Assembly: GCF_006065315.1 (NCBI RefSeq)
Contig: NZ_CP040749.1
Coordinates: forward strand, 2,308,501-2,372,500
DNA from: Aureibaculum algae
Lineage (GTDB): Bacteria > Bacteroidota > Bacteroidia > Flavobacteriales > Flavobacteriaceae
Direction: 5' to 3'
Length of the DNA stretch: 64,000 nt
Below the pieces are notes generated by a model that was not told the DNA's origin, searched no databases, and was given only the letters and a program-made list of their open reading frames with translations. The number at the start of each line of letters is the position of its first letter. Within the stretch, counting starts at the first letter, position 1. Made by a program: the position numbers and the translations under genes. Positions 1 through 64,000 of the stretch are shown piece by piece.

Positions 1-33
1 CTTCGTCGCATAAAAATGCTCCTCGCAATGACG
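1..33. repeat. Dispersed intergenic repeat fragment left of the GIY-YIG gene
   Basis: The window opens inside a sequence with the halves CTTCGTCGCA and CTCCTCGCAATGACG. A related piece, ATTGCTTCGTCGCA, lies at 339-352, just after the small nuclease gene. The two pieces look like parts of one dispersed repeat, with the nuclease gene between them. The left end is cut by the window edge, so the full unit cannot be judged. Confidence 0.5.
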
Positions 34-40
34 TAATATT

Positions 41-334
41 ATGAAAGCAGGACATGTTTACATCCTAACCAATAAAAACAACACAACACTTTATGTTGGT
101 GTAATTGCGTACTTAAAAAAACGTATTACACAGCATAAAGAAAAAATAAGCAAAAAATCGTTTACAGCGAGGTATAATTTAGACAAACTAGTGTATTACG
201 AAGCTCATCAAATGATTGGAGACGCTATAGCAAGGGAGAAACAATTAAAAGGAGGAACCAGAGCACAAAAAATAAAATTAATTGAAAGTATAAATCCTAA
301 ATGGAAGGATTTGTTTGATGACGTTAGTCAATAA
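41..334 (+). CDS. GIY-YIG nuclease family protein
   Basis: A 97-residue protein with the two strands that name the family: V6-Y7-I8 and Y18-V19-G20, followed by an arginine in KKRI (R28) and by the helix REKQLKG, all as in small stand-alone GIY-YIG proteins (UPF0213/YhbQ type). Family members are putative single-strand-cutting DNA nucleases; the cellular job of the stand-alone form is poorly known. The length matches the family (80-100 aa). Where most relatives read GVT-N-D-L after the second motif, this one reads GVIAYL, which may weaken the fold locally. The gene sits directly between two fragments of a dispersed repeat (1-33 and 339-352), as such genes often do in Flavobacteria, so it may be a mobile or repeat-associated gene. 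Family assignment is firm; function is inferred. Confidence 0.85.
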   Translation: MKAGHVYILTNKNNTTLYVGVIAYLKKRITQHKEKISKKSFTARYNLDKLVYYEAHQMIGDAIAREKQLKGGTRAQKIKLIESINPKWKDLFDDVSQ

Positions 335-338
335 ACAG

Positions 339-401
339 ATTGCTTCGTCGCACAAAACAACTGGAATCAAGCTCCTTTTCCTTCGGAAAGGGCTGGGGAT
401 A
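339..401. repeat. Repeat fragments: ATTGCTTCGTCGCA piece and a C/G-run hairpin piece
   Basis: At 339-352 lies the right-hand partner of the repeat at 1-33. At 371-401 lies a diverged copy of the hairpin CTCC..TTCCTTCGGAA..GGCTGGGGA, the same family as the four better copies at 3114-3150, 3221-3256, 4321-4357 and 4428-4463. The hairpin can form a C-TTCG-G tetraloop. It lies immediately downstream of the receptor gene that ends at 408, so it could also serve as a transcription end for that gene. Confidence 0.5.
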
Positions 402-407
402 GTACTT

Positions 408-2792
408 TTAGCGTCTTCTACCGCCCGAATAGGTCATGGCTTCTCCTTTTCCGAATCCGTAACTAACTCCTAAGGTAAAAAAGCGACCACGTTTGCCATA
501 ATTATAAGCTTCAAAAGTATCTTGATACACATAGCTTTCTTGAATTCGCGATTCAAACAGGTCTCTAACACCTAAATTAACCATTACTTTTCCTTTGATA
601 ATCTTCTTTCTAATTCCTAAATCTAAAAAGGCAAATCCCGTTACGTCTCCTTGAACGGTTTCGTAACCCGATTGGTAAGATCCTGTTAACTCCAAATCAA
701 TATCAGCTGGCAATCCAATTTTAGAACCTAATTTTGACGACCATTGACTACCTGAAAAATCAAAAGACTTGGTTTCGAAAGTCCCGACACGGTTAAAGTA
801 ATTGAAGTTAAAATCTCCCGTAAGGGTAAGCCATTTTGTAGGATTGTATTTTCCGTTGGTTTCAAATCCGACCGTGCCGTTAGTCCCAATATTTTCTGGT
901 GTGGTGGTGGTCACATTGTCTAAGGAAGTAGAAACACGTTCTATAACTTCTGTGGTATATTTATAGTACACACTAGAGCTTAATGCCGCTTTACCAATTT
1001 TATAAATGCTCGTTAACTCATAAGAATCTGTAAATTCTGGTTGTAAATTAGGATTCCCCACACGGACATTAAAATTATTTCTCACATTAAAGAAAGGGTT
1101 TAAATCCCATAACCTCGGTCTAAAAATCCGTTTCGAATATCCTGCTTGTAATGAAAAATTTTCCCCCACTTTATAAGAGCTATGTACCGAAGGAAAGAAA
1201 TTGGTATAGTCTTGTGTATTGTTTTCATTCGTATTGGTTAACAGGGTCACTAAATTGGTATTCTCTACTCGTAATCCCGCTTTTAATCCCCATTTGTCGC
1301 GTTCAAAAGCACCTGTAAAATAAACACCCAACACCTTTTGATCGTATTCAAAATTATTAGTTAACGCCTCATTTACGGTATACACATTACTGTTATCATC
1401 TTTGTCTCTCACTTCATAATCATTACCTACATCATTAATAAGATATTGAGCTCCTGCTTCTATGCTATATTCTTCAGTAATCGGATTGGTATAATCTAAC
1501 TTAAACGTATAATCAGCCTGCTGAAAATTGGTTTCCGTTTGCTGATCGTCATTCACTTCAGTTCCAGAGAGCGTAGTGCTATTAAATTGTGACGATTGGT
1601 CTTTACCAAAGAAACTACCTAAGGCACTAAAGAGTAAGGTATGATCTTCGTTATTTTCAAATTGTTTTTTATAATTCAGTTCATATTGCCATTTCGGATT
1701 TGTAGCGTCTGTGACTTCATCTCTAATCCATTTAGAAATAAGGTTATCGCTGGCATCAAAGTGGCTAAACGTAGTGGCTGACGGTTGATCTTCAATTTCA
1801 TAGGCAAAATTACCCGATAAGGTAAGTACATTCAGTTCATTAATATGGTAATCGGCTCCTAAGGTGAGATTGAAAAAGGTCTCATCGCGATAGTCTTTCC
1901 CTTTGCTATAAATAACTTCGTTATTGGTCAAGTCGGTGTTCATAGATTCACTATCGCGTGGTAATGATCTATAGCCAGCACCCAACTGAGCAAACAAATT
2001 AAATTTTTCTGTCCGCCGGTTTAGGCTCAATCCAATACTATGATTATCAGGAATACCAGTATTTGCAGAAATGGAACCATTCCACCCTTTTTTATCCTCT
2101 TTTTTTAAGATGATATTTAAAATTCCCGCCGTACCCGAAGCTTCATATTTTGCAGAAGGATTGGTAATTACCTCAATGCTTTCAATCATATCTGCGGTAA
2201 TGGTTCCTAAGGCATTGCTAGAGGCATCTGCCAACACAGAAGGTTTTCCATTAATTAGAATTTGCACACCAGAACTACCCCGTAAGCTGATTTCTCCTTC
2301 AATATTTACATTTACAGAGGGTACATTATTCAACACTTCTAAGGCACTAACACCAGTGCTGCTGATATCTTTACCTACATTAAATACCCGTTTGTCCAAT
2401 TTAAAAACCGTTTTTGAAACTTCTGCCCGTACCGTAACTTCATCAAGTGCTTGATTGTCTGGGGCAAGGGTAATGGTACCTAAAGTTACTTTGTTATTGG
2501 TAACAGAATAGGTCGTTATGGATTTTGTAGCAAAGCCCATAAAACTGATTTCTATATAAAAGTTGGGATTGTTTATCGTCGTACTAAAGCTACCATCATC
2601 ATCAGAGGTAATTCCTTTTATAATTGCCTTGCTAGTTTTATCAAAGAAAACTACTGTAGCATAAGGAACAGCTTGTTTCGTTTCGGCTTCTATTAAAGTA
2701 CCCGATACTTCAATAGTGTTTTGTGAGAAACTAAAATTACAGGCAATACTAAAAAGTAGAAAAGTAAAAGTATATTTTGAGAATAATGGCAT
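408..2792 (-). CDS. TonB-dependent receptor, outer-membrane beta-barrel family
   Basis: A 794-residue outer-membrane protein. It has a signal peptide (MPLFSKYTFTFLLF...FSFSQ), a carboxypeptidase-regulatory-like beta-sandwich (about residues 25-110, starting VSGTLIEAETKQAVPYATV), a plug domain (about 115-230, with LDEVTVRAE and LRGSSGVQILINGKP), and a long aromatic-rich beta-barrel of the flavobacterial OMP_b-brl_3 type ending in FTLGVSYGFGKGEAM. Such proteins import unknown ligands using TonB energy. The reading frame extends upstream to a TTG at 2828, but the ATG at 2792 is chosen because the signal peptide starts there. There is no SusD partner, so the substrate is more likely a siderophore, metal or small organic molecule than a glycan; this is inference. 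The gene stands alone on the minus strand beside a repeat-rich stretch. Confidence 0.9.
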   Translation of the reverse strand: MPLFSKYTFTFLLFSIACNFSFSQNTIEVSGTLIEAETKQAVPYATVVFFDKTSKAIIKGITSDDDGSFSTTINNPNFYIEISFMGFATKSITTYSVTNNKVTLGTITLAPDNQALDEVTVRAEVSKTVFKLDKRVFNVGKDISSTGVSALEVLNNVPSVNVNIEGEISLRGSSGVQILINGKPSVLADASSNALGTITADMIESIEVITNPSAKYEASGTAGILNIILKKEDKKGWNGSISANTGIPDNHSIGLSLNRRTEKFNLFAQLGAGYRSLPRDSESMNTDLTNNEVIYSKGKDYRDETFFNLTLGADYHINELNVLTLSGNFAYEIEDQPSATTFSHFDASDNLISKWIRDEVTDATNPKWQYELNYKKQFENNEDHTLLFSALGSFFGKDQSSQFNSTTLSGTEVNDDQQTETNFQQADYTFKLDYTNPITEEYSIEAGAQYLINDVGNDYEVRDKDDNSNVYTVNEALTNNFEYDQKVLGVYFTGAFERDKWGLKAGLRVENTNLVTLLTNTNENNTQDYTNFFPSVHSSYKVGENFSLQAGYSKRIFRPRLWDLNPFFNVRNNFNVRVGNPNLQPEFTDSYELTSIYKIGKAALSSSVYYKYTTEVIERVSTSLDNVTTTTPENIGTNGTVGFETNGKYNPTKWLTLTGDFNFNYFNRVGTFETKSFDFSGSQWSSKLGSKIGLPADIDLELTGSYQSGYETVQGDVTGFAFLDLGIRKKIIKGKVMVNLGVRDLFESRIQESYVYQDTFEAYNYGKRGRFFTLGVSYGFGKGEAMTYSGGRRR

Positions 2793-3370
2793 TCGTTTTT
2801 TATTTGGGTTGTTGTTTGATTTTAGCAACTTAAAATTACCTTATACGTTGGATAAAAATAGCATCAAAAATAAGATTATATTTTAAGGTATTCTGTTGTT
2901 GTTTTGTTAAAGTGGTCTTTCTTTGAAAGAAGGGCTGTGACTCTGGTTCATATGGAGTAACGAAGGATAGCGTCTTCGGTGCACATGCAGTAACGAAGGA
3001 CTTCGTCCCTCGTTAAGGATATATCATCCCTTCGAGATTCTGATAAAAGAGAACCCTGAAGGGGTGATTTAATTCTGTAAGTGATAACGATAATTACGAA
3101 ATATAACTAAAACAAATCCCCCTTCCTTCGGAGGGGGCTAGGGGGAGGTCATTGTACAGCGGCCCTTCAGGCATTTCTAAAATATTGATGGAAGTACTCC
3201 ATATGCTATACACTAAAACAAATTCCCCTTCCTTCGGAGGGGGCTAGGGGGAGGTCTTTGTACAGCGGTCCTTCGGGATTCTTATGGTGACGCTACTAGA
3301 GGAGTTGATTAATACAAAAGGATTAAGTATATTGACTAGCAAAGTATTATAAACTAAACACACGATAACT
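2793..3370. other. Repeat-rich intergenic region between receptor and transposase
   Basis: No gene is seen. The first 150 bases hold the upstream region of the receptor gene. From 2945 onward the stretch is built of small palindromes: TAACGAAGGAC-TTC-GTCCCTCGTTA (2990-3014), two C/G-run hairpins (3114-3150 and 3221-3256), and GTACTCC-type dyads. Most of it recurs at 4197-4463. Confidence 0.8.
2990..3256. repeat. Left composite repeat flanking the transposase
   Basis: About 267 bases that recur, with scattered differences, at 4197-4463. It holds an imperfect 11-bp palindrome around a TTC loop (2990-3014), a short stretch ending GATAACGATAATTACGA, and two C/G-run hairpins with a C-TTCG-G tetraloop, 107 bases apart. 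The inner 143-base unit (3114-3256) has the same length as its copy at 4321-4463. The repeats are direct, not inverted. Composite hairpin units around a tyrosine transposase are typical of REP elements and their RAYT transposases. Confidence 0.8.
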
Positions 3371-3823
3371 ATGGGGCAATCACTAGTAAAAAACTACATA
3401 CATATCGTTTTTAGTACTAAATATAGGGCTGCATTAATACATCCTCCTTATGAACAAGAATTACATAAATACCTAGGTGGAGTTTGTAATGATCTAGAAT
3501 GTCCCGTATTAATTGTAGGTGGTTATACAGATCATATTCATATCTTATGTATGCTTTCTAAAAAAATAGCATTAATGACCTTGGTTCAAAAACTAAAAGC
3601 AAATTCCTCTAAATGGATGAAAACAAAGGATAAAAGTTTAGAAAATTTCTTTTGGCAAGATGGTTATGGTGCATTTTCGGTAAATCCTTATAAAATAGAC
3701 GCAATTGTCAACTATATAAAAAATCAACATGCTCATCATAATAAAAACTCATTTCAAGATGAGTACAAATACTTTTTAGAAAAAAATGAGGTGGAGTATG
3801 ATGACCGATTTATATGGGATTAG
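3371..3823 (+). CDS. REP-associated tyrosine transposase (IS200/IS605-like, Y1 family)
   Basis: A 150-residue single-domain Y1_Tnp protein. It has the HUH motif in GGYTDHIHILCML (around residue 55-60) and the catalytic tyrosine helix in NPYKIDAIVNYIKNQ (tyrosine of the NYIKNQ segment near residue 118). Such enzymes nick and rejoin single-stranded DNA at hairpins through a covalent tyrosine-DNA bond. The length equals that of TnpA of IS200/IS605. No accessory TnpB gene is present, so this is either an IS200-like element or a domesticated RAYT. The dense REP-like repeats on both sides (2990-3256 and 3852-4463) favour the RAYT reading. The reading frame is intact, so activity is possible. Confidence 0.9.
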   Translation: MGQSLVKNYIHIVFSTKYRAALIHPPYEQELHKYLGGVCNDLECPVLIVGGYTDHIHILCMLSKKIALMTLVQKLKANSSKWMKTKDKSLENFFWQDGYGAFSVNPYKIDAIVNYIKNQHAHHNKNSFQDEYKYFLEKNEVEYDDRFIWD

Positions 3824-3851
3824 TGATATAATCACTTCATGACTAAGAAAG

Positions 3852-4250
3852 TCCTGAAGGGACGCATTAGAGTAAGGATGGAAGCATTCCATCCGCTACT
3901 ATGGGTGCCTAACGCTACTGTGAGTTCCATCCAGTGCTACTAGTAATCAGTCTAGAGAACCCTGTAAGGGTGGTGTAACACATGGATGTGTCTGTGTAAC
4001 GAAGGACTGCGTCCCACGTTAAGGATATATCATCCCTTCGGGATTCTGATATTCCTGAAGGGACGCATTAGAGTAAGGATGGAAGCATTCCATCCGCTAC
4101 TATGGGTGCTTACCGCTACTGTGAGTTCCAGCCAGTGCTACTAAAAATGAGTATAGAGAACCCTGTAAGGGTGGTGTAACACATGGATATGTCTCTGTAA
4201 CGAAGGACTTCGTCCCTCGTTATGGGTATATCATCCCTTCGGGGTTCTGA
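3852..4250. repeat. Tandem pair of ~200-base repeat units
   Basis: Unit 1 (3852-4050) and unit 2 (4053-4250) are near copies. Each holds TCCTGAAGGGA, the perfect palindrome GGATGGAA-GCA-TTCCATCC, GCTACTGTGAGTTCCA, the small hairpin ACCCT-GTA-AGGGT, and the imperfect palindrome TAACGAAGGAC-TTC-GTCCCTCGTTA. The last part of unit 2 merges into the composite repeat at 4197-4463, so the whole region is a mosaic built from a few hairpin modules. Confidence 0.8.
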
Positions 4251-4463
4251 TAAAAGAGAACTCAGCAGGGGTGGTGTAATTCTGTAAGTGATAACGATAA
4301 TTACGATATATAACTAAAACAAATCCCCCTTCCAACGGAGGGGACTAGGGGGAGGTCATTGTATAGCGTCCCTTCAGGCTTTACTGAAATATTGATGGAA
4401 GTACTCCATACGCTATACACTAAAAACAATCCCCCTTCCTTCGGAGGGGGCTAGGGGGAGGTC
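4197..4463. repeat. Right composite repeat flanking the transposase
   Basis: Direct-repeat partner of 2990-3256. It contains C/G-run hairpins at 4321-4357 (loop varied to CAACGG) and 4428-4463. It ends one base from the stop codon of the hydrolase gene on the minus strand, so its last hairpin may also act as that gene's transcription terminator. Confidence 0.8.
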
Positions 4464-5462
4464 TTAATTCCCCTTAACGCGTTGCCACAATTCCGCCACT
4501 AATTTTTTACCATCTAAGGTATCTTTCGGTACTTCTACAAAAGTGACTTCTTTATTGGCATCTACTTCCATTTTATATTGAAATACAAAATTCTCAGCAT
4601 CGGGTTTCATACTTAATAGTCCAAAACGAAGATCGTTATAATACAAGTCGCCATTTTTCTTGGTTATGGTGAACCAACCTTGAGAAATATGGATCATTTC
4701 TTGCACCTTTTTATTATGGATTAATTCACCCAAAAACTCATGGTTTTTAGGATAGGCTTGAAAAGAAATGGGTTGGCTGTCAAAAAACGAATAATATCCA
4801 ATTAAAAACGAAGTTGGAGTATTGACATTGGCCGTCCACAATACGGTATTAAACGGTGCCGGTTTGGTAGATACTTCGGTATATTCAATTTGTTGATTGT
4901 CTAACGCATTTTCAAATTTTTGATAGCTTACTAATTTTAAGAGTAAGGTCAATGCTAAGTACGAGGTACTAATGATCAGTCCCATTCTGTTGTAATAGCT
5001 TCTTTTTTCGGAAGTTCTGTTTTGAACCATCGCTAAAATCAAAAACACTAAAAAAGGAACGGTATATAAAGGATCAATTACAAAAATACTTTTAAATGCG
5101 AGTCGGATGTCTAAAGGCCAAAAGAGCTGTGTACCCCAAGTGGTATGAGCATCGAGTATCGGGTGTGTTACAAAAGCCCAGAAAAACAACCAAGACCAAT
5201 TTCTGAAATTTTTATAGGGTTCATAGCGTGTCACCAGCCACGCCATTAGTGGGGCAAATAATATGGAAAACACAATGGAATGGGTAAAACCTCTATGATA
5301 TCGTAATGCGGTAACGGTATCTGTAAAAAAGGACGATACAATATCTAGATCAGGAATGGTACCGGCTATGGCTCCATAAAGCATGGCTTTATTTCCGATT
5401 TTTTTTCCAAGTACGACCTCACCGATGGCAGCACCTAATACAATTTGAGTAAGAGAATCCAT
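4464..5462 (-). CDS. Metal-dependent hydrolase, YdjM/YbcI membrane family
   Basis: A 332-residue inner-membrane protein of the LexA-binding, membrane-bound hydrolase family (PF04307). The N-terminus MDSLTQIVLGAAIGE and the motifs GTIPDLDI (about residue 35) and RYHRGFTHS (about 54-62) are hallmark metal-ligand regions. Four or more hydrophobic segments follow, in LLFAPLMAWLV, SWLFFWAFVTHPILDAHT, YTVPFLVFLILAMV and YLALTLLLKLV. The C-terminal half (about 185-332) is a soluble domain with no motif I recognise. The substrate is unknown; YdjM in E. coli is damage-inducible, but nothing here shows such control. The ATG at 5462 is the natural start. Its stop codon abuts the hairpin repeat at 4428-4463. 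Confidence 0.88.
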   Translation of the reverse strand: MDSLTQIVLGAAIGEVVLGKKIGNKAMLYGAIAGTIPDLDIVSSFFTDTVTALRYHRGFTHSIVFSILFAPLMAWLVTRYEPYKNFRNWSWLFFWAFVTHPILDAHTTWGTQLFWPLDIRLAFKSIFVIDPLYTVPFLVFLILAMVQNRTSEKRSYYNRMGLIISTSYLALTLLLKLVSYQKFENALDNQQIEYTEVSTKPAPFNTVLWTANVNTPTSFLIGYYSFFDSQPISFQAYPKNHEFLGELIHNKKVQEMIHISQGWFTITKKNGDLYYNDLRFGLLSMKPDAENFVFQYKMEVDANKEVTFVEVPKDTLDGKKLVAELWQRVKGN

Positions 5463-5692
5463 TAAATAGACAAAATAGGTTAAGCGTTAAATGTTTAGCG
5501 TTTTAAGGCTGCAAAAATCCACAAATAAATTTACAATTACGTTAATTATTTCTAAAATCGGATTTTATTTTAAATTAGAGAATTCTCATCATTTTCATTA
5601 TTTTTTTGATAAGAGCATAATAAACGCAATATTTTAACGTTCTTCTTTAATAATCTCCCTGATTTATAAACTAACGATGCCTAAACTGTAAT

Positions 5693-6340
5693 ATGGGAGA
5701 ACAATTTACAAGCTTACCTTTCAAAAGAATTTTTCTTCTTTTATTTTTCGTTACGTCCATTACACACAGTCAATTTTATCATGGTTTAGATGTGGGTGTC
5801 AATTCAACCAATACTGATTTTATGGTAGGTGAATCTGTTGAACCCAGCAGATCTACTGGATTTTGGGTAGGGTATGTAGCCGAAAGAGAATTAAACGATC
5901 GCATTTTTGTACGATTGGGCTTTACCTTTAACCGAAGGTCTTTTAAGGCCATTAGCCGAAGAGGCATCAACACTTCCAATGAAAATTGGGGAATTGATGT
6001 TATTGAGATTCCCATCAATTTAGGATACTACCTTAATTTTAATAGAAGAAACCTGCAATTTTTTGTAGATGCCGGACTTAACGTCGGATATCACAATAGA
6101 GCCATTACTAAAAATGATACAGAAACTGTTTTTTTAGATATTGGCGGTGATGCAGATGTAAAACGTTTGGGCTTTGGTGCGAATGCAAGTGTGGGAGTGC
6201 TCGTTAAAAAACGGGTAAAACTCCGATTGAATTATTACAATGGCTTAACCAATATTATGAATACAGATTCTGATACTTGGAAAAATAAAACCATAGGAAT
6301 TTCTATCAATTATTTTTTACGAGAAAAGGAAGTGTATTAG
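5693..6340 (+). CDS. Outer-membrane beta-barrel protein (porin family, PorT-like fold)
   Basis: A 215-residue protein with a signal peptide (hydrophobic FKRIFLLLFFVTSITHSQ) followed by alternating beta-strands with aromatic girdles: GFWVGYVAEREL, FVRLGFTFNRRSF, IEIPINLGYYLNF, LQFFVDAGLNVGYH, RLGFGANASVGVLV, KLRLNYYNGL, TIGISINYFLREKE. This fits the eight-stranded OMP_b-brl_2 family (PF13568), common in Bacteroidota and of mostly unknown function. No partner gene is coupled to it; the next gene starts 122 bases downstream. The family call rests on strand pattern and the GLDVGVN...GFWVGY opening. Confidence 0.75.
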   Translation: MGEQFTSLPFKRIFLLLFFVTSITHSQFYHGLDVGVNSTNTDFMVGESVEPSRSTGFWVGYVAERELNDRIFVRLGFTFNRRSFKAISRRGINTSNENWGIDVIEIPINLGYYLNFNRRNLQFFVDAGLNVGYHNRAITKNDTETVFLDIGGDADVKRLGFGANASVGVLVKKRVKLRLNYYNGLTNIMNTDSDTWKNKTIGISINYFLREKEVY

Positions 6341-6462
6341 GGAGAAGGGAAAGGAGTGATACATGCGAAGAGAAGAGAGCATAGATATTAAAAAACGAAA
6401 TGGATTATATCATACTATACATACTAATAAAACTATTTAACTAAGTTATAAAAGGCAACTAA

Positions 6463-7956
6463 ATGACAACTAGCTACTTATCATGTAATATATCCCCTTT
6501 AACGGCTTATGTTCCAAGCACAGAAAACCCATGGAATGCCGCAAATGTACGCCACTTGCACAACCGTTTAGGTTTTGGTATTCCGTTTGCTGACATTGCT
6601 AATGCGTTGATTCAGAGTCCATCGGCTTATGTCGATCAGATTATTGATGCCGCAATGGGATTGGCACCAACAGCTTCACCTGGTTGGGCACCGTTAGATC
6701 CTGCTGATTATGCAGCGAACGGATTTACCTACAGTGAAGATGAAAATGATAAGAATAAAGAAACGGCTCAGTATGCATTTATTAAAGAATTAATAGACAA
6801 TGGTGTTCGTGGACGCTTAACTTTTTTTTGGCATAATATCATAGTGACCAGAATTAGTGAATATGATTTTGCAGGCTACGCCTTTCGATATTTTCTTGCC
6901 TTACAACGCCATAGTTTTGGCAATTTTAAAACTTTTATTCATGAAATTGGCTTAGATGAAGCCATGCTTAAATTTTTAAATAGTTTTGATAATGTAGTAG
7001 GCCATCCCAATGAAAATTATGCAAGAGAATTGTACGAACTTTTCACCTTAGGTGAAGGTAATGGCTATACCGAAGATGATATTGTAAATACCGCGAGAGC
7101 CTTAACAGGATATAATGAATATGAAAATGGTGAAAATTCTCGTATTATTTTTAATGTAGAAAAATTTGATGCAGAACCTAAAACTATATTTGGTCAAACC
7201 GGTAATTGGGGCTATGACGATGTAATTAATATTTTATTTGAGCAAAGAGCAGATCTCATTGCACGTTATATCTGTGAAAGAATCTATATCGATTTTGTGA
7301 GTCCTGAAGTAGATGAAGACATTCGGACCTTAATTATAAATCCACTCGCCGCACAGTTTGTTGCAAATGGTTTTGAAATAGCTCCTATTTTAAAAACCTT
7401 ATTTAAGAGTGCTCATTTTTTTGATGCCAATGCTAAAAGTGTCATTATTAAAAGTCCATTAGATTTGATTGTTCAATTTATGACTTCTACAGGGCTTGAT
7501 TATGGAGACTATGACATGAATAAGGAGTCTATAAAAAATATATCCTCTTGGCTTTTCGATCAGAATATTTTGAATCCACCCACCGTTGCGGGTTGGGATG
7601 GAGATAGAGACTGGTTAAACTCAGGTACTATTACCTTTAGAGCAGGTTATTTGATTGATGATGTATTGCAATGGGCATGGGAACAAGACCAAGAACAATT
7701 TAGAGAATTTGCGATAGATGTATCAAGTAATAGCAATGATGCAGATGTTGTAGCTACGGCCATTTTTGAAGCATTAATGAATGAAATTCCCTATACCATG
7801 GATGATTATACTGTGGGTGTAGATGTATTTAAAAGTAGAGTGCCTTCCAATTATTTCGATGACAATACTTGGACCTTAGGCTTTGAAACGGCCACGCTCC
7901 AAGTCCGCGATTTATTAGAGTATATCGTATCCTTACCAGATTATCAAATTAAATAG
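6463..7956 (+). CDS. DUF1800 domain-containing protein
   Basis: A 497-residue protein of the DUF1800 family (PF08811). The diagnostic pieces are HLHNRLGFG near the N-terminus, VRGRLTFFWHNIIV (about residue 112-125), the core GHPNENYARELYELFTLGEGNGYTEDDIVNTARALTGY (written here only as the markers NENYARE and ELFTLG), and NPPTVAGWDG...WLNSG near residue 370. Members are always found beside a DUF1501 gene, as here: the DUF1501 start lies 5 bases after this stop. The function is unknown; the pair is thought to act at or beyond the cell envelope. No clear signal peptide is visible. Confidence 0.9.
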   Translation: MTTSYLSCNISPLTAYVPSTENPWNAANVRHLHNRLGFGIPFADIANALIQSPSAYVDQIIDAAMGLAPTASPGWAPLDPADYAANGFTYSEDENDKNKETAQYAFIKELIDNGVRGRLTFFWHNIIVTRISEYDFAGYAFRYFLALQRHSFGNFKTFIHEIGLDEAMLKFLNSFDNVVGHPNENYARELYELFTLGEGNGYTEDDIVNTARALTGYNEYENGENSRIIFNVEKFDAEPKTIFGQTGNWGYDDVINILFEQRADLIARYICERIYIDFVSPEVDEDIRTLIINPLAAQFVANGFEIAPILKTLFKSAHFFDANAKSVIIKSPLDLIVQFMTSTGLDYGDYDMNKESIKNISSWLFDQNILNPPTVAGWDGDRDWLNSGTITFRAGYLIDDVLQWAWEQDQEQFREFAIDVSSNSNDADVVATAIFEALMNEIPYTMDDYTVGVDVFKSRVPSNYFDDNTWTLGFETATLQVRDLLEYIVSLPDYQIK

Positions 7957-7961
7957 AACTT

Positions 7962-9560
7962 ATGTGTACAGATAAAAATTTTCATGCCAGTTGTAAAACT
8001 GAAGATCATAAGAAATGGAACAGACGTTCTTTCCTACAAACCTTAGGGTTAGGTGGGGCAGGTGCTACCTTAATGGTAAACGGAATTCCGATGGCATATG
8101 GGCAACCAACAGCTTTAACAAAAGCCTTAGGAGAGTCAAGTAGTGATAGAGTATTGTTAATCATTAGATTGCAAGGTGGTAATGACGGATTAAATACCAT
8201 TGTACCTATTTATGATTATGACAGTTATGCCAATCACAGACCGACGTTAAAGCACGAAATGGCTGATATTTATAAGTTAACGGAAGAATTTGGAGTGCCT
8301 AGTTATTTACAAGACTCCATGGAAGCCCTTTGGGAAGGTGGTTGTATGAAAGTGGTAAATGGTACAGGTTATGAAAATATGAACTTATCGCATTTTACAG
8401 GAACTGATAATTTCTCCAGAGGTACGGATGATGATTTGGTAGAAACGGGTGTCTATGGACGTTATTTTGAAGATTTATATCCTGATTTTTTATTGAATTT
8501 ACCCAAAGCTCCTCCAGCCTTACAAATTGGTGGTATGGGTGATATTATGTTTAAAGGAACCGATGCTAATTATTCCTTTACCATTGCCAATACAGGTCAG
8601 TTAGAACGAATTGCTTCTGATGGTACCTTATACAATGTGGCTGATGTACCTGACTGTACCAAAGGTTCTCAATTAAAATATGTACGTGGTGTTTTAAATA
8701 CTACGTTAAAATATTCAGAAGTAATAAAAGAGGCAGCGGCAACGCAAACCAATACGGTTGAATTTCCTGATACTAATTTAGGTAAATCACTGTCAATTAT
8801 TTCTAAAACAGTTAAAGCGGGAATGGGTACTTGTGTATATATGGTAAACATAAATGGATTTGATACGCACGCCAATCAACCCGAAAAACATCAAGAATTA
8901 TTGACAGATATTTCTGAATCGGTACAAGCATTTTATTTGGATTTAGAACCAAGTGGACGCGATCGTGATGTGTTAACGATGACCATGTCAGAATTTGGGC
9001 GACGTGTAAAACAAAATGGCTCTAACGGAACCGATCATGGTACGGCTGCACCAATGTTACTTTTTGGTCCCGCCTTAAATGGTAACGGATTTATCGGAGA
9101 ACATCCAAGTTTAACCAATTTAACACGCGGTGGAAACTTAAATTATACACAAGATTTTATCAACGTTTATGGTACGGTAATGCAAGAATGGCTTTGTGTA
9201 GATTCTGCAGCTATCAATGAATCGATTCCACGACCTTATGTACCTTTAGATTTAGGATTTTCTTGTAGTAGTAAAGTGACCAATCACGATTATTTAATCA
9301 GAGAAAAGTTTCAACATACGGCGATATATGATCAAGATCAGGTCGCTATTCGTATTGAAAATAACGAAGAAGGTACGTATAAAATATCCCTATTTAATAT
9401 CATAGGTCAACAAACAGGCGTGTTGTTTGAAGACCGTTTAGAGGCAGGACAACATGATATTTCTATTTCAGAAAAGTGGCCACATTTAGCCGCTGGTGTT
9501 TATATTTATAATATCAATAAAGACAATAAAAATTACAGTAAAAAAATAGTAATTTCTTAA
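7962..9560 (+). CDS. DUF1501 domain protein with twin-arginine signal and type IX sorting tail
   Basis: A 532-residue DUF1501 (PF07394) protein. The N-terminus carries a twin-arginine motif, NRRSFLQTLGLGG (about residues 21-33), so export in folded form through Tat is likely. The body has sulfatase/alkaline-phosphatase-like family landmarks: LQGGNDGLNTIVP, NGFDTHANQ, TMSEFGRRVKQNG and GTDHGTAAPMLLFG. The C-terminal 75 residues (ISLFNIIGQQTGVLF...AAGVYIYNIN...KKIVIS) are a type A sorting domain of the type IX secretion system, so the protein should be delivered to the cell surface. It forms a two-gene operon with the DUF1800 gene. The combination of Tat signal and type IX tail is seen in this family in Flavobacteria. 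Activity is unknown. Confidence 0.92.
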   Translation: MCTDKNFHASCKTEDHKKWNRRSFLQTLGLGGAGATLMVNGIPMAYGQPTALTKALGESSSDRVLLIIRLQGGNDGLNTIVPIYDYDSYANHRPTLKHEMADIYKLTEEFGVPSYLQDSMEALWEGGCMKVVNGTGYENMNLSHFTGTDNFSRGTDDDLVETGVYGRYFEDLYPDFLLNLPKAPPALQIGGMGDIMFKGTDANYSFTIANTGQLERIASDGTLYNVADVPDCTKGSQLKYVRGVLNTTLKYSEVIKEAAATQTNTVEFPDTNLGKSLSIISKTVKAGMGTCVYMVNINGFDTHANQPEKHQELLTDISESVQAFYLDLEPSGRDRDVLTMTMSEFGRRVKQNGSNGTDHGTAAPMLLFGPALNGNGFIGEHPSLTNLTRGGNLNYTQDFINVYGTVMQEWLCVDSAAINESIPRPYVPLDLGFSCSSKVTNHDYLIREKFQHTAIYDQDQVAIRIENNEEGTYKISLFNIIGQQTGVLFEDRLEAGQHDISISEKWPHLAAGVYIYNINKDNKNYSKKIVIS

Positions 9561-9871
9561 TTACACAGACTATTTGTTAATTAAAATTAAAACGCTTCCT
9601 AATTCGGTAATTTCCGAAAATAGGGAGCATTTTTTCAGTATTGGACTATCCTTAATTCCTTTTTTATCGTGTGTATTCCTACAAATCACAAGGTCTTAAT
9701 TGTAAATATCCTTTTTAATTTACTTCATTATAGGTAAAAATCATTACTTTTAAAATCTACATTGTTTTAAAAAAACATGTCGCTTAAATTTATATGAATC
9801 ATTTGAATGTCTATTTTTAACAGTAATGGGAGCTTAAAATAAATGCATTCTACCCAAAAAATTCAAATTTT
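9561..9871. other. Intergenic stretch before the DUF4251 gene
   Basis: It holds the terminator at 9594-9635 and a likely promoter region for the DUF4251 gene in the AT-rich second half; a sequence TTACTTTTA near 9745 resembles a Bacteroidota -7 box. Nothing else was recognised. Confidence 0.5.
9594..9635 (+). terminator. Rho-independent terminator after the DUF1800/DUF1501 operon
   Basis: GCTTCCTA (9594-9601) pairs with TAGGGAGC (9621-9628), with one T-G wobble, and TTCGG pairs with CCGAA inside it. A run of six T follows at 9630-9635. It lies 34 bases after the stop codon at 9560. Confidence 0.85.
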
Positions 9872-10375
9872 ATGAAAAAGAATAGGCTTTTATTTTATTG
9901 TTTTATGTTGGTCATGACTACAACGATGTTGACCGCTCAATCTAAAAAGGAATTAAAAATGCAAAAGAAATTAGCAGAGTATGCTAAAACAAAAATACTG
10001 GTTCAAAAGGGTCAGTTTGTTTTTAAAACATCATATATAGTTACCCAAAAAGGAGATCGGACCGAGGCGATAGGTGATGGTTTACTCATTGAAGATGATA
10101 AAGCTTATGCCAATTTTCCTTTTATTGGCAATATGAATAGAGGTACGTTAAAAGGATCAAATAATATTGAGTTCAACACTTCGGAAACAGATTTTGATAT
10201 AGAATACAATGACAAGCGAAGAAAAATATTTGTAAAATTTGAAGCCAAAGATAAAAATGAGAGTTATAGTATCTATATAACCATTTTAGGCACCGGAAAA
10301 GCTACGGTTCAAATTTCTTCAAGTTCTAGGGGGATTATGAGTTATGAAGGTGAAATACAAAAAGTAGTCATTTAA
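9872..10375 (+). CDS. DUF4251 domain-containing exported protein
   Basis: A 167-residue protein with a signal peptide (MKKNRLLFYCFMLVMTTTMLTAQ). After a lysine-rich linker it shows the DUF4251 (PF14059) pattern: GQFVFKTSYIVTQKG, GDGLLIEDDKAYANFPFIG, GTLKGSNNIEFN, DFDIEYNDKRRKIFVKFEAK and YSIYITILGTGKATVQISS. The family is exported, small and beta-rich, found in Bacteroidota, and has no known function. The gene stands alone and is followed by a strong terminator at 10465-10496. Confidence 0.8.
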   Translation: MKKNRLLFYCFMLVMTTTMLTAQSKKELKMQKKLAEYAKTKILVQKGQFVFKTSYIVTQKGDRTEAIGDGLLIEDDKAYANFPFIGNMNRGTLKGSNNIEFNTSETDFDIEYNDKRRKIFVKFEAKDKNESYSIYITILGTGKATVQISSSSRGIMSYEGEIQKVVI

Positions 10376-10464
10376 GAAAACTATTTTTAGTTTATAAAAG
10401 AAGTAAATAAATTCAATGCTGTATTGATAAATGAAGTATTGCAAAACTATTGAGTTTAGCAAAT

Positions 10465-10496
10465 AAAAAAACCATTACGAAAGTAATGGTTTTTTT
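10465..10496 (+). terminator. Rho-independent terminator with GAAA tetraloop
   Basis: ACCATTAC (10471-10478) and GTAATGGT (10483-10490) pair around a GAAA loop; flanking A6 and T6 extend the stem to 14 base pairs. The A/T symmetry lets it work in both directions. It ends the DUF4251 transcript. Confidence 0.9.
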
Positions 10497-10555
10497 ATTT
10501 TGAGTTTTCTCGAATGTATTATAGAGATATTATTTATGGAATAATAAGTTTCAAT

Positions 10556-10603
10556 TTCCCCATTTTTAGGGATTGACTACTGCAACCTTAGCATCTAATT
10601 TAG
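10556..10603 (+). promoter_or_regulatory. Island promoter A: G/C-run dyad, TTG -33, N20, TAATTTAG -7
   Basis: The dyad CCCCATTTTTAGGG (10558-10571) is followed by TTG at 10573-10575, exactly 20 bases, and TAATTTAG at 10596-10603, one change from the Bacteroidota -7 consensus TAnnTTTG. Promoters B (12832-12878) and C (15155-15111, minus strand) have the same TTG-N20-box layout directly after a G/C-run dyad. A and B also share the flank ATTGA(C/T)TAC. This arrangement suggests an activator bound at or just upstream of the -33 element. Confidence 0.6.
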
Positions 10604-10707
10604 CCACTAATAATAGTAGAATAATCATTTTACTATCTACCCAATTTCTCTAAAACCGGGAAGCTGAAAACGGAATAGAGTAGGCTTAAAAAAAAGAAAA
10701 AGAGATC

Positions 10708-12765
10708 ATGGTAAAATTAGATGACAAACAATTGATGCTTGCTAGGCAAGAGTTTCATTCTTTTGTAACTCTAGGTGAAAAAGCATTCACAAAATTGAAA
10801 TTTAAAACAGATTTTAAATTTTTTAAGAGCAAAGGCAATAGTTCTTTTGAAGAATTAGGTTGTGTAGGTTATAATTCGACTTTTAAAGAATTAACCGCGA
10901 CAATTAGAATTAAAAAAACAAATGGATATTCAGGTAATCTTTGTACAAATGGTTCTTTTGAATATGTTCGTTTTTATTTAGATTATGAAGATGGCAATGG
11001 CTGGCAAGATATGGGCTATACCGGATTTAATGTACACGATATTCCAACAGGAAAAGATTGTGATGGTAAAAATGAAAAACCAATCGATTATGTTGTTCGT
11101 TTAAAGATTAACCCTAAAAGATATTTTTGCACCAAAGAAAACCTACCAAAAGTGAGGGCTATTCTATCGTGGAATTCAATACCAACACCTAATGACCCCA
11201 ATCAAAATGTAGGTACTTATACTTGGGGCGATGTAAAGGATGAATATATTCAAATTAGTCCTTTTAAATTTATATTTCCTGACTTCCCTAAATTAGATAT
11301 TGGCTTTTTACTAGAAAAGGCAATTAGTAATCCATCAATTTCACTCAATCAAATTGCCCAAAATGAAATTGGTGGAATCGACTTTTTAAATAAAGCCATT
11401 AAAGAAATTACTCCTTCTCCCTCTAGCTTTAAAGAGCTGGCTATAAATTATAAAAAAAACAAAGTTGAACCTCATCGCTTTGGTTTTAGCTTGCTTCAAA
11501 AAGCAATTCAAACGAATGATTTAAAACTAAAACAAAATATTGCAGACATTTTTGAGGCTCAAAAATATCCTTTTTTAGACAGTTTGGTTAATTTTCATAA
11601 AATGAAATGTAATACAGATTATGAAGAACTTTATTGTGTGGGTGCAGACTATCATCAAGAAGCTTTGGTAGGTACTTTTAAAATTAAAAAGTCATCTGGT
11701 TATAGCGGAGGTTTGTGTAAAAAAGGCAGTAAGGAATATGTTTCTTTTTATATTCAGGAAGAAAATAGTTGCGACTGGAAACATGCAGGTACAAGCTTTG
11801 TAGAGGTACATGATTTAAACTCTATACCTAGTAACGGTTTATCATACGCTGTGACATTGCCTTATAATTTTTCTAAATTGAAAAAGAAATGTACAGATCC
11901 TCAAGTACTAAAAGTAAGGGCTGTCCTTTCATGGAATACACCACCAACAAGTATGAATTGTTCCCATTATGGAAATGTAGTAGAATCTTATATACAAATA
12001 AGTCCAACTACTTATTCAGGTGTAGGTCCTCATATGAAAATTGTTGGAGGTATTTATACTTCTCAAATAAATGCCTTAACAGGTTTGACCATTCCGGGTG
12101 CTTATTTTGCACAAGGCGTTCATCCCGTAAAGGACGATTGCCCTTTTGGTGGTTTAATTACCATTCAAGGTGATACATTTCCAGGTCAAAAATATAAAGT
12201 GAAGGTGACTAATTTGGTTAGTGGTATTAGTTATTATGTCAATGATGATGTAATACTTGATACATATAGTGCTTTTCCTGCTATAATAGCTAATAGTTCT
12301 TATGAATATACATATCCTCCTCACGCGTTTAATACGGGTAACTATATTGCTCAATTTAAGCCTGGAACTAACGATATGTTGCTAATAACAATTGAACATC
12401 TTGATGGAACCTTCGATAGTCAAGTAATTAAAATGGATAATTCAACTTTACATGCTACCATGACAATAGATGATAGTGGTAATTGTACACACTACACTAA
12501 AGGTGATACAATTCATGGTGAATATACTGTTGATGTTGATTATCTTGATAATTTTATATTAACAACGACTGTAGATAGCACTATTGGAACGAATACGATT
12601 GCGTATGGTTCAAATAATGTCAGTGGAATGGACTTTAGTATTATCACTGCTACAGATAAAAATTGTGGCAACATACATTTAAGAGCTTACGCAAAAACGA
12701 TTTGGGATAGTAGAACGAACAATAGATATATTCCAGTAAATATCACAGTATGTTTAAAAGATTAA
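10708..12765 (+). CDS. Hypothetical protein with a duplicated GYSGxLC/LSWN domain
   Basis: A 685-residue protein of unknown function without a signal peptide or membrane segment. A domain occurs twice, at about residues 38-192 and 302-443. Shared landmarks in order are EEL(G/Y)CVG, IKK-x2-GYSG-x-LC, GS-x-EYV-x-FY, VHD, C near the end, and VRAILSWN or VRAVLSWN, then YIQISP. Between the copies is a helical stretch (about 193-300). The last 240 residues form a beta-rich region with several cysteines (DDCPFG, GNCTHY, DKNCGN). I have a loose memory of this domain in hypothetical proteins of other phyla but cannot name a family. The gene has its own promoter (A) and terminator (12785-12818), yet shares promoter layout with the radical-SAM pair downstream. 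It could be a substrate, a scaffold or an effector of that pair; this is inference. Confidence 0.75.
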   Translation: MVKLDDKQLMLARQEFHSFVTLGEKAFTKLKFKTDFKFFKSKGNSSFEELGCVGYNSTFKELTATIRIKKTNGYSGNLCTNGSFEYVRFYLDYEDGNGWQDMGYTGFNVHDIPTGKDCDGKNEKPIDYVVRLKINPKRYFCTKENLPKVRAILSWNSIPTPNDPNQNVGTYTWGDVKDEYIQISPFKFIFPDFPKLDIGFLLEKAISNPSISLNQIAQNEIGGIDFLNKAIKEITPSPSSFKELAINYKKNKVEPHRFGFSLLQKAIQTNDLKLKQNIADIFEAQKYPFLDSLVNFHKMKCNTDYEELYCVGADYHQEALVGTFKIKKSSGYSGGLCKKGSKEYVSFYIQEENSCDWKHAGTSFVEVHDLNSIPSNGLSYAVTLPYNFSKLKKKCTDPQVLKVRAVLSWNTPPTSMNCSHYGNVVESYIQISPTTYSGVGPHMKIVGGIYTSQINALTGLTIPGAYFAQGVHPVKDDCPFGGLITIQGDTFPGQKYKVKVTNLVSGISYYVNDDVILDTYSAFPAIIANSSYEYTYPPHAFNTGNYIAQFKPGTNDMLLITIEHLDGTFDSQVIKMDNSTLHATMTIDDSGNCTHYTKGDTIHGEYTVDVDYLDNFILTTTVDSTIGTNTIAYGSNNVSGMDFSIITATDKNCGNIHLRAYAKTIWDSRTNNRYIPVNITVCLKD

Positions 12766-12784
12766 ATCTTTTTCTCAAATTGGT

Positions 12785-12818
12785 AAAACAGCTTCTACCC
12801 CTAGGAGCTGTTTTATTT
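12785..12818 (+). terminator. Rho-independent terminator after the 685-aa gene
   Basis: AAAACAGCT (12785-12793) pairs with AGCTGTTTT (12806-12814) around a 12-base loop containing CCCCTAGG, followed by ATTTTT. It separates the 685-aa transcript from promoter B, which begins only 14 bases later. Confidence 0.85.
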
Positions 12819-12831
12819 TTACAGATCAAAA

Positions 12832-12878
12832 TCCCCAAAAATGGGGATTGATTACCACAATAGACTGGTTTATTTTTA
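12832..12878 (+). promoter_or_regulatory. Island promoter B: CCCC-N6-GGGG dyad, TTG -33, N20, TATTTTTA -7
   Basis: The dyad CCCCAAAAATGGGG (12833-12846) is followed by TTG at 12848-12850, 20 bases, then TATTTTTA at 12871-12878. The predicted transcript start near 12885 leaves a leader of about 36 bases before the ATG at 12921. Over 30 positions the upstream element matches promoter A at about 20. Confidence 0.65.
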
Positions 12879-12920
12879 TAAAATAAAACTTAACTTTTTA
12901 ATGAACTTAAAACTTTAAAT

Positions 12921-13244
12921 ATGGAACAAACTTTAGATTATGAAAAGACCTTAATGGCACATTTGTCTGATAGTAGATTAGATAAAACAGCATTGAAAAA
13001 ATATTCTAAAATTATTGCAACATTACGTAAATATGATGTGATAATTGATAGAATATGGAAATACGGAATACCCTATCCTGACGGGGTAGTAGTGCGAGGT
13101 AGGCTAGGAGTAAAAGACCTTGCAAAGTTAAAAGATGTATTTAAAATTCCAGAAATATATGGTATTGAGATTTTCCCACTTGGAATTCCATTTCCTGACT
13201 TGTTAGATGTTCGATTTAAGTTGGGAGAACAATTTCAGAAATGA
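12921..13244 (+). CDS. 107-aa protein with twin GIP[YF]PD motif, coupled to radical SAM gene
   Basis: No family recognised. The first 45 residues look helical and charged. Then a 15-residue motif appears twice: residues 49-63 and 88-102, both fitting GIP[YF]PDxxxVRx[RK]LG. There is no signal peptide and no cysteine. The stop codon TGA overlaps the ATG of the radical SAM gene (ATGATG at 13241-13246), so the two are translated together. Small proteins coupled to radical SAM enzymes are often either precursor peptides or peptide-recognition (RRE-like) partners. The repeated motif would fit a substrate with two equivalent modification sites, but the size and helical start would also fit a binding partner. 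The sequence alone does not decide. Confidence 0.75.
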   Translation: MEQTLDYEKTLMAHLSDSRLDKTALKKYSKIIATLRKYDVIIDRIWKYGIPYPDGVVVRGRLGVKDLAKLKDVFKIPEIYGIEIFPLGIPFPDLLDVRFKLGEQFQK

Positions 13245-14317
13245 TGACTTTAAATACAAAAAACTCCCCTTGTGAAAGGAAGACACGGAATGATAATTTT
13301 TTGGACGGATTCCGTGTCATCCATTTGCATCCCAATTTAAGTTGCAACCTAAGCTGTAAACATTGTTATTCAAGTTCTGCTCCGGGTTTAAAAAAGGAAC
13401 TAGATTCTAATGAAATAATTGGTTTCTTAAAATATGCTTGGGAGTATGGTTTCAATGCACTTTCAGTATCAGGAGGTGAGCCATTTTTATATTCTAGTTT
13501 ATCGGAAGTTTTGAAGGAAAGTAAAAATATTGGATATAAAAATCTTGTGGCATCTAACGGGATGCTTCTTAAAAGTGAAAGAGCAAAAAATATATTAAAG
13601 GATATTGATTTAATAGCTGTTAGTATTGATGGTGATGAGTTGCTACACGATGAAATTAGAAATTTTAAAGGTGCATACTCTAAAATGATAGAGGGGGTAG
13701 AAATTTTGAAGGAATTAGATATAGACTTTGGTTTTATTCATACCCTCACACCTAAGAGTTGGGATTTAATTTTATGGCTTTCAAAATTTGCAAAAAATAA
13801 TGGAGCAAAATTGCTTCAGTTACATCCTCTTGAGCTTTATGGTAGAGCAAAAGTAGAGATGAACACCACTAAAGTTGATCAACAATTATTACATAAGGTA
13901 TATATTCTAGGAAATTTTTTAAAAAGTAAATATTATCCAGAGTTGCTTTTTCAATTGGATTTTTTGCACCGTGATAACATGGTCGAACATCCGGAATCAG
14001 CAACTTACTTTGGCACCAACTTCAATCCTGATAAAACAAATTTATCACAGGCACTTAAAACGGTTGTAATTGATGAAAATGGGACTATTTTACCCATTTC
14101 ATATGGTTTTTCTGATAAGTTTAACATTGGAAATATTAATGAAATTGCTCAAAATATTGATGTTTTTGACCGATTTATAAATGAGAAGTGGGAGTCATTA
14201 TATCAACTTCTCGAAGACACTTATTTCTCAATAGTTAATGATAAAGAAAATGATCTTGTTGCATGGACGGAATTAATTGTTAAAAACAGCAATAGCCATA
14301 TAAATATACCGATATAA
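13241..14317 (+). CDS. Radical SAM protein with cysteine-free twitch-like C-terminus
   Basis: A 358-residue radical SAM enzyme. The 4Fe-4S/SAM motif is C35-x3-C39-x2-C42 in LSCNLSCKHCYSS, followed by SVSGGEPFL (GGE motif), VASNGMLL and AVSIDGDE. The C-terminal part reads VVIDENGTILPISYGF...IGNINE, the layout of a SPASM/twitch region (as in V-x-PDG-x-hhPC-x-YG), but the expected cysteine is isoleucine, and no cysteine remains after C42. Thus only the SAM cluster should be present, unless a partner adds ligands. The gene overlaps the 107-aa gene by 4 bases and converges on the LuxR-type regulator. A 10-bp stem-loop (13282-13318) lies within codons 14-26. Likely role: modification of a peptide or protein, perhaps the 107-aa or 685-aa product. 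The radical SAM call is firm, the substrate is inference. ATG at 13244 is an alternative start. Confidence 0.88.
   Translation: MMTLNTKNSPCERKTRNDNFLDGFRVIHLHPNLSCNLSCKHCYSSSAPGLKKELDSNEIIGFLKYAWEYGFNALSVSGGEPFLYSSLSEVLKESKNIGYKNLVASNGMLLKSERAKNILKDIDLIAVSIDGDELLHDEIRNFKGAYSKMIEGVEILKELDIDFGFIHTLTPKSWDLILWLSKFAKNNGAKLLQLHPLELYGRAKVEMNTTKVDQQLLHKVYILGNFLKSKYYPELLFQLDFLHRDNMVEHPESATYFGTNFNPDKTNLSQALKTVVIDENGTILPISYGFSDKFNIGNINEIAQNIDVFDRFINEKWESLYQLLEDTYFSIVNDKENDLVAWTELIVKNSNSHINIPI
13282..13318 (+). other. 10-bp perfect inverted repeat inside the radical SAM coding region
   Basis: GACACGGAAT (13282-13291) and ATTCCGTGTC (13309-13318) are perfect complements around a 17-base loop. The position, about 40 bases after the start codon, could affect translation or mRNA stability, or it may be chance. 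Confidence 0.5.
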
Positions 14318-14361
14318 TAATCTTAACCTAATTGACACACTGAAGGCAGAATTGATAAATA

Positions 14362-15048
14362 TTATAAATCAATTACTTTGGAAGCCCTTTTAATAAGTTG
14401 AGCCGTATTTTTAACTTTAAACTTTTCGATTAAATTTTTACGATGAGAGATAGCCGTATGGTTACTAATATAAAGTTTATCTGCTATTTGTTTAGAGGAA
14501 AACCCATCTCCAATTAATCCCAATACTTCCCTTTCTCTAGATGAAATTGGATAGGACTGTTCGCTATTGGATGGGTTAAATTTTATAAGTTCATTAGATT
14601 TAAAACAATGTTCTATTTTTTCTTTTTCTGAAATATCAAAAAGATAATTTACAAGGAGGGAATAATCTTTTAATTTGTACATGAATATTTCATGCTTTAT
14701 AAAAATTCTTTTTTTAAAAACATTAGTGATATGATACCTAAGGTTTAATTTTTGATAAATATGGGGTGGGGTGATAAAGGCTTTTATTTTTTCCTTAACT
14801 ACTTTTGATTCTTTAAAATCGATCAGCTCAAACCAAAACTCCCAACCTTGATCAAACAACTTAGGATAATTTTCACCAATAAACTTTTTTATTCCTTCAT
14901 TACAACATAAAAATTGTTCGGTTTCAATGACATAGATACTAATCATTGAATTTTTCGAAGATTCATCTGCGTTGATAATTTTCGAAATTTTTGATATTAA
15001 AAAATTCCGAGTCAAATCAAAAACCTTATGTTTTCCAATTGGAATCAT
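14362..15048 (-). CDS. LuxR-type HTH transcriptional regulator with PAS-like N-terminus
   Basis: A 228-residue regulator. The C-terminal 65 residues are a LuxR-type HTH (SSREREVLGLIGDGFSSKQIADKL, then NHTAISHRKNLIEKF). The N-terminal 150 residues resemble a PAS-like sensor (ISIYVIETEQFLCCNEGIKKFI...ISEKEKIEH) and have no receiver-domain aspartates, so it is probably not a classic response regulator. The reading frame reaches a TTG at 15141 and an ATG at 15135, but both lie in promoter C. I choose the ATG at 15048 because the -7 box at 15118-15111 and a leader of about 57 bases fit it. It converges on the radical SAM gene, 45 bases apart. It likely controls itself and the two operons of the island, because all three promoters share one layout. 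Confidence 0.8.
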   Translation of the reverse strand: MIPIGKHKVFDLTRNFLISKISKIINADESSKNSMISIYVIETEQFLCCNEGIKKFIGENYPKLFDQGWEFWFELIDFKESKVVKEKIKAFITPPHIYQKLNLRYHITNVFKKRIFIKHEIFMYKLKDYSLLVNYLFDISEKEKIEHCFKSNELIKFNPSNSEQSYPISSREREVLGLIGDGFSSKQIADKLYISNHTAISHRKNLIEKFKVKNTAQLIKRASKVIDL

Positions 15049-15110
15049 TTTTAGTCGGTTATGAATTAAATTTGGGAAGATTTTAAATGTGATAACTCCT
15101 ATTATCAAAT

Positions 15111-15155
15111 CAAAAATACAATTATATCTAGCCATTGTCAAGGGGGTATTTCCCC
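15111..15155 (-). promoter_or_regulatory. Island promoter C (regulator gene): G/C-run dyad, TTG -33, N20, TATTTTTG -7
   Basis: On the minus strand GGGGAAATACCCCC (15155-15142) is followed by TTGAC (15141-15137), then TATTTTTG at 15118-15111, a perfect TAnnTTTG box. The gap between TTG and the box is 20 bases, the same as in promoters A and B. A second related run, GGGGAAAACACC, lies 13 bases further upstream (15178-15167). The G and C runs are in opposite order to A and B, so the protein-binding site may differ in detail. This promoter also argues for the regulator start at 15048. Confidence 0.6.
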
Positions 15156-15298
15156 TTTTTACGAAAGGTGTTTTCCCCTTTTCTAATCAATAGTATATCT
15201 ATTAGAAGTACTACTTATGGAATTTAAACTCATTGACTGGTAAAATTGTAGAATTTAGTGGGTTTTAAAAATGAGTCTATTGATGGTACTAAGCACTT

Positions 15299-15535
15299 TT
15301 ATTTTAAAACCGCGATATATCCTTTGTTGTATGCATCACCTATTTGGTAGGTAAAGCCATGTTCTTTTAAACAACGTGTTACTCTGTTTTTCATACCTTG
15401 AGAATTACCAGTGATAATTTGTAGGGGTAAAAAACTCTGATTTAACAATACATAATCTTCTACCAATTCTTGTACGTCAGAATAGGTAACACCATGAAGG
15501 TCCAATGGAGGTTTTCTAAAGAATAATTTTTTCAT
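15299..15535 (-). CDS. Smr/MutS2-type domain protein
   Basis: A 78-residue protein made of one Smr domain: LDLHG at residues 11-15 (core motif), then LVEDYVLLN and IITGNSQGMKNRVTRCLKEHG, matching the usual TGxGxxG...V loop in a diverged form (TGNSQGM). Smr domains bind or cut branched DNA or RNA; MutS2 carries one at its C-terminus. This stand-alone version is short and probably acts with nucleic acid in the cytoplasm. The third glycine of the loop is changed, so nuclease activity is uncertain. The gene lies 41 bases downstream of the octaheme gene on the same strand and may be cotranscribed with it. Confidence 0.8.
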   Translation of the reverse strand: MKKLFFRKPPLDLHGVTYSDVQELVEDYVLLNQSFLPLQIITGNSQGMKNRVTRCLKEHGFTYQIGDAYNKGYIAVLK

Positions 15536-15576
15536 TACAAATGGTATATAAGCGTCCTAAGGGAATCACAATTTAT

Positions 15577-17823
15577 TTATGCTTGATTTAATGTTTTCAT
15601 CAAGTTTTGATAATTGGTATTATTAGGATCTAGCTGAATCAATTTATTTATAATAGGGATGGCTTTTTTAACTTCTTTCTGGTTTACATACTGAAAAGCT
15701 AAGGCATATAGTAAATCTTCGTTATTGGGATAGATTGTAATGCCTTCTTTTAATGTTTTTTCAGCAGCTTTCAAATTATTTACTTTGCCATACATTAAAC
15801 TCAGGTTATAGATCACACGGATATTATCTGGTAGTAAAGCATAGGCCTTTTCCATTTCAGCAATGGCATCGTCAATCCTATTTAGTTCAGCAAGCAATAA
15901 GCCTAAAGAATAATAGGTAATTCCGAACTCAGGTTCTTGTTTAATAACCTCTCTAAATGCTTTTTCGGCGTTGTTAGGCTCTCCTAAATTATAATAGATA
16001 TTGGCTAAATTACTACGAACAATATTATTATTAGGATCAATTTCTAAGGCTTTTTCATAGCCTATTTTAGTGTTTTGTAAATCACCTTTCTTTTGGTAAT
16101 AAGTTGCTTTTGTGGCTTGTCCACCACTAAAATCAGCATTTATTTTTAAATAGCTCTGAAATTCCTTACCTGCTTTTTTATAAGCATCGGCATAAGTTGC
16201 TGGTATATTTGTTTCAGGCACATCACCTAAGGCAAAATAGGCTTTTATTCGAATAGATCTTTTCGCATCTTTTAATAAGGGTAATAAATACGACATAAAA
16301 TCCGTTGTATTCGATTGGCTTAATACATCAAGTGTAGCACCACGAACTAAGGGTGATTTGTCATTTAAAAACGCCATAAATTCATCAAAACGACTTTGTA
16401 AATTATAGTTTTGAAGAGCCTTTACTGCTGAAGCTCTTGCAATATCTGGCTGTTTTTCATTTTGAACTAAATCAAACAACCCTTCATGTGCATTGGGTAT
16501 TCCAACAATTCCCGGAGCCAATTGATCTGAAAAATGGATACTATCTGGCTGTCCATATAATTTTTGAAAACCTTGCCACGCCCATTCATTTGTCTTATCC
16601 GTATGGCATTGCACACAGGCATTAGGCGTATCATATTTGATGCTTTGATCAGGTCTCGGTATTCTAAAACTATGATCGCGTCTGTAATCATTACCCATAT
16701 ACGTTCTACCCACCATATGACAATTGATACATTGTGTAGCGTCTTCAAATCCTTCATGCTTATGATGCGAAGCTACATTGTATTTTGTAGGTTCGTGGCA
16801 TTGCATACAGAGTTTATTGCCGTCAAATTTTAATTTTAAGGAGTGTGAATTGTGACAATCTTTGCAAGAAACACCATTGTTATACATTTTACTTTGAACA
16901 AAGGAGGCATAAACATAATCTTCATCTAATATTTGACCATCAGCATTATACGTAGGAGCTTCTAATAATTGTGGAAAATAATGGTCAAGCATCGTGCCTT
17001 CATAATTAAAATTCTCTGAAACTTGTTCACGTCTCATATGGCATCTTGCACAGGCATCTACCAATTGGTGCGAAGAAATATTAGAAGTCATGTGTAAATT
17101 ACTAGCAGCAGAATCGTAGTCATTACCCAACTCCTTAACTTGGTTAATATGATCTTTTCCCGGTCCATGACAGGCTTCACAGCTTACATTAATTACAGAA
17201 TATTTGGTGTCGTATTTCTTAGTAGCTTCATCATAATTTTCTCTAACATTTGTAGAGTGACAATCAGCACACATATTGTTCCAGTTCAAACCACCTCTAG
17301 ACCAATGTAGCCATTCAGAATGTACTACTTTAAAATCAGGATAAAGATCAAACCAGATTTCTTTCTCAGTGTCCCATGCCGTTCTTAAGGCTTGATAGGC
17401 TCCATCAGGAAATTGAACTAAATATTGTTGTAAGGGTTTTACACCAAAGGTATAAGCGACCTTATAATCGTGATTTAACCCGTCAGGCCCTTCTGTATTC
17501 GCATAGAATACGCTATCTTTTATAAAGAACGTAGAAGTTACGCCTTGACTTTTAAATACTTCTCCTTCAAATTTTGCCAAAACAGTTTCACGAGTTGGAA
17601 GTTCCATGGCTCTATCATGATCAGATCCTTTCCAGTCTTTAAATTGGTCTTGATGGCATTCCTTACACGATTCGCTACCTAAAAAATGTGCATCGGGTAT
17701 CACTTTCGTTGAAATTCCGGTAGTTTCTTTGGTTTCTAGTTTTTTGTATTTTTCTTTTTTATCCCCACAGGCAGTCAATAATAGTGTAGTAAGTAGTAGA
17801 AAAAAAGTAATTATTTTCGGCAT
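15577..17823 (-). CDS. Octaheme c-type cytochrome lipoprotein fused to HEAT-like and TPR repeats
   Basis: A 748-residue exported lipoprotein: signal MPKIITFFLLLTTLLLTAC with a lipobox cysteine. Eight CxxCH heme motifs follow in the first 400 residues (CKECH, CADCH, CEACH, CARCH, CKDCH, CMQCH, CINCH and CVQCH). The middle part (about 420-530) has HEAT-like helices (ARASAVKALQN, VRGATLDVLSQ, IRIKAYFALGD), and the C-terminal 200 residues are TPR units (KIGYEKALEIDPNN, AEKAFREVIKQEPEFG, AIAEMEKAYALLPDN, AEKTLKEGITIYPNN). Such fusions are frequent in Bacteroidota and are thought to carry electrons in the periplasm, related to cytochrome c554/NrfA-like multihemes; the partner is unknown. The frame opens with a TTG at 17838, but the ATG at 17823 begins the signal peptide. 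Confidence 0.9.
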   Translation of the reverse strand: MPKIITFFLLLTTLLLTACGDKKEKYKKLETKETTGISTKVIPDAHFLGSESCKECHQDQFKDWKGSDHDRAMELPTRETVLAKFEGEVFKSQGVTSTFFIKDSVFYANTEGPDGLNHDYKVAYTFGVKPLQQYLVQFPDGAYQALRTAWDTEKEIWFDLYPDFKVVHSEWLHWSRGGLNWNNMCADCHSTNVRENYDEATKKYDTKYSVINVSCEACHGPGKDHINQVKELGNDYDSAASNLHMTSNISSHQLVDACARCHMRREQVSENFNYEGTMLDHYFPQLLEAPTYNADGQILDEDYVYASFVQSKMYNNGVSCKDCHNSHSLKLKFDGNKLCMQCHEPTKYNVASHHKHEGFEDATQCINCHMVGRTYMGNDYRRDHSFRIPRPDQSIKYDTPNACVQCHTDKTNEWAWQGFQKLYGQPDSIHFSDQLAPGIVGIPNAHEGLFDLVQNEKQPDIARASAVKALQNYNLQSRFDEFMAFLNDKSPLVRGATLDVLSQSNTTDFMSYLLPLLKDAKRSIRIKAYFALGDVPETNIPATYADAYKKAGKEFQSYLKINADFSGGQATKATYYQKKGDLQNTKIGYEKALEIDPNNNIVRSNLANIYYNLGEPNNAEKAFREVIKQEPEFGITYYSLGLLLAELNRIDDAIAEMEKAYALLPDNIRVIYNLSLMYGKVNNLKAAEKTLKEGITIYPNNEDLLYALAFQYVNQKEVKKAIPIINKLIQLDPNNTNYQNLMKTLNQA

Positions 17824-17988
17824 AAAATGTAATAACAAATGAGAGGATAAAGCTATTGTAAATATAGTGAAATAAAAAATTTTGCTTTTTTTAATTGAAT
17901 TTATTTATGTGCATTAAAAGTTCTTCTTTTATGAGTGACAGAAGGCGTATTTATTTTTAACTTTACATTTCAAATCATTAAAATAAAA

Positions 17989-18969
17989 ATGAATCTACAG
18001 CCTCAAGTAATTACCCTAAAGAATAGTAAAGGATTAGCAGCAGAAATTTCCAATTTAGGAGCTTCTTTATTAAGCTTAATAGTACTTGATAAAAAGAATA
18101 ATCCTATTAATGTTGTTGTGGGTCTGGAGAAGCCTGAAGCTTATTTTGGTCAAGAATATTTGAATAATTATAATTGTTTAGGAGCTTCAGTGGGCAGATG
18201 GGCAGGTAGGATATCAGGTGGTAAATTTGAAATAGAAGGGAAGGAATATCCGCTTTACAACGAGGATGGTGTGCATCTACATGGTGGCAAAGAAGGTTTT
18301 AGTAAGAAATATTGGAACATTGAAAAGCTTACAAAAAATAGCGTCACCTTATCTTATGTTAGCGTGGATTTAGAAGAAGGTTATCCCGGAAATTTAAAAG
18401 TTTCTGTACACTATGAGCTTACGGAGAACAATGCGTTAAAAATTGTGTATAAAGCGACAACCGACAAAACAACTCCCGTAAATTTAACCAATCATTCTTA
18501 TTTTAATTTGGAAGGATATGGATCAGTTTTGGATCATGAATTGAAATTGAAAAGTAATAAATATGTAGAGCTGAATGAAAAGTTATTGGTGACCGGTAAT
18601 TTTATTGAAACCAATAATACAAGCTATGATTTTTCGGATAAGTCTATTCTAGGAAAGGAAGGTTTTACAGGTTTAGATGATGTTTTTGTGTTGAATGCTG
18701 ATGCTTCTTATAAGGCGGTTTTATCATCATCAAAAACGGGTATAGAAATGAAAGTACAAACCAATCAGCCAACGCTTGTAGTGTATACACCAATTCAATT
18801 ACCTGATTTAACGTATAAAAATAATGCCAATTTCACCAAATACTCAGCCATTTGTTTTGAAGCTGAGGCGTATCCTGATGCTCCAAATCAGTCTGATTTT
18901 CCGTCTGCTTTGTTACATCCTGGAGAAACCTATTTGAATGAAACCATTTTTGAATTTTCAATACAATAA
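17989..18969 (+). CDS. galM: Aldose 1-epimerase (galactose mutarotase)
   Basis: A 326-residue galactose mutarotase that interconverts alpha and beta anomers of aldoses in the cytoplasm. Landmarks: GASVGRWAGRISGGKF, VHLHGGKEGFSKKYW (first catalytic-site histidine region), NLTNHSYFNL (second histidine), LDDVFVL, and near the end CFEAEAYPDAPNQSDFPS with the glutamate base region and LHPGETY. Length matches the family. The ORF can be opened at a GTG (17935), but the ATG at 17989 removes a non-homologous hydrophobic stretch and follows a TAACTTTAC promoter-like box at 17957-17965. It is divergent from the octaheme gene and followed 82 bases later by cydA, which has its own promoter. Confidence 0.92.
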   Translation: MNLQPQVITLKNSKGLAAEISNLGASLLSLIVLDKKNNPINVVVGLEKPEAYFGQEYLNNYNCLGASVGRWAGRISGGKFEIEGKEYPLYNEDGVHLHGGKEGFSKKYWNIEKLTKNSVTLSYVSVDLEEGYPGNLKVSVHYELTENNALKIVYKATTDKTTPVNLTNHSYFNLEGYGSVLDHELKLKSNKYVELNEKLLVTGNFIETNNTSYDFSDKSILGKEGFTGLDDVFVLNADASYKAVLSSSKTGIEMKVQTNQPTLVVYTPIQLPDLTYKNNANFTKYSAICFEAEAYPDAPNQSDFPSALLHPGETYLNETIFEFSIQ

Positions 18970-18982
18970 AGTGTCATTTTAA

Positions 18983-19026
18983 GCAACCAATGTTACATAT
19001 TAAATTAAATTAAAAAGTAACTTTAC
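18983..19026 (+). promoter_or_regulatory. Crp/Fnr-type operator and promoter of cydAB
   Basis: GCAAC-CAAT-GTTAC (18983-18996) is one base from the palindrome GTAAC-N4-GTTAC found perfectly at three other promoters nearby. TAACTTTAC (19018-19026) is the likely -7 box, starting 22 bases after the dyad. That places the dyad centre near -41, the class II activator position. Confidence 0.65.
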
Positions 19027-19051
19027 GGTCTTATTCTAAAATTTGTCTGCA

Positions 19052-20383
19052 ATGGAAGATATGATCTTTTATGATAGGATGCAATTTGCATTTACTATAA
19101 CATTCCATTATTTATTTCCCCAATTAACCATGGGCTTATCCTTAATGATAGTCTATTTTAAATGGAAATTCCTAAGGAGCAAAATTGAAAAATATAACGA
19201 TGCCGCGAAATTTTGGATGAAAATATTCGCACTCAATTTTGCCATGGGCGTAGTTACCGGAATTCCCATGGAGTTTCAATTTGGTACCAATTGGGCAAAA
19301 TTTTCAGAATTAACAGGAGGTATTATCGGTCAGACACTCGCCATGGAAGGCATGTTTTCTTTCTTTTTAGAATCCTCGTTTCTAGGACTCTTTCTCTTCG
19401 GAGAGAAATTACTTGGTCAAAAACTCCATTTCTTAACGGGGTTTTTAGTGTTTTTAGGATCATGGGCAAGTGGTTATTTGATTATTGCCACACATTCTTG
19501 GATGCAATTTCCAGTGGGTTACGAGATCTTAGAAAACGGGAAATTTGTTTTAAATAATTTTGGAGCATTGTTTTCAAATCCTTGGTTAATGCCAGCCTAT
19601 TTGCATAATCAATTGGCCTCAGTAATAACGTCATCATTTGTAGTAGCGGCTATTGGAGCATTCTATTTATTAAATAATAAACATAGTGAGTTCGGAAAGC
19701 TCTTTGTAAAAACAGGAGTTATTTTTGGATTAATATCAAGTGTACTTGTGGCGTTTCCAACAGGAGATTGGGTAGCTAAAAATGTAGCGAAACATCAACC
19801 TGTAGCATTTGCGGCTATGGAAGGAATTTTTGAAACGGAAACAGGAGGGTCAGAAATTGTATTGATTGGTCAACCTGATATGGAAAATAAAAAGTTGGAT
19901 AACAAAATAGCAGTGCCTAATGTGTTGAGTTTTTTAACCTATCAAAATTGGGAAGCCGAAATTAAAGGATTGAATGAGTTTGATGAAAGCCTACATCCTA
20001 CTAATGTACCCGGCTTGTATTATTCTTATCATATAATGGTAGGTTTGGGTACGCTTTTTATTGGATTAATGGCAATTGCAGCACTGCAATTATATCGTAA
20101 GAAGCTTTATAAATCGAAATGGATACTTTGGTCTATTTTATTTATGCTGCCCTTTCCTTACATTGCAAATACAACAGGTTGGTACACGGCAGAATTGGGT
20201 AGGCAACCTTGGCTGGTTTATAATTTATTAAAGACCTCAGAAGGCGTATCGCCTACAGTTTCATCTGGTAACACGTTATTTACTTTATTAGGTTTTATTG
20301 GTCTTTATTTGTTATTAGGACTTTTATTTTTAATGTTGGCCGGTAAAATTATCAATAAAGGGCCAGAAACCTCAAATCACTAA
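19052..20383 (+). CDS. cydA: Cytochrome bd ubiquinol oxidase subunit I
   Basis: A 443-residue integral membrane subunit of cytochrome bd, which oxidises quinol and reduces oxygen to water with high affinity. Landmarks: FAFTITFHYLFPQLTMGLS with a heme-ligand histidine, FAMGVVTGIPMEFQFGTNW, GQTLAMEGMFSFFLESSFLGLFLFGE, THSWMQFPVGYE, and GWYTAELGRQPW in the periplasmic loop near residue 380. It is shorter than the E. coli protein (about 520 aa) because of a short Q-loop, a common form. TTG at 19043 is an alternative start, but the ATG at 19052 gives the family's N-terminus (MEDMIFYDRMQFAF). cydB follows after 2 bases. A Crp/Fnr-like site sits upstream. Confidence 0.95.
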   Translation: MEDMIFYDRMQFAFTITFHYLFPQLTMGLSLMIVYFKWKFLRSKIEKYNDAAKFWMKIFALNFAMGVVTGIPMEFQFGTNWAKFSELTGGIIGQTLAMEGMFSFFLESSFLGLFLFGEKLLGQKLHFLTGFLVFLGSWASGYLIIATHSWMQFPVGYEILENGKFVLNNFGALFSNPWLMPAYLHNQLASVITSSFVVAAIGAFYLLNNKHSEFGKLFVKTGVIFGLISSVLVAFPTGDWVAKNVAKHQPVAFAAMEGIFETETGGSEIVLIGQPDMENKKLDNKIAVPNVLSFLTYQNWEAEIKGLNEFDESLHPTNVPGLYYSYHIMVGLGTLFIGLMAIAALQLYRKKLYKSKWILWSILFMLPFPYIANTTGWYTAELGRQPWLVYNLLKTSEGVSPTVSSGNTLFTLLGFIGLYLLLGLLFLMLAGKIINKGPETSNH

Positions 20384-20385
20384 TT

Positions 20386-21462
20386 ATGGAGTTATTTTGG
20401 TATATCGTTTTAATGATCATGCTTACCGTTTATATAATTTTAGATGGTTATGATTTTGGTGCAGGTATTGTTCATCTCTTTTTTGCAAAAGAAGAAAAAG
20501 ATAAAAAAGCAATTACAAATGCTATCGGTCCATTTTGGGATGCCAATGAAGTTTGGTTAATCGCTGTTGGTGGGGTATTGTTTTTTGCCTTTCCAACATT
20601 ATATGCTTCTTCGTTTAGCGGATTTTATTTACCTCTAATTATGATTTTATGGTTGCTTATTTTTAGAGCAATTGGTTTAGAATTAAGAGGGCAAGTCCAC
20701 AATAAAATGTGGGAAGCCATTTGGGATAAAGCCTTTGGCATTGCAAGTCTATTATTAGCCTTATTTTTTGGTATTGCATTAGGTAATGTGGTCAGAGGCG
20801 TAAATTTAGGAATGGTAACAGACGGTGTTTCCACAGTAGAAGCCCATTATTTCTTTTTACCCTTATGGAACCCTACCTTCAGTCCCACAGCAGAACATTT
20901 AGGCATTATTGATTGGTTTACAGTGTTATTAGGATTGGTGGCCGTTGTAGCATTAACCATACATGGTGCCAATTGGATTATCTTTAAAACGAATTCAGGA
21001 CTGAATCAAAAATTGAGAAAAGTTGTATTTAAATTGAATTTTGTACTCTTAGCCTTGGTAATTATTTCATTATCTGTTTGGCATAATATTGAACCGAATC
21101 CATTTCATAATTTTATGGAATATCCATGGTTTTGGATTTTCCCACTGATAACTTTTACAGGATTGTTAGGATTGTTTAAAGTGAAATCATTCAAAAAAGA
21201 GGGAATAGGATTTTTGTTTTCCTCATTGTTTTTATTTGGAGGATTAACCACCACAGTAGCTTCTATTTTTCCAAAAGTTTTACCATCTACAAATACCGTC
21301 AATCCATCATTGACAATTCAAAATGTTGCGGCACATGAATATGGTTTAACAGTAGGTGTTTATTGGTTTGTAATTGCTGCAATATTAGTGGCGGTGTATA
21401 TGTTTATTCAATATCGCGTTTTTAGCGGAAAAATGGATGATGTAGGGTATGGAGAGCACTAG
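20386..21462 (+). CDS. cydB: Cytochrome bd ubiquinol oxidase subunit II
   Basis: A 358-residue membrane protein with eight or nine hydrophobic helices. Landmarks of CydB: YIILDGYDFGAGIVHLFF near the N-terminus, AIGPFWDANEVWLIAVGGVLFFAFPTLYA (written here by its core FWDANEVWL), FRAIGLELRG and TIHGANWIIFKT. It pairs with cydA (2-base gap) to form the bd oxidase in the inner membrane. No CydX-like peptide was recognised after it. Confidence 0.95.
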   Translation: MELFWYIVLMIMLTVYIILDGYDFGAGIVHLFFAKEEKDKKAITNAIGPFWDANEVWLIAVGGVLFFAFPTLYASSFSGFYLPLIMILWLLIFRAIGLELRGQVHNKMWEAIWDKAFGIASLLLALFFGIALGNVVRGVNLGMVTDGVSTVEAHYFFLPLWNPTFSPTAEHLGIIDWFTVLLGLVAVVALTIHGANWIIFKTNSGLNQKLRKVVFKLNFVLLALVIISLSVWHNIEPNPFHNFMEYPWFWIFPLITFTGLLGLFKVKSFKKEGIGFLFSSLFLFGGLTTTVASIFPKVLPSTNTVNPSLTIQNVAAHEYGLTVGVYWFVIAAILVAVYMFIQYRVFSGKMDDVGYGEH

Positions 21463-21575
21463 ATAAATTGTTCTAATTTGAATAATTCACCGATGGCTTT
21501 GCCTCGGGGTTTCTGATTCACCTCTACTTGGGAGAGGTCAGAAATGGCATTTACGGCAGTTTTGGGTGAGGTAAA
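21463..21575. repeat. Intergenic region with decayed hairpin repeats
   Basis: It holds CCGATGGC-TTT-GCCTCGG (about 21490-21507) and ACCTCT-ACTTGGG-AGAGGT (21521-21539), which look like degraded members of the dispersed hairpin families seen around 3000-4460. They may also stop or slow transcription after cydB. Confidence 0.45.
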
Positions 21576-21920
21576 ATGAAAAATTTCAAGAAATTATTTA
21601 TTGAGAAATACTATTTTCTTATGACAGATACTTTAATTTCAATCATCAGTATTTTTATGGGCATGTTAGGGGCAAACCTTTTAAGCCTTCTAATTAAAAA
21701 ATACAGTCTAGGGTTTACTGCAAATACCATTACGGGAATTTTTGGGAGTATATTTTTTATAAAATTTATAAGTAGGCTTGGTTTTGATCCCATTACTATC
21801 ATGCAAACAGGAGAAGTAAATATCACATTATTTAGTATTAATATGTTGGTCTCCTTAACTGGTGGAGCCGTTGGATTAATACTAGCGAAACTCATTATTA
21901 AAAAGCTGAATAAAGGGTGA
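21576..21920 (+). CDS. Small hydrophobic membrane protein, unknown function
   Basis: A 114-residue protein with three predicted membrane segments (about 20-40, 52-70 and 88-108) and glycines in the first and third (FMGMLGANLLSLL; LTGGAVGLILAKLI). The general plan resembles small GlsB/YeaQ-like membrane proteins, but I do not assign it. It follows cydB by 113 bases on the same strand and precedes the heme lipoprotein by 73 bases; it may be read through from cydAB. ATG codons at 21576 and 21621 are both possible starts; the second would begin right at the first membrane helix. Confidence 0.65.
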   Translation: MKNFKKLFIEKYYFLMTDTLISIISIFMGMLGANLLSLLIKKYSLGFTANTITGIFGSIFFIKFISRLGFDPITIMQTGEVNITLFSINMLVSLTGGAVGLILAKLIIKKLNKG

Positions 21921-21927
21921 TTGTAAT

Positions 21928-21970
21928 GTAACTGTTGTTACGTTGAATTATAACAAGGAACGTAATTTTA
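21928..21970 (+). promoter_or_regulatory. Crp/Fnr-type operator and promoter of the heme lipoprotein gene
   Basis: Perfect palindrome GTAAC-TGTT-GTTAC at 21928-21941; -7 box TAATTTTAC from 21963, 22 bases after the dyad. The start codon at 21994 is 52 bases downstream of the dyad. Confidence 0.75.
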
Positions 21971-21993
21971 CATAATAATCAAAATCGAAACCA

Positions 21994-22602
21994 ATGAAAA
22001 AGTACACTATTTTAATGGCATTCTTTCTATTAATAGGGGTAACATCTTGTAAATCTGACACCAAAAAAGATACGGCAAAGGCAGCACAAGAAACACAACA
22101 AGTTCAAGACTCAATTTATAAGACGACAGGATTAAAATATGCCATGAGTACGAAAGCTACGTTGGGTAAAAATTTAATGGGAGCCATCCAAAAAAAAGGA
22201 ACAGAACATGCTCTTGAATTTTGCAATACGAAAGCGATTCCGTTAACAGATAGTATGGCTGTGGCTCAAAAAGCAATAATTAAAAGAGTTTCAGACAAAC
22301 CTAGAAATCCAAATAATCAAGCCAATACAGAAGAGTTGGGGTATATAAAATCGTTTAAAGATCAATTAGCTGCTGGTCAACAACCCGAAGGTATTGTTAA
22401 AAAGAAAAACGGAAAAGTACATTTTTATTATCCAATAGCAACCAATCAAATGTGTCTGCAATGCCATGGTACACCAAATGAACAGATTAAACCACAGGTA
22501 ATGACCATGATTGATAAACTCTATCCAGAAGACAAAGCCAAAGGATATGCAATCAATGAAGTGCGTGGAATCTGGAATGTAGTTTTTGAAGAGGGTGAAT
22601 GA
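21994..22602 (+). CDS. DUF3365 (Tll0287-like) heme-binding lipoprotein
   Basis: A 202-residue lipoprotein (lipobox ending at C19: LLIGVTSCKS). The rest matches the DUF3365/Tll0287-like domain (PF11845), a PAS-like heme c fold: ALEFCNTKAIPLTDSMA, IKRVSDKPRNPNNQAN, KKKNGKVHFYYPIATNQMCLQCHG with the single heme motif C154-L-Q-C157-H158, and the tail GYAINEVRGIWNVVFEE. Such domains are proposed redox or gas sensors; here the protein is free-standing in the periplasm. Its own GTAAC-N4-GTTAC promoter site groups it with cydAB and the SQR-like gene. Confidence 0.88.
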   Translation: MKKYTILMAFFLLIGVTSCKSDTKKDTAKAAQETQQVQDSIYKTTGLKYAMSTKATLGKNLMGAIQKKGTEHALEFCNTKAIPLTDSMAVAQKAIIKRVSDKPRNPNNQANTEELGYIKSFKDQLAAGQQPEGIVKKKNGKVHFYYPIATNQMCLQCHGTPNEQIKPQVMTMIDKLYPEDKAKGYAINEVRGIWNVVFEEGE

Positions 22603-22932
22603 TATATCATTTTTATAGAGTGGAAATTTCTCTCCTTTTTTCTGGGGGAGAGCATTTACTGAATAGGTTTCAGTATGCCCTAACGCCCTTTTTGTATTAA
22701 AAACAATTAAAGGGTGAAGGGGTACTTTATAAGATGGTCACTTGCTTATCATTACGAAAGTTTACCAACAATTAACTTTCGTCTTACTTCTAATTACCTA
22801 AGTAACAATAGTTACAACTTAGGTTAAATAAAAAACTGAATTTTACGGAAGCAAATCATTTTTCATCAAACTGATGCAAATCATTTTTCAATGAAATGTA
22901 ATGCTATAATTTTACAAGTAAATAACCAACCA
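22603..22932. other. Intergenic region before the SQR-like gene
   Basis: It holds a degraded C/G-run repeat (TCTCTCC...GGGGGAGAG, about 22630-22648), an inverted repeat ACGAAAGTT/AACTTTCGT (22754-22762 and 22774-22782), and the Crp/Fnr-like operator at 22802. No gene seen. Confidence 0.6.
22802..22846 (+). promoter_or_regulatory. Crp/Fnr-type operator and promoter of the SQR-like gene
   Basis: Perfect palindrome GTAAC-AATA-GTTAC at 22802-22815, flanked by CCTAA on the left and CTTAGG on the right. A likely -7 box (GAATTTTAC, 22838-22846) starts 23 bases after the dyad. Confidence 0.7.
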
Positions 22933-24387
22933 ATGGCAAAAATAGTAATCTTAGGAGCTGGTATTTCAGGACACGTTGCAGCCTCGCATTTACGCAGAAA
23001 ACTATCTAAACAACATGAAGTTGTAGTCGTTTCACCTAACAGTAATTACCAATGGATTCCCTCTAACATTTGGGTGGGTATTGGTAGAATGAAAGCAGAA
23101 CAAATTTTATTTCCACTAGAGCCACTTTACAAAAAGAAAAACATTGGTTTTAAACAGGCAAAAGCGGTTTCTTTTCATCCTGAAGGTGACAAAGAAGTTA
23201 CCAAGCCTTATGTAATGGTTGAATATGTAAAGGGAGAAGATAAAAATACTTTTGAAAAAGTAACCTATGATTTTCTAATAAATGCTACAGGTCCGAAATT
23301 GGCATTTGATATGACCGAAGGCTTAGAGCCAGGTAAAAATAAAGCGTATTCAGTGTGTACCTATGGTCATGCAGAACATGCTTGGCACGGATTAAAAGAA
23401 CTTATTGAAGAAGTTAAAAAAGGAAAAAAAGCTAAAATTTTAATTGGTACGGGGCATGCCAAATCAACCTGTCAAGGTGCAGCATTTGAATATATTTTAA
23501 ATGTTGAACAAGAATTAAGAAGACATGATGTAAGAGAGATGGTAGAAATAACTTGGATTGCCAATGAATATCAATTAGGAGATTTCGGTATGGATGGTAT
23601 GCTATTGAGTTATGGTAGTAATATTATGAAGTCTAACGAAATGATTGAGATGATTTTTGAAGACCGAGGGATCAATTGGATTATTGGTGCGGGGGTTAAT
23701 AAAATTGAAGATGGTGTGGCTCACTATGAAACCTTGGATGGAGAATACAAAACAGAAACCTATGATTTTGCCATGTTGATTCCGGCATTTTCTGGTCATG
23801 GCTTTAAAGCATATGATAAAGAGGATAAGGATATTACGGAGAAATTATTCAAAGGTTTTATGATTGTTGATGCTGATTATACACCAAGACCATATGAAGA
23901 ATGGACGGTACAAGATTGGCCTGAGACCTATCAGAATCCGTCTTATAAAAATATTTTTGCTCCTGGTATTGCATTTGCACCACCACATGCTATTTCTAAG
24001 CCAAGAGTAAGTAAAAATGGGACAGCAATCTCTCCAGCACCACCAAGAACAGGAATGCCATCGGGCATCACTGCAAAATTGGTAGCGGAAAATATTGTAG
24101 ATATTATAAATGGTAAAAAAACATTGAATCATAAAGGTTCTATGGGTAATATGGGAGCTGCTTGTATTGCCTCTGCGGGTTTTGGAATGACAAAAGGGAG
24201 TGGAGTAAGCATTACAACCTATCCTATTGTACCTGATTATGTAAAATATCCGGATACTCAAGGTAGAAAATTAGGAAAAACCTTTGGTGAAATAGGATTG
24301 GCAGGACACTGGTTAAAATTAACCTTACACTACGCATTTATTTATAAAGCGAAAATGAAACCATTTTGGTGGTTAATACCGGAATAA
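22933..24387 (+). CDS. FAD/NAD(P)-dependent oxidoreductase, sulfide:quinone oxidoreductase-like
   Basis: A 484-residue flavoprotein. The N-terminus has a Rossmann dinucleotide motif, MAKIVILGAGISGHVAASHL (GxGxxG), then the SQR/NDH-2-type SPNSNYQWIPSNIWVGIG. A second nucleotide-binding stretch lies near 175-190 (AKILIGTGHAKSTCQGAA). Cysteines at CTYGH, STCQGA and GAACIAS are candidates for a redox pair, as in sulfide:quinone oxidoreductases, which oxidise sulfide and reduce quinone at the inner membrane. The C-terminal FGEIGLAGHWLKLTLHYAFIYKAKMKPFWWLIPE is amphipathic and may anchor it to the membrane. The substrate is not proven by sequence. ATG at 22891 would add 14 unrelated residues; the ATG at 22933 starts the Rossmann fold. 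Confidence 0.8.
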   Translation: MAKIVILGAGISGHVAASHLRRKLSKQHEVVVVSPNSNYQWIPSNIWVGIGRMKAEQILFPLEPLYKKKNIGFKQAKAVSFHPEGDKEVTKPYVMVEYVKGEDKNTFEKVTYDFLINATGPKLAFDMTEGLEPGKNKAYSVCTYGHAEHAWHGLKELIEEVKKGKKAKILIGTGHAKSTCQGAAFEYILNVEQELRRHDVREMVEITWIANEYQLGDFGMDGMLLSYGSNIMKSNEMIEMIFEDRGINWIIGAGVNKIEDGVAHYETLDGEYKTETYDFAMLIPAFSGHGFKAYDKEDKDITEKLFKGFMIVDADYTPRPYEEWTVQDWPETYQNPSYKNIFAPGIAFAPPHAISKPRVSKNGTAISPAPPRTGMPSGITAKLVAENIVDIINGKKTLNHKGSMGNMGAACIASAGFGMTKGSGVSITTYPIVPDYVKYPDTQGRKLGKTFGEIGLAGHWLKLTLHYAFIYKAKMKPFWWLIPE

Positions 24388-24446
24388 TCTCCGGTAGTAT
24401 GAAAAATAATAAGTACATCAAGAATAGCATAAAAATCTAAAAAACC

Positions 24447-24584
24447 ATGACACAAAGAATCTCAAAAACAAAGCGTTTTATAATGATGAATCCCATTATT
24501 CAATTCTTTAAATATATTTATTTAAGTATTAAAATACTAGTGGTTGTTGCAGGTGGACATGGGGGGACTAGAAATAAAGTTTAA
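24447..24584 (+). CDS. 45-aa peptide with membrane segment and AGGHGGTR tail
   Basis: A short ORF 59 bases after the SQR-like gene: basic N-terminus (MTQRISKTKRF), one hydrophobic helix (about residues 16-35, IIQFFKYIYLSIKILVVVA) and a glycine-rich end GGHGGTRNKV. The pattern of basic start, single helix and conserved-looking tail is that of a real small membrane protein, and the strong terminator that follows (24644-24674) ends the same transcript. I have no family name. It may be a small subunit or anchor for the SQR-like enzyme. Confidence 0.55.
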   Translation: MTQRISKTKRFIMMNPIIQFFKYIYLSIKILVVVAGGHGGTRNKV

Positions 24585-24643
24585 TAATTTGGTTATTTAA
24601 GGGTCTTCGGATTCTTTCATAATAAGTTGGTTGATTTTTGGAG

Positions 24644-24674
24644 GCACCTTACCCATGTGGTAAGGTGCTTTTTT
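24644..24674 (+). terminator. Rho-independent terminator after the SQR-like operon
   Basis: GCACCTTACC (24644-24653) pairs perfectly with GGTAAGGTGC (24659-24668) around a 5-base loop, followed by T6 at 24669-24674. Confidence 0.95.
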
Positions 24675-24801
24675 GGTAAGTAAACGTTAAGGATAAAATG
24701 GTTTTAGAGGGTGAATTAAGTCATTTAGAAACAGTTTAACATTAAAAAATGAGGTATTAAAACGGCTGTGAATCACTAATGGTGTTTTAAATCATATCTC
24801 A

Positions 24802-24846
24802 GTAACATAGGTTACTTTCAATTGAAGTAACCACAACTATTTTTGC
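24802..24846 (+). promoter_or_regulatory. Crp/Fnr-type operator and promoter of the efflux operon
   Basis: Perfect palindrome GTAAC-ATAG-GTTAC at 24802-24815; -7 box TATTTTTG from 24838, 23 bases after the dyad. TolC-like gene starts at 24864. A further half-site GTAAC lies at 24827-24831. Confidence 0.75.
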
Positions 24847-24863
24847 ATTAAAATAAATTAGAA

Positions 24864-26165
24864 ATGAAGCAAATACTATATACTTTAATTTTGATACTAA
24901 TACCGTTACTATCAAATGCCCAAGAAGTAAAATTAATAACGAAAGAAGAAGTGATCGCTAAGGTGAACGATCAAAACAATAGCTTAAAAATGGCAGAGCA
25001 AGATGTAAAGGCAGCTCAAGGTGATTTTAGGCAAACCAATGCGATTCTATTGCCAACCATTGGCGTTTCTCATACCGCAATGTCAACCACAAATCCCTTA
25101 ATGGCTTTTGGGTTTAAACTCAATCAAGAAGTTTTAACTCAAAATGATTTTAATCCGGCTCTATTAAATGACCCTACCACAGTTCAAAATTATGCGACGA
25201 AAATAGAGGTACAACAACCGGTATTAAATTTTGATGGATTTTACCAACGTGGTGCTGCAAAAGCAAAATTAAAGGCTACTGAACTGCAATCAGAACGTAC
25301 TAAAGAATATATGTCTCTAGAAGTTGAAAAAGCCTACATGCAATTACAATTGGCTTATAAAACAGTTGAAGTGTTGCAAAAAGCACAAGAAACAGCATTG
25401 GACAATCAACGTATTGCAGATAATAGTTTTAAACAAGGCTATATGCAAAAGGCAGATGTGTTAGCAGTTGAAGTCCGTGTAACAGAAATTGAAAATCAAT
25501 TACAATATGCTAAAAGTAATATTGCCAATGCTTCAAACTACTTGTCGGTTTTAATGAATGATGATAATGAAAAGATTTTAAAACCTATAGATTCATTGAC
25601 GGTTGCTGTAGCCATGATATCAGACAATAGTGTGCTAAACAATAGAAAAGACATACAAGCTTATGAAAAGGCATCGTTGGCTTATGAAAAAATGTATAAA
25701 GCTGATAAAATGAGCTTTATGCCAAGGTTAAACCTATTTGGAAGTTATGAATTGTATGATGATGAAATCTTTAAAGGAGATGCTGAAGGATATCTTATTG
25801 GAGCCGCATTGAGTTGGAACATTTTTGAAGGTTCAAAACGTTTTGGAAAAACGCAAAAGAGTAAAGCAGATTTTGAAAAATCGAAATTTGAAATGGCTCA
25901 ATATAAAGCCACTAGTTCTTTAGAACTTAATAAAGCCAAACGCAACTTAGAAGATGCCAAAAACAATTTAAAACTTTCAAAACTAGGAGTAGAGCAATCT
26001 CAAGAAGCATTGCGTATTCGGACAAACAGATTTAAGCAAGGTCTCGAGAAAACATCCGATTTGTTAATGGCAGAAACACAATTTGCACAAAAACAATTAG
26101 AATATTACGGCACCGTATTTAATCACAATTATGTATTGAAATATGTCGAATTTTTGACAAAGTAA
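24864..26165 (+). CDS. TolC family outer-membrane efflux protein
   Basis: A 433-residue outer-membrane channel of the TolC family. Signal peptide MKQILYTLILILIPLLSNAQ; then the paired outer-membrane-efflux repeats with long coiled helices (KMAEQDVKAAQGDFRQTNAILLPTIG; ERTKEYMSLEVEKAYMQLQLAYKTVEVLQKA; and in the second half LELNKAKRNLEDAKNNLKLSKLGVEQSQEALRIRTNRFKQG, named here only by position, about 350-400). It is the exit duct of a tripartite pump together with the adaptor and RND genes that follow. First gene of the operon controlled by the GTAAC-N4-GTTAC promoter. Confidence 0.92.
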   Translation: MKQILYTLILILIPLLSNAQEVKLITKEEVIAKVNDQNNSLKMAEQDVKAAQGDFRQTNAILLPTIGVSHTAMSTTNPLMAFGFKLNQEVLTQNDFNPALLNDPTTVQNYATKIEVQQPVLNFDGFYQRGAAKAKLKATELQSERTKEYMSLEVEKAYMQLQLAYKTVEVLQKAQETALDNQRIADNSFKQGYMQKADVLAVEVRVTEIENQLQYAKSNIANASNYLSVLMNDDNEKILKPIDSLTVAVAMISDNSVLNNRKDIQAYEKASLAYEKMYKADKMSFMPRLNLFGSYELYDDEIFKGDAEGYLIGAALSWNIFEGSKRFGKTQKSKADFEKSKFEMAQYKATSSLELNKAKRNLEDAKNNLKLSKLGVEQSQEALRIRTNRFKQGLEKTSDLLMAETQFAQKQLEYYGTVFNHNYVLKYVEFLTK

Positions 26166-26245
26166 TAGCATCATCAAATTAATTAATAGCAATAGCTAAA
26201 TCAAGGAATCAAAGAACCACGAAGAATATAAAAACAAAAATAAAA

Positions 26246-27322
26246 ATGAGAAAATACATTCAAATAACCATAGTAACAGTCCTTTCGCTTTTTTTAGCGA
26301 ATTGTGGAAGCGAAGAAAGCAAAACCAGTGCTGATAATTCAACGCCTATTGCTGTAAAGGTGAGTAAGACTACCGAAGCTGGTGGTCAGTTTATTACGGT
26401 AAGCGGGAAAATAGAAGCCACTAATAGTGCCGATTTAAGTACCAGAATGATGGGGTATGTTAATAAGGTATATGTTAAGGTTGGCGATAAGGTTAAGAAA
26501 GGTCAACTGTTGGTTTCAATTAACAATGCGGATTTACAAGCGAAAAGAGCACAAGTAAACGCAGGTATTACAGAAGCTACCGCAGCTTTTAATAATGCTG
26601 AAAAAGACTATAAACGCTTTCAAAGTTTATTTGCAGAAAAAAGTGCATCGCAAAAAGAAATGGATGATATGACGGCTAATTTTGAAATGGCAAAAGCACG
26701 TTTAGAATCTGCAAATCAAATGAAAAATGAAATTAATGCACAATTCACCTATAGTAATATGATAGCACCTTTTAACGGTGTGATAACGAGTAAAAATATT
26801 GATGCGGGTGATATGGCAAATCCAGGAATGCCTCTAATAAGTATAGAAACTCCTGGTAAATTTGAAGTAATGGCCATGGTGCCAGAAACAGAAATTTCAC
26901 AGATCAATAAGGGAGCAGACGTTGCTGTATTAGTGAAGTCAATTGGAGCTACACTAAAGGGTAAAGTTACAGAAGTTAGCACATCAGCAAAAAATACAGG
27001 GGGTCAATATTTAGTTAAAATTGGTTTAGATAAAACAGAAGTAGCTATTCTTTCTGGAATGTTTGTTAGTGTTCAATTTCCGATTGAAAAACAAACTAAA
27101 AATCAAGCCATTTTAATACCTATTGAATCCGTGATATCTAAAGGTCAATTGTCTGGTATTTACACAGTAAGTGAGAGCAATACAGCATTGTTACGTTGGT
27201 TGCGTTTAGGGAGAACCTATGGAGATCAAGTGGAAGTATTATCAGGTTTAAATGCTGACGAAGCATATATTGTTTCCGCGGAAGGTAAACTTTATAATGG
27301 AGCAAAAATTAGTGTACAGTAA
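26246..27322 (+). CDS. RND efflux periplasmic adaptor lipoprotein
   Basis: A 358-residue membrane-fusion protein. Lipoprotein signal MRKYIQITIVTVLSLFLANC. Lipoyl/barrel-sandwich half-motifs MGYVNKVYVKVGDKVKKGQLL and APFNGVITSKNIDAGDMANPG flank a coiled-coil hairpin (about 95-165), followed by a beta-barrel part (FEVMAMVPETEISQI) and a membrane-proximal domain (IPIESVISKGQLSGIYTV). It links the RND permease to the TolC channel. It lies 80 bases after the TolC gene and 156 bases before the permease; that second gap contains a dispersed repeat (27379-27430). Confidence 0.92.
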   Translation: MRKYIQITIVTVLSLFLANCGSEESKTSADNSTPIAVKVSKTTEAGGQFITVSGKIEATNSADLSTRMMGYVNKVYVKVGDKVKKGQLLVSINNADLQAKRAQVNAGITEATAAFNNAEKDYKRFQSLFAEKSASQKEMDDMTANFEMAKARLESANQMKNEINAQFTYSNMIAPFNGVITSKNIDAGDMANPGMPLISIETPGKFEVMAMVPETEISQINKGADVAVLVKSIGATLKGKVTEVSTSAKNTGGQYLVKIGLDKTEVAILSGMFVSVQFPIEKQTKNQAILIPIESVISKGQLSGIYTVSESNTALLRWLRLGRTYGDQVEVLSGLNADEAYIVSAEGKLYNGAKISVQ

Positions 27323-27378
27323 CCAAACAAGGAAAGAAGTAAGAATTATTGCGTTAAGGATAAAAACGACATCCTTTT

Positions 27379-27430
27379 TACGTCAGTTCGAGTGAATTTG
27401 CCTAAGCAAATTTGTATCGAGAACAAGTAA
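27379..27430. repeat. Dispersed flavobacterial intergenic repeat with palindrome
   Basis: Holds GTCAGTTCGAG, the palindrome AATTTGC-CTAA-GCAAATT (27395-27412) and TCGAGAAC. A shorter relative, GTCAGTTCGAG...TCGAGAACG, is at 31504-31529. It interrupts the pump operon between adaptor and permease and may alter message stability there. Confidence 0.6.
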
Positions 27431-27478
27431 AAAGATACAGTGGATAGCCTGTTTAAACGCCCAAAAAATAAGTAAAAA

Positions 27479-30400
27479 ATGAAAGAAGGAATCGCAGGTA
27501 AAATTGCCAAAGTCTTTATGCAATCGAAATTAACAGTACTGTTAATGATTGTATTTATGGTTGTTGGTGTTTATAGTTCGTTTTTAATTCCACGTGAGGA
27601 AGAGCCACAAATTGATGTGCCTATGGCAGATATTTTTATAGGATATCCTGGGGCTAGTCCTACCGAAGTAGAATCACGTGTTATCAAACCATTGGAGCAA
27701 TTAATTTCTAATGTTAAAGGGGTAGAATATGTGTATTCTACAGCGATGAAGGAGCAAGGTATGGTCACTGTTCAGTTTTATGTAGGTGAAGATATAGAGC
27801 GTTCGTTTGTAAAATTATACAACGAAATTAATAAGCATATGGACAAAATGCCAGAAGGCGTAACGTTTCCGTTAGTAAAAACACGTGCTATTGATGATGT
27901 ACCTATGCTTGGTTTAACACTATGGAGTGAGAATTACGACGATTATCAATTAGGCCAAATGGCTGATGAACTAGAGGAGGAAATTAAAAAAGTAAATGAT
28001 GTTTCTATAACCCATAAAATAGGAGGTAGAGACCGTCAATTGCGTGTGGTTTTAGATAAAGATAAATTGGCTGCAAGTGGTTTAGATTTTTTATCAGTAT
28101 CTGAAATGATAAAGGCTAATAATAGCCAATTGAATTCTGGTAGTTTTGATAAAAATGATACAGAGTTTCTTATAAATACCGGAAAATTTTTACAAACCGT
28201 TACAGATATTGAAAACTTGGTTGTTGGAGTGCAACAAAATCAACCAATTTATTTAAAACAAGTAGCAAAAATTATTGATGGACCTGAAGTACCTCAAAAT
28301 TATGTGAGTTTAGGTTTTGGAAAAGGGAGTGAGAAAGCATCGGATTATAAATCTGATTATCCAGCAGTAACCATTTCTGTCGCCAAAAGAAAAGGTGCAG
28401 ATGCCATGAAAATTGCAGAATTAATTATTGATAAAGTGGATCATTTACGTACCTCATTGATTCCAGATGATGTACATGTTGAAGTTACTAGAAATTATGG
28501 AGAAACAGCATCTCATAAAGTTTCTGAGTTATTGTTACACCTTATAGGATCTATCATAGCGGTAACGTTTGTAGTAATGCTTGCCATGGGCTGGCGTGGT
28601 GGTTTGGTGGTATTTTTATCTGTGCCTATTACATTTGCATTGACGTTGTTAAGTTATTATATAATGGATTACACGTTAAACCGAATTACATTATTTGCTC
28701 TGGTTTTTGTAACGGGTATTGTGGTCGATGACTCCATTATTATTGCGGAAAATATGCATAGGCATTTTAAAATGAAGCGTTTACCATTTAAACAAGCGGC
28801 TTTGTATGCTATTAATGAAGTTGGAAATCCGACTATTTTGGCAACGTTTACCGTAATTGCTTCCGTGTTACCAATGGCTTTTGTTTCTGGGTTAATGGGA
28901 CCTTATATGGCACCAATGCCAATTGGAGCATCGATAGCAATGATTTTGTCGCTGTTTGTAGCTCTAACCGTTACACCGTATTTGGGTTATATATTTTTAA
29001 GAGAAAAAACTAAAAAAGGACAACCAGAAAAAGTTGAAAAGCCTTTAGAAAATACAATCATTTACCGTTTGTACAACAAGTTTGAGCGTCCATTAATGGA
29101 AAGTAAAGCAAAACGTTGGATATTTTTAGGAGTTACATTTGTGGTGTTATTAGGTACGATGCTGCTGTTTTTCACCAAATCGGTAGTGGTGAAAATGCTA
29201 CCTTTTGATAACAAAAATGAATTTCAAGTGGTAATTGATATGCCAGAAGGCACAACATTAGAGCGAACAGGTGTTGTAACACAAGAAATTGCTCAATATT
29301 TATCTTCACGTCCAGAGATTGTAAATTATCAAAATTATGTGGGTACATCGGCACCTATTACATTTAACGGTTTGGTACGTCATTACGATTTACGTGGGGG
29401 TAGTAATATGGCTGATATTCAAGTAAATTTAATTGATAAAAATGACCGAACAGCACAAAGTCATGATATTGCTAAATTATTGCGTCCAGATATTCAAAAA
29501 ATAGCTTCAAAATTCAATGCCAACGTGAAATTAGTAGAAGTCCCACCAGGACCTCCTGTAATGTCAACCATTGTAGCAGAAGTCTATGGACCGGATTATA
29601 ATGAGCAAATAAAAATTGCTGATAACATTAAATCAATTTTAAATAATACAGACGATGTTGTAGATGTAGATTGGATGGTCGAAGCTGATCAGACAGAATA
29701 TCAATTTGAAATCAACAAAGAAAAAGCCATGTTGTATGGTGTGGCACCAAAGCAGATTGCTTATACAATGAATATGGCGTTATCTAATAGAGCCATTACC
29801 ACATTATATGATGAAGATGCGATTAACCAAGTGGGATTAGTTTTAAGTTTAGACGAAAAAGAGAAATCGACCATTACGGATATTTCTCAACTTAAGGTGA
29901 AATCTAAACAAGGAAATATGGTTCCTATTGCCGATTTGGTCACAATTAAAGAAGCCGTAAGTGCAAAAAGTATCTTTCATAAGAACCAAAAACGAGTGGT
30001 ATATGTGATGGCTGATATGGCGGGTGTATTAGAAAGTCCTGCGTATGCCATTTTAGGTATGGAAGAAAAGTTAAAAGAGATTCCATTACCAAAAGGCTAT
30101 GAAATTAATGAAATGTACTTGGGTCAACCTGAATTTGAAGATAACTATACCGTAAAATGGGATGGGGAATGGCAAATTACCTTAGAAGTGTTCAGAGATT
30201 TAGGAATTGCATTTTTAGGTGCTATTATCTTGATTTATATTCTAATTGTTGGATGGTTTCAAAACTTTAAAGCACCAATTGTGATGATGGTGGCTATTCC
30301 TTTATCATTGATTGGAATTATTCTAGGACACTGGATTATGGGGGCGTTTTTTACAGCAACTTCATTTATAGGTATGATTGCCTTAGCAGGTATTATGGTG

Positions 30401-30736
30401 CGAAATTCAGTGCTGTTAATTGACTTTATCAATCTAAGGACGGCAGATGGCATTCCCTTAAAGCAAGCAGCTATTGAAGCGGGAGCAGTGAGAACCACAC
30501 CTATTTTATTAACGGCCGGAACAGTAGTTATTGGAGCCTTCGTTATTTTGTTTGATCCAATTTTTCAGGGGTTAGCCATATCATTAATGGGTGGAACTAT
30601 TGTTTCTACAGTGTTGACTTTATTAGTAGTGCCTTTAGTGTATTACATGATAGAGAAGAAAAAATGGGAACATGTTGGAGATATTGAAGCTGGAGGTACG
30701 GAAACAAAAGAAATTGAATTGAAAGGCAAGGAGTAG
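27479..30736 (+). CDS. RND efflux transporter permease subunit
   Basis: A 1085-residue AcrB/CusA-like inner-membrane proton antiporter. Twelve membrane helices are expected; the first (SKLTVLLMIVFMVVGVYSSFLIP) and the central ones (GGLVVFLSVPITFALTLLSYYIM; GIVVDDSIIIAENMHRHF with the aspartate pair of the proton relay near residue 415) are clear, and helices 7-12 repeat the plan (IMVRNSVLLIDFINLR, LIVGWFQNF). Two large periplasmic loops lie between helices 1-2 and 7-8. Markers: IPREEEPQIDVPMADI and GYPGASPTEVESRV. The heavy-metal signature of CusA/CzcA was not evident, so the substrate is open. Downstream PII-like and DUF2892 genes suggest metal or sulfur stress as a context. Confidence 0.92.
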   Translation: MKEGIAGKIAKVFMQSKLTVLLMIVFMVVGVYSSFLIPREEEPQIDVPMADIFIGYPGASPTEVESRVIKPLEQLISNVKGVEYVYSTAMKEQGMVTVQFYVGEDIERSFVKLYNEINKHMDKMPEGVTFPLVKTRAIDDVPMLGLTLWSENYDDYQLGQMADELEEEIKKVNDVSITHKIGGRDRQLRVVLDKDKLAASGLDFLSVSEMIKANNSQLNSGSFDKNDTEFLINTGKFLQTVTDIENLVVGVQQNQPIYLKQVAKIIDGPEVPQNYVSLGFGKGSEKASDYKSDYPAVTISVAKRKGADAMKIAELIIDKVDHLRTSLIPDDVHVEVTRNYGETASHKVSELLLHLIGSIIAVTFVVMLAMGWRGGLVVFLSVPITFALTLLSYYIMDYTLNRITLFALVFVTGIVVDDSIIIAENMHRHFKMKRLPFKQAALYAINEVGNPTILATFTVIASVLPMAFVSGLMGPYMAPMPIGASIAMILSLFVALTVTPYLGYIFLREKTKKGQPEKVEKPLENTIIYRLYNKFERPLMESKAKRWIFLGVTFVVLLGTMLLFFTKSVVVKMLPFDNKNEFQVVIDMPEGTTLERTGVVTQEIAQYLSSRPEIVNYQNYVGTSAPITFNGLVRHYDLRGGSNMADIQVNLIDKNDRTAQSHDIAKLLRPDIQKIASKFNANVKLVEVPPGPPVMSTIVAEVYGPDYNEQIKIADNIKSILNNTDDVVDVDWMVEADQTEYQFEINKEKAMLYGVAPKQIAYTMNMALSNRAITTLYDEDAINQVGLVLSLDEKEKSTITDISQLKVKSKQGNMVPIADLVTIKEAVSAKSIFHKNQKRVVYVMADMAGVLESPAYAILGMEEKLKEIPLPKGYEINEMYLGQPEFEDNYTVKWDGEWQITLEVFRDLGIAFLGAIILIYILIVGWFQNFKAPIVMMVAIPLSLIGIILGHWIMGAFFTATSFIGMIALAGIMVRNSVLLIDFINLRTADGIPLKQAAIEAGAVRTTPILLTAGTVVIGAFVILFDPIFQGLAISLMGGTIVSTVLTLLVVPLVYYMIEKKKWEHVGDIEAGGTETKEIELKGKE

Positions 30737-30834
30737 TATAATCTAATCGCATTGGTCAATTTATTAGGGATTTAAGATTCATATGATTTCCTTTTTAGTG
30801 AAAAGGTTAAGTATAAACAAAAAAGAATAGAGAC

Positions 30835-31140
30835 ATGAAACTATTAATAATTACCGCAGTATCAGCTTTTGAAAAAGAGATCAAAAGCATATTAAGAAAA
30901 GCTGAAGTTAAAGTTTTTTCATATCAAGAAGTTAAAGGGTTTAGAGATAATTCTGAAGAATCTGTGGGTTCTAACTGGTTTGCTGGTGAAACAAATGAAA
31001 GAGAATCATTACTGTTCTATGCTTTTGTGAAAAAAGAGAATGTAGATCACGTGTTTTCTTTGGTAGAGAAATTTAACAACGGACAAGAAACACTATCAAA
31101 AGTTCATTTGGTAGTTATGGATATAGAACGATCAATTTAA
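30835..31140 (+). CDS. PII-like (GlnB-fold) small protein, efflux-associated
   Basis: A 101-residue protein with the ferredoxin-like plan of PII relatives: [36 protein letters not shown] (start by strand-helix-strand), a middle loop, then [25 protein letters not shown] and [14 protein letters not shown]. Such PII-like proteins (DUF3240-type and relatives) often follow RND metal pumps. It lacks the T-loop tyrosine of GlnB, so nitrogen signalling is unlikely. It sits 98 bases behind the permease and 17 bases before the DUF2892 gene. Confidence 0.7.
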
Positions 31141-31157
31141 TTAAAAAAAAGAAAGAT

Positions 31158-31364
31158 ATGTTACAGAATTATATGAATGCTATTGTTGGGGTCATTATTA
31201 TGGCCAGTGTTTTATTGGGGATGTTTGTACATCCAAATTGGTTATGGTTCACCTTATTTGTAGGAGCTAATTTATTTCAATCTGCCTTTACGAAATGGTG
31301 CCTTTTAAGTAAAATACTTATGAAACTAGGCGTAAAAGAAGAAGGTGGCGGCTGTAAAGTATAA
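31158..31364 (+). CDS. DUF2892 (YgaP-like) small membrane protein
   Basis: A 68-residue membrane protein of the DUF2892 family (PF11127): [55 protein letters not shown] (only the markers HPNWLWF and [13 protein letters not shown] matter). In YgaP this segment anchors a rhodanese domain; here only the membrane piece is present. Cysteines in TKWC and the end GGGCKV are typical. Last gene of the efflux operon; transcripts should stop at 31615-31660. Confidence 0.85.
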
Positions 31365-31699
31365 TACTATTTTTTTACGCATCAATTAGAATTATACTAC
31401 TCCGTTTCTATTGTCTATTCTAGCAGCGTAGGTAACGGAAAATTAGAATCTCTAATTTTAATTTTAAAAAAAATACGGAAAGTGGTTTTTACAATGATTT
31501 ACGGTCAGTTCGAGCGGAGTCGAGAACGTTAAGATCAGCGTTTCTTTTGTGAAGTAAATTAGTAATTGATTATAAGGTTTAATTGATAACTTTATCAGTA
31601 TGTAATCATTGTATAAAAAAAGTACCCATTTATAAGTTAAATGGGTACTTTTTTATTTTTAAACATGTAATGTTTTACTATAGAATTGGGGCTCCTATC
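31365..31699. other. Intergenic stretch between convergent operons
   Basis: It contains a short dispersed repeat (31504-31529, GTCAGTTCGAG...TCGAGAACG) and the bidirectional terminator at 31615-31660. No gene was recognised; an ORF reading over the terminator into the dsbD end is a shadow. Confidence 0.7.
31615..31656. terminator. Bidirectional rho-independent terminator
   Basis: AGTACCCATTT (31621-31631) pairs perfectly with AAATGGGTACT (31639-31649) around ATAAGTT; A6 precedes and T runs follow, so it can end both the DUF2892 transcript (+) and the dsbD transcript (-). Confidence 0.95.
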
Positions 31700-33691
31700 T
31701 TATTTAAAGTTCGCAATACCATCTTCAAGCCATTTCAAGTATTCATCGGCGTCTGGTGTATAAGCAACAGGCGTATTTAGATTTTCTTCATCATGGCCCA
31801 TTAGAACATAAAAAGGTTGTGTATTCGCTTTAAAACGAATGGTTTGAAATTCACTCCATTTTTGACCAATATATTTTAGTTTTTTACCAGGTCGTAATTT
31901 TGAGTCAACTTGCTCACCTTCCGGTAATGGACGTTTATCGTCAACATAAAGAGAAATTAAGACTACGTCATTTTTTAACTTATTTAAAATTTCAGGTTTC
32001 GGCCAAACGTTTTGCTCCATTTTACGACAATTAACACATGCCCAGCCTGTAAAATCTAACATCACAGGTTTACCTACTTTTTTAGCATAAGCCAATCCTA
32101 AGTCATAATCATTAAACGCTAATATATCATGTGGAGCTAATAAATGTGCTCCTTCAGGTATTTCTGTAATGGTTGATGCACCTCCAGATTTTGAGTTACC
32201 AACACCATAAGGTGATTCACTATAGTCCAATGGTGGAGGGAAGGCTGAAATTATATTTAGTGGAGCTCCCCATAAGCCAGGAATCATATAAATGGTAAAG
32301 GTTAAGGCTACCAACCCTAAACTCAATCTGCCTACTGAAATATGAGGTAAAGGAGAATCATGTGGTAATTTTATTTTTCCGAATAAATAAAGTGCTAAGG
32401 TTCCAAAAATAGCGATCCATATGGCAATAAACACTTCACGTTCTAACCAATGTAATTGTAAAACTAAGTCGGCCTGAGATAAGAATTTAAACGCCAATGC
32501 TAATTCTAAGAATCCCAATACAACCTTAACGGTATTTAACCATCCACCAGATTTTGGTAATGAATTTAACCATCCAGGGAACGCAGCAAAAAGGGCAAAG
32601 GGTAGGGCAATGGCTAAAGAAAAGCCAAACATACCAATAACTGGTGCAAGTCCACCTTTAGAAGCGGCTTCTACCAATAAAGTTCCAACAATTGGACCTG
32701 TACAAGAAAAGGAAACAATTGCTAATGCTAAAGCCATAAAAAAGATGCCTATAAGTCCACCTCTGTCTGCTTGATTATCAATTTTTGTCCCCCATGAACT
32801 TGGTAAGGTTATTTCAAAAGCACCTAAAAAGGAAACGGCAAAAATAACCAAGAGTAAAAAGAAAATGACATTAAACCATACGTTGGTGGCTAAGGCATTT
32901 AAAGAATCAGCACCAAAAATACCAGTCACAGCGATTCCTAATATTAAATAGATTGCTATGATTGAAATTCCATAAATAACTGCATTTCTAATTCCTGCTG
33001 CTTTCGATTTACTTTGTTTGGTAAAAAAGCTAACCGTCATTGGAATCATAGGAAACACACATGGTGTTAATAGAGCCGCAAAACCTGATAAAAAGGCGAT
33101 AAAAAAGATTGTCCACAATCCTCTTTGCGATTCTTCTTTCGGAGTATCACTGTTTACAGCATCGGTGGTTGTGTTTTCTAATTTTTCAATTTCGGCATCT
33201 GCGGTAGCAATTACTTTATCAGAATCGGGGGTTACGGTATTCTTGATATTAAAATTAAAATCTTTTATAGTTGGAGGTGTACATTGTACATCATTACAGG
33301 CCATATATTCAACCTCTCCTTTTACAACGGATAACTCGTTATTTAAGATTCTAATACGTTGTTTAAACTCAGCTTTGGTATCAAAATATTTAATTTTCAT
33401 TTTGAACACAGCATCATCTACGGTATGTCCTTCTTCTTCAGAAGTATTTCCTATCAACTCAAAATCATCATTGGTATAAAAAGTAAATGTTGTAGGTATA
33501 GGGCCATCTTCTGGTACATTTTGAGCATATAAGTGATAGCCAGATTCAATAGTTGCAGTTGCAATTAGTGTAAATTCTGTATCAGAATTTTTTTCAACTG
33601 AAGTAGTCCATTTTACGGGATCAATAATTTGAGCATGGATTGATGAGAAGGATAAAAATGCTAAGAAAACGGTAATTAAAAATTTTGACAT
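31700..33691 (-). CDS. dsbD: Protein-disulfide reductase DsbD family protein
   Basis: A 663-residue protein that passes electrons from cytoplasmic thioredoxin to periplasmic thiol proteins. Order: signal peptide [22 protein letters not shown]-terminal immunoglobulin-like DsbD domain (about 22-155) with its cysteine pair in [12 protein letters not shown]; a linker; eight membrane helices (about 190-470) with [17 protein letters not shown] and [11 protein letters not shown] cysteines; and a C-terminal thioredoxin domain with WACVNCRKM (CxxC). All three redox centres are present. A stand-alone copy of its N-terminal domain is encoded 67 bases upstream, on the same strand. Confidence 0.93.
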
Positions 33692-33758
33692 TTATATAAT
33701 TATTTTTTATGTTTTAACTAAGACGTAAGTTTTTTTAAGAACTATCAAAAAAAAGAAA

Positions 33759-34208
33759 TTAATTCAAATTAAACTCTAAATCTACAGTTGTGGGTGGCGA
33801 ACATTGTTTATCATTACAGACCATAAACTCAACTTCACCGCTAATTGTCTTAGTGGTTTTTAAAATTTTCACCCTTTGTTTAAAGGTAGCTTTATCTTCA
33901 AAAAATTTAATTTTCATTTCAAAAACAGGATCATTTATAGTATGACCTTCCTCTTCTTTGGTATTCCCTTTTTTTACATAATTGGCATTACTTTTAAAGG
34001 TAAAGGTAGTGGGAATAGGACCATCTTCTGGAACATTTTGCGAGTATAAATGCCAACCTGCATCAATAGTTGCAATTGCAGACAATTCATAATCGGTTTC
34101 AGATATTTTTTTGACTGAAGTAGACCATTTTACAGGATTTATAATTTGAGCTTGTAATACAGAAGTGGTTAAAGAAACTATTAAAAAAAGTATATATAAT
34201 TTTTTCAT
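33759..34208 (-). CDS. Stand-alone DsbD N-terminal domain protein
   Basis: A 149-residue exported protein (signal MKKLYILFLIVSLTTSVLQAQ) that aligns along its whole length with residues 1-150 of the DsbD protein next to it: IINPVKWSTSV versus [25 protein letters not shown] in both, and EEEGHT in both. The cysteine pair is kept (FMVCNDKQCSPP), so it could shuttle electrons from the DsbD membrane part to targets. It arose by tandem duplication. It is divergent from the PUL regulator and precedes dsbD by 67 bases, probably one operon. Confidence 0.85.
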   Translation of the reverse strand: MKKLYILFLIVSLTTSVLQAQIINPVKWSTSVKKISETDYELSAIATIDAGWHLYSQNVPEDGPIPTTFTFKSNANYVKKGNTKEEEGHTINDPVFEMKIKFFEDKATFKQRVKILKTTKTISGEVEFMVCNDKQCSPPTTVDLEFNLN

Positions 34209-34579
34209 GATAAATTTTTATAATTAAACAAGTCTAGTTAGGCGTAAAAATAACGATTTACTGTCAGTTTAGTGTTGTTAAAATTTGGTTAAAGTTAGTT
34301 CAAAAACGATAAACTCAACACTGTGTGGACCAAAAGCGTGTTGATAGTAGTATGGAAATTGAACATCTTCTATTTCTTAATAGATTTTAAAACAAAAAAC
34401 GTAGGCGAGAATAGTCCAATTTTTGTTTTTTTTTAATATTAAATTCTAATTCGCGTAAAGAATCAATCTTCTTATCCTTTAACTTTATTTCCATTAAATA
34501 GTTAATTTAAAGAGCTAAGTTAGCATCAAAGTTTTCCATAATTTATTCTTTATCTTTGGATTCTGATTTCCAACAATCA
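34209..34579. other. Divergent intergenic region between the DsbD operon and the PUL regulator
   Basis: AT-rich. It carries promoters of both sides; the clear one is TATCTTTG at 34551-34558, a perfect TAnnTTTG box for the regulator. Nothing else was recognised. Confidence 0.6.
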
Positions 34580-37360
34580 ATGCGAAAATCTATTTACATA
34601 TTCTTTATACTCGTTAATTTCTTTTGTACGGTATTAAATGCTCAGTTTAGTCCTTATTTTAAAAATTATTCTATTGCTGATTATAATGCTGGTAATCAAA
34701 ATTGGGGATTATCAAAAACGGCCAACAGTCAATTATATGTAGCAAACAACAGTGGACTTTTAACTTTTGATGGTATTAAGTGGACCCTATCTGAAATGCC
34801 TAATAAAACGGTTATGCGTTCTGTATTGCATAAAGAGGGAAGAATTTATGTGGGCTCTTATGAAGAATTTGGCTATTGGCAAAAAGATGAACAAGGTGTT
34901 TTAGAATATCATTCTTTAAGTGATTTGATTAAAGGACAACCTTTTCAAGATGAAGAATTTTGGCAAATTACGGAATGGAATGATGCTATTATTTTTCGTT
35001 CATTTTTTAATATTTACATCTATAAAGATGATAAAATAGAAATTATACATCCTCCTTCAACAACTATTTCTTGCCATGTAGTTGATAATCAATTTTATGT
35101 AGCCACCTTAAGGCATGGTGTTTTTAGTCTAAAAAATAATAAACTAATCCCTTTTATTACGGATGAAGTATTAACCGAGAAAAAGGTAAGTTTTATTACG
35201 AACTATCAAAATACTAGTTTGTTAATAGGTACAGCTTTGCATGGCTGTTTTATATATGAAAATAAAAAACTCATTCCTTGGCAAGCTCCAATTAATACAG
35301 AACTAAAGAAGTATCAGCTAAATAATTTTTCAAAAAATAATGACAACTTCATGTTTGGTACCATCCAAAATGGACTCTATATTACGAATAAGAAAGGAGA
35401 AATTGAATTTCAAGTAAATAAGGAAAACGGGTTGCTTAATAATACCATTTTGGGGCAAACATTGACGAATGATGGTAAACTATGGTTAGGGTTAAATAGT
35501 GGAATTGCTCAAATTGATATGAGCTCAAATCTTGTTTTTTATAATGACAGTTCAGGGAAACTAGGAGCCGTCTATGATATAATTAATTTTAGAAATACTA
35601 CTTATATAGGGAGTAATACCGGATTGTATTATTTAGATAAAGAAAATAAGTTAAAATTTATAGCCCATTCTCAAGGTCAAGTTTGGGATTTAAAAGAAAT
35701 TAATGGACAATTATTTTGTGGTCACAATAATGGAACCTATTTGGTAGAGCATAATAAATTAAAATTAATATCAACACATGCCGGTGGATGGGTTATAAAA
35801 AAAGTGCCAGAGCGACAAAATATTTATGTTCAAGGCACCTATGTTGGGTTGGTATCTTATAAAAAGGAAGGAAGTACTTGGCAAGTAAAACATTTAGGAG
35901 CAACTACAAATCCTTTTCGATTTTTGGTTTTTGAAAATAAATCTACTGCTTGGGCTGCACATGCCTATAAGGGTTTGTATCGAATTAAATTTGATGTCAA
36001 CTATGATAGTATCGTCAGTATTAAAAATTATAGTACCAAAGGTTTGAATTCAGAATATAATGTTCGTGTTTATAAAATTAAAAATGACATTTGTTTTAAG
36101 ACCAATGAAGGGTGGCAAAAATATGAAGCCTTAAGAGATAGTATAGTAGATGCACCTATTTTAAATAATGAATTTGGTAAGCATGCGTATGTGATATCAG
36201 AAGAAAATGAAAACATCCTTAGCTTAAAAAAAGAGCTTTCTATTGAATTCAAATCATTTAATACCATTAATTATCAAATGATTGTAACTGACGAATATTT
36301 AAAGAATAGATTGGTAATTGGTTATGAAAATATTTCTAATTTTAACGATAACCAGCTAGCACTAAGTTTAAATGATGGCTTTCTGATAACTGATACATCT
36401 AAAAAAGTCTTAAACAAGAAACCGTTAAAACCTTTTATAGATAATTTTAAGTTAAATGGAAAAAATCGTACCCTTGACCATATTAATAATGAAGATTTTA
36501 AATATAAAAGTAACGTTTCTATTGGTTTAACAGTTGATGGTGCAGCAAACCATTTTTTCGAATATTCATTTGATACTATTACACCAACTAAATGGATAGC
36601 TATTGAAAATGAAAAAATAGAATTAAATAATTTAACAGAAGGCGATTATACCCTATATTTTCGATCAAATAATAGTTTTAAAAATCCTTCTGAAGTAATA
36701 AGTTTAAATTTTAATGTGAGTCCACCATGGTATAGAGCCAAAACAGGATATGTATTATATATGTTATTAGGACTATTAATAATGGCTATATTTTATTTTC
36801 TACATAAGGGGAAAATTGCCAAGGAGCAACGGCTTTTACAACTCGATTTAGAAAAAAAACAAGCTATTATTCTTAAAGAAGCAGAAATAGAAAATGAAAA
36901 ACGATTGATATCCATTAGAAATGAGGGCTTAAAGAGTGAGGTTAAATTAAAAAGTAAGCAACTGGCCAACAATGCGATGTCATTGGTTAAGAAAAATGAA
37001 ACGCTAACCAATTTAAAAAGAGAATTTGTTTTAAATAGGAATAGCTTTGACACAGAACTTTATCAAAAATTATTGAAGAAAATTGATGGGTCATTAGGTC
37101 AAAAAGATGAATGGAAAATTTTTGAGTATAATTTTAATCAAGTTCATGAAGACTTTTTCATTGGCTTAAAAAAACAATTTCCAAAATTGACTCATAAAGA
37201 TTTGAAATTGTGTGCATATATTAAAATGAATATGCTAACGAAAGAAATTGCCCCATTAATGAATATTTCTGAAAGAGGAGTTGAAACACACCGTTACCGC
37301 CTTAAAAAGAAATTGAATTTAGATAAGGAAGATTTACAAACATTCTTGAAAATTTACTAG
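34580..37360 (+). CDS. PUL regulator: beta-propeller/Y_Y_Y sensor with LuxR-like HTH
   Basis: A 926-residue one-component regulator anchored in the inner membrane. After a signal peptide (MRKSIYIFFILVNFFCTVLNAQ) comes a periplasmic two-component-type beta-propeller (about 25-620, WGLSKTANSQLYVANNSGLLTFDG, LWLGLNSGIAQID), a Y_Y_Y domain (about 625-715), one membrane helix (about 720-742, GYVLYMLLGLLIMAIFYFL), a coiled coil (about 745-815), and a C-terminal HTH (about 870-920: LTHKDLKLCAYIKMN, TKEIAPLMNISERGVETHRYRL). No kinase domains are present, unlike hybrid two-component systems. It probably senses the glycan fragment in the periplasm and activates the susC operon, whose upstream region has four TACGTCA copies. 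TTG at 34556 lies within the -7 box, so ATG 34580 is the start. Confidence 0.88.
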   Translation: MRKSIYIFFILVNFFCTVLNAQFSPYFKNYSIADYNAGNQNWGLSKTANSQLYVANNSGLLTFDGIKWTLSEMPNKTVMRSVLHKEGRIYVGSYEEFGYWQKDEQGVLEYHSLSDLIKGQPFQDEEFWQITEWNDAIIFRSFFNIYIYKDDKIEIIHPPSTTISCHVVDNQFYVATLRHGVFSLKNNKLIPFITDEVLTEKKVSFITNYQNTSLLIGTALHGCFIYENKKLIPWQAPINTELKKYQLNNFSKNNDNFMFGTIQNGLYITNKKGEIEFQVNKENGLLNNTILGQTLTNDGKLWLGLNSGIAQIDMSSNLVFYNDSSGKLGAVYDIINFRNTTYIGSNTGLYYLDKENKLKFIAHSQGQVWDLKEINGQLFCGHNNGTYLVEHNKLKLISTHAGGWVIKKVPERQNIYVQGTYVGLVSYKKEGSTWQVKHLGATTNPFRFLVFENKSTAWAAHAYKGLYRIKFDVNYDSIVSIKNYSTKGLNSEYNVRVYKIKNDICFKTNEGWQKYEALRDSIVDAPILNNEFGKHAYVISEENENILSLKKELSIEFKSFNTINYQMIVTDEYLKNRLVIGYENISNFNDNQLALSLNDGFLITDTSKKVLNKKPLKPFIDNFKLNGKNRTLDHINNEDFKYKSNVSIGLTVDGAANHFFEYSFDTITPTKWIAIENEKIELNNLTEGDYTLYFRSNNSFKNPSEVISLNFNVSPPWYRAKTGYVLYMLLGLLIMAIFYFLHKGKIAKEQRLLQLDLEKKQAIILKEAEIENEKRLISIRNEGLKSEVKLKSKQLANNAMSLVKKNETLTNLKREFVLNRNSFDTELYQKLLKKIDGSLGQKDEWKIFEYNFNQVHEDFFIGLKKQFPKLTHKDLKLCAYIKMNMLTKEIAPLMNISERGVETHRYRLKKKLNLDKEDLQTFLKIY

Positions 37361-37618
37361 TCTATTTTACAAATGTGATAATTCTAACGATATTAATTTG
37401 TCATAATATGAATTTTGACTACTTAATATATACGTCATTACTACGTCATTTTTATATATTTCTTCCCAAATTAATATAATTTAGATTGATTTAAACTACG
37501 TCAATAGTGATTTTTTGAATTTTAACATCTCTTGACGTAACTAAAATGTATTTCATTTTTTGAATACCTATTTACTTGTATTAAATTTAACCATACTAAC
37601 ATTCAAATATATAATTTT
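37361..37618 (+). promoter_or_regulatory. susC upstream region with four TACGTCA sites
   Basis: TACGTCA occurs at 37431-37437, 37442-37448 and 37497-37503, and inverted (TGACGTA) at 37533-37539. The first two are 11 bases apart, one helical turn. Four copies of a 7-mer in 110 bases of AT-rich DNA are unlikely by chance. They are the likely operator for the regulator encoded just upstream. The start codon of susC is at 37619; no unambiguous -7 box was found. Confidence 0.6.
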
Positions 37619-40600
37619 ATGAAAAGAGCATGTTTAAAAAGCACGAACTTTAGTAAAAAAGGTATAGTTAATTTAAACTCAAATCCTTTACTTAAAATGG
37701 GATTTAGGTTGACTTCAAAAATACCTTTACTATTGTTATTTTTTATCTTCACGCTAACAGCAAATGCCCAAGAAATAACTGTTTCTGGGATGGTTACAAG
37801 TGCAGATGATAATTTACCACTACCTGGAGTTAATGTCATTATTAAAGGTACCACAAATGGTACAAGTACTGATTTTGATGGTAATTATTCCATTATGGTA
37901 ACTAAAGGTGAAGTTTTAGACTTCAGTTTTATTGGTTTTACAAATCAAAGTATTACTGTAGGAGACCAAACAGAAATTAATGTAGTGATGCAAGTTGATG
38001 CACAAGCCTTAGATGAAGTAGTTGTTGTGGGATATGGTGAATTAAAGGTGAAAGATTTAACTTCAGCCATTACAACCATTAAAGCAGAGGAAATTGGTAA
38101 AACACCTACCGGTCAAGCTATGCAAGCGTTACAAGGAAAAGTGGCAGGTTTGCAAGTCGTAAGTAGTGGTGCACCTGGTGCATCTCCAACGATACGTGTT
38201 AGAGGTATCGGTAGTTATCCTGGTGTAGGAGATGAAAGTCCACTCTATGTGGTAGATGGTATGTTTTATGATAATATCGATTTTTTAAACCCATCTGATA
38301 TTGCATCAATATCTGTTTTGAAAGATGCTTCTGCATCGGCTATTTATGGTGTAAAGGCTGCTAATGGTGTAATTTTAATAGAGACCAATTCTGGAAAGTT
38401 TAATCAAAAGGGGAAAATTACCTATGATGGTTATTATGGAACTCAAATAGCCCAAAACGTTTTAAAAATGGCCAATTCAGAGCAATTTGTAAATATGGCT
38501 ATGGAATCTGGTTCACCCGCCGATATTGGCTATGTTCAAAACGCTATGCAACGGTATGGTAGAAGTAGAACGAATCCTAATGTTCCTGATGTTAATACGG
38601 ATTGGTATGACGAAATTTTAAGACCCGCTGCGATAATGAATCACAGTTTAAATTTTACAGGGGGTAGTGAAAACGCCAGTTATGCTGTTGGAACCAATTA
38701 CTTCGCTCAAGAAGGGGTTTTAGATATGAAAAATGAATATGAGAGATTTAATGTGCGAGCAAAACTTGATTTTAAAGTAAACAATTGGTTGACAGTTGGA
38801 GGTAATACTATTTTTAGTAATGGAACAACCTATGCACAAGAAGCTAGTGCTTGGTTTACCGCTTATTATGCAGTTCCAATAATGCCAGTATTAGATCCGT
38901 CAAATACTGAGGCATGGCCTACACCTTATGCTTCTGCAGAAGATTTAGGATATCGTGGAGCTAAAAATCCAAGACCTGTAATGGATAATAATAGAGAACG
39001 TTTAAAAATAAGAAAAATATTGGCCAATTTTTACGCTGATATGGAAATTGTTCCCGAAAAGTTGAGTTTTAAAACCAGTTATAATCATAGTTATGAAACA
39101 CTTAATAAAAGAGAAGCAGGTTTTCCTTATTTCGTGAGTAATGGGTCACAAAGACAAAGAGAATCAGCCTTTGTAACTAAACGATCTGAGGTTTATTCAA
39201 AACAAATATGGGATAATGTGCTAACATTTACCAATAAGTTTGATGATCATGATGTAACAATTATGGCAGGTACTTCTTTTAGAGATGATTCCTTTGATTT
39301 TGTTACGGGCACGGGTACAAATTATCCATATGATTTATCTGATGATAATGAAGAGCTTTGGTATTTAAGTCAATCAGAAGCAGAAACTCGCACAGCTGAT
39401 GATGGCGGAAGTAGACAATACGGAATGTCTTATTTTGGTAGGGTTTCCTATAATTTTAAAGACAAGTATTTAGTATACGGTACATTTAGAGCGGATGGAA
39501 GCTCTAAATTTCAAGAAAAATGGGGATACTTTCCTACAATAGGTGCAGGATGGGTACTTTCTAGTGAGTCATTCATGGAAGACAATAATGTAATTGACTA
39601 TTTAAAAGTTAGAGCAAGTTGGGGGCAGTTAGGTAATGACAAGGTTCCTGCTAGTGATGGTGCCAATTCTTTAAGTACAGAGGAAGTTGCCATTGGAGAT
39701 CAATTAGAAACAGGTACCGTAGGTAGTAATACTTTTGACTACTTAAAATGGGAACGAACTGAAGAATATAATATCGGATTAACTTCACGAATTTTGGATA
39801 ATAAACTATCTATTGAAGCTGATTATTATATTAGAAATACTAAAAATGCTATCATACCTATTAATGTACCCGCTACAGGTCAAAGTATTAGAAGGAATAG
39901 TGGTGAAATAAGAAATTCTGGTTTTGAATTATCATTAGATTGGAAAAATTCAATATCAGATAAGCTGAGTTATAATGTTGGGGTCAATTTAAGTACCTTG
40001 AAAAATGAAGTTATTGATATTTTTGGTCAAGACTATATAGACGGGGGTTCCGCAGAATTTAGACAACGTACTCTTGTAGGCGAACCCTTATTGGCATTTT
40101 TTGGATATGAAGTAGCAGGAGTGTATCAAAATGATGCTGAAATTGCTGCAGATCCAACTGCTCAAAATGAAATCAATAATAATAACAATATTTTAGTTCC
40201 AGGTGATTTCAAATACCGAGATATGAATAATGACGGAAAGATAGATGGAGACGATAGAGTGGTACTTGGTTCTTACTTGCCTTCATTTAATTACGGATTA
40301 AATTTAGGTGTAGATTATAAAAACTTTTCTTTTTCAGCGAACATGTTAGGGCAAACAGGTAATAAAATCCTAAATAGAAAAAGAGGTGAAGTAATCTTTA
40401 CACCCGATGGTAATATGGATGCAGATTTAGCTATAAATCGTTGGCATGGAGAGGGAACTTCTAATACATACCCGTCATCATCGGGTCTAAGAAGAGGATG
40501 GAATCAAAAGATGAGCGACTACTTAGTAGAAGATGGTTCGTTTTTTAGATTGCAAAATGTGAGAATGGCTTATAAGTTTAATGGTGAAGAATTATTTGGT

Positions 40601-40756
40601 ACACCTATGCCAAATGCAACCATCTCATTAACTGCAGAAAGACCTTTAACTGTGTTTGGTTATAATGGGTTTAACCCAGAAGTGCAAAATGGTATAGATA
40701 GACAAGTTTATCCAATACCAGCAGTGTATACAGTAGGATTAAATATCATATTTTAA
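37619..40756 (+). CDS. SusC/RagA family TonB-linked outer-membrane transporter
   Basis: A 1045-residue outer-membrane porter. Signal region at about residues 28-50 (LTSKIPLLLLFFIFTLTANAQ) after an unusual basic leader; carboxypeptidase-like domain (about 52-125, VTSADDNLPLPGVNVIIKGTTNGT, DFDGNYSI); plug with ALDEVVVVGYG (about 126-136) and the SusC markers LQGKVAGLQVVSSGAPGASPTIRVRG (about 175-205) and LKDASASAIYGVKAANGVILIET; beta-barrel to the C-terminus (PAVYTVGLNIIF). It imports oligosaccharides captured by SusD, using TonB energy. First gene of the PUL operon; susD follows after 9 bases. Confidence 0.95.
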   Translation: MKRACLKSTNFSKKGIVNLNSNPLLKMGFRLTSKIPLLLLFFIFTLTANAQEITVSGMVTSADDNLPLPGVNVIIKGTTNGTSTDFDGNYSIMVTKGEVLDFSFIGFTNQSITVGDQTEINVVMQVDAQALDEVVVVGYGELKVKDLTSAITTIKAEEIGKTPTGQAMQALQGKVAGLQVVSSGAPGASPTIRVRGIGSYPGVGDESPLYVVDGMFYDNIDFLNPSDIASISVLKDASASAIYGVKAANGVILIETNSGKFNQKGKITYDGYYGTQIAQNVLKMANSEQFVNMAMESGSPADIGYVQNAMQRYGRSRTNPNVPDVNTDWYDEILRPAAIMNHSLNFTGGSENASYAVGTNYFAQEGVLDMKNEYERFNVRAKLDFKVNNWLTVGGNTIFSNGTTYAQEASAWFTAYYAVPIMPVLDPSNTEAWPTPYASAEDLGYRGAKNPRPVMDNNRERLKIRKILANFYADMEIVPEKLSFKTSYNHSYETLNKREAGFPYFVSNGSQRQRESAFVTKRSEVYSKQIWDNVLTFTNKFDDHDVTIMAGTSFRDDSFDFVTGTGTNYPYDLSDDNEELWYLSQSEAETRTADDGGSRQYGMSYFGRVSYNFKDKYLVYGTFRADGSSKFQEKWGYFPTIGAGWVLSSESFMEDNNVIDYLKVRASWGQLGNDKVPASDGANSLSTEEVAIGDQLETGTVGSNTFDYLKWERTEEYNIGLTSRILDNKLSIEADYYIRNTKNAIIPINVPATGQSIRRNSGEIRNSGFELSLDWKNSISDKLSYNVGVNLSTLKNEVIDIFGQDYIDGGSAEFRQRTLVGEPLLAFFGYEVAGVYQNDAEIAADPTAQNEINNNNNILVPGDFKYRDMNNDGKIDGDDRVVLGSYLPSFNYGLNLGVDYKNFSFSANMLGQTGNKILNRKRGEVIFTPDGNMDADLAINRWHGEGTSNTYPSSSGLRRGWNQKMSDYLVEDGSFFRLQNVRMAYKFNGEELFGTPMPNATISLTAERPLTVFGYNGFNPEVQNGIDRQVYPIPAVYTVGLNIIF

Positions 40757-40765
40757 AAAGAAATT

Positions 40766-42310
40766 ATGAAAAATATAAAAAATTTCACAAAGTATTTTTT
40801 GGTCATATTAGTAGCAATGGTTGCTATTAACTGTGACAGCAAATTAGATGACCCTGTTGAAAATTTATCATTGTCGGCAGAGGAAGATTTTACACAATCT
40901 AGCAATATGATTTCACCTTTAATTGGTGCTTATGCTCAGTTTTATAGTCGTGGTTGGGAGGAGTCGTTATTGATTTCAGTCAGGGGAGATGATGTAAACC
41001 ATGGTGGTTTAGGCGATCAACAACCGTTCGCAGATACCGATTTTTATAATTATGACAAAGATTATTGGATGTACAATTCAGTATGGCAAAACGGATATAG
41101 AGATATATTTGATTTACACAATGCCATGGAACGTATAGAAAAATATAAAGAGGCTGGGGCTGATGCTGCACTTGCCGATCAATACGTGGCAGAAGTTAAA
41201 GTTTTACGTGCACATTTGCTTTTTGAAATTAGTCGTCTTTGGAGTGCCATGTTTATAACAAATTCATCAGATGCTTCTGAATTGTATCAGGCTGATGTGT
41301 CTTCAAGGGATGAAGTATTACAACACATTTCTGATCAAATGGATGAAGCAATACCCTATTTATTAGATGAACATCCTGCAAATAGAGCAGATGTTACTGG
41401 TGGCGTTACAAAACATGCTGCATTGGCCATTAAGGCTCGTGCAAATTTAGAATTGAAAAATTATCAAGCCGTGGCTGAGGCGACAGGTCAAATTATTGCA
41501 TCCAATAAATTTAGTTTATTTCCTGATTTTTATGAGGAATTCAAAACTGCTGGAAAATTGAGTCAAGAGAATGTATTTGAAATGCAGTATTCTGATTTCG
41601 GACAAGGTTCAGGGCCTAGTTCAAATCATTTATGGGCACCTTATGGACCTCAAGGCTGGACTCCTGCAGTTACTGGAGCGAGTGCTGGATGGGGATTTTA
41701 CGAACCTAGCTTAAAATTTATTAAGTTTATGTTAGATCGTAATGAAACAGTACGGTTAGAAACTTCAGTATTATTTACAGACAGAGGAATTGCTAAAATT
41801 AAAGAAGATCCAGATTATGCAACGTTGCCTAGTTGGATATCAAATACTACCCGTGATGGTGATGTAATTAATGATTATGCAAGAGCAATGTTTGCTAGTG
41901 GTAAACATTATTTACCCTCTAATGAGCTCATTGCAGGAAGAACATCTTATGGTAGCAATAAAGATTTTATTATAATTCGATATTCCGAAGTATTGCTAAT
42001 GTATGCAGAGGCCTTAACACAAGGAACTACCGGTACTGGAATGACTGCAGATCAGGCTGTGAATCTAGTAAGAGATAGAGCTGGATTAGATGATTTATCT
42101 GGGGTAACTACTCAACAAGTTATGGATGAAAAATTTGCTGAATTAGGAATGGAATGGGGTATCAGGTATTATGATATGGTTAGATTGGGTACAACTGGTG
42201 AGTTAACCTATGATGATCATGTATATTCTGACAATAAAAGGTTTTTACCTTTTCCTCAAAATCAAATTGATCAAATTCCTGCTTTAAGAACGTATGTTCA
42301 AGGACTATAA
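40766..42310 (+). CDS. SusD/RagB family glycan-binding lipoprotein
   Basis: A 514-residue surface lipoprotein: signal ending at C23 (VAMVAINC), then the SusD helical TPR-like scaffold. Markers: NAMERIEKYKEAG, EVKVLRAHLLFEISRLW, AIKARANLELKNYQ, and at the end IIRYSEVLLMYAEALTQG, AVNLVRDRAGL, LGMEWGIRYYDMVRLG and FLPFPQNQIDQIPAL. It caps the SusC barrel and selects the glycan. The gene is 9 bases from susC and 12 bases from the LamG gene. Confidence 0.95.
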   Translation: MKNIKNFTKYFLVILVAMVAINCDSKLDDPVENLSLSAEEDFTQSSNMISPLIGAYAQFYSRGWEESLLISVRGDDVNHGGLGDQQPFADTDFYNYDKDYWMYNSVWQNGYRDIFDLHNAMERIEKYKEAGADAALADQYVAEVKVLRAHLLFEISRLWSAMFITNSSDASELYQADVSSRDEVLQHISDQMDEAIPYLLDEHPANRADVTGGVTKHAALAIKARANLELKNYQAVAEATGQIIASNKFSLFPDFYEEFKTAGKLSQENVFEMQYSDFGQGSGPSSNHLWAPYGPQGWTPAVTGASAGWGFYEPSLKFIKFMLDRNETVRLETSVLFTDRGIAKIKEDPDYATLPSWISNTTRDGDVINDYARAMFASGKHYLPSNELIAGRTSYGSNKDFIIIRYSEVLLMYAEALTQGTTGTGMTADQAVNLVRDRAGLDDLSGVTTQQVMDEKFAELGMEWGIRYYDMVRLGTTGELTYDDHVYSDNKRFLPFPQNQIDQIPALRTYVQGL

Positions 42311-42322
42311 AAAAAACTAAAG

Positions 42323-44035
42323 ATGAAAAAAATTAGAAATATTCTTCCGTACTTATTATTAGTACTATTTATATATTCCTGTAATGATGGAATTGACCCA
42401 CTTACTGAGGTAGCTCCAGGGCCTGACGCCACAGCACCAGATGTAATGATTAAGTATCCAGTTGAGGGTACAAAAATAAAGGTAAATGAGCCTGTTGTAC
42501 CAATTACCATTGAATTTGAAGTTACAGATGATATCGAAGTTGCAGACATTCAAGTGCTGATGGATGGTACTGAAATTGCTATGATGAGTGATTTTTTAGA
42601 CTATCGACGTGTATTAGCAGAAGTAGCTTTTGATAATGTTACTACAGGTGTTCACGAATTAAAAGTTACAGCAACTGATTTAGATGGTAAATCGACGACA
42701 TCTACTGTGAATTTTGAAAAAGAACCACCTTATATTCCTTTATTTCCAGATTTAGGCGAGCAGTTTTATATGGCTTTTGACGGTGATTATACAGAGTTGA
42801 TAACGGTTACTAAAGCTACGAAAATTGGCACACCTGGTTTTTCAGGTGAGGGGGTTGCAAGTCCCAACGCTTATGCAGGTGCAATAGCATCTCAATTGAC
42901 ATTTCCTGTTGAAAAAATGAACTTAGGAAGCGAAATAACCGGTATGTTTTGGTATAAAGTTAATGCCAGTCCTGACCGTGCAGGTATTTTAGTTATTGGA
43001 GATAATGCTGATGATCGTAACCAAGGGTTTAGGTTATTTAGAGAAGGTAGCGGTACGGAGCAAAGAATAAAATTAAATGTAGGTACTGGTCTTGGTGAAA
43101 GTTGGAATGATGGAGGTGTTATTGATGTTACCGCTGGAGATTGGGTAAATGTTGCATTCACTATATCTGATACTAAAAGTGTCATTTATTTTAATGGAAT
43201 TGAACAAAATTCAGGAAGTTTGTCAGCCCCGATTGATTGGACAGGTGTTTCTGTTCTCGATATAGCTTCAGGTGGTGAAACTTTTTCATACTGGGGGCAT
43301 GCAAATGACTTAAGTTATATTGATGAACTACGTTTCTTCGATAAAGCATTGTCTCAAGAAGAAATTCAGAATGTTCTCGGTGTAACCAATCCTTATGAAC
43401 CTGCAGATGGAGAAACGTTGTATATGACTTTTGATGATAATTTTAGTAATAAGGTAGGTGGAACAGTAGCCGATCAGGTGGGGAGTATAGGTTTTGCCAA
43501 TGAATCGAAAAAAGGTTCCAATGCTTTTGCAGGGGCGACGGATTCATACCTAACATATCCTATTGATGGTTTATTTGGTGAAGCATTTAGTGTAGCATTT
43601 TGGTATAAAGTAAATGCTGACCCTGATAGAGCAGGTATTATAGTTGTAGGAAATGATACGCCAGAAAATAGAATGCAAGGTTTTAGAATTTTTAGAGAAG
43701 GTGATGGTTCTGAACAAAGAATTAAATCTAACATTGGTATCGGCACAAGTGAGGTATGGAATGATGGAGATGTTATTGATGTGACAGCCGGTGAATGGGT
43801 ACATATTGCAATAACGGTTTCTACTACAAAAAGTAAAATATATTTTAATGGTGTAGAAAAAAGAGCTTCTGATATGGCATCTCCTATTGATTGGACGGGC
43901 TGCAATAATATGAGTATTGGTTCAGGAATGCCAACCTTTGGTTATTGGAATCACTTATCAGATTCAAGTTATATTGATGAATTGAAAGTATTTAATAAGA
44001 CATTAACTAGTGAAGAAATACAAGATTTAATGTAA
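42323..44035 (+). CDS. LamG-domain surface lipoprotein with two lectin-like repeats
   Basis: A 570-residue lipoprotein (C20 in LLLVLFIYSCND). An Ig-like domain (about 33-125, MIKYPVEGTKIKVNEPV, DLDGKSTTSTVNF) is followed by two LamG/concanavalin-like beta-sandwiches (about 145-350 and 355-570). They are clear repeats of each other: FWYKVNASPDRAGILVIG and FWYKVNADPDRAGIIVVG, RLFREGSGTEQRIK and RIFREGDGSEQRIK, and SYIDELRFFDKALSQEEIQ and SYIDELKVFNKTLTSEEIQ. Position right after susCD marks it as a surface glycan-binding protein of this PUL (SusE/F-like role). Confidence 0.88.
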   Translation: MKKIRNILPYLLLVLFIYSCNDGIDPLTEVAPGPDATAPDVMIKYPVEGTKIKVNEPVVPITIEFEVTDDIEVADIQVLMDGTEIAMMSDFLDYRRVLAEVAFDNVTTGVHELKVTATDLDGKSTTSTVNFEKEPPYIPLFPDLGEQFYMAFDGDYTELITVTKATKIGTPGFSGEGVASPNAYAGAIASQLTFPVEKMNLGSEITGMFWYKVNASPDRAGILVIGDNADDRNQGFRLFREGSGTEQRIKLNVGTGLGESWNDGGVIDVTAGDWVNVAFTISDTKSVIYFNGIEQNSGSLSAPIDWTGVSVLDIASGGETFSYWGHANDLSYIDELRFFDKALSQEEIQNVLGVTNPYEPADGETLYMTFDDNFSNKVGGTVADQVGSIGFANESKKGSNAFAGATDSYLTYPIDGLFGEAFSVAFWYKVNADPDRAGIIVVGNDTPENRMQGFRIFREGDGSEQRIKSNIGIGTSEVWNDGDVIDVTAGEWVHIAITVSTTKSKIYFNGVEKRASDMASPIDWTGCNNMSIGSGMPTFGYWNHLSDSSYIDELKVFNKTLTSEEIQDLM

Positions 44036-44120
44036 AGTATATTTAAGTTGAGTTAGTAATTTCCGTCTGGGGGTATTAATAGCTTTATTAGTTGACAAAC
44101 CAACTAAAACCTGGATGGTC

Positions 44121-44154
44121 TTTTGGCTGCATTCTTAATTGAATGCAGCCAAAA
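44121..44154. other. 14-bp perfect hairpin between LamG and the first GH144 gene
   Basis: TTTTGGCTGCATTC (44121-44134) pairs perfectly with GAATGCAGCCAAAA (44141-44154) around TTAATT. Only three T follow on the plus strand, so it may be a partial terminator or a 3'-end protector for the susCD-LamG message. The gap holds no gene. Confidence 0.7.
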
Positions 44155-44278
44155 TTTACTATACTATTTGTCATTCCGAGTGAAATAAACGAATGTTTTT
44201 CAGCGAACTACAAATTAAATGGAGCGAAGAATCTGTTCAAAACAAGTAGAGAGCTTTATTATAATAATATTACAAAAA

Positions 44279-45667
44279 ATGAAAAAATACAATCACCTAT
44301 ATTTATTGACCTTAATACTGTTTTTTTTCTTTTCATGTGAAAAGAAAAAAGAGGTAGAAGGAAATAAATCTAATGGTAGCGAAGAAGTTGTTGACTTTAA
44401 ACTAACAGCTGAGGATGAAATTTTGCTAGACACCATTGAAAAACAGACGTTCAATTACTTTTGGGAAGGTGCAGAACCAAATTCTGGATTAGCCCGAGAA
44501 CGTTTGCATATGGATGATATTTATCCCACATCACCCAAAAATACAGTAACCACAGGAGGAAGTGGCTTCGGACTCATGGCTATTTTAGTAGGAGTTGAAA
44601 GAAAGTTTATAACTAGAGAAGAGGCTCTTAAAAGGTATCAAAAAATAGTAGCCTTTTTAGAAAAATCTGATCGTTTTCATGGGGCTTGGCCGCATTGGAT
44701 TAACGGAGAAAATGGTAAAGTAGTAGCTTTCAGTAAAAAAGATAATGGTGGAGATTTGGTAGAAACCGCATTTTTAGCACAAGGTTTATTAACAGTTGCA
44801 GAGTACTTCAGAGAGGGTAATACTGATGAAAAACAACTGGTGAATCAGATTGAAAATCTGTGGAAAACTATAGATTGGAATTGGTATACAAAAGGAGATG
44901 ATGTACTCTATTGGCATTGGTCACCTGAATATCAATGGGAAATGAATTTTCCAGTAGGTGGTTATAATGAAGCTTTAATCATGTATGTGCTTGCGGCCTC
45001 TTCGCCCAGGCATCCAATTCAAAAATCTGTTTATGATAAAGGTTGGGCAAGAAACGGCGATATTACAAAAGATACGGTTTATTATGGCTTAGAAACGGAA
45101 TTAGACCATTACGAACATGATAAGTCTCCCGTAGGGCCACTTTTTTGGGCACATTATTCGTATTTAGGATTAAACCCTAAAGGATTAACTGATCAGTATG
45201 GAGATTATTGGAAGTTAAATCAGAATCATGCGATGATTCATTATAAATATGCGTTGGATAATCCTAAAAAATATAAAGGCTATGGCGATGATTATTGGGG
45301 GTTTACTTCTAGTTACTCCATAAAAGGTTATGATGGACATCGTCCCGACAGAGATCTCGGCGTAGTTTCACCTACTGCAGCACTTTCTTCATTTCCGTAT
45401 ACACCCAAAGAGAGTATACAAATGTTAAGGCACCTCTATAAAGACATGCCAGAATATATTGGTAAATATGGACCGTATGATGCCATTGCATTAGATAGTG
45501 ATTGGAAAACGGTAAGGTATTTAGCCATTGACCAAGGTCCAATTCCTGTAATGATTGAAAATTATAGATCTGGCCTACTATGGAATTTATTTATGCAAAA
45601 TAAAGATGTTCAAAAAGGATTAAAAAAATTAGGGTTTCAAAGTCCAAATTTGAAAACGAATGATTAA
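44279..45667 (+). CDS. Glucoamylase-like family lipoprotein (GH144, endo-beta-1,2-glucanase type), copy 1
   Basis: A 462-residue lipoprotein (C20 in LFFFFSCEKK). The rest is the PF10091 'Glycoamylase' (alpha/alpha)6 domain: KQTFNYFWEGAEPNSGLARER, TVTTGGSGFGLMAILVGVERKF, FHGAWPHWINGENGKVVAFSKKDNGGDLVETAFLAQGLL (by its core NGGDLVETAFL), LYWHWSPEYQWEMNFPVGGYNEALI, SPVGPLFWAHYSYLGLNP, and DQGPIPVMIENYRSGLLW. This family includes the GH144 endo-beta-1,2-glucanases. It would sit on the surface or in the periplasm and cut beta-1,2-glucan into sophoro-oligosaccharides. The ORF can open at 44219, but the ATG at 44279 gives the lipoprotein signal. It overlaps the next copy by 8 bases. Confidence 0.88.
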   Translation: MKKYNHLYLLTLILFFFFSCEKKKEVEGNKSNGSEEVVDFKLTAEDEILLDTIEKQTFNYFWEGAEPNSGLARERLHMDDIYPTSPKNTVTTGGSGFGLMAILVGVERKFITREEALKRYQKIVAFLEKSDRFHGAWPHWINGENGKVVAFSKKDNGGDLVETAFLAQGLLTVAEYFREGNTDEKQLVNQIENLWKTIDWNWYTKGDDVLYWHWSPEYQWEMNFPVGGYNEALIMYVLAASSPRHPIQKSVYDKGWARNGDITKDTVYYGLETELDHYEHDKSPVGPLFWAHYSYLGLNPKGLTDQYGDYWKLNQNHAMIHYKYALDNPKKYKGYGDDYWGFTSSYSIKGYDGHRPDRDLGVVSPTAALSSFPYTPKESIQMLRHLYKDMPEYIGKYGPYDAIALDSDWKTVRYLAIDQGPIPVMIENYRSGLLWNLFMQNKDVQKGLKKLGFQSPNLKTND

Positions 45668-47018
45668 AAGAATCACATATATACTATTACTAATTACAAT
45701 TATTTCGTGTAAAGACGATACATACGTATATGAGCCACCTGTGATAATTGACCCAGACCCTGTACCAACACTTACAGATGAAGAGTTATTAGATCTAACA
45801 CAAAAAGAAACCTTCAAGTATTTTTGGGATTTTGCTCATGTTAATTCTGGAGCAGCAAGAGAACGTTATCATCCTGGTAATCCTTTAAATGATGCCAATA
45901 CAGTAACTACAGGAGGAACAGGTTTTGGATTAATGGCTATTTTAGTTGGTGTAGAACGAGGGTTTGTAAGTAGAACAGAAGCATCAGAAAGGCTAACTAA
46001 AATTTTAATTTTTTTAGAAAATGCAGACCGCTTTCATGGAGCGTGGCCACATTGGTTAGACGGAGATACAGGTGCTGTAAAACCTTTTAGTACCAAAGAT
46101 AATGGTGGTGATTTAGTGGAAACGGCCTTTTTAGTGCAAGGTTTAATCTGTGTTAAAGAATATTTTAAAAACGGAAATGATTCCGAAAAGGAACTGGCAG
46201 CAAAAGCAGATGTTCTTTGGAAAGGAGTAGATTGGAACTGGTATACAAACGGTAATAATGAGCTGTTATGGCATTGGAGCCCTAATTTTGGTTTCGATAT
46301 AAATTTAAGACTGAAGGGGTATAATGAAACCTTAATCACCTATATTTTGGCCGCAGCATCACCAGATTATAGTATTTCAAAAGAAGTTTATGAAGAAGGC
46401 TGGGCGGATAACGGTACTATAAAATCAACTGAAACTCAATATGGATTCCCATTGGTATTGAAACATGCTGGTGCTCCACAATTCGGTGGGCCTTTGTTTT
46501 TTGCTCACTATTCTTATTTGGGTTTAAATCCCACCAATTTATCAGATCAATATGCTAATTATTGGCAGCTAAATGTAAGTCATGCTAATATCAATTATCA
46601 ATACTGTGTAGAAAACCCTAAAAACTTTAGAGACTATGGAAAAGACGGTTGGGGGTTGACCGCAAGTTATTCTAGAAATACTGATGGCTCCATAGGTTAT
46701 ATGGCTCATAGTCCAACTAACGATATTGGTGTTATTTCTCCAACGGCTGCAATAAGTTCTATACCCTATACCCCTCAAGAATCTTTAAAAGCATTACATT
46801 ATTTTTATGAACATAAAGATATTTTGTTAGGTCCAGCCGGTTTTTATGATGCCTTTAGTCCGCAATACAATGATTGGGTAGCGGAAGCTTATTTAGCAAT
46901 AGATCAAGGTCCACAAATTATAATGATAGAAAATTATAGAACAGGGTTATTGTGGAATTTATTTATGCAAAACAATGATGTTAAAAATGGATTAAACAAA
47001 TTAGGATTTAATTATTAA
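45660..47018 (+). CDS. Glucoamylase-like family lipoprotein (GH144 type), copy 2
   Basis: A 452-residue paralogue of the preceding gene, with its start codon overlapping the previous stop (8 bases). Lipobox C17 (ILLLITIISCKDD). All landmarks recur: KETFKYFWDFAHVNSGAARER, TVTTGGTGFGLMAILVGVERGF, NGGDLVETAFLVQGL, LLWHWSPNFGFDINLRLKGYNETLI, GGPLFFAHYSYLGLNP and DQGPQIIMIENYRTGLLW. A tandem duplication within the operon. The pair may split work by chain length or location, for example one outer-surface and one periplasmic enzyme; the sequence does not show which. Confidence 0.88.
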   Translation: MIKRITYILLLITIISCKDDTYVYEPPVIIDPDPVPTLTDEELLDLTQKETFKYFWDFAHVNSGAARERYHPGNPLNDANTVTTGGTGFGLMAILVGVERGFVSRTEASERLTKILIFLENADRFHGAWPHWLDGDTGAVKPFSTKDNGGDLVETAFLVQGLICVKEYFKNGNDSEKELAAKADVLWKGVDWNWYTNGNNELLWHWSPNFGFDINLRLKGYNETLITYILAAASPDYSISKEVYEEGWADNGTIKSTETQYGFPLVLKHAGAPQFGGPLFFAHYSYLGLNPTNLSDQYANYWQLNVSHANINYQYCVENPKNFRDYGKDGWGLTASYSRNTDGSIGYMAHSPTNDIGVISPTAAISSIPYTPQESLKALHYFYEHKDILLGPAGFYDAFSPQYNDWVAEAYLAIDQGPQIIMIENYRTGLLWNLFMQNNDVKNGLNKLGFNY

Positions 47019-47231
47019 TAGGACACGCCATATAGGATCTCTTAAATTTAAACATTTGGTTTGGGATTATATGTAAGGAGATAAAAAGCATTGCATTGGG
47101 TAATTATGTTACTCTTTAGGCAATTTAAGGTGTTTTTAAATTGTTTTAGAAAGTTTAGTTTTTGAGATAAAAAAGTGATAACACCTATTTAAATTATTTT
47201 AACTTTAAAGTCCAAATAAAAATAAAAAAAG

Positions 47232-48011
47232 ATGAAAACAAAAATAATACTTGCCATGGTCTTCTTATGTTCTGCATTCTCAATATATGCACAACATCAA
47301 CAGGAATTTGTAAAAGAATATTTGGTAGAAGGAACAGATACATTGAAATTAAGGGTTTTGTACCCAAAAGATTTTAAAAAGACTGAAAGTTACCCCTTGG
47401 TGGTATTTCTTCATGGAGCAGGTGAAAGGGGGAATGATAATAAAAAGCAATTGACACATGGGAGTAAATTATTTGTAGATTCTATTCAAAAATATCCTGC
47501 TATTGTAATTTTTCCGCAATGTAAAGAAGAAGATTATTGGGCAAATGCAACTGTTGATAGAACCACACAGCCTTTAACATTAAGTTTTCCAACAGAAAGT
47601 AAACCTACAAAATCGATGCACTTAGTAATGCGATACTTAGATGAATTGGTGAAGAACTCCTATATAAAAAAGGAACAGATTTATCTAGGTGGGCTTTCGA
47701 TGGGAGGTATGGGGACTTTTGAATTATTAAGTAGAAAACCAAATTTTTTCGCGGCTGCCATTTCCATTTGCGGAGGAGGGAATCCAGAATTGGCTGAAAA
47801 ATATGCAAAGAATACCGCCATGTGGGTTTTCCATGGAGCGGAAGATAATGTTGTAAATCCACAATTATCCGTAAAAATGGTATCTGCATTATTAAAGTAT
47901 GGAGGAAAACCAAATTTCAATATCTATAGTAAAGCCAATCATAACAGTTGGGATAGTGCTTTTGCAGAGCCAGAATTATTGTCTTGGTTGTTTTCCAATA
48001 AAAAAGAGTAG
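47232..48011 (+). CDS. Exported alpha/beta-hydrolase (carboxylesterase/peptidase-like)
   Basis: A 259-residue exported protein: signal MKTKIILAMVFLCSAFSIYAQ, then a serine hydrolase of the dienelactone-hydrolase/prolyl-oligopeptidase S9-like type. Landmarks: YPLVVFLHGAGERGNDNKKQL (oxyanion HGAG), the nucleophile elbow GLSMGGMG (serine near residue 156), VFHGAEDNVVNP with the acid, and NHNSWDSAF with the histidine. Such proteins in PULs remove acyl groups or act as feruloyl- or acetyl-esterases; the substrate is open. Its promoter box TAACTTTA is at 47200-47207. The GH3 gene follows after 60 bases. Confidence 0.85.
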   Translation: MKTKIILAMVFLCSAFSIYAQHQQEFVKEYLVEGTDTLKLRVLYPKDFKKTESYPLVVFLHGAGERGNDNKKQLTHGSKLFVDSIQKYPAIVIFPQCKEEDYWANATVDRTTQPLTLSFPTESKPTKSMHLVMRYLDELVKNSYIKKEQIYLGGLSMGGMGTFELLSRKPNFFAAAISICGGGNPELAEKYAKNTAMWVFHGAEDNVVNPQLSVKMVSALLKYGGKPNFNIYSKANHNSWDSAFAEPELLSWLFSNKKE

Positions 48012-48071
48012 CTCATTAAAATTTTAAAAAAATATCCTAACCGAGAAATCAGGATTTAAAATCAAGTAAAA

Positions 48072-50384
48072 ATGAATCGATTAAAATTACGAAACACCTT
48101 GTTTCTAATCACTTTTTCGTTACTTTTTATGTCTTGTCAAAGCCAAAAAGTAACCACTGTTCAGAACACATTATCAATCGAAGAGAAAGTAGATTCGTTG
48201 ATGAAGTTAATGACATTAGAAGAAAAAATTGGTCAATTAAATTTACCCAGTGCCGGCCAAATAACCACAGGACAGGCTACAAATTCTGATATCGCTGGTA
48301 AAATTGAAAAAGGCTTAGTAGGTGGACTTTTCAATATAAAATCAGCCGCAAGTATTCATGAAATTCAAAAAATTGCAGTGGATAAAAGCCGTTTAAAAAT
48401 TCCTTTACTTTTTGGAATGGACGTCATTCATGGCTATAAAACAACGTTTCCAATTCCTTTAGGGTTATCCTCTTCTTGGGATATGGATCTTATTGAAGAA
48501 ACGGCCAGAGTAGCAGCGAAAGAAGCCTCTGCAGATGGTATTAACTGGACGTTTTCTCCTATGGTTGATATATCTAGAGATCCTAGATGGGGTAGAGTTT
48601 CGGAAGGTTCTGGAGAAGATGTTTATATCGGTAGTAGAATTGCTGAAGCCATGGTAAAAGGGTATCAGGGCGAAGATTTAGCCCTAGATAACACCATTAT
48701 GGCGTGTGTAAAACACTTTGCATTATATGGTGCTGCAGAAGCAGGTAGAGATTACAATACGGTAGACATGAGTAAAATTAGAATGTATAACGAATATTTA
48801 CCTCCTTACAAGGCTGCAGTTGATGCTGGTGTGGGTACCGTAATGGCGTCATTTAATGAAATAGATGGTGTGCCAGCAACGGGTAACAAATGGTTGCTTA
48901 CCGATTTATTAAGAAAAGATTGGGGATTTAATGGTTTTGTAGTCACTGATTATACAGGTATTAACGAAATGATCGCTCATGGTATGGGTGATTTGCAACA
49001 AGTCTCTGCTATGGCTTTAAAAGCAGGAAGTGATATGGATATGGTGGGTGAAGGTTTTTTAACCACACTTAAAAAGTCTATAGACCAAGGTAAAGTAAGT
49101 ATAGAGGAGCTTGATAATGCCGTTAAAAAAATAGTAACTGCAAAATATAAGTTGGGACTTTTTGATCATCCATATCAGTACAGTAATGTTGAACGAGCAA
49201 AGAAGGAAGTTTTTACTAAAGAGAATAGAGATTTTGCAAGAAAAGTTAGTGCGGAATCAATGGTTTTATTAAAAAATGAAAATAATGTTTTACCGTTAAA
49301 AAAATCGGGAACTATTGCTTTAATTGGCCCATTATCAAATACGGCGTTGAATATGTCGGGGACATGGAGCGTAGCAACAGATCAAGAAAAATCAATACCC
49401 TTGTTGGAAGGTTTAAAAACAGTGGTCGGTAATAAAGCAACTATAGTACATGCCAAAGGAAGTAATGTGGATTACGATTTAGATTTTGAAAAACGAGTGA
49501 CCATGTTTGGGAAAGAAATTCCTAGAGATGGTAGAACGGACAAAGATCTATTAGATGAAGCTCTAAAAGTAGCTTCAAAAGCTGATGTTATCGTGGCTGC
49601 AATTGGCGAAACTGCTGAATTCAGTGGAGAGAGCAGTAGTGTAACTAATCTTCAGATACCACAAGTACAAAAAGAGTTGTTGAATGCCTTATTAAAAACA
49701 GGCAAACCAGTGGTTCTTGTGTTGTTTACAGGCAGACCATTGTCCATAACGGAGGAAGATAAAAATGTTCCAGCAATTCTTAATGTTTGGTTTCCGGGAA
49801 GCGAAGCGGGCTTAGCAATTTCAGATGTTTTATTTGGTGATGTAAATCCTTCAGGTAAATTAACAGCTACGTTTCCGATGAATGTTGGTCAAGTTCCTAT
49901 CTTTTATAATCATAAAAATACAGGAAGGCCGTTGGGGAATAAGGATGGCAGATTTGAAAAATTTAAAAGTAACTATTTAGATGTTAAAAATGAGCCTTTA
50001 TATCCTTTCGGATATGGCTTAAGTTATACAACATTTGATTATGGTAAATTACAATTATCTACAAAAGAAATTTTATTTTCTGAAAAATTAACAGCCACTG
50101 TAACGGTTACGAATTCAGGAAATTATGATGGGGCAGAAGTAGTGCAACTTTATATTCGAGATAAGGTAGGAAGTGTTACCCGTCCCGTAAAAGAATTAAA
50201 AGGATTTCAAAAAATATTCCTAAAAAAAGGAGAAAGTAAAAAGGTGAGTTTCACAATATCAATAGAGGATTTGAAATTTTATAATAGTGATTTAAATTTT
50301 GTTGCGGAACCTGGCGATTTTGACATTGCGATTGCAGGCTCTTCTGCATTTGAGTTTAAAGAAGGTTTTGTCTTGAAAAAATAA
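48072..50384 (+). CDS. bglX: Glycoside hydrolase family 3 beta-glucosidase lipoprotein
   Basis: A 770-residue GH3 enzyme. Lipobox C22 (FSLLFMSCQS). N-terminal TIM barrel with MTLEEKIGQLN, GMDVIHGYKTTFPIPLGLSSSWD, SPMVDISRDPRWGRVSEGSGED, CVKHFALYG, and the nucleophile aspartate in GFVVTDYTG (near residue 292). Then the GH3 C-terminal sandwich (GPLSNTALNMSGTW, GETAEFSGESSS) with the acid/base glutamate region, and a fibronectin III domain (about 665-765, YPFGYGLSYTTFDY, VVQLYIRD). It would release glucose from sophoro-oligosaccharides made by the GH144 enzymes; sophorose specificity is inferred from context. The stretch ends a block; the next gene starts 86 bases on. Confidence 0.93.
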   Translation: MNRLKLRNTLFLITFSLLFMSCQSQKVTTVQNTLSIEEKVDSLMKLMTLEEKIGQLNLPSAGQITTGQATNSDIAGKIEKGLVGGLFNIKSAASIHEIQKIAVDKSRLKIPLLFGMDVIHGYKTTFPIPLGLSSSWDMDLIEETARVAAKEASADGINWTFSPMVDISRDPRWGRVSEGSGEDVYIGSRIAEAMVKGYQGEDLALDNTIMACVKHFALYGAAEAGRDYNTVDMSKIRMYNEYLPPYKAAVDAGVGTVMASFNEIDGVPATGNKWLLTDLLRKDWGFNGFVVTDYTGINEMIAHGMGDLQQVSAMALKAGSDMDMVGEGFLTTLKKSIDQGKVSIEELDNAVKKIVTAKYKLGLFDHPYQYSNVERAKKEVFTKENRDFARKVSAESMVLLKNENNVLPLKKSGTIALIGPLSNTALNMSGTWSVATDQEKSIPLLEGLKTVVGNKATIVHAKGSNVDYDLDFEKRVTMFGKEIPRDGRTDKDLLDEALKVASKADVIVAAIGETAEFSGESSSVTNLQIPQVQKELLNALLKTGKPVVLVLFTGRPLSITEEDKNVPAILNVWFPGSEAGLAISDVLFGDVNPSGKLTATFPMNVGQVPIFYNHKNTGRPLGNKDGRFEKFKSNYLDVKNEPLYPFGYGLSYTTFDYGKLQLSTKEILFSEKLTATVTVTNSGNYDGAEVVQLYIRDKVGSVTRPVKELKGFQKIFLKKGESKKVSFTISIEDLKFYNSDLNFVAEPGDFDIAIAGSSAFEFKEGFVLKK

Positions 50385-50470
50385 AGAACTGAATGTATAA
50401 GTGAAGCTGCCTAAATAACCTTATCAAGCTTAAACTTTTTGCTACATTAGCATCTCAATAAAAATCAAAA

Positions 50471-51352
50471 ATGAAAAAACTTACCACATTACTTATTTTT
50501 TTACTCATAGTTACAGTTAATGCACAAACAAAAACAACCTATACCTACGCTATAAAAGGAAAGGATACGTTGCAATTAGATGTTTATCAGCCTGAAAATA
50601 GTGTAACTACAGCTACATTACCTACATTGTTATGGATGCATGGTGGTGGTTTTGGAGGTGGAGCAAGAGACGACGAACGGGAGCAAGCATTAGCAGAATA
50701 TGCGGCGAATAATGGTTTTGTAGGGATATCAATTTCATACCGTTTAATGCGAAAAGGGGAGCCTACAGGTTTTGGGTGTAATTGTCCCAAAGAGGAAAAA
50801 CTTAGTACATTCAAAGCTGCCGCTGAAGATTATATGGACGCGGCCTTATTTGTGATAAATAATGCAAAAAAATTAAATATAAATACAAATAAAATTATAG
50901 CTGGTGGTAGTAGTGCAGGAGCAGAGGGTATTTTAAATGCGGTGTACATGCGTGAATATTTTATTGAAAATTTAGAGAAATATAAAACAGTACAATTTGC
51001 AGGTGTATTTTCATTGGCAGGAGCCATCGTTAATGCTAATTATATAACAAAAGAAAATGCAATTCCGACAGTATTATTCCATGGAACAGACGATAATTTA
51101 GTTCCTTTTGGTGCGGCATCACATCATTATTGTGATGTTGATAAACCAGGATACCTTGTGTTGGAAGGCTCTAGTATTATTGCTGAAAAATTAAGGGAAT
51201 TGGAAACCTCTTATTATTTTTATGTAAAAAAAGGTGGAAAACACGAAATGGCTGGAGTTCCTTTATATGATTTAGACAATGTGTTTAATTTTTTTAAACA
51301 AACCGTTTTAGATGATAAAACCATACAGATTAAGAAAATAAACAATAAATAA
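50471..51352 (+). CDS. Exported esterase, alpha/beta-hydrolase fold
   Basis: A 293-residue exported hydrolase: signal MKKLTTLLIFLLIVTVNAQ; LLWMHGGGFGGGARD (HGGG oxyanion motif of the hormone-sensitive lipase/carboxylesterase group), nucleophile elbow GGSSAGAEG (serine near residue 147), FHGTDDNLVPFGAASH with the acid, and KGGKHEMAGVP with the histidine. Probably deacylates a polysaccharide decoration. It is followed after 3 bases by the sulfatase and shares its operon. Confidence 0.85.
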   Translation: MKKLTTLLIFLLIVTVNAQTKTTYTYAIKGKDTLQLDVYQPENSVTTATLPTLLWMHGGGFGGGARDDEREQALAEYAANNGFVGISISYRLMRKGEPTGFGCNCPKEEKLSTFKAAAEDYMDAALFVINNAKKLNINTNKIIAGGSSAGAEGILNAVYMREYFIENLEKYKTVQFAGVFSLAGAIVNANYITKENAIPTVLFHGTDDNLVPFGAASHHYCDVDKPGYLVLEGSSIIAEKLRELETSYYFYVKKGGKHEMAGVPLYDLDNVFNFFKQTVLDDKTIQIKKINNK

Positions 51353-51355
51353 ATT

Positions 51356-53005
51356 ATGCGTCATCTTCTCATTGTTATCTTTTTATCTTTATTCTTGCTT
51401 TCTTGTAATAATAAACAGAAAAACAACAAAGAACAATTCGAGAAGCCTACGAGACCGAATATAATATTTATAATGGCAGATGACCATGCAGAACAAGCCA
51501 TTAGTGCTTATGGACATCCGATAAGTAAATTAGCACCAACGCCAAACATTGATAGAATAGCGGACGCTGGAGTACGCTTTAATAATAATTTTAATACCAA
51601 TTCAATTTGCGGACCAAGTAGAGCTGTTATTTTAACAGGGAAGCATAGTCATATTAACGGATTTAAAATGAATGGAGATAAATTTGATGGCAATCAAGTT
51701 ACCTTACCAAAATTACTACAAAAAGAAGGTTATCAAACGGCTATCGTAGGAAAATGGCATTTACATGGATATCCACAAGGCTTTGATTACTGGAATATTA
51801 TTGAAGATCAAGGGCACTATTATAATCCCGATTTTATACATAATGGAGATACAACAAGAATAGAAGGTTATGCCACAGATATAATTACAGACATGAGTTT
51901 AAAATGGTTGGAAGAAAATTCAAAAAAAAAGAAACCTTTTTTTATGATGATTCATCACAAAGCCCCACATAGAAACTGGATGCCTGCTCCAAGACACATG
52001 AACTTATATGATACGGTTACCTTTCCAATACCTGAAAATTATTTCTCAAAACACGAAAATCAGTTATCAGCACAGCTCCAATTGCAAACGGTCTATAAGG
52101 ATATGTATGAAGGGCACGACTTAAAAATGACGCTAAAAAAAGGAAGTCCAGAATTAGCTCATAATCCATGGACAAATGATTTTGATAGAATGTCTTTTGA
52201 GCAACGAACGGAATGGGATAAAGCGTATCAATCCAAAAATGATGCTTTTCATGATGCTAACTTAACTGGTAAAGCATTGGCAGCATGGAAATACCAACGT
52301 TATATGCAAGAGTATTTGGCCACCATAAAATCAGTTGATGAGGGGGTAGGTAAAATTCTCGATTATTTAGAAGAGAATAGGTTGTCAGAGAACACTATTG
52401 TAGTATATACTTCAGATCAAGGGTTTTATCTCGGAGAAAAAGGTTTCTTTGATAAACGCTATATGTATGAAGAGTCTTTAGGTATGCCTTTATTAATGAA
52501 ATATCCTAAAGGTATTACAAAAGGAACACTAGTAGAAGCATTAACACAAAACTTAGATTTTGCGGAGACTTTTTTAGATTATGCCCAAGCTCAAATTCCC
52601 GCAGATATGCAAGGGAAATCACTAAAGCCCTTGTTAGAAGGTAAGTTACAGGATAAGGATTTTAGAGATGCTATTTACTACCATTACTATGATTTTCCTG
52701 CATTTCATATGGTTCATAAGCAGTATGGTGTAAGAACAAAACGTTATAAGTTAATTCATTTTTATGATGATATTGACGCATGGGAGTTATATGACCTACA
52801 GACAGACCCAAAGGAGAATAAAAACCAAATAGATAACCCAGAATATAAAGCGATAAAAGAAAGCTTATTAATTACATTAGATTCACTGCAAAAGGTATAT
52901 AAAGTAACTGAAAAGGATTTTAAAAAGGCTTCAAAGAAAGCAGTGAACCTGAATTATGAAAAATTTAAAAGGTTGAGAGGTACTGAACCTTTGATAGACT
53001 TTTAA
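51356..53005 (+). CDS. S1-family sulfatase lipoprotein
   Basis: A 549-residue arylsulfatase-like enzyme. Lipobox cysteine in LFLLSCNNK. Calcium-binding start IIFIMADDHAEQAISAYG, the formylglycine motif C85-G-P-S-R89 in NSICGPSRAVILTGKHSH, GKWHLHGYPQGFDYW, VYTSDQGFYLGEKGFFDKR, and the C-terminal YELYDLQTDPKE-type segment. The cysteine form needs oxidation to formylglycine by FGE or a radical SAM maturase; neither is in the window (the radical SAM protein at 13241 lacks maturase features). It hydrolyses sulfate esters on a glycan; the target is unknown. Starts 3 bases after the esterase gene. Confidence 0.92.
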   Translation: MRHLLIVIFLSLFLLSCNNKQKNNKEQFEKPTRPNIIFIMADDHAEQAISAYGHPISKLAPTPNIDRIADAGVRFNNNFNTNSICGPSRAVILTGKHSHINGFKMNGDKFDGNQVTLPKLLQKEGYQTAIVGKWHLHGYPQGFDYWNIIEDQGHYYNPDFIHNGDTTRIEGYATDIITDMSLKWLEENSKKKKPFFMMIHHKAPHRNWMPAPRHMNLYDTVTFPIPENYFSKHENQLSAQLQLQTVYKDMYEGHDLKMTLKKGSPELAHNPWTNDFDRMSFEQRTEWDKAYQSKNDAFHDANLTGKALAAWKYQRYMQEYLATIKSVDEGVGKILDYLEENRLSENTIVVYTSDQGFYLGEKGFFDKRYMYEESLGMPLLMKYPKGITKGTLVEALTQNLDFAETFLDYAQAQIPADMQGKSLKPLLEGKLQDKDFRDAIYYHYYDFPAFHMVHKQYGVRTKRYKLIHFYDDIDAWELYDLQTDPKENKNQIDNPEYKAIKESLLITLDSLQKVYKVTEKDFKKASKKAVNLNYEKFKRLRGTEPLIDF

Positions 53006-53057
53006 CAATTTATTTAATTTGTTTACCTTAGACGTTCTTAAAATAAACCCACCCCTT

Positions 53058-54260
53058 ATGAAAATTACTGCTCCAATTTGTAAACTTATTACCTTGCTAA
53101 TTTTAATGTGCATGGTGTCATGTATACCAAAAGAAAAACCAACGAAAAAGTGGTTGAAAGGGAATTTGCATGCCCATTCCTATTGGAGTGATGGCGACGA
53201 TTTTCCTGAAATGATAATGGATTGGTATAAAACCAATTCATATGATTTTACGGTACTTTCTGATCATAATACCTTAAATGAAGGCGATAAATGGATTACG
53301 ATATCTATGAAAGAGCATCTGCAAAAAGGATTTAAAAATTACCTAAACAAATTTGGGGAAGATTGGGTGGAGCATAAGTTAGACAGTGCAGATAACATAC
53401 AGGTCAAATTAAAAACACTACAAGAATATAAGTCACTTTTTGAAGATGAAAATTTTATAATGATTCCTTCTGAGGAAATAACAACTGGATTTGAAGGGAA
53501 GCATATTCATATCAATGCCACAAATATTCAGAAAGTAATTAAACCCTTAAAGGGCGATTCAAAAGTAGCTATAATTCAAAAGAATATAGATGCTATTCTC
53601 GCTCAAAGAAAAGAAATGAACGTACCCATTATGCCGCATATTAATCATCCAAATTTTGGATTTTCCTTAACGGCAGATGATTTTGTACAATTAAATAATG
53701 TGCAATTTTTCGAAGTTTATAATGGACATCCCGCGGTTCATAATGAAGGCGATTCAACACATTTAAGTACAGAACAAATTTGGGATGTTGTAAATACGGC
53801 ATATGTACAAGAAAACAAACCTTTGCTTTATGGTATAGCCTCAGATGACAGTCACCAATACCACCAATTCTCAAAAAAATATAGTAATGCAGGTAGGGGT
53901 TGGGTAATGGTTCAATCAGATAGTTTAAAGGCAGAAAATATTATTACCGCAATGGAAGCTGGTGATTTTTATGCAACTACAGGCGTTCAGTTAGAAGAGT
54001 TATCTCGAGTAGACAATGAATTACATATAAAAGTAAAAGCAGAACCCAATGTGAATTACAAGATAGAATTTATTGGTGTTACTGCGTCAGATAATAAGAC
54101 AAAGGTTATTAAAGTAGTCAATGGTTTAGAAGCTTCATTGGTTTTAGATAAAGATTATTTATTTATAAGAGCTAGAGTTGTTTCAAACAAAACCAATATG
54201 AATTTCTTTGATGAAAATGAATTTGAAAAAGCATGGATTCAGCCGATAACTCTTAAGTAA
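53058..54260 (+). CDS. PHP-domain metal-dependent phosphoesterase-like lipoprotein
   Basis: A 400-residue lipoprotein (C22 in LILMCMVSCIPK). The PHP metal motifs are seen: GNLHAHSYWSDG (H38, H40), TVLSDHNTLN, PSEEITTG, and MPHINHPNFGF, with YGIASDDSHQY near the end. PHP enzymes hydrolyse phosphate esters or related bonds with a three-metal site; exported PHP proteins with sulfatases in PULs have no settled substrate. A C-terminal beta-rich part (about 310-400) looks like an accessory sandwich. The frame opens at TTG 53019, but ATG 53058 begins the lipoprotein signal. It is 52 bases behind the sulfatase. Confidence 0.82.
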   Translation: MKITAPICKLITLLILMCMVSCIPKEKPTKKWLKGNLHAHSYWSDGDDFPEMIMDWYKTNSYDFTVLSDHNTLNEGDKWITISMKEHLQKGFKNYLNKFGEDWVEHKLDSADNIQVKLKTLQEYKSLFEDENFIMIPSEEITTGFEGKHIHINATNIQKVIKPLKGDSKVAIIQKNIDAILAQRKEMNVPIMPHINHPNFGFSLTADDFVQLNNVQFFEVYNGHPAVHNEGDSTHLSTEQIWDVVNTAYVQENKPLLYGIASDDSHQYHQFSKKYSNAGRGWVMVQSDSLKAENIITAMEAGDFYATTGVQLEELSRVDNELHIKVKAEPNVNYKIEFIGVTASDNKTKVIKVVNGLEASLVLDKDYLFIRARVVSNKTNMNFFDENEFEKAWIQPITLK

Positions 54261-54352
54261 AATTACCTTTAAAAATGGACGCTTTTTATTGCGACATTTT
54301 TTTAAATAAACGATATTTGTATATCAATTAACTAATCACTATCAATACAATT

Positions 54353-56005
54353 ATGACAGCACATTTCGGATTTTGGGATTATTTTATATTTATAACCTAT
54401 GCACTCCTTATTTTAGGAGTAGGATTATGGGTATCACGCGATAAAAAAGGACATCAAAAAAATGCTGAGGATTATTTTTTGGCGAGTAAGTCATTGCCAT
54501 GGTGGGCAATTGGAGCTTCTTTGATAGCTGCGAATATCTCCGCAGAACAATTTATAGGGATGTCAGGATCAGGATTTGCTTCTGGATTAGCTATTGCCTC
54601 ATATGAATGGATGGCCGCATTGACCTTATTAATCGTGGGTAAGTATTTCTTGCCTATTTTTATTGAAAAGGGTCTGTATACCATTCCCGAATTTGTAGAA
54701 AAAAGGTATTCTACCAATCTTAAGACCATTTTAGCCGTATTTTGGATTGCGTTATATGTATTTGTCAACTTAACGACAGTGTTATATTTAGGAGCTTTAG
54801 CGTTAGAAACCATTATGGGCGTGCCTATGGTTTATGGTGTGTTGGGACTAGCACTTTTTGCTGCTGCCTATTCACTTTACGGTGGATTATCTGCTGTAGC
54901 ATGGACAGATGTAATACAAGTTGTGTTTTTAATTTTAGGAGGTTTGGTGACGACTTATTTAGCCTTAGATACAGTTTCTGGTGGAAACGGTTTTTTAGCA
55001 GGACTTACCAGAGTTTATGAAGAAGTACCTGATCGTTTTGCGATGATCTTAGATAAATCAAATCCTGAATTTAAAAACCTACCAGGTATTGCAGTTTTAG
55101 TAGGAGGTATGTGGGTTGCCAATTTGTATTATTGGGGGTTTAATCAATACATCATTCAAAGAACATTAGCCGCCAAATCATTAAAAGAAGCTCAAAAAGG
55201 TATATTATTGGCTGCTTTTTTAAAGATGTTAATTCCACTAATTGTTGTAATTCCAGGTATTGCAGCTTATGTAATGATTAATGACCCAGAAATTATGGCG
55301 AATCTTGGTGATGCAGGCTTAAAAAACTTGCCTTCTTTAGAGCAAGCCGATAAAGCCTACCCATGGTTATTACAGTTTTTACCAACGGGTCTTAAGGGAG
55401 TTGCCTTTGCCGCATTAGCTGCCGCAATTGTTTCATCATTAGCTTCGATGTTAAATTCAACGTCAACCATTTTTACAATGGACATCTACAAGCAGTATAT
55501 CAACAAAAATGCAGATGATAAAAGTACGGTAGGTATGGGAAGAATATCTGCTGGAGTTGCTTTGCTTATTGCAGCACTTTTAGCTCCGCAATTGGGTAAT
55601 TTAGATCAAGCATTCCAGTTTATTCAAGAATATACAGGTATTGTAAGTCCTGGAATTTTAGCAGTGTTTATGTTAGGTTTATTCTGGAAAAAAACAACAA
55701 ACAAAGCGGCCATTATTGGTGCGTTATCTTCTATTCCTATTGCCATGTATTTTAAAGTTGGCCCAAATGGATGGTCAACAAGCTCTCTATTTGTTGATGT
55801 TCCTTTTATGGATCAAATGGGATACACTTTTATATTGACCATGATCGTTATAATTATAGCCAGTTTAATACAGCATCATGGTAAAAATGATGAAAAAGGA
55901 ATTGATATTAAGAAGGGCTTATTTAAAACGAGTCCGGTCTTTAATATTGGTGCTTTTATTGTGATGATTATATTAGTCTTGTTATATTCTGTATTCTGGA
56001 ATTAA
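54353..56005 (+). CDS. Sodium:solute symporter (SSS family, SGLT-like)
   Basis: A 550-residue inner-membrane transporter with about 14 helices. Family markers: DYFLASKSLPWWAIGASLIAANISAEQFIGMSGSGFASG (by its core WWAIGASLIAANISAEQ), GLYTIPEFVEKRYS, YSLYGGLSAVAWTDVIQV, NQYIIQRTLAAKSLKEAQKG, and AALAAAIVSSLASMLNSTSTIFTMDIY. It couples sodium entry to uptake of a sugar. In this PUL it would carry glucose or the released monosaccharide into the cytoplasm. The gene is followed by a perfect 22-bp inverted repeat. Confidence 0.92.
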   Translation: MTAHFGFWDYFIFITYALLILGVGLWVSRDKKGHQKNAEDYFLASKSLPWWAIGASLIAANISAEQFIGMSGSGFASGLAIASYEWMAALTLLIVGKYFLPIFIEKGLYTIPEFVEKRYSTNLKTILAVFWIALYVFVNLTTVLYLGALALETIMGVPMVYGVLGLALFAAAYSLYGGLSAVAWTDVIQVVFLILGGLVTTYLALDTVSGGNGFLAGLTRVYEEVPDRFAMILDKSNPEFKNLPGIAVLVGGMWVANLYYWGFNQYIIQRTLAAKSLKEAQKGILLAAFLKMLIPLIVVIPGIAAYVMINDPEIMANLGDAGLKNLPSLEQADKAYPWLLQFLPTGLKGVAFAALAAAIVSSLASMLNSTSTIFTMDIYKQYINKNADDKSTVGMGRISAGVALLIAALLAPQLGNLDQAFQFIQEYTGIVSPGILAVFMLGLFWKKTTNKAAIIGALSSIPIAMYFKVGPNGWSTSSLFVDVPFMDQMGYTFILTMIVIIIASLIQHHGKNDEKGIDIKKGLFKTSPVFNIGAFIVMIILVLLYSVFWN

Positions 56006-56038
56006 GAAGATAACACTTGCGTTTTTATCGGAATTTTT

Positions 56039-56085
56039 AATTAAACAACATTTTCTAATTCTAAATTAGAAAATGTTGTTTAATT
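56039..56085. terminator. Perfect 22-bp inverted repeat (likely terminator) before nnr
   Basis: The arm at 56039-56060 is fully complementary to 56064-56085, with a 3-base CTA loop; the arms start AATTAAACAACATT. A T-rich run (TTTAATTTTAT) ends it. It lies 33 bases after the symporter stop and 26 bases before the nnr start, so it probably ends the PUL transcript; nnr then needs its own promoter or readthrough. Confidence 0.75.
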
Positions 56086-56111
56086 TTATAGCATATAAGA
56101 CAATTAAAATT

Positions 56112-57704
56112 ATGCCAAAAATTCTTTCTGTAAAACAATTATACGCAGCTGATACCGCAACGGTAAAAAAAAATGACATTAGTTTTATCGACCTAATGGA
56201 ACATGTGGGTACGTTGTGTTTTCAATGGATTCACGATCGACTTCAAGGAGATCCTATAACCATTCAAATATTTTGTGGTACGGGTAATAATGGAGGTGAT
56301 GGTTTGGTAATTGCGAGACATTTAAAACAATATGGATATAATGTTAAAACGCATATTATTAATTGTGGTAATGATCGTTCAGAAGTCTTTCTTAAAAACT
56401 ACGATAGACTAAAAGAAATTGGTGTTTGGGCAGAGATGATTACTTGTGAAAGTGAACTGCCGGCAGTATCAGAAAATGACATGGTGGTTGACGCTATTTT
56501 TGGGTTAGGGTTGAGTAGAAAACCAGAAAATTTAATTAAAAAAGTGATAGAACATATTAACGGTTCAAATGCCTTTGTATTATCTATAGATTTTCCGTCT
56601 GGTTTATATGCTGAAAAGTCGGTAACGGATACCGTATCCGTTGTAAAGGCGTATCATACGTTAACTTTTCAAACTCCCAAATTAGCATTTTTATTACCAG
56701 AAAATCGTTATTATACTAAAACTTGGGAAGTACTTGATATTGGATTAGATGCTGAATATATTTACAATGCCAAAACTGATAATTACCTCCTGTACAAACA
56801 AGATATCAAACCAATGTATCGTTTTAGAGAGAAATTTTCTCATAAAGGTGAATTTGGTCATGCCGTAATCATTGGAGGAAGCTATGGTAAAATGGGAGCT
56901 GTTACATTGTCTACAAAAGCCGCAATATCTATTGGTAGCGGTTTAGTTACGGCTCATATACCACAATGTGGATATCAAATCATACAAACTTCAGTTCCTG
57001 AAATAATGGTAGAAGTTGATGCCGAAAATGAAATGCAAAAGTTTGATATAAACATTAATGCAACGGTGATTGGTATTGGCGTTGGAATGGGTACGCATAT
57101 AGAGACGGTTAAGGGATTTACGGAATTTTTAAATAAAAATAAAGTACCGTTGGTATTAGACGCAGATGCTTTAAACATAATTTCAAAAAATAAAGAATTA
57201 TTAAAATTAGTACCAGAAAATTCTGTTTTAACGCCCCATCCCAAAGAATTTGAAAGATTAGTTGGGAAATGGAAAAATGACTATGATAAATTAAAAAAAC
57301 TACGTTCATTATCCAAAAAACATAAGATTATTATAGTACTAAAAGGAGCTTATTCTGCTATTGCTCATGAAGGTGCATTATTTTTCAATTCTACAGGAAA
57401 TCCGGCATTGTCTACAGCGGGTAGTGGAGATGTGTTAACAGGAATAATTACGGGGTTAATTGCTCAAAATTACCATCCATTTGAAGCTGCAAAAATGGGA
57501 GTGTATTTGCATGGAAAAACATCAGAATTAGCAATGAAGACAAAAGTTTATGAAACATTTATTGCTTCTGATATTATTGATTATTTGTCAAGTGCTATTA
57601 TGGATTTATTAATGAAAGAGCCTAAGGTTGTTCCACAAAAAGAAGCCGAATCAAAAAATGATAAAAAAGCGAAACCTGATGAGGGAACGGAAATGTACAT
57701 CTAA
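56112..57704 (+). CDS. nnr: Bifunctional NAD(P)H-hydrate epimerase/dehydratase
   Basis: A 530-residue two-domain repair enzyme. The N-terminal YjeF_N epimerase domain (1-215) has FCGTGNNGGDGLVIARHL and VDAIFGLGLSR; the C-terminal carbohydrate-kinase-like dehydratase (about 225-500) has GHAVIIGGSYGKMGAVTLSTKAA, DADALN, TPHPKEF and NPALSTAGSGDVLTG. It repairs hydrated NADH and NADPH in the cytoplasm. A 30-residue lysine-rich tail (after residue 500) is unusual. The ORF can start at 56073 inside the inverted repeat; the ATG at 56112 gives the family's start (MPKILSVKQLYAAD). A housekeeping gene next to, but not obviously part of, the PUL. Confidence 0.93.
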   Translation: MPKILSVKQLYAADTATVKKNDISFIDLMEHVGTLCFQWIHDRLQGDPITIQIFCGTGNNGGDGLVIARHLKQYGYNVKTHIINCGNDRSEVFLKNYDRLKEIGVWAEMITCESELPAVSENDMVVDAIFGLGLSRKPENLIKKVIEHINGSNAFVLSIDFPSGLYAEKSVTDTVSVVKAYHTLTFQTPKLAFLLPENRYYTKTWEVLDIGLDAEYIYNAKTDNYLLYKQDIKPMYRFREKFSHKGEFGHAVIIGGSYGKMGAVTLSTKAAISIGSGLVTAHIPQCGYQIIQTSVPEIMVEVDAENEMQKFDININATVIGIGVGMGTHIETVKGFTEFLNKNKVPLVLDADALNIISKNKELLKLVPENSVLTPHPKEFERLVGKWKNDYDKLKKLRSLSKKHKIIIVLKGAYSAIAHEGALFFNSTGNPALSTAGSGDVLTGIITGLIAQNYHPFEAAKMGVYLHGKTSELAMKTKVYETFIASDIIDYLSSAIMDLLMKEPKVVPQKEAESKNDKKAKPDEGTEMYI

Positions 57705-57800
57705 CAATAAATTAATATCTTAGTATAGTTGATTGTCAGCTTTGTATAATGTTGTTAATAACTGCATTATCAATCGTTAATAAAGATTGATTTATTTTGA

Positions 57801-57808
57801 TACTTTTG
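57801..57808 (+). promoter_or_regulatory. -7 promoter box of the GH92 gene
   Basis: TACTTTTG fits TAnnTTTG exactly and lies 49 bases before the ATG at 57857. A -33 element is not clear. Confidence 0.55.
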
Positions 57809-57856
57809 CGGAAAATTAAATGCTAACCTGCACAATTGCAGATAATAAGAAAAATA

Positions 57857-60097
57857 ATGCTTCCCTTCAATAAATTAGTCAATACCAAATTATTTTTATT
57901 TTTTACCATAAGTCTTTTTATTAGTTTTTCGTCTATTGCACAACGTGCGGTAGATTATGTAAATCCTTTTATTGGTACTTCAAATTTTGGAGCTACAAAT
58001 CCTGGTGCAATTGCACCAAGAGGTATGGTAAGTGTTTCTCCTTTTAATGTTGCCGGTAAACAAAATAAACACGAAAAAGATAGCCGCTGGTTATCCAATC
58101 CATATGTTCATGAAAATGAATTCCTAACAGGGTTTTCTCATGTAAATTTAAGTGGAGTGGGGTGTCCTGACCTTGGTGTTATTATTTCTATGCCTACCGT
58201 TGGGGAGCTAGAAATAGATCATTTAAAATATGGCACTACCTATAAAGATGAAATAGCAAAAGCAGGTTACTATAGCACCACTTTAGATAAATCGAATATT
58301 AATGTGGAAACAACAGCAACTACTAGAACAGGCGTTAGTAGATATACTTTCCCCGCTGGTAAAGCTAATATTTTATTGAATTTAGGTTTGGGCTTAACAA
58401 ATGAGCAAGGAGCCATGATTAAAGTCGTATCTCCAACAGAAATTGAAGGTATAAGAACTGTTGGTGGATTTTGTTATTACAAGCCAGAAGAAACCTATCC
58501 TGTTTATTTTGTAGCACAAGTAAATGTTGAAAGTGACGAATTTGGAGTTTGGAAAAAAACAAGAAAGGAATCTGGTGTTGAGGCAGAATGGATGGGGTAT
58601 AATGGAAAAGATCGGTTTTATAAAAATTATTATAAAGAAGTAATGGGCGATAGTATTGGAGGCTATTTTTCATATAATTTCGATAAGCCAACAAAGGTGG
58701 AGTTGAAAGTAGGAGTTTCTTATGTAAGTATTGAAAATGCTAGAGAAAATTTAGAACGAGAAACTTCCAATTTAACATTTTTAGAAATTTATCATAAAAC
58801 GGAATTAGAATGGAATGATTTACTTTCTAAAATTTCAGTTGAAGGTGGAACAAAAGATGATAAAACGGTATTTTACACGGCCTTATATCATACGCTTATT
58901 CATCCCAACACATTGAATGATTACAATGGCGAATATCCTAAAATGAGTACTAGAGAGACCTTAAAAACGAATGGTACTCGATATACTGTTTTTTCACTTT
59001 GGGATACCTATAGAAATTTACATTCATTAATGTCGTTAGTTTATCCAGAGCAACAACTAAATATGGTAAACAGCATGCTTGATATTTATGACGAAAGCGG
59101 TTGGTTGCCAAAATGGGAGTTAAATGCTACAGAAACAACTACAATGGTTGGTGATCCTGCAGGAATTGTTTTAGCAGATACTTATCTTCGTGGCATTCGT
59201 AATTTTGACATAGAGAAGGCATATGAAGCGATGGTTAAAAGTGCAGATCAAATAAATAACAATCCGTTAAGACCTGGTTTAAAAAATTATATAGAAAAAG
59301 GATACCTAACAAGTTCAGATGCAGGTTCAGTGTCTACAACACAAGAGTATAATATTTCTGATTTTGCAATTGCACAATTGGCTCAAGTACTTGGAAAGAA
59401 GAAAGATGAAGAACGATTTAGAGAACGTTCAATTTCGTATAGAAATCTATTTGATAAAGATTATAAATTGTTAAGACCTAAAAATAATGACGGAACATGG
59501 TACAGTCCTTTTGACCCGTTAGCAGGTGCAAACTTTACAAAAAATGTTGGTTTTATAGAAGGTAATTCTTGGCAGTATTCTTTTATGGTAAGTCATGATG
59601 CTGATTATTTAATAAGACTAATGGGCGGTAAGCGAGCATTTACAAGTCAATTACAAGAAGTATTTGATAAAGGACATTTTGATATGGCTAATGAACCAGA
59701 TATAGCCTATCCGTATTTATTTAATTATGTAAAGGGAGAAGAATGGCGTACGCAAAATATGGTGAATGCTCTAAGAAGATCATATTTTAAAAATGCACCA
59801 GATGGTTTGCCAGGTAATGATGATACAGGTACTATGTCTGCCTGGATTATTTATACCATGATGGGTATTTATCCAGTAAGTCCTGCAGATCCAATGTATA
59901 CGTTAACTACACCTGTTTTTGATAAAATTACAATTGAATTAAATCCTAAATTTTATAAAGGAAGAGTGCTCGTTATTGAAAAAGAGGGAACTGGTAATAT
60001 TAATGAGGTTTTATTGAATGGAGAAGAACATAAGAGCTATTTTATCAATCATTTTGAGTTAGTTAATGGCTTTAGATTAAAGTTTTTATTGGAGTAG
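57857..60097 (+). CDS. Glycoside hydrolase family 92 (alpha-mannosidase) protein
   Basis: A 746-residue exported enzyme. Signal MLPFNKLVNTKLFLFFTISLFISFSSIAQ; then the GH92 layout: VDYVNPFIGTSNFGATNPGAIAPRGMVSVSPFN (by its core NPFIGT and PRGMVSVSPF), GFSHVNLSGVGCPDLG, YHTLIHPNTLNDYNGEY, YTVFSLWDTYRNLHSL, EGNSWQYSFMVSHD, and DGLPGNDDTGTMSAWIIYTMMGIYPVSPADP near residue 655-690. GH92 enzymes are calcium-dependent exo-alpha-mannosidases acting on mannans or N-glycans. TTG at 57836 is rejected in favour of ATG 57857. It likely belongs to the locus that continues with the DUF4838 gene and a second SusC. Confidence 0.92.
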   Translation: MLPFNKLVNTKLFLFFTISLFISFSSIAQRAVDYVNPFIGTSNFGATNPGAIAPRGMVSVSPFNVAGKQNKHEKDSRWLSNPYVHENEFLTGFSHVNLSGVGCPDLGVIISMPTVGELEIDHLKYGTTYKDEIAKAGYYSTTLDKSNINVETTATTRTGVSRYTFPAGKANILLNLGLGLTNEQGAMIKVVSPTEIEGIRTVGGFCYYKPEETYPVYFVAQVNVESDEFGVWKKTRKESGVEAEWMGYNGKDRFYKNYYKEVMGDSIGGYFSYNFDKPTKVELKVGVSYVSIENARENLERETSNLTFLEIYHKTELEWNDLLSKISVEGGTKDDKTVFYTALYHTLIHPNTLNDYNGEYPKMSTRETLKTNGTRYTVFSLWDTYRNLHSLMSLVYPEQQLNMVNSMLDIYDESGWLPKWELNATETTTMVGDPAGIVLADTYLRGIRNFDIEKAYEAMVKSADQINNNPLRPGLKNYIEKGYLTSSDAGSVSTTQEYNISDFAIAQLAQVLGKKKDEERFRERSISYRNLFDKDYKLLRPKNNDGTWYSPFDPLAGANFTKNVGFIEGNSWQYSFMVSHDADYLIRLMGGKRAFTSQLQEVFDKGHFDMANEPDIAYPYLFNYVKGEEWRTQNMVNALRRSYFKNAPDGLPGNDDTGTMSAWIIYTMMGIYPVSPADPMYTLTTPVFDKITIELNPKFYKGRVLVIEKEGTGNINEVLLNGEEHKSYFINHFELVNGFRLKFLLE

Positions 60098-60237
60098 TAT
60101 ATAGAATACCGTGTAAGGTTCTCTTTTTATTATTAGATAATCTACTATTTATGAGTTCATAGTTGTTGTTTGTCGATTAGATTATTGATTTATAGAAGTC
60201 TAAATTATATTTGAAAGAGGATATTTAAATATAAACT

Positions 60238-62511
60238 ATGATTTTTTCTAAGAGAATTAATAAATTTCGGATAAAAACAAAAGTTATAAGCATTGGAATA
60301 CTTTACTTCCTATTTAGTACTGTTTTTATTTCATGTTCTGATGGTCATATCAAATTGACAACAAATGGAACAACAGCTTATGAAATTGTTTATATAGGAA
60401 AAACATCTGAAAGTGCATATCAATCAGCTGCAATACTTAAAAAATATATAGACAAAATTGCTGGGACAGATATCGGACTAGTAGGTGAGGGGTCACAAAG
60501 TACAAAAGGGAATAAAGTATATGTAGGTGCTATTAATGAATTGACTTTGGCACCACATGAAGTGAATATCCAACTAAAAGATAAAAACATTTTTATTTCT
60601 GGAGGCTCTGATAACGCATTACAAAATGCTGTTTATATTTTTATAGAGGATTATTTGGGTGTAAAATGGTTTTCGCCGACTGTAGAGAAAATTCCATCCC
60701 AAAATTCAATTTTAATACCAAATACTCTTAGTTTTAATTACAAGCCGGAAATTACTACAAGAACGGTTCATTCAAGATTGTTTTATGAAAATGATGAATT
60801 TGCTGACAAATTAAAAGTTACAACAGAAGCTTTTCCTACTTATGTGTCAGATGCAAGAGTACATACTTTTCATAAATTTATTCCTGAAGAAAAATTTTTC
60901 AAAGAACATGCTGAATATTTTGCCTTAAGGGAAAATAAGAGATTACCTACTCAATTATGTTTAACAAATAGTGATGTCTATAATATTGTAAAAGATTCTG
61001 TAGCTTCTTTGTTTCAGAAAAACCCATTAGCCAAAGTAATATCAGTTAGTCAAGATGACAATACACAATATTGTCAATGTGAGAATTGTTCAAAAATTGA
61101 TGAAGAAGAGGGGAGTCCAGCCGGTTCATTGATTTTGTTTGTAAATAAAATTGCTGAAAATTTTCCAGATAAACAAATATCAACATTGGCGTATCAACAT
61201 ACAAGAAAACCTTGTAAAACAAAACCAAGAGAAAATGTACTGATTACACTATGTTCTATAGAATGTGATAGAAGTGCTCCTATTACCGAAAAGTGCAATG
61301 ATTTTACGGAAGATTTAATAGGATGGAGTAAATTGACAGATAATATCCGTATTTGGGATTATACCACACAATTTACTAATTTTTTAGCTCCATTTCCAAA
61401 TATGAACACTTTACAACCTAATGTTCAATTATTCAGAGATAATAATGCAAAATGGGTTTTTGAACAACATAGTAATAACCCTAGTGAATTATTTGAACTT
61501 CGTTCATATATTACGGCAAAATTATTATGGAACCCTGATTTGGATATTGATTCCTTAATTACTGAATTTACAGATGGTTATTATGAAGAAGCAGGAGTAT
61601 ATGTTAAAAACTATGTCGATTTAATTCATGCGGAACTTAAAAAACATCCTGATTTTTTCTTATTCCTTTATGGAGATCCTTCACAGGCTTTTGATTCTTA
61701 TTTGAATCCTGAATTATTAGAGATTTACAAAGAATATTTTGATGCTGCGGAAAAAGCTGTGGCTACAAAATCTGAAGTATTAAAAAGAGTAAAAGAAGCT
61801 AGATTAAGTACTGATTATGCTATTTTAGAAGCTGCTAAACAGAATCTTAACTCACAACTTTCCTTAGTATTTCAAGAAAATCCCAGCAGTGCCAATGTGT
61901 TTATTAAAGAAAAATTGGAAGACTTTTACAAAACCTGTAAGGCTGCTGATATTAACTTAATGAATGAAATGGGCTTTACAGTAGAAGAATATTATAATTC
62001 TTATAAAAAAACAATTGAAGTCGCCATTAAACCAAATATCGCAAAAGGCAAAAAAGTAACCTTACTTACCAAGCCTAAAAAGTATGCTAATGAAAACCCA
62101 CAGGTGTTAACCGATGGAGCTCTAGGTGGTAATAATTTTTATGCCAATTGGTTAGGCTTCGAAGGCAATCATTTAGAAGCGGTTATAGACTTAGATTCCA
62201 TACAAACCATAAGTTCTATTTCGACAGCATTTTTACAAGTTACAAATCATGTTGTTTTTTATCCTTTAAATGTTAGTTATTATTACTCAAATGATAACAA
62301 AATATTCGAGAAGTTAGGTGTATTGGTTAATGATGAGCCCTTAAGTAAAACTAGCAAAATAAATGATATCAAATATTTTGAATTTACGTTCCCAAAAGTT
62401 GCTGCTCGTTATATTAAAATAAAGGCTGAAAATATGAACACTGCTCCGTATTGGCATCATGCTGCTGGGCTACCAAGTTGGGTTTTTGCAGATGAAATAA
62501 TGGTGGAATAG
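60238..62511 (+). CDS. DUF4838 domain lipoprotein with C-terminal discoidin-like module
   Basis: A 757-residue lipoprotein (cysteine in YFLFSTVFISCSDG). The first part (about 35-165) is a glycoside-hydrolase-like N-terminal beta/alpha domain as in GH20/GH67 proteins (SAAILKKYIDKIAGTDIGLV; NAVYIFIEDYLGVKWFSPTVEKIP). The middle is DUF4838 (PF16126; about 215-480) with ISVSQDDNTQYCQCENCSKIDEEEGSPAG and DNIRIWDYTTQFTNFLAPFPN. The last 140 residues resemble an F5/8 type C sugar-binding domain (NPQVLTDGALGGNNFYANWLGFEGNHLEAVIDL). DUF4838 is a suspected glycosidase family found in PULs; no activity is settled. Gap of 140 bases from GH92. Confidence 0.82.
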   Translation: MIFSKRINKFRIKTKVISIGILYFLFSTVFISCSDGHIKLTTNGTTAYEIVYIGKTSESAYQSAAILKKYIDKIAGTDIGLVGEGSQSTKGNKVYVGAINELTLAPHEVNIQLKDKNIFISGGSDNALQNAVYIFIEDYLGVKWFSPTVEKIPSQNSILIPNTLSFNYKPEITTRTVHSRLFYENDEFADKLKVTTEAFPTYVSDARVHTFHKFIPEEKFFKEHAEYFALRENKRLPTQLCLTNSDVYNIVKDSVASLFQKNPLAKVISVSQDDNTQYCQCENCSKIDEEEGSPAGSLILFVNKIAENFPDKQISTLAYQHTRKPCKTKPRENVLITLCSIECDRSAPITEKCNDFTEDLIGWSKLTDNIRIWDYTTQFTNFLAPFPNMNTLQPNVQLFRDNNAKWVFEQHSNNPSELFELRSYITAKLLWNPDLDIDSLITEFTDGYYEEAGVYVKNYVDLIHAELKKHPDFFLFLYGDPSQAFDSYLNPELLEIYKEYFDAAEKAVATKSEVLKRVKEARLSTDYAILEAAKQNLNSQLSLVFQENPSSANVFIKEKLEDFYKTCKAADINLMNEMGFTVEEYYNSYKKTIEVAIKPNIAKGKKVTLLTKPKKYANENPQVLTDGALGGNNFYANWLGFEGNHLEAVIDLDSIQTISSISTAFLQVTNHVVFYPLNVSYYYSNDNKIFEKLGVLVNDEPLSKTSKINDIKYFEFTFPKVAARYIKIKAENMNTAPYWHHAAGLPSWVFADEIMVE

Positions 62512-62849
62512 TTTAGGTTACCATGTATCAGAATTGTTAAACCCTTTGTTTTATTGGTTACACTAAGTTTATTCTAAGTAAGCTTTACTTTTCTTATTAC
62601 ATTTAAAACACATTTAATATTGCAATTCCTAAAATGCAAATGACAATTAATTTTCAATAAATTTTAGTTTAATTGAGTTATTTCTGCATAGTATAATACC
62701 ATTATAAATGGTGTTGAAATTTCCAATAAAAAAAGACATCTTATTTCTACAGTTATTGAACTATTTCAGAAGGTTGTTAGTCGAAATTATTAGTTGAGTT
62801 TTATGATAACTTTAACTTTGTATACCATAAACTCAAAATAATTATATAT
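62512..62849. other. Intergenic region upstream of the second susC
   Basis: AT-rich; no gene seen. The promoter of the following gene is likely TTG (62794-62796), 16 bases, TAACTTTG (62813-62820), a perfect TAnnTTTG box; the ATG at 62850 lies about 30 bases downstream. Confidence 0.6.
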
Positions 62850-64000
62850 ATGAAACAAATTTTATTTAAGCTATTGTTTTTTGCTGTAGTATTATGTTCG
62901 CATAGTATTTTAGCACAAACAACAGTAACAGGAACAATTACAGATGCAGCAGGTGGCGAAACCCTTCCTGGTGTAAACATAATTGAAAAAGGCACAACTA
63001 ATGGTGTTACCTCCGATTTTGATGGTAATTACAGTATAGATGTTGCTGAAGGAGCCACTTTACATTTTTCTTTTATTGGTTATACACCAAAAGAAGTAGT
63101 TGTAAATGGACAAACTACAATTAATATCATTTTAGCTGAAAGTGCCGAGGCTCTTGACGAAGTGGTAATTACTGCCTTAGGAATCAAAAGAGAAGTGAAG
63201 TCTCTTGGTTATTCTATGACAGAATTGAAAGGTGAAGAATTGACAAAAACCAATACCGTTAACCCGGTACAAGCTTTACAGGGCCAAGTTTCTGGGGTTA
63301 GTATTGGTAGCTCTGACGGTGGTCTTTTTGGTAACTCTAAAATACAAGTACGTGGGGTGTCAACTTTAAACTCTAGTAACAACCAGCCTATATTTGTAAT
63401 AGATGGTGTTATTTTAGAAAATGGTACTTCAAATGAGAGTGCAGACTGGAGTAGTAGTTCTAATGATTATGGTAATATTCTTAAAAACCTTAATCCTGAT
63501 GACTATGCTAGTGTTTCTGTATTAAAAGGAGCAGCTGCTACAGCGTTGTATGGTTCAAGAGGTATCAATGGAGTTGTTTTAATTGAAACTAAAGATGGTG
63601 CAGGGTCAAAAGGTTTAGGTGTTTCTGTAAAACAATCTTTTGGTGTTGACCATGTATACAAACAACCAGCATTGCAAAATGAATATGGACCTGGTACTTT
63701 AGCAGGTTATATTGGATATGGTAATAAGGATACTAATGGTGATTATTTCAGCTATGATACGGAGCAATTTTATTATAATGATGATGGAGATAGAACATTA
63801 ATTAATCATGCAGGTGGTGGATTAAGTTATGGACCTAAATTTGATGGTCAACCAATAATTGACTACGATGGAAATGTAATACCTTATAGTGCCAATACGA
63901 ATAATATGAAAGATGCCTATGATGATGGGTTTAATTCAAATACTTCTGTATCATTGAGTGGTGGAAATGAAAAAGGTAATTTTTACTTATCAGATTCTTA
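62850..64000 (+). CDS. SusC/RagA family TonB-linked transporter, partial (runs off the window)
   Basis: An open frame of 383 codons with no stop before the window end, so the C-terminal barrel is missing. Signal peptide MKQILFKLLFFAVVLCSHSILAQ; carboxypeptidase-like domain (VTGTITDAAGGETLPGVNIIEKGTTNG, SDFDGNYSIDV); plug with ALDEVVITALGIKRE, LQGQVSGVSIGSSDGG, VLKGAAATALYGSRGINGVVLIET. The GIKRE... and GAAATALYGSRG forms are typical of SusC proteins of other PULs, so it is a different paralogue from the one at 37619. A SusD gene is expected just past the right edge. Confidence 0.92.
   Translation, partial: MKQILFKLLFFAVVLCSHSILAQTTVTGTITDAAGGETLPGVNIIEKGTTNGVTSDFDGNYSIDVAEGATLHFSFIGYTPKEVVVNGQTTINIILAESAEALDEVVITALGIKREVKSLGYSMTELKGEELTKTNTVNPVQALQGQVSGVSIGSSDGGLFGNSKIQVRGVSTLNSSNNQPIFVIDGVILENGTSNESADWSSSSNDYGNILKNLNPDDYASVSVLKGAAATALYGSRGINGVVLIETKDGAGSKGLGVSVKQSFGVDHVYKQPALQNEYGPGTLAGYIGYGNKDTNGDYFSYDTEQFYYNDDGDRTLINHAGGGLSYGPKFDGQPIIDYDGNVIPYSANTNNMKDAYDDGFNSNTSVSLSGGNEKGNFYLSDS

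What the first reader, a model, noticed from the sequence alone, without database searches (positions are those of the whole stretch)
10556..15155. Accessory island: twin-motif small protein, cysteine-poor radical SAM enzyme, duplicated-domain protein and LuxR-type regulator under one promoter design
Seen: a 107-aa protein with a repeated 15-residue motif overlaps a radical SAM gene by 4 bases; a 685-aa protein with two copies of an unassigned domain precedes them; a LuxR-type regulator converges on them; all three promoters share one layout. Known: small genes coupled to radical SAM enzymes often encode the modified peptide or its binding partner. Inferred: a regulated peptide or protein modification system. 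It matches none of the radical-SAM peptide systems I can name, and there is no transporter or protease beside it, so the product may stay in the cell or act on the 685-aa protein.
Basis: partly seen in the sequence, partly recalled or inferred. Interest (0 to 1): 0.82.

Follow-up and report, generated by a model that had tools for sequence, protein, structure and literature searches.

The report
Radical-enzyme and twin-glycine protein pair
In a flavobacterial genome a radical SAM enzyme is coupled to a small protein carrying a doubled glycine motif, a pairing that recurs in several phyla but is named in neither protein family library searched, and here it sits in an exchangeable island with the kind of DNA switch that a related species has at its injection-machine genes.

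Summary
The anatomy is real. The 107-aa and radical SAM genes overlap by ATGA, and this two-gene unit recurs: in 34 of 42 radical SAM family loci, in several phyla, I assigned a small motif-bearing ORF just upstream. A model trained on 17 Bacteroidota-type partners hits 18 of the 35 other family loci and 0 of 38 heme-type control loci. In 34 aligned partners only two residues are invariant, the glycine of each motif copy. Seven relatives have double-glycine leaders, two of them beside a C39-motif transporter, so the small protein is probably the substrate. No NCBIfam, Pfam or splicease assignment fits.

The 685-aa protein is not part of it: no relative at 80 radical SAM loci, no partner genes at 12 of 12 homologue loci examined. 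It is separate cargo.

The island (about 10381-15296) is absent from one sister species. Another keeps the LuxR gene and both palindromic operators but carries different cargo. In a third, a one-mismatch operator precedes an eCIS-like operon, and a LuxR relative follows eCIS-type genes on another contig. Best reading: a radical-SAM protein-modification module under an eCIS-type switch. Its chemistry, and binding of the regulator, are unproven.

The parts
10381..15296 (.). accessory island between the DUF4251 gene and the Smr-like gene
   Evidence: In same-genus genome G636 the DNA matching the window up to 10380 and from 15297 lies 85 bp apart (about 94-95% identity on both sides); in G635 the site holds the same regulator and operators but other cargo
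10557..10576 (+). palindromic presumed operator 1 before the 685-aa gene (TCCCCATTTTTAGGGATTGA)
   Evidence: exact copy at the same place in G635 before different cargo
10654..10686 (+). DUF805b-like RNA (RF02914, small cis-regulatory structure)
   Evidence: 34.0 bits, gathering score 35.6, E 6.3e-07; above gathering before the gene in 5 of 12 685-homologue loci, below it in a sixth
10708..12765 (+). 685-aa protein with duplicated domain, modelled mostly as beta strands in several domains; independent cargo
12832..12851 (+). palindromic presumed operator 2 before the 107-aa/radical SAM operon (TCCCCAAAAATGGGGATTGA)
   Evidence: exact copy at the corresponding place in G635; 1-mismatch copy before an eCIS-like operon in G640
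12921..13244 (+). 107-aa twin-motif protein, probable substrate of the radical SAM enzyme; Gly49 and Gly88 invariant in 34 aligned partners
13241..14317 (+). 358-aa radical SAM enzyme without SPASM/twitch cysteines
14362..15141 (-). LuxR/GerE-type regulator, related to regulators that follow eCIS-type genes in two genomes of the same genus
   Evidence: PF00196; relatives in G640 and G642 follow eCIS_core and AAA genes; a third relative, in G637, does not
15142..15155 (.). G/C-box palindrome GGGGGTATTTCCCC next to the LuxR start, possible autoregulatory site
   Evidence: sequence; same in G635; similar AAGGGGAAAATTCCCCTT before the G640 LuxR gene; also scored as a terminator-like stem

Best explanation
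The 107-aa protein and the radical SAM enzyme are a two-gene module in which the enzyme, using only its SAM-binding iron-sulfur cluster, modifies the small protein at its two x-G-[I/Q]-P turns, most likely by attacking the invariant glycine of each copy or the residue next to it. In one clade of relatives the partner has become a short peptide with a double-glycine leader and, in some cases, a C39 exporter, that is, a typical RiPP precursor; here it stays a small folded protein without leader, protease or exporter, so the modified product probably acts inside the cell. The module is one of two independent cargoes (the other is the 685-aa protein) in an exchangeable island held together by a LuxR regulator and two copies of its presumed operator, a regulator-operator pair whose relatives in a sister species accompany genes of an extracellular contractile injection system (eCIS). 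Shown: gene pairing, motif conservation, empty site, cargo exchange with conserved regulator and palindromes, the near-identical palindrome before an eCIS-like operon. Inferred: that the small protein is the substrate, the site and chemistry of modification, that the LuxR protein binds the palindromes, and that the product stays in the cell.
For: Pairing: small motif-bearing ORF just upstream in 34 of 42 family loci. Control: model built from 17 Bacteroidota-type sequences hits the upstream ORF at E 0.01 in 18 of the 35 other family loci against 0 of 38 control loci (31 of which had any ORF to test); the motif pattern in 27 of 35 against 3 of 38. The control enzymes are NirJ/AhbC-like in 10 of 10 tested of the 38. 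Only Gly49 and Gly88 are invariant in 34 aligned partners. Seven of the 34 locus partners have a double-glycine leader (sequences, read by eye) and two of these seven have a C39-motif ABC protein just downstream; six of their enzymes form one group in the tree (97/79, not starred; one split in 98% of 200 bootstrap trees). Island. Operators: zero-mismatch hits in six genomes only at the four island promoters of G000 and G635; the only 1-mismatch hit ends about 75 bp before the first gene of an eCIS-like operon in G640. LuxR relatives after eCIS_core and AAA genes. GerE regulators lie next to 25.8% of eCIS loci in PMC8213781 (passages).
Against: The 107-aa protein is modelled as a compact fold (pLDDT 79.6), so the glycines could be conserved for the turn. 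No leader, protease or exporter was seen among the ORFs listed between 6000 and 20000 (read by eye). 8 of 42 family loci have no assigned partner, among them five of five Saccharothrix. Six of the seven double-glycine peptides are not found by the partner model at E 0.01 and are linked by motif and position only. C39 proteins were recognised by a sequence pattern in 2 of 7 loci only. The eCIS-like operon and the LuxR gene of G640 lie on different contigs, and its sheath match is below the Pfam cut-off (20.9 of 31.4 bits). A third LuxR relative (G637, match with two stops inside) is not beside eCIS genes. Two-mismatch operator hits are at control level. G000 itself has no sheath or eCIS_core protein at E 0.001.
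Confidence: 0.55

Rival explanations
1. The 107-aa protein is not modified; it is a delivery or recognition partner (as RRE proteins are) that presents another substrate, for example the 685-aa protein, to the enzyme.
For: It is modelled as a folded helix-helix-beta-beta-alpha-beta-beta domain and is 65-91% identical over its length in the nine close relatives.
Against: Broad conservation is limited to the two glycines; short double-glycine-leader forms keep little but the motif; no 685 relative at any of 80 radical SAM loci and no partner gene at 12 of 12 685-homologue loci examined.
Confidence: 0.25
2. The enzyme is a tyramine-excising splicease acting on the K-Y-G of the first motif copy.
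For: The first copy reads W-K-Y-G in the window and in all nine close homologues; spliceases act at X-Y-G (passages of PMC10533398).
Against: PlpX is a SPASM enzyme of IPR026482 (passage of PMC11002830), which I recall as TIGR04103; this enzyme scores 52 bits there against a cut-off of 725 and lacks SPASM cysteines. The second copy has L-G, and the residue before glycine is also K, N, R, L or I in relatives.
Confidence: 0.07
3. A special case of the best reading: the enzyme is epimerase-like and inverts a residue next to each glycine (as YydG and PoyD do), leaving the mass unchanged.
For: No SPASM cysteines; YydG is among the eight PDB sequences matched by the family profile at E 1e-10.
Against: The YydG match covers only profile positions 23-129; the one extra Cys column (24 of 45) is Leu in this enzyme, so the hydrogen-donor cysteine of known epimerases (recalled) is not evident.
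Confidence: 0.12
4. The glycines are structural, the gene pair belongs to a metabolic or cofactor pathway (NirJ/AhbD-like), and the small protein is a subunit of the enzyme.
For: Best NCBIfam scores of the enzyme are to NirJ and AhbD (89.5 and 79.3 bits).
Against: Those scores are far below the cut-offs (515 and 500) and stop near residue 210, whereas ten tested control enzymes match NirJ or AhbC models nearly end to end; control loci lack the partner, 0 of 38.
Confidence: 0.1

Closest known systems
Radical SAM RiPP systems (precursor gene followed by radical SAM maturase)
   Same: Small gene directly before, in some loci overlapping, a radical SAM gene; repeated short core-like motif; in one clade double-glycine leaders and in 2 of 7 of those loci a C39-motif ABC protein
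   Different: No SPASM or twitch cysteines; no leader, protease or exporter here; the partner is a ~100-aa protein modelled as folded. Of 34 partners only three family matches appeared, all weak and one member each: one rSAM-modified RiPP model, TIGR04149, at E 0.024, and two unrelated Pfam models at E 0.049 and 0.074
PlpXY splicease / spliceotides (PMC10533398, PMC11002830, passages read)
   Same: Radical SAM enzyme acting on an x-x-Gly motif; tagged whole proteins can be substrates
   Different: SPASM enzyme of another family, Tyr before Gly, accessory PlpY and nitrile-hydratase-like or Nif11-like leaders
eCIS GerE/LuxR regulator (PMC8213781, passages read)
   Same: LuxR-type regulator; relatives in two same-genus genomes follow eCIS-type genes; near-identical palindrome before an eCIS-like operon in one
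   Different: Here no eCIS sheath or core protein was found; regulator and palindromes accompany exchangeable cargo genes
DUF805b RNA (Rfam RF02914)
   Same: 33-nt element directly before the 685 gene and before five homologues above the gathering score
   Different: The window copy is 1.6 bits below the gathering score

Membership tests
Radical SAM superfamily | CxxxCxxC motif and Radical_SAM domain over the curated cut-off | tested here: met
   PF04055 64.4 bits, cut-off 29.5; C35, C39, C42 invariant in A1
SPASM/twitch radical SAM maturases | auxiliary-cluster cysteines in the C-terminal part | tested here: not met
   only the CxxxCxxC triad is near-universal; one other Cys column, 24 of 45 rows and Leu here
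RiPP system | conserved small gene just before the maturase | tested here: met
   34 of 42 family loci; control 0 of 38 by model
RiPP system | leader with protease or exporter in the locus | tested here: not met
   none seen among ORFs of 6000-20000; only in relatives: 7 leader peptides, 2 with a C39-motif protein
RiPP system | enzymatic modification of the small protein | not testable with these tools
   needs mass spectrometry of co-expressed protein
PlpX splicease | family model score (TIGR04103; its identity with IPR026482 is recalled) | tested here: not met
   52 bits against a cut-off of 725
PlpX splicease | X-Y-G target | tested here: not met
   only the first copy has Y-G here; position before Gly varies among relatives
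NirJ / AhbD heme enzymes | curated model score | tested here: not met
   89.5 of 515 and 79.3 of 500 bits
Radical SAM epimerases (YydG, PoyD) | C-terminal hydrogen-donor cysteine (recalled) and full-length similarity | tested here: inconclusive
   YydG matches profile positions 23-129 only; no conserved extra Cys in this enzyme
eCIS-linked GerE regulators | GerE domain and adjacency to eCIS genes | tested here: inconclusive
   GerE met; adjacency seen for relatives in G640 and G642, not in G637, and G000 has no sheath or eCIS_core protein
DUF805b RNA | score at or above the Rfam gathering score | tested here: not met
   34.0 against 35.6 bits, E 6.3e-07; whole-window gathering search empty

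The most novel reading that the evidence does not exclude
A SPASM-less radical SAM enzyme chemically alters a folded cytoplasmic protein at two invariant glycine turns, a modification system that spans several phyla and from which a clade of exported peptides branched off, and in this lineage the module was captured into a cassette island driven by the transcriptional switch of an eCIS.
Probability: 0.3. Interest if true: 0.8.

Novelty: new variant of a known kind. Interest (0 to 1): 0.62.

Why it matters
The pair defines a testable radical SAM protein-modification family without a name in NCBIfam or Pfam, with a short motif whose only invariant residue is glycine and with small two-gene members suited to co-expression. 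The island shows a regulator and its presumed operators staying in place while the genes they serve are exchanged, and links that switch to contractile injection systems, which gives a handle on how eCIS genes are controlled in Bacteroidota.

Tried and rejected

Rows dropped: alignment A4 leaves out ten of the 34 locus partners (seven double-glycine peptides, L009, L022, L030) and L096, so 'only two glycines invariant' holds for the 34 rows aligned (window, nine database homologues, 24 loci). The 34 assignments were chosen by me from the ORFs, with gaps of -107 to +209 bases to the enzyme's ORF (L010, L016 and L022); 30 of 34 have the strict G-x-P form, L003, L011, L022 and L041 only G-I-x-type variants. 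The tree leaves out L004, L005, L026, L033, L041, L095. L095 repeats the contig of L003. The tree was built by mistake on small ORFs (an overwritten file) and is not used. The 13th other genome with a 685 relative, G001, was not examined for neighbours.
Full report
What is there. Four genes lie at the stated place: a 685-aa protein (10708-12765), a 107-aa protein (12921-13244) overlapping a 358-aa radical SAM enzyme (13241-14317) by ATGA, and a LuxR/GerE-type regulator facing them (14362-15141). The twin motif of the 107-aa protein is far above chance (9 of 18 identical; 0 of 1000 shuffles as high). The enzyme has the catalytic cysteine triad and no near-universal auxiliary-cluster cysteines. 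The 685-aa protein has two copies of one domain and no Pfam or NCBIfam match at E 1.

The enzyme and its partner. A protein search found nine close homologues of the 107-aa protein; five of these nine have the same longest-contig length as a listed relative of the enzyme, which suggests shared contigs. The enzyme has 683 relatives at E 0.001 or better among 3004 candidates, 120 listed. A profile of the Bacteroidota enzymes splits these 80 into 42 family loci with matches over 150 bits and 38 with 128 bits or less; ten of ten tested of the 38 are NirJ/AhbC-like nearly end to end. In 34 of the 42 I assigned a small ORF just upstream with the motif. In the other eight (five Saccharothrix, L033, L038, L044) I did not; L033 is a short reading frame, and L044 has an overlapping frame with a single D-G-V-P. 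Hosts include Bacteroidota, Pseudomonadota, Actinomycetota, Planctomycetota, Acidobacteriota, Cyanobacteriota and Nitrospirota, and one metagenome-assembled Nitrososphaerota genome. As a test that does not feed on its own members, a model trained on 17 Bacteroidota-type sequences found the upstream ORF at E 0.01 in 18 of the 35 remaining family loci and in 0 of 38 control loci, 31 of which had an ORF to test; the plain motif pattern, which was drawn from the family, gave 27 of 35 and 3 of 38. In its own genome the small protein occurs once; the only other hit is at E 0.53 with stops inside.

Why the small protein is probably the substrate. In an alignment of 34 partners, with identities to the window protein down to 16%, only Gly49 and Gly88 are invariant. 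Across 84 motif instances picked by a loose pattern, which takes in some chance ones, glycine is followed mostly by I, L, Q, T, K or V and then by proline in 58, while the preceding residue is most often Y, K, N, R, L or I. Fourteen of the 34 locus partners carry G-S-x-x-L near the N-terminus, among them three of the double-glycine peptides. Seven partners are short peptides with a leader ending in Gly-Gly (L012, L014, L015, L017, L020, L023, L026, by eye). Two of these seven loci have a C39-motif ABC protein just downstream, recognised by sequence pattern. The enzymes of six of them (L026 left out as partial) form one group in the tree, support 97/79. The window partner has no such leader and is modelled as two helices followed by beta-beta-alpha-beta-beta, each glycine just after the first strand of a hairpin (pLDDT 79.6). 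That fold is the main argument for the rival that the glycines are structural.

What it is not. Of 34 partners, one has a weak hit to an rSAM-modified RiPP model (TIGR04149, E 0.024), and the only Pfam hits are two weak ones to unrelated models (E 0.049, 0.074; one member each). Of six double-glycine peptides scanned against NCBIfam, five have no match at E 0.01 and L014 a sub-threshold one to the BlpC pheromone (16.1 of 70 bits). The enzyme reaches none of the 25 NCBIfam cut-offs shown of 77 hits. The splicease reading fails on family score, cysteines and motif.

The 685-aa gene is separate. None of the 80 radical SAM loci has a 685 relative at E 0.001, though some are short contigs; the LuxR query met only GerE-region matches in four Saccharothrix loci. 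In 249 family genomes the enzyme occurs in 1 (E 1e-40) and the 685 family in 13 (E 1e-20); in 395 phylum genomes both occur in 3 (E 1e-50); each time only this genome has both. Stretches of 15-17 kb around 12 homologues show no relative of the 107-aa protein, the enzyme or the regulator at E 1e-4 in 12 of 12. A DUF805b-like RNA sits just before the gene here (34.0 bits, gathering 35.6), above the gathering score in five of 12 homologue loci and weakly in a sixth, so it goes with this gene family; one also precedes a DUF6895 gene in the sister island, again just below the gathering score (32.4 bits).

The island. In same-genus genome G636 the flanking genes lie 85 bp apart where this window has 4.9 kb; G643 has another gene there. 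In G635 the site holds the same regulator (97% identical protein), the same DNA through operator 1 up to window 10625, the same operator 2 and the LuxR-side palindrome, but the cargo is a 738-aa protein with a DUF1360-type and a further small protein after operator 1, and a subtilase/VWA protein and a DUF6895 protein after operator 2. Across six genomes the 20-bp operator occurs without mismatch only at these four promoters. With up to two mismatches there are seven further hits, three of them the reverse strand of an operator already counted (in G000, G635 and G640), against six for the reversed control pattern, so two-mismatch hits mean little. The single 1-mismatch hit, in G640, ends about 75 bp before a gene set of a DUF4255-like protein (named by recall), a further protein and a sheath-like protein whose Pfam score is below the cut-off (20.9 of 31.4). 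A LuxR relative (50%) of that genome follows an eCIS_core (108.7 bits) and an AAA gene on another contig. The same order is seen in G642 (52%, 51%), whose sheath match is over the cut-off. A third relative, in G637, has stops inside its match and no eCIS genes beside it. G000 and G635 have neither sheath nor eCIS_core protein at E 0.001. In PMC8213781 GerE regulators are reported next to 25.8% of eCIS loci (passages). So the regulator and palindromes look like an eCIS switch serving other, exchangeable genes. Binding is inferred.

Verdict. A real, conserved two-gene radical SAM module with a probable protein substrate, in an exchangeable island under an eCIS-type switch. I call it a new variant of a known kind: it works like a radical SAM RiPP pair, but it does not meet the leader/exporter feature here and its chemistry is unknown. 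The odds given for the readings overlap, since the epimerase case is part of the best reading.

Noticed in passing
window 10654-10686; L083, L085-L088; L114:5486-5518: A DUF805b-type RNA (RF02914) lies directly before 685-family genes in several Flavobacteriaceae and, below threshold, before a DUF6895 gene in the sister island; loop and tail letters seem to co-vary by eye, which I did not test.
   Followed up: partly
L112:5271-8170 and L114:1-7088 (genome G635): The sister island carries other cargo: a 738-aa protein with an N-P-Q-P-D-P-P stretch, a DUF1360-type protein, a 1389-aa subtilase/VWA protein and a DUF6895 protein.
   Followed up: partly
L149:8912-12437 and L134:4185-8078 (genome G640): An eCIS-like gene set with the palindrome before its first gene, and on another contig an eCIS_core protein, an AAA ATPase and a LuxR relative.
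   Followed up: partly
L021, L024, L025, L028, L029: Five Saccharothrix genomes have the enzyme family without a recognisable small partner upstream; the partner may be different or elsewhere.
   Followed up: no
window 6463-9560: DUF1800 and DUF1501 genes, the latter with a Por secretion tail, left of the island.
   Followed up: no
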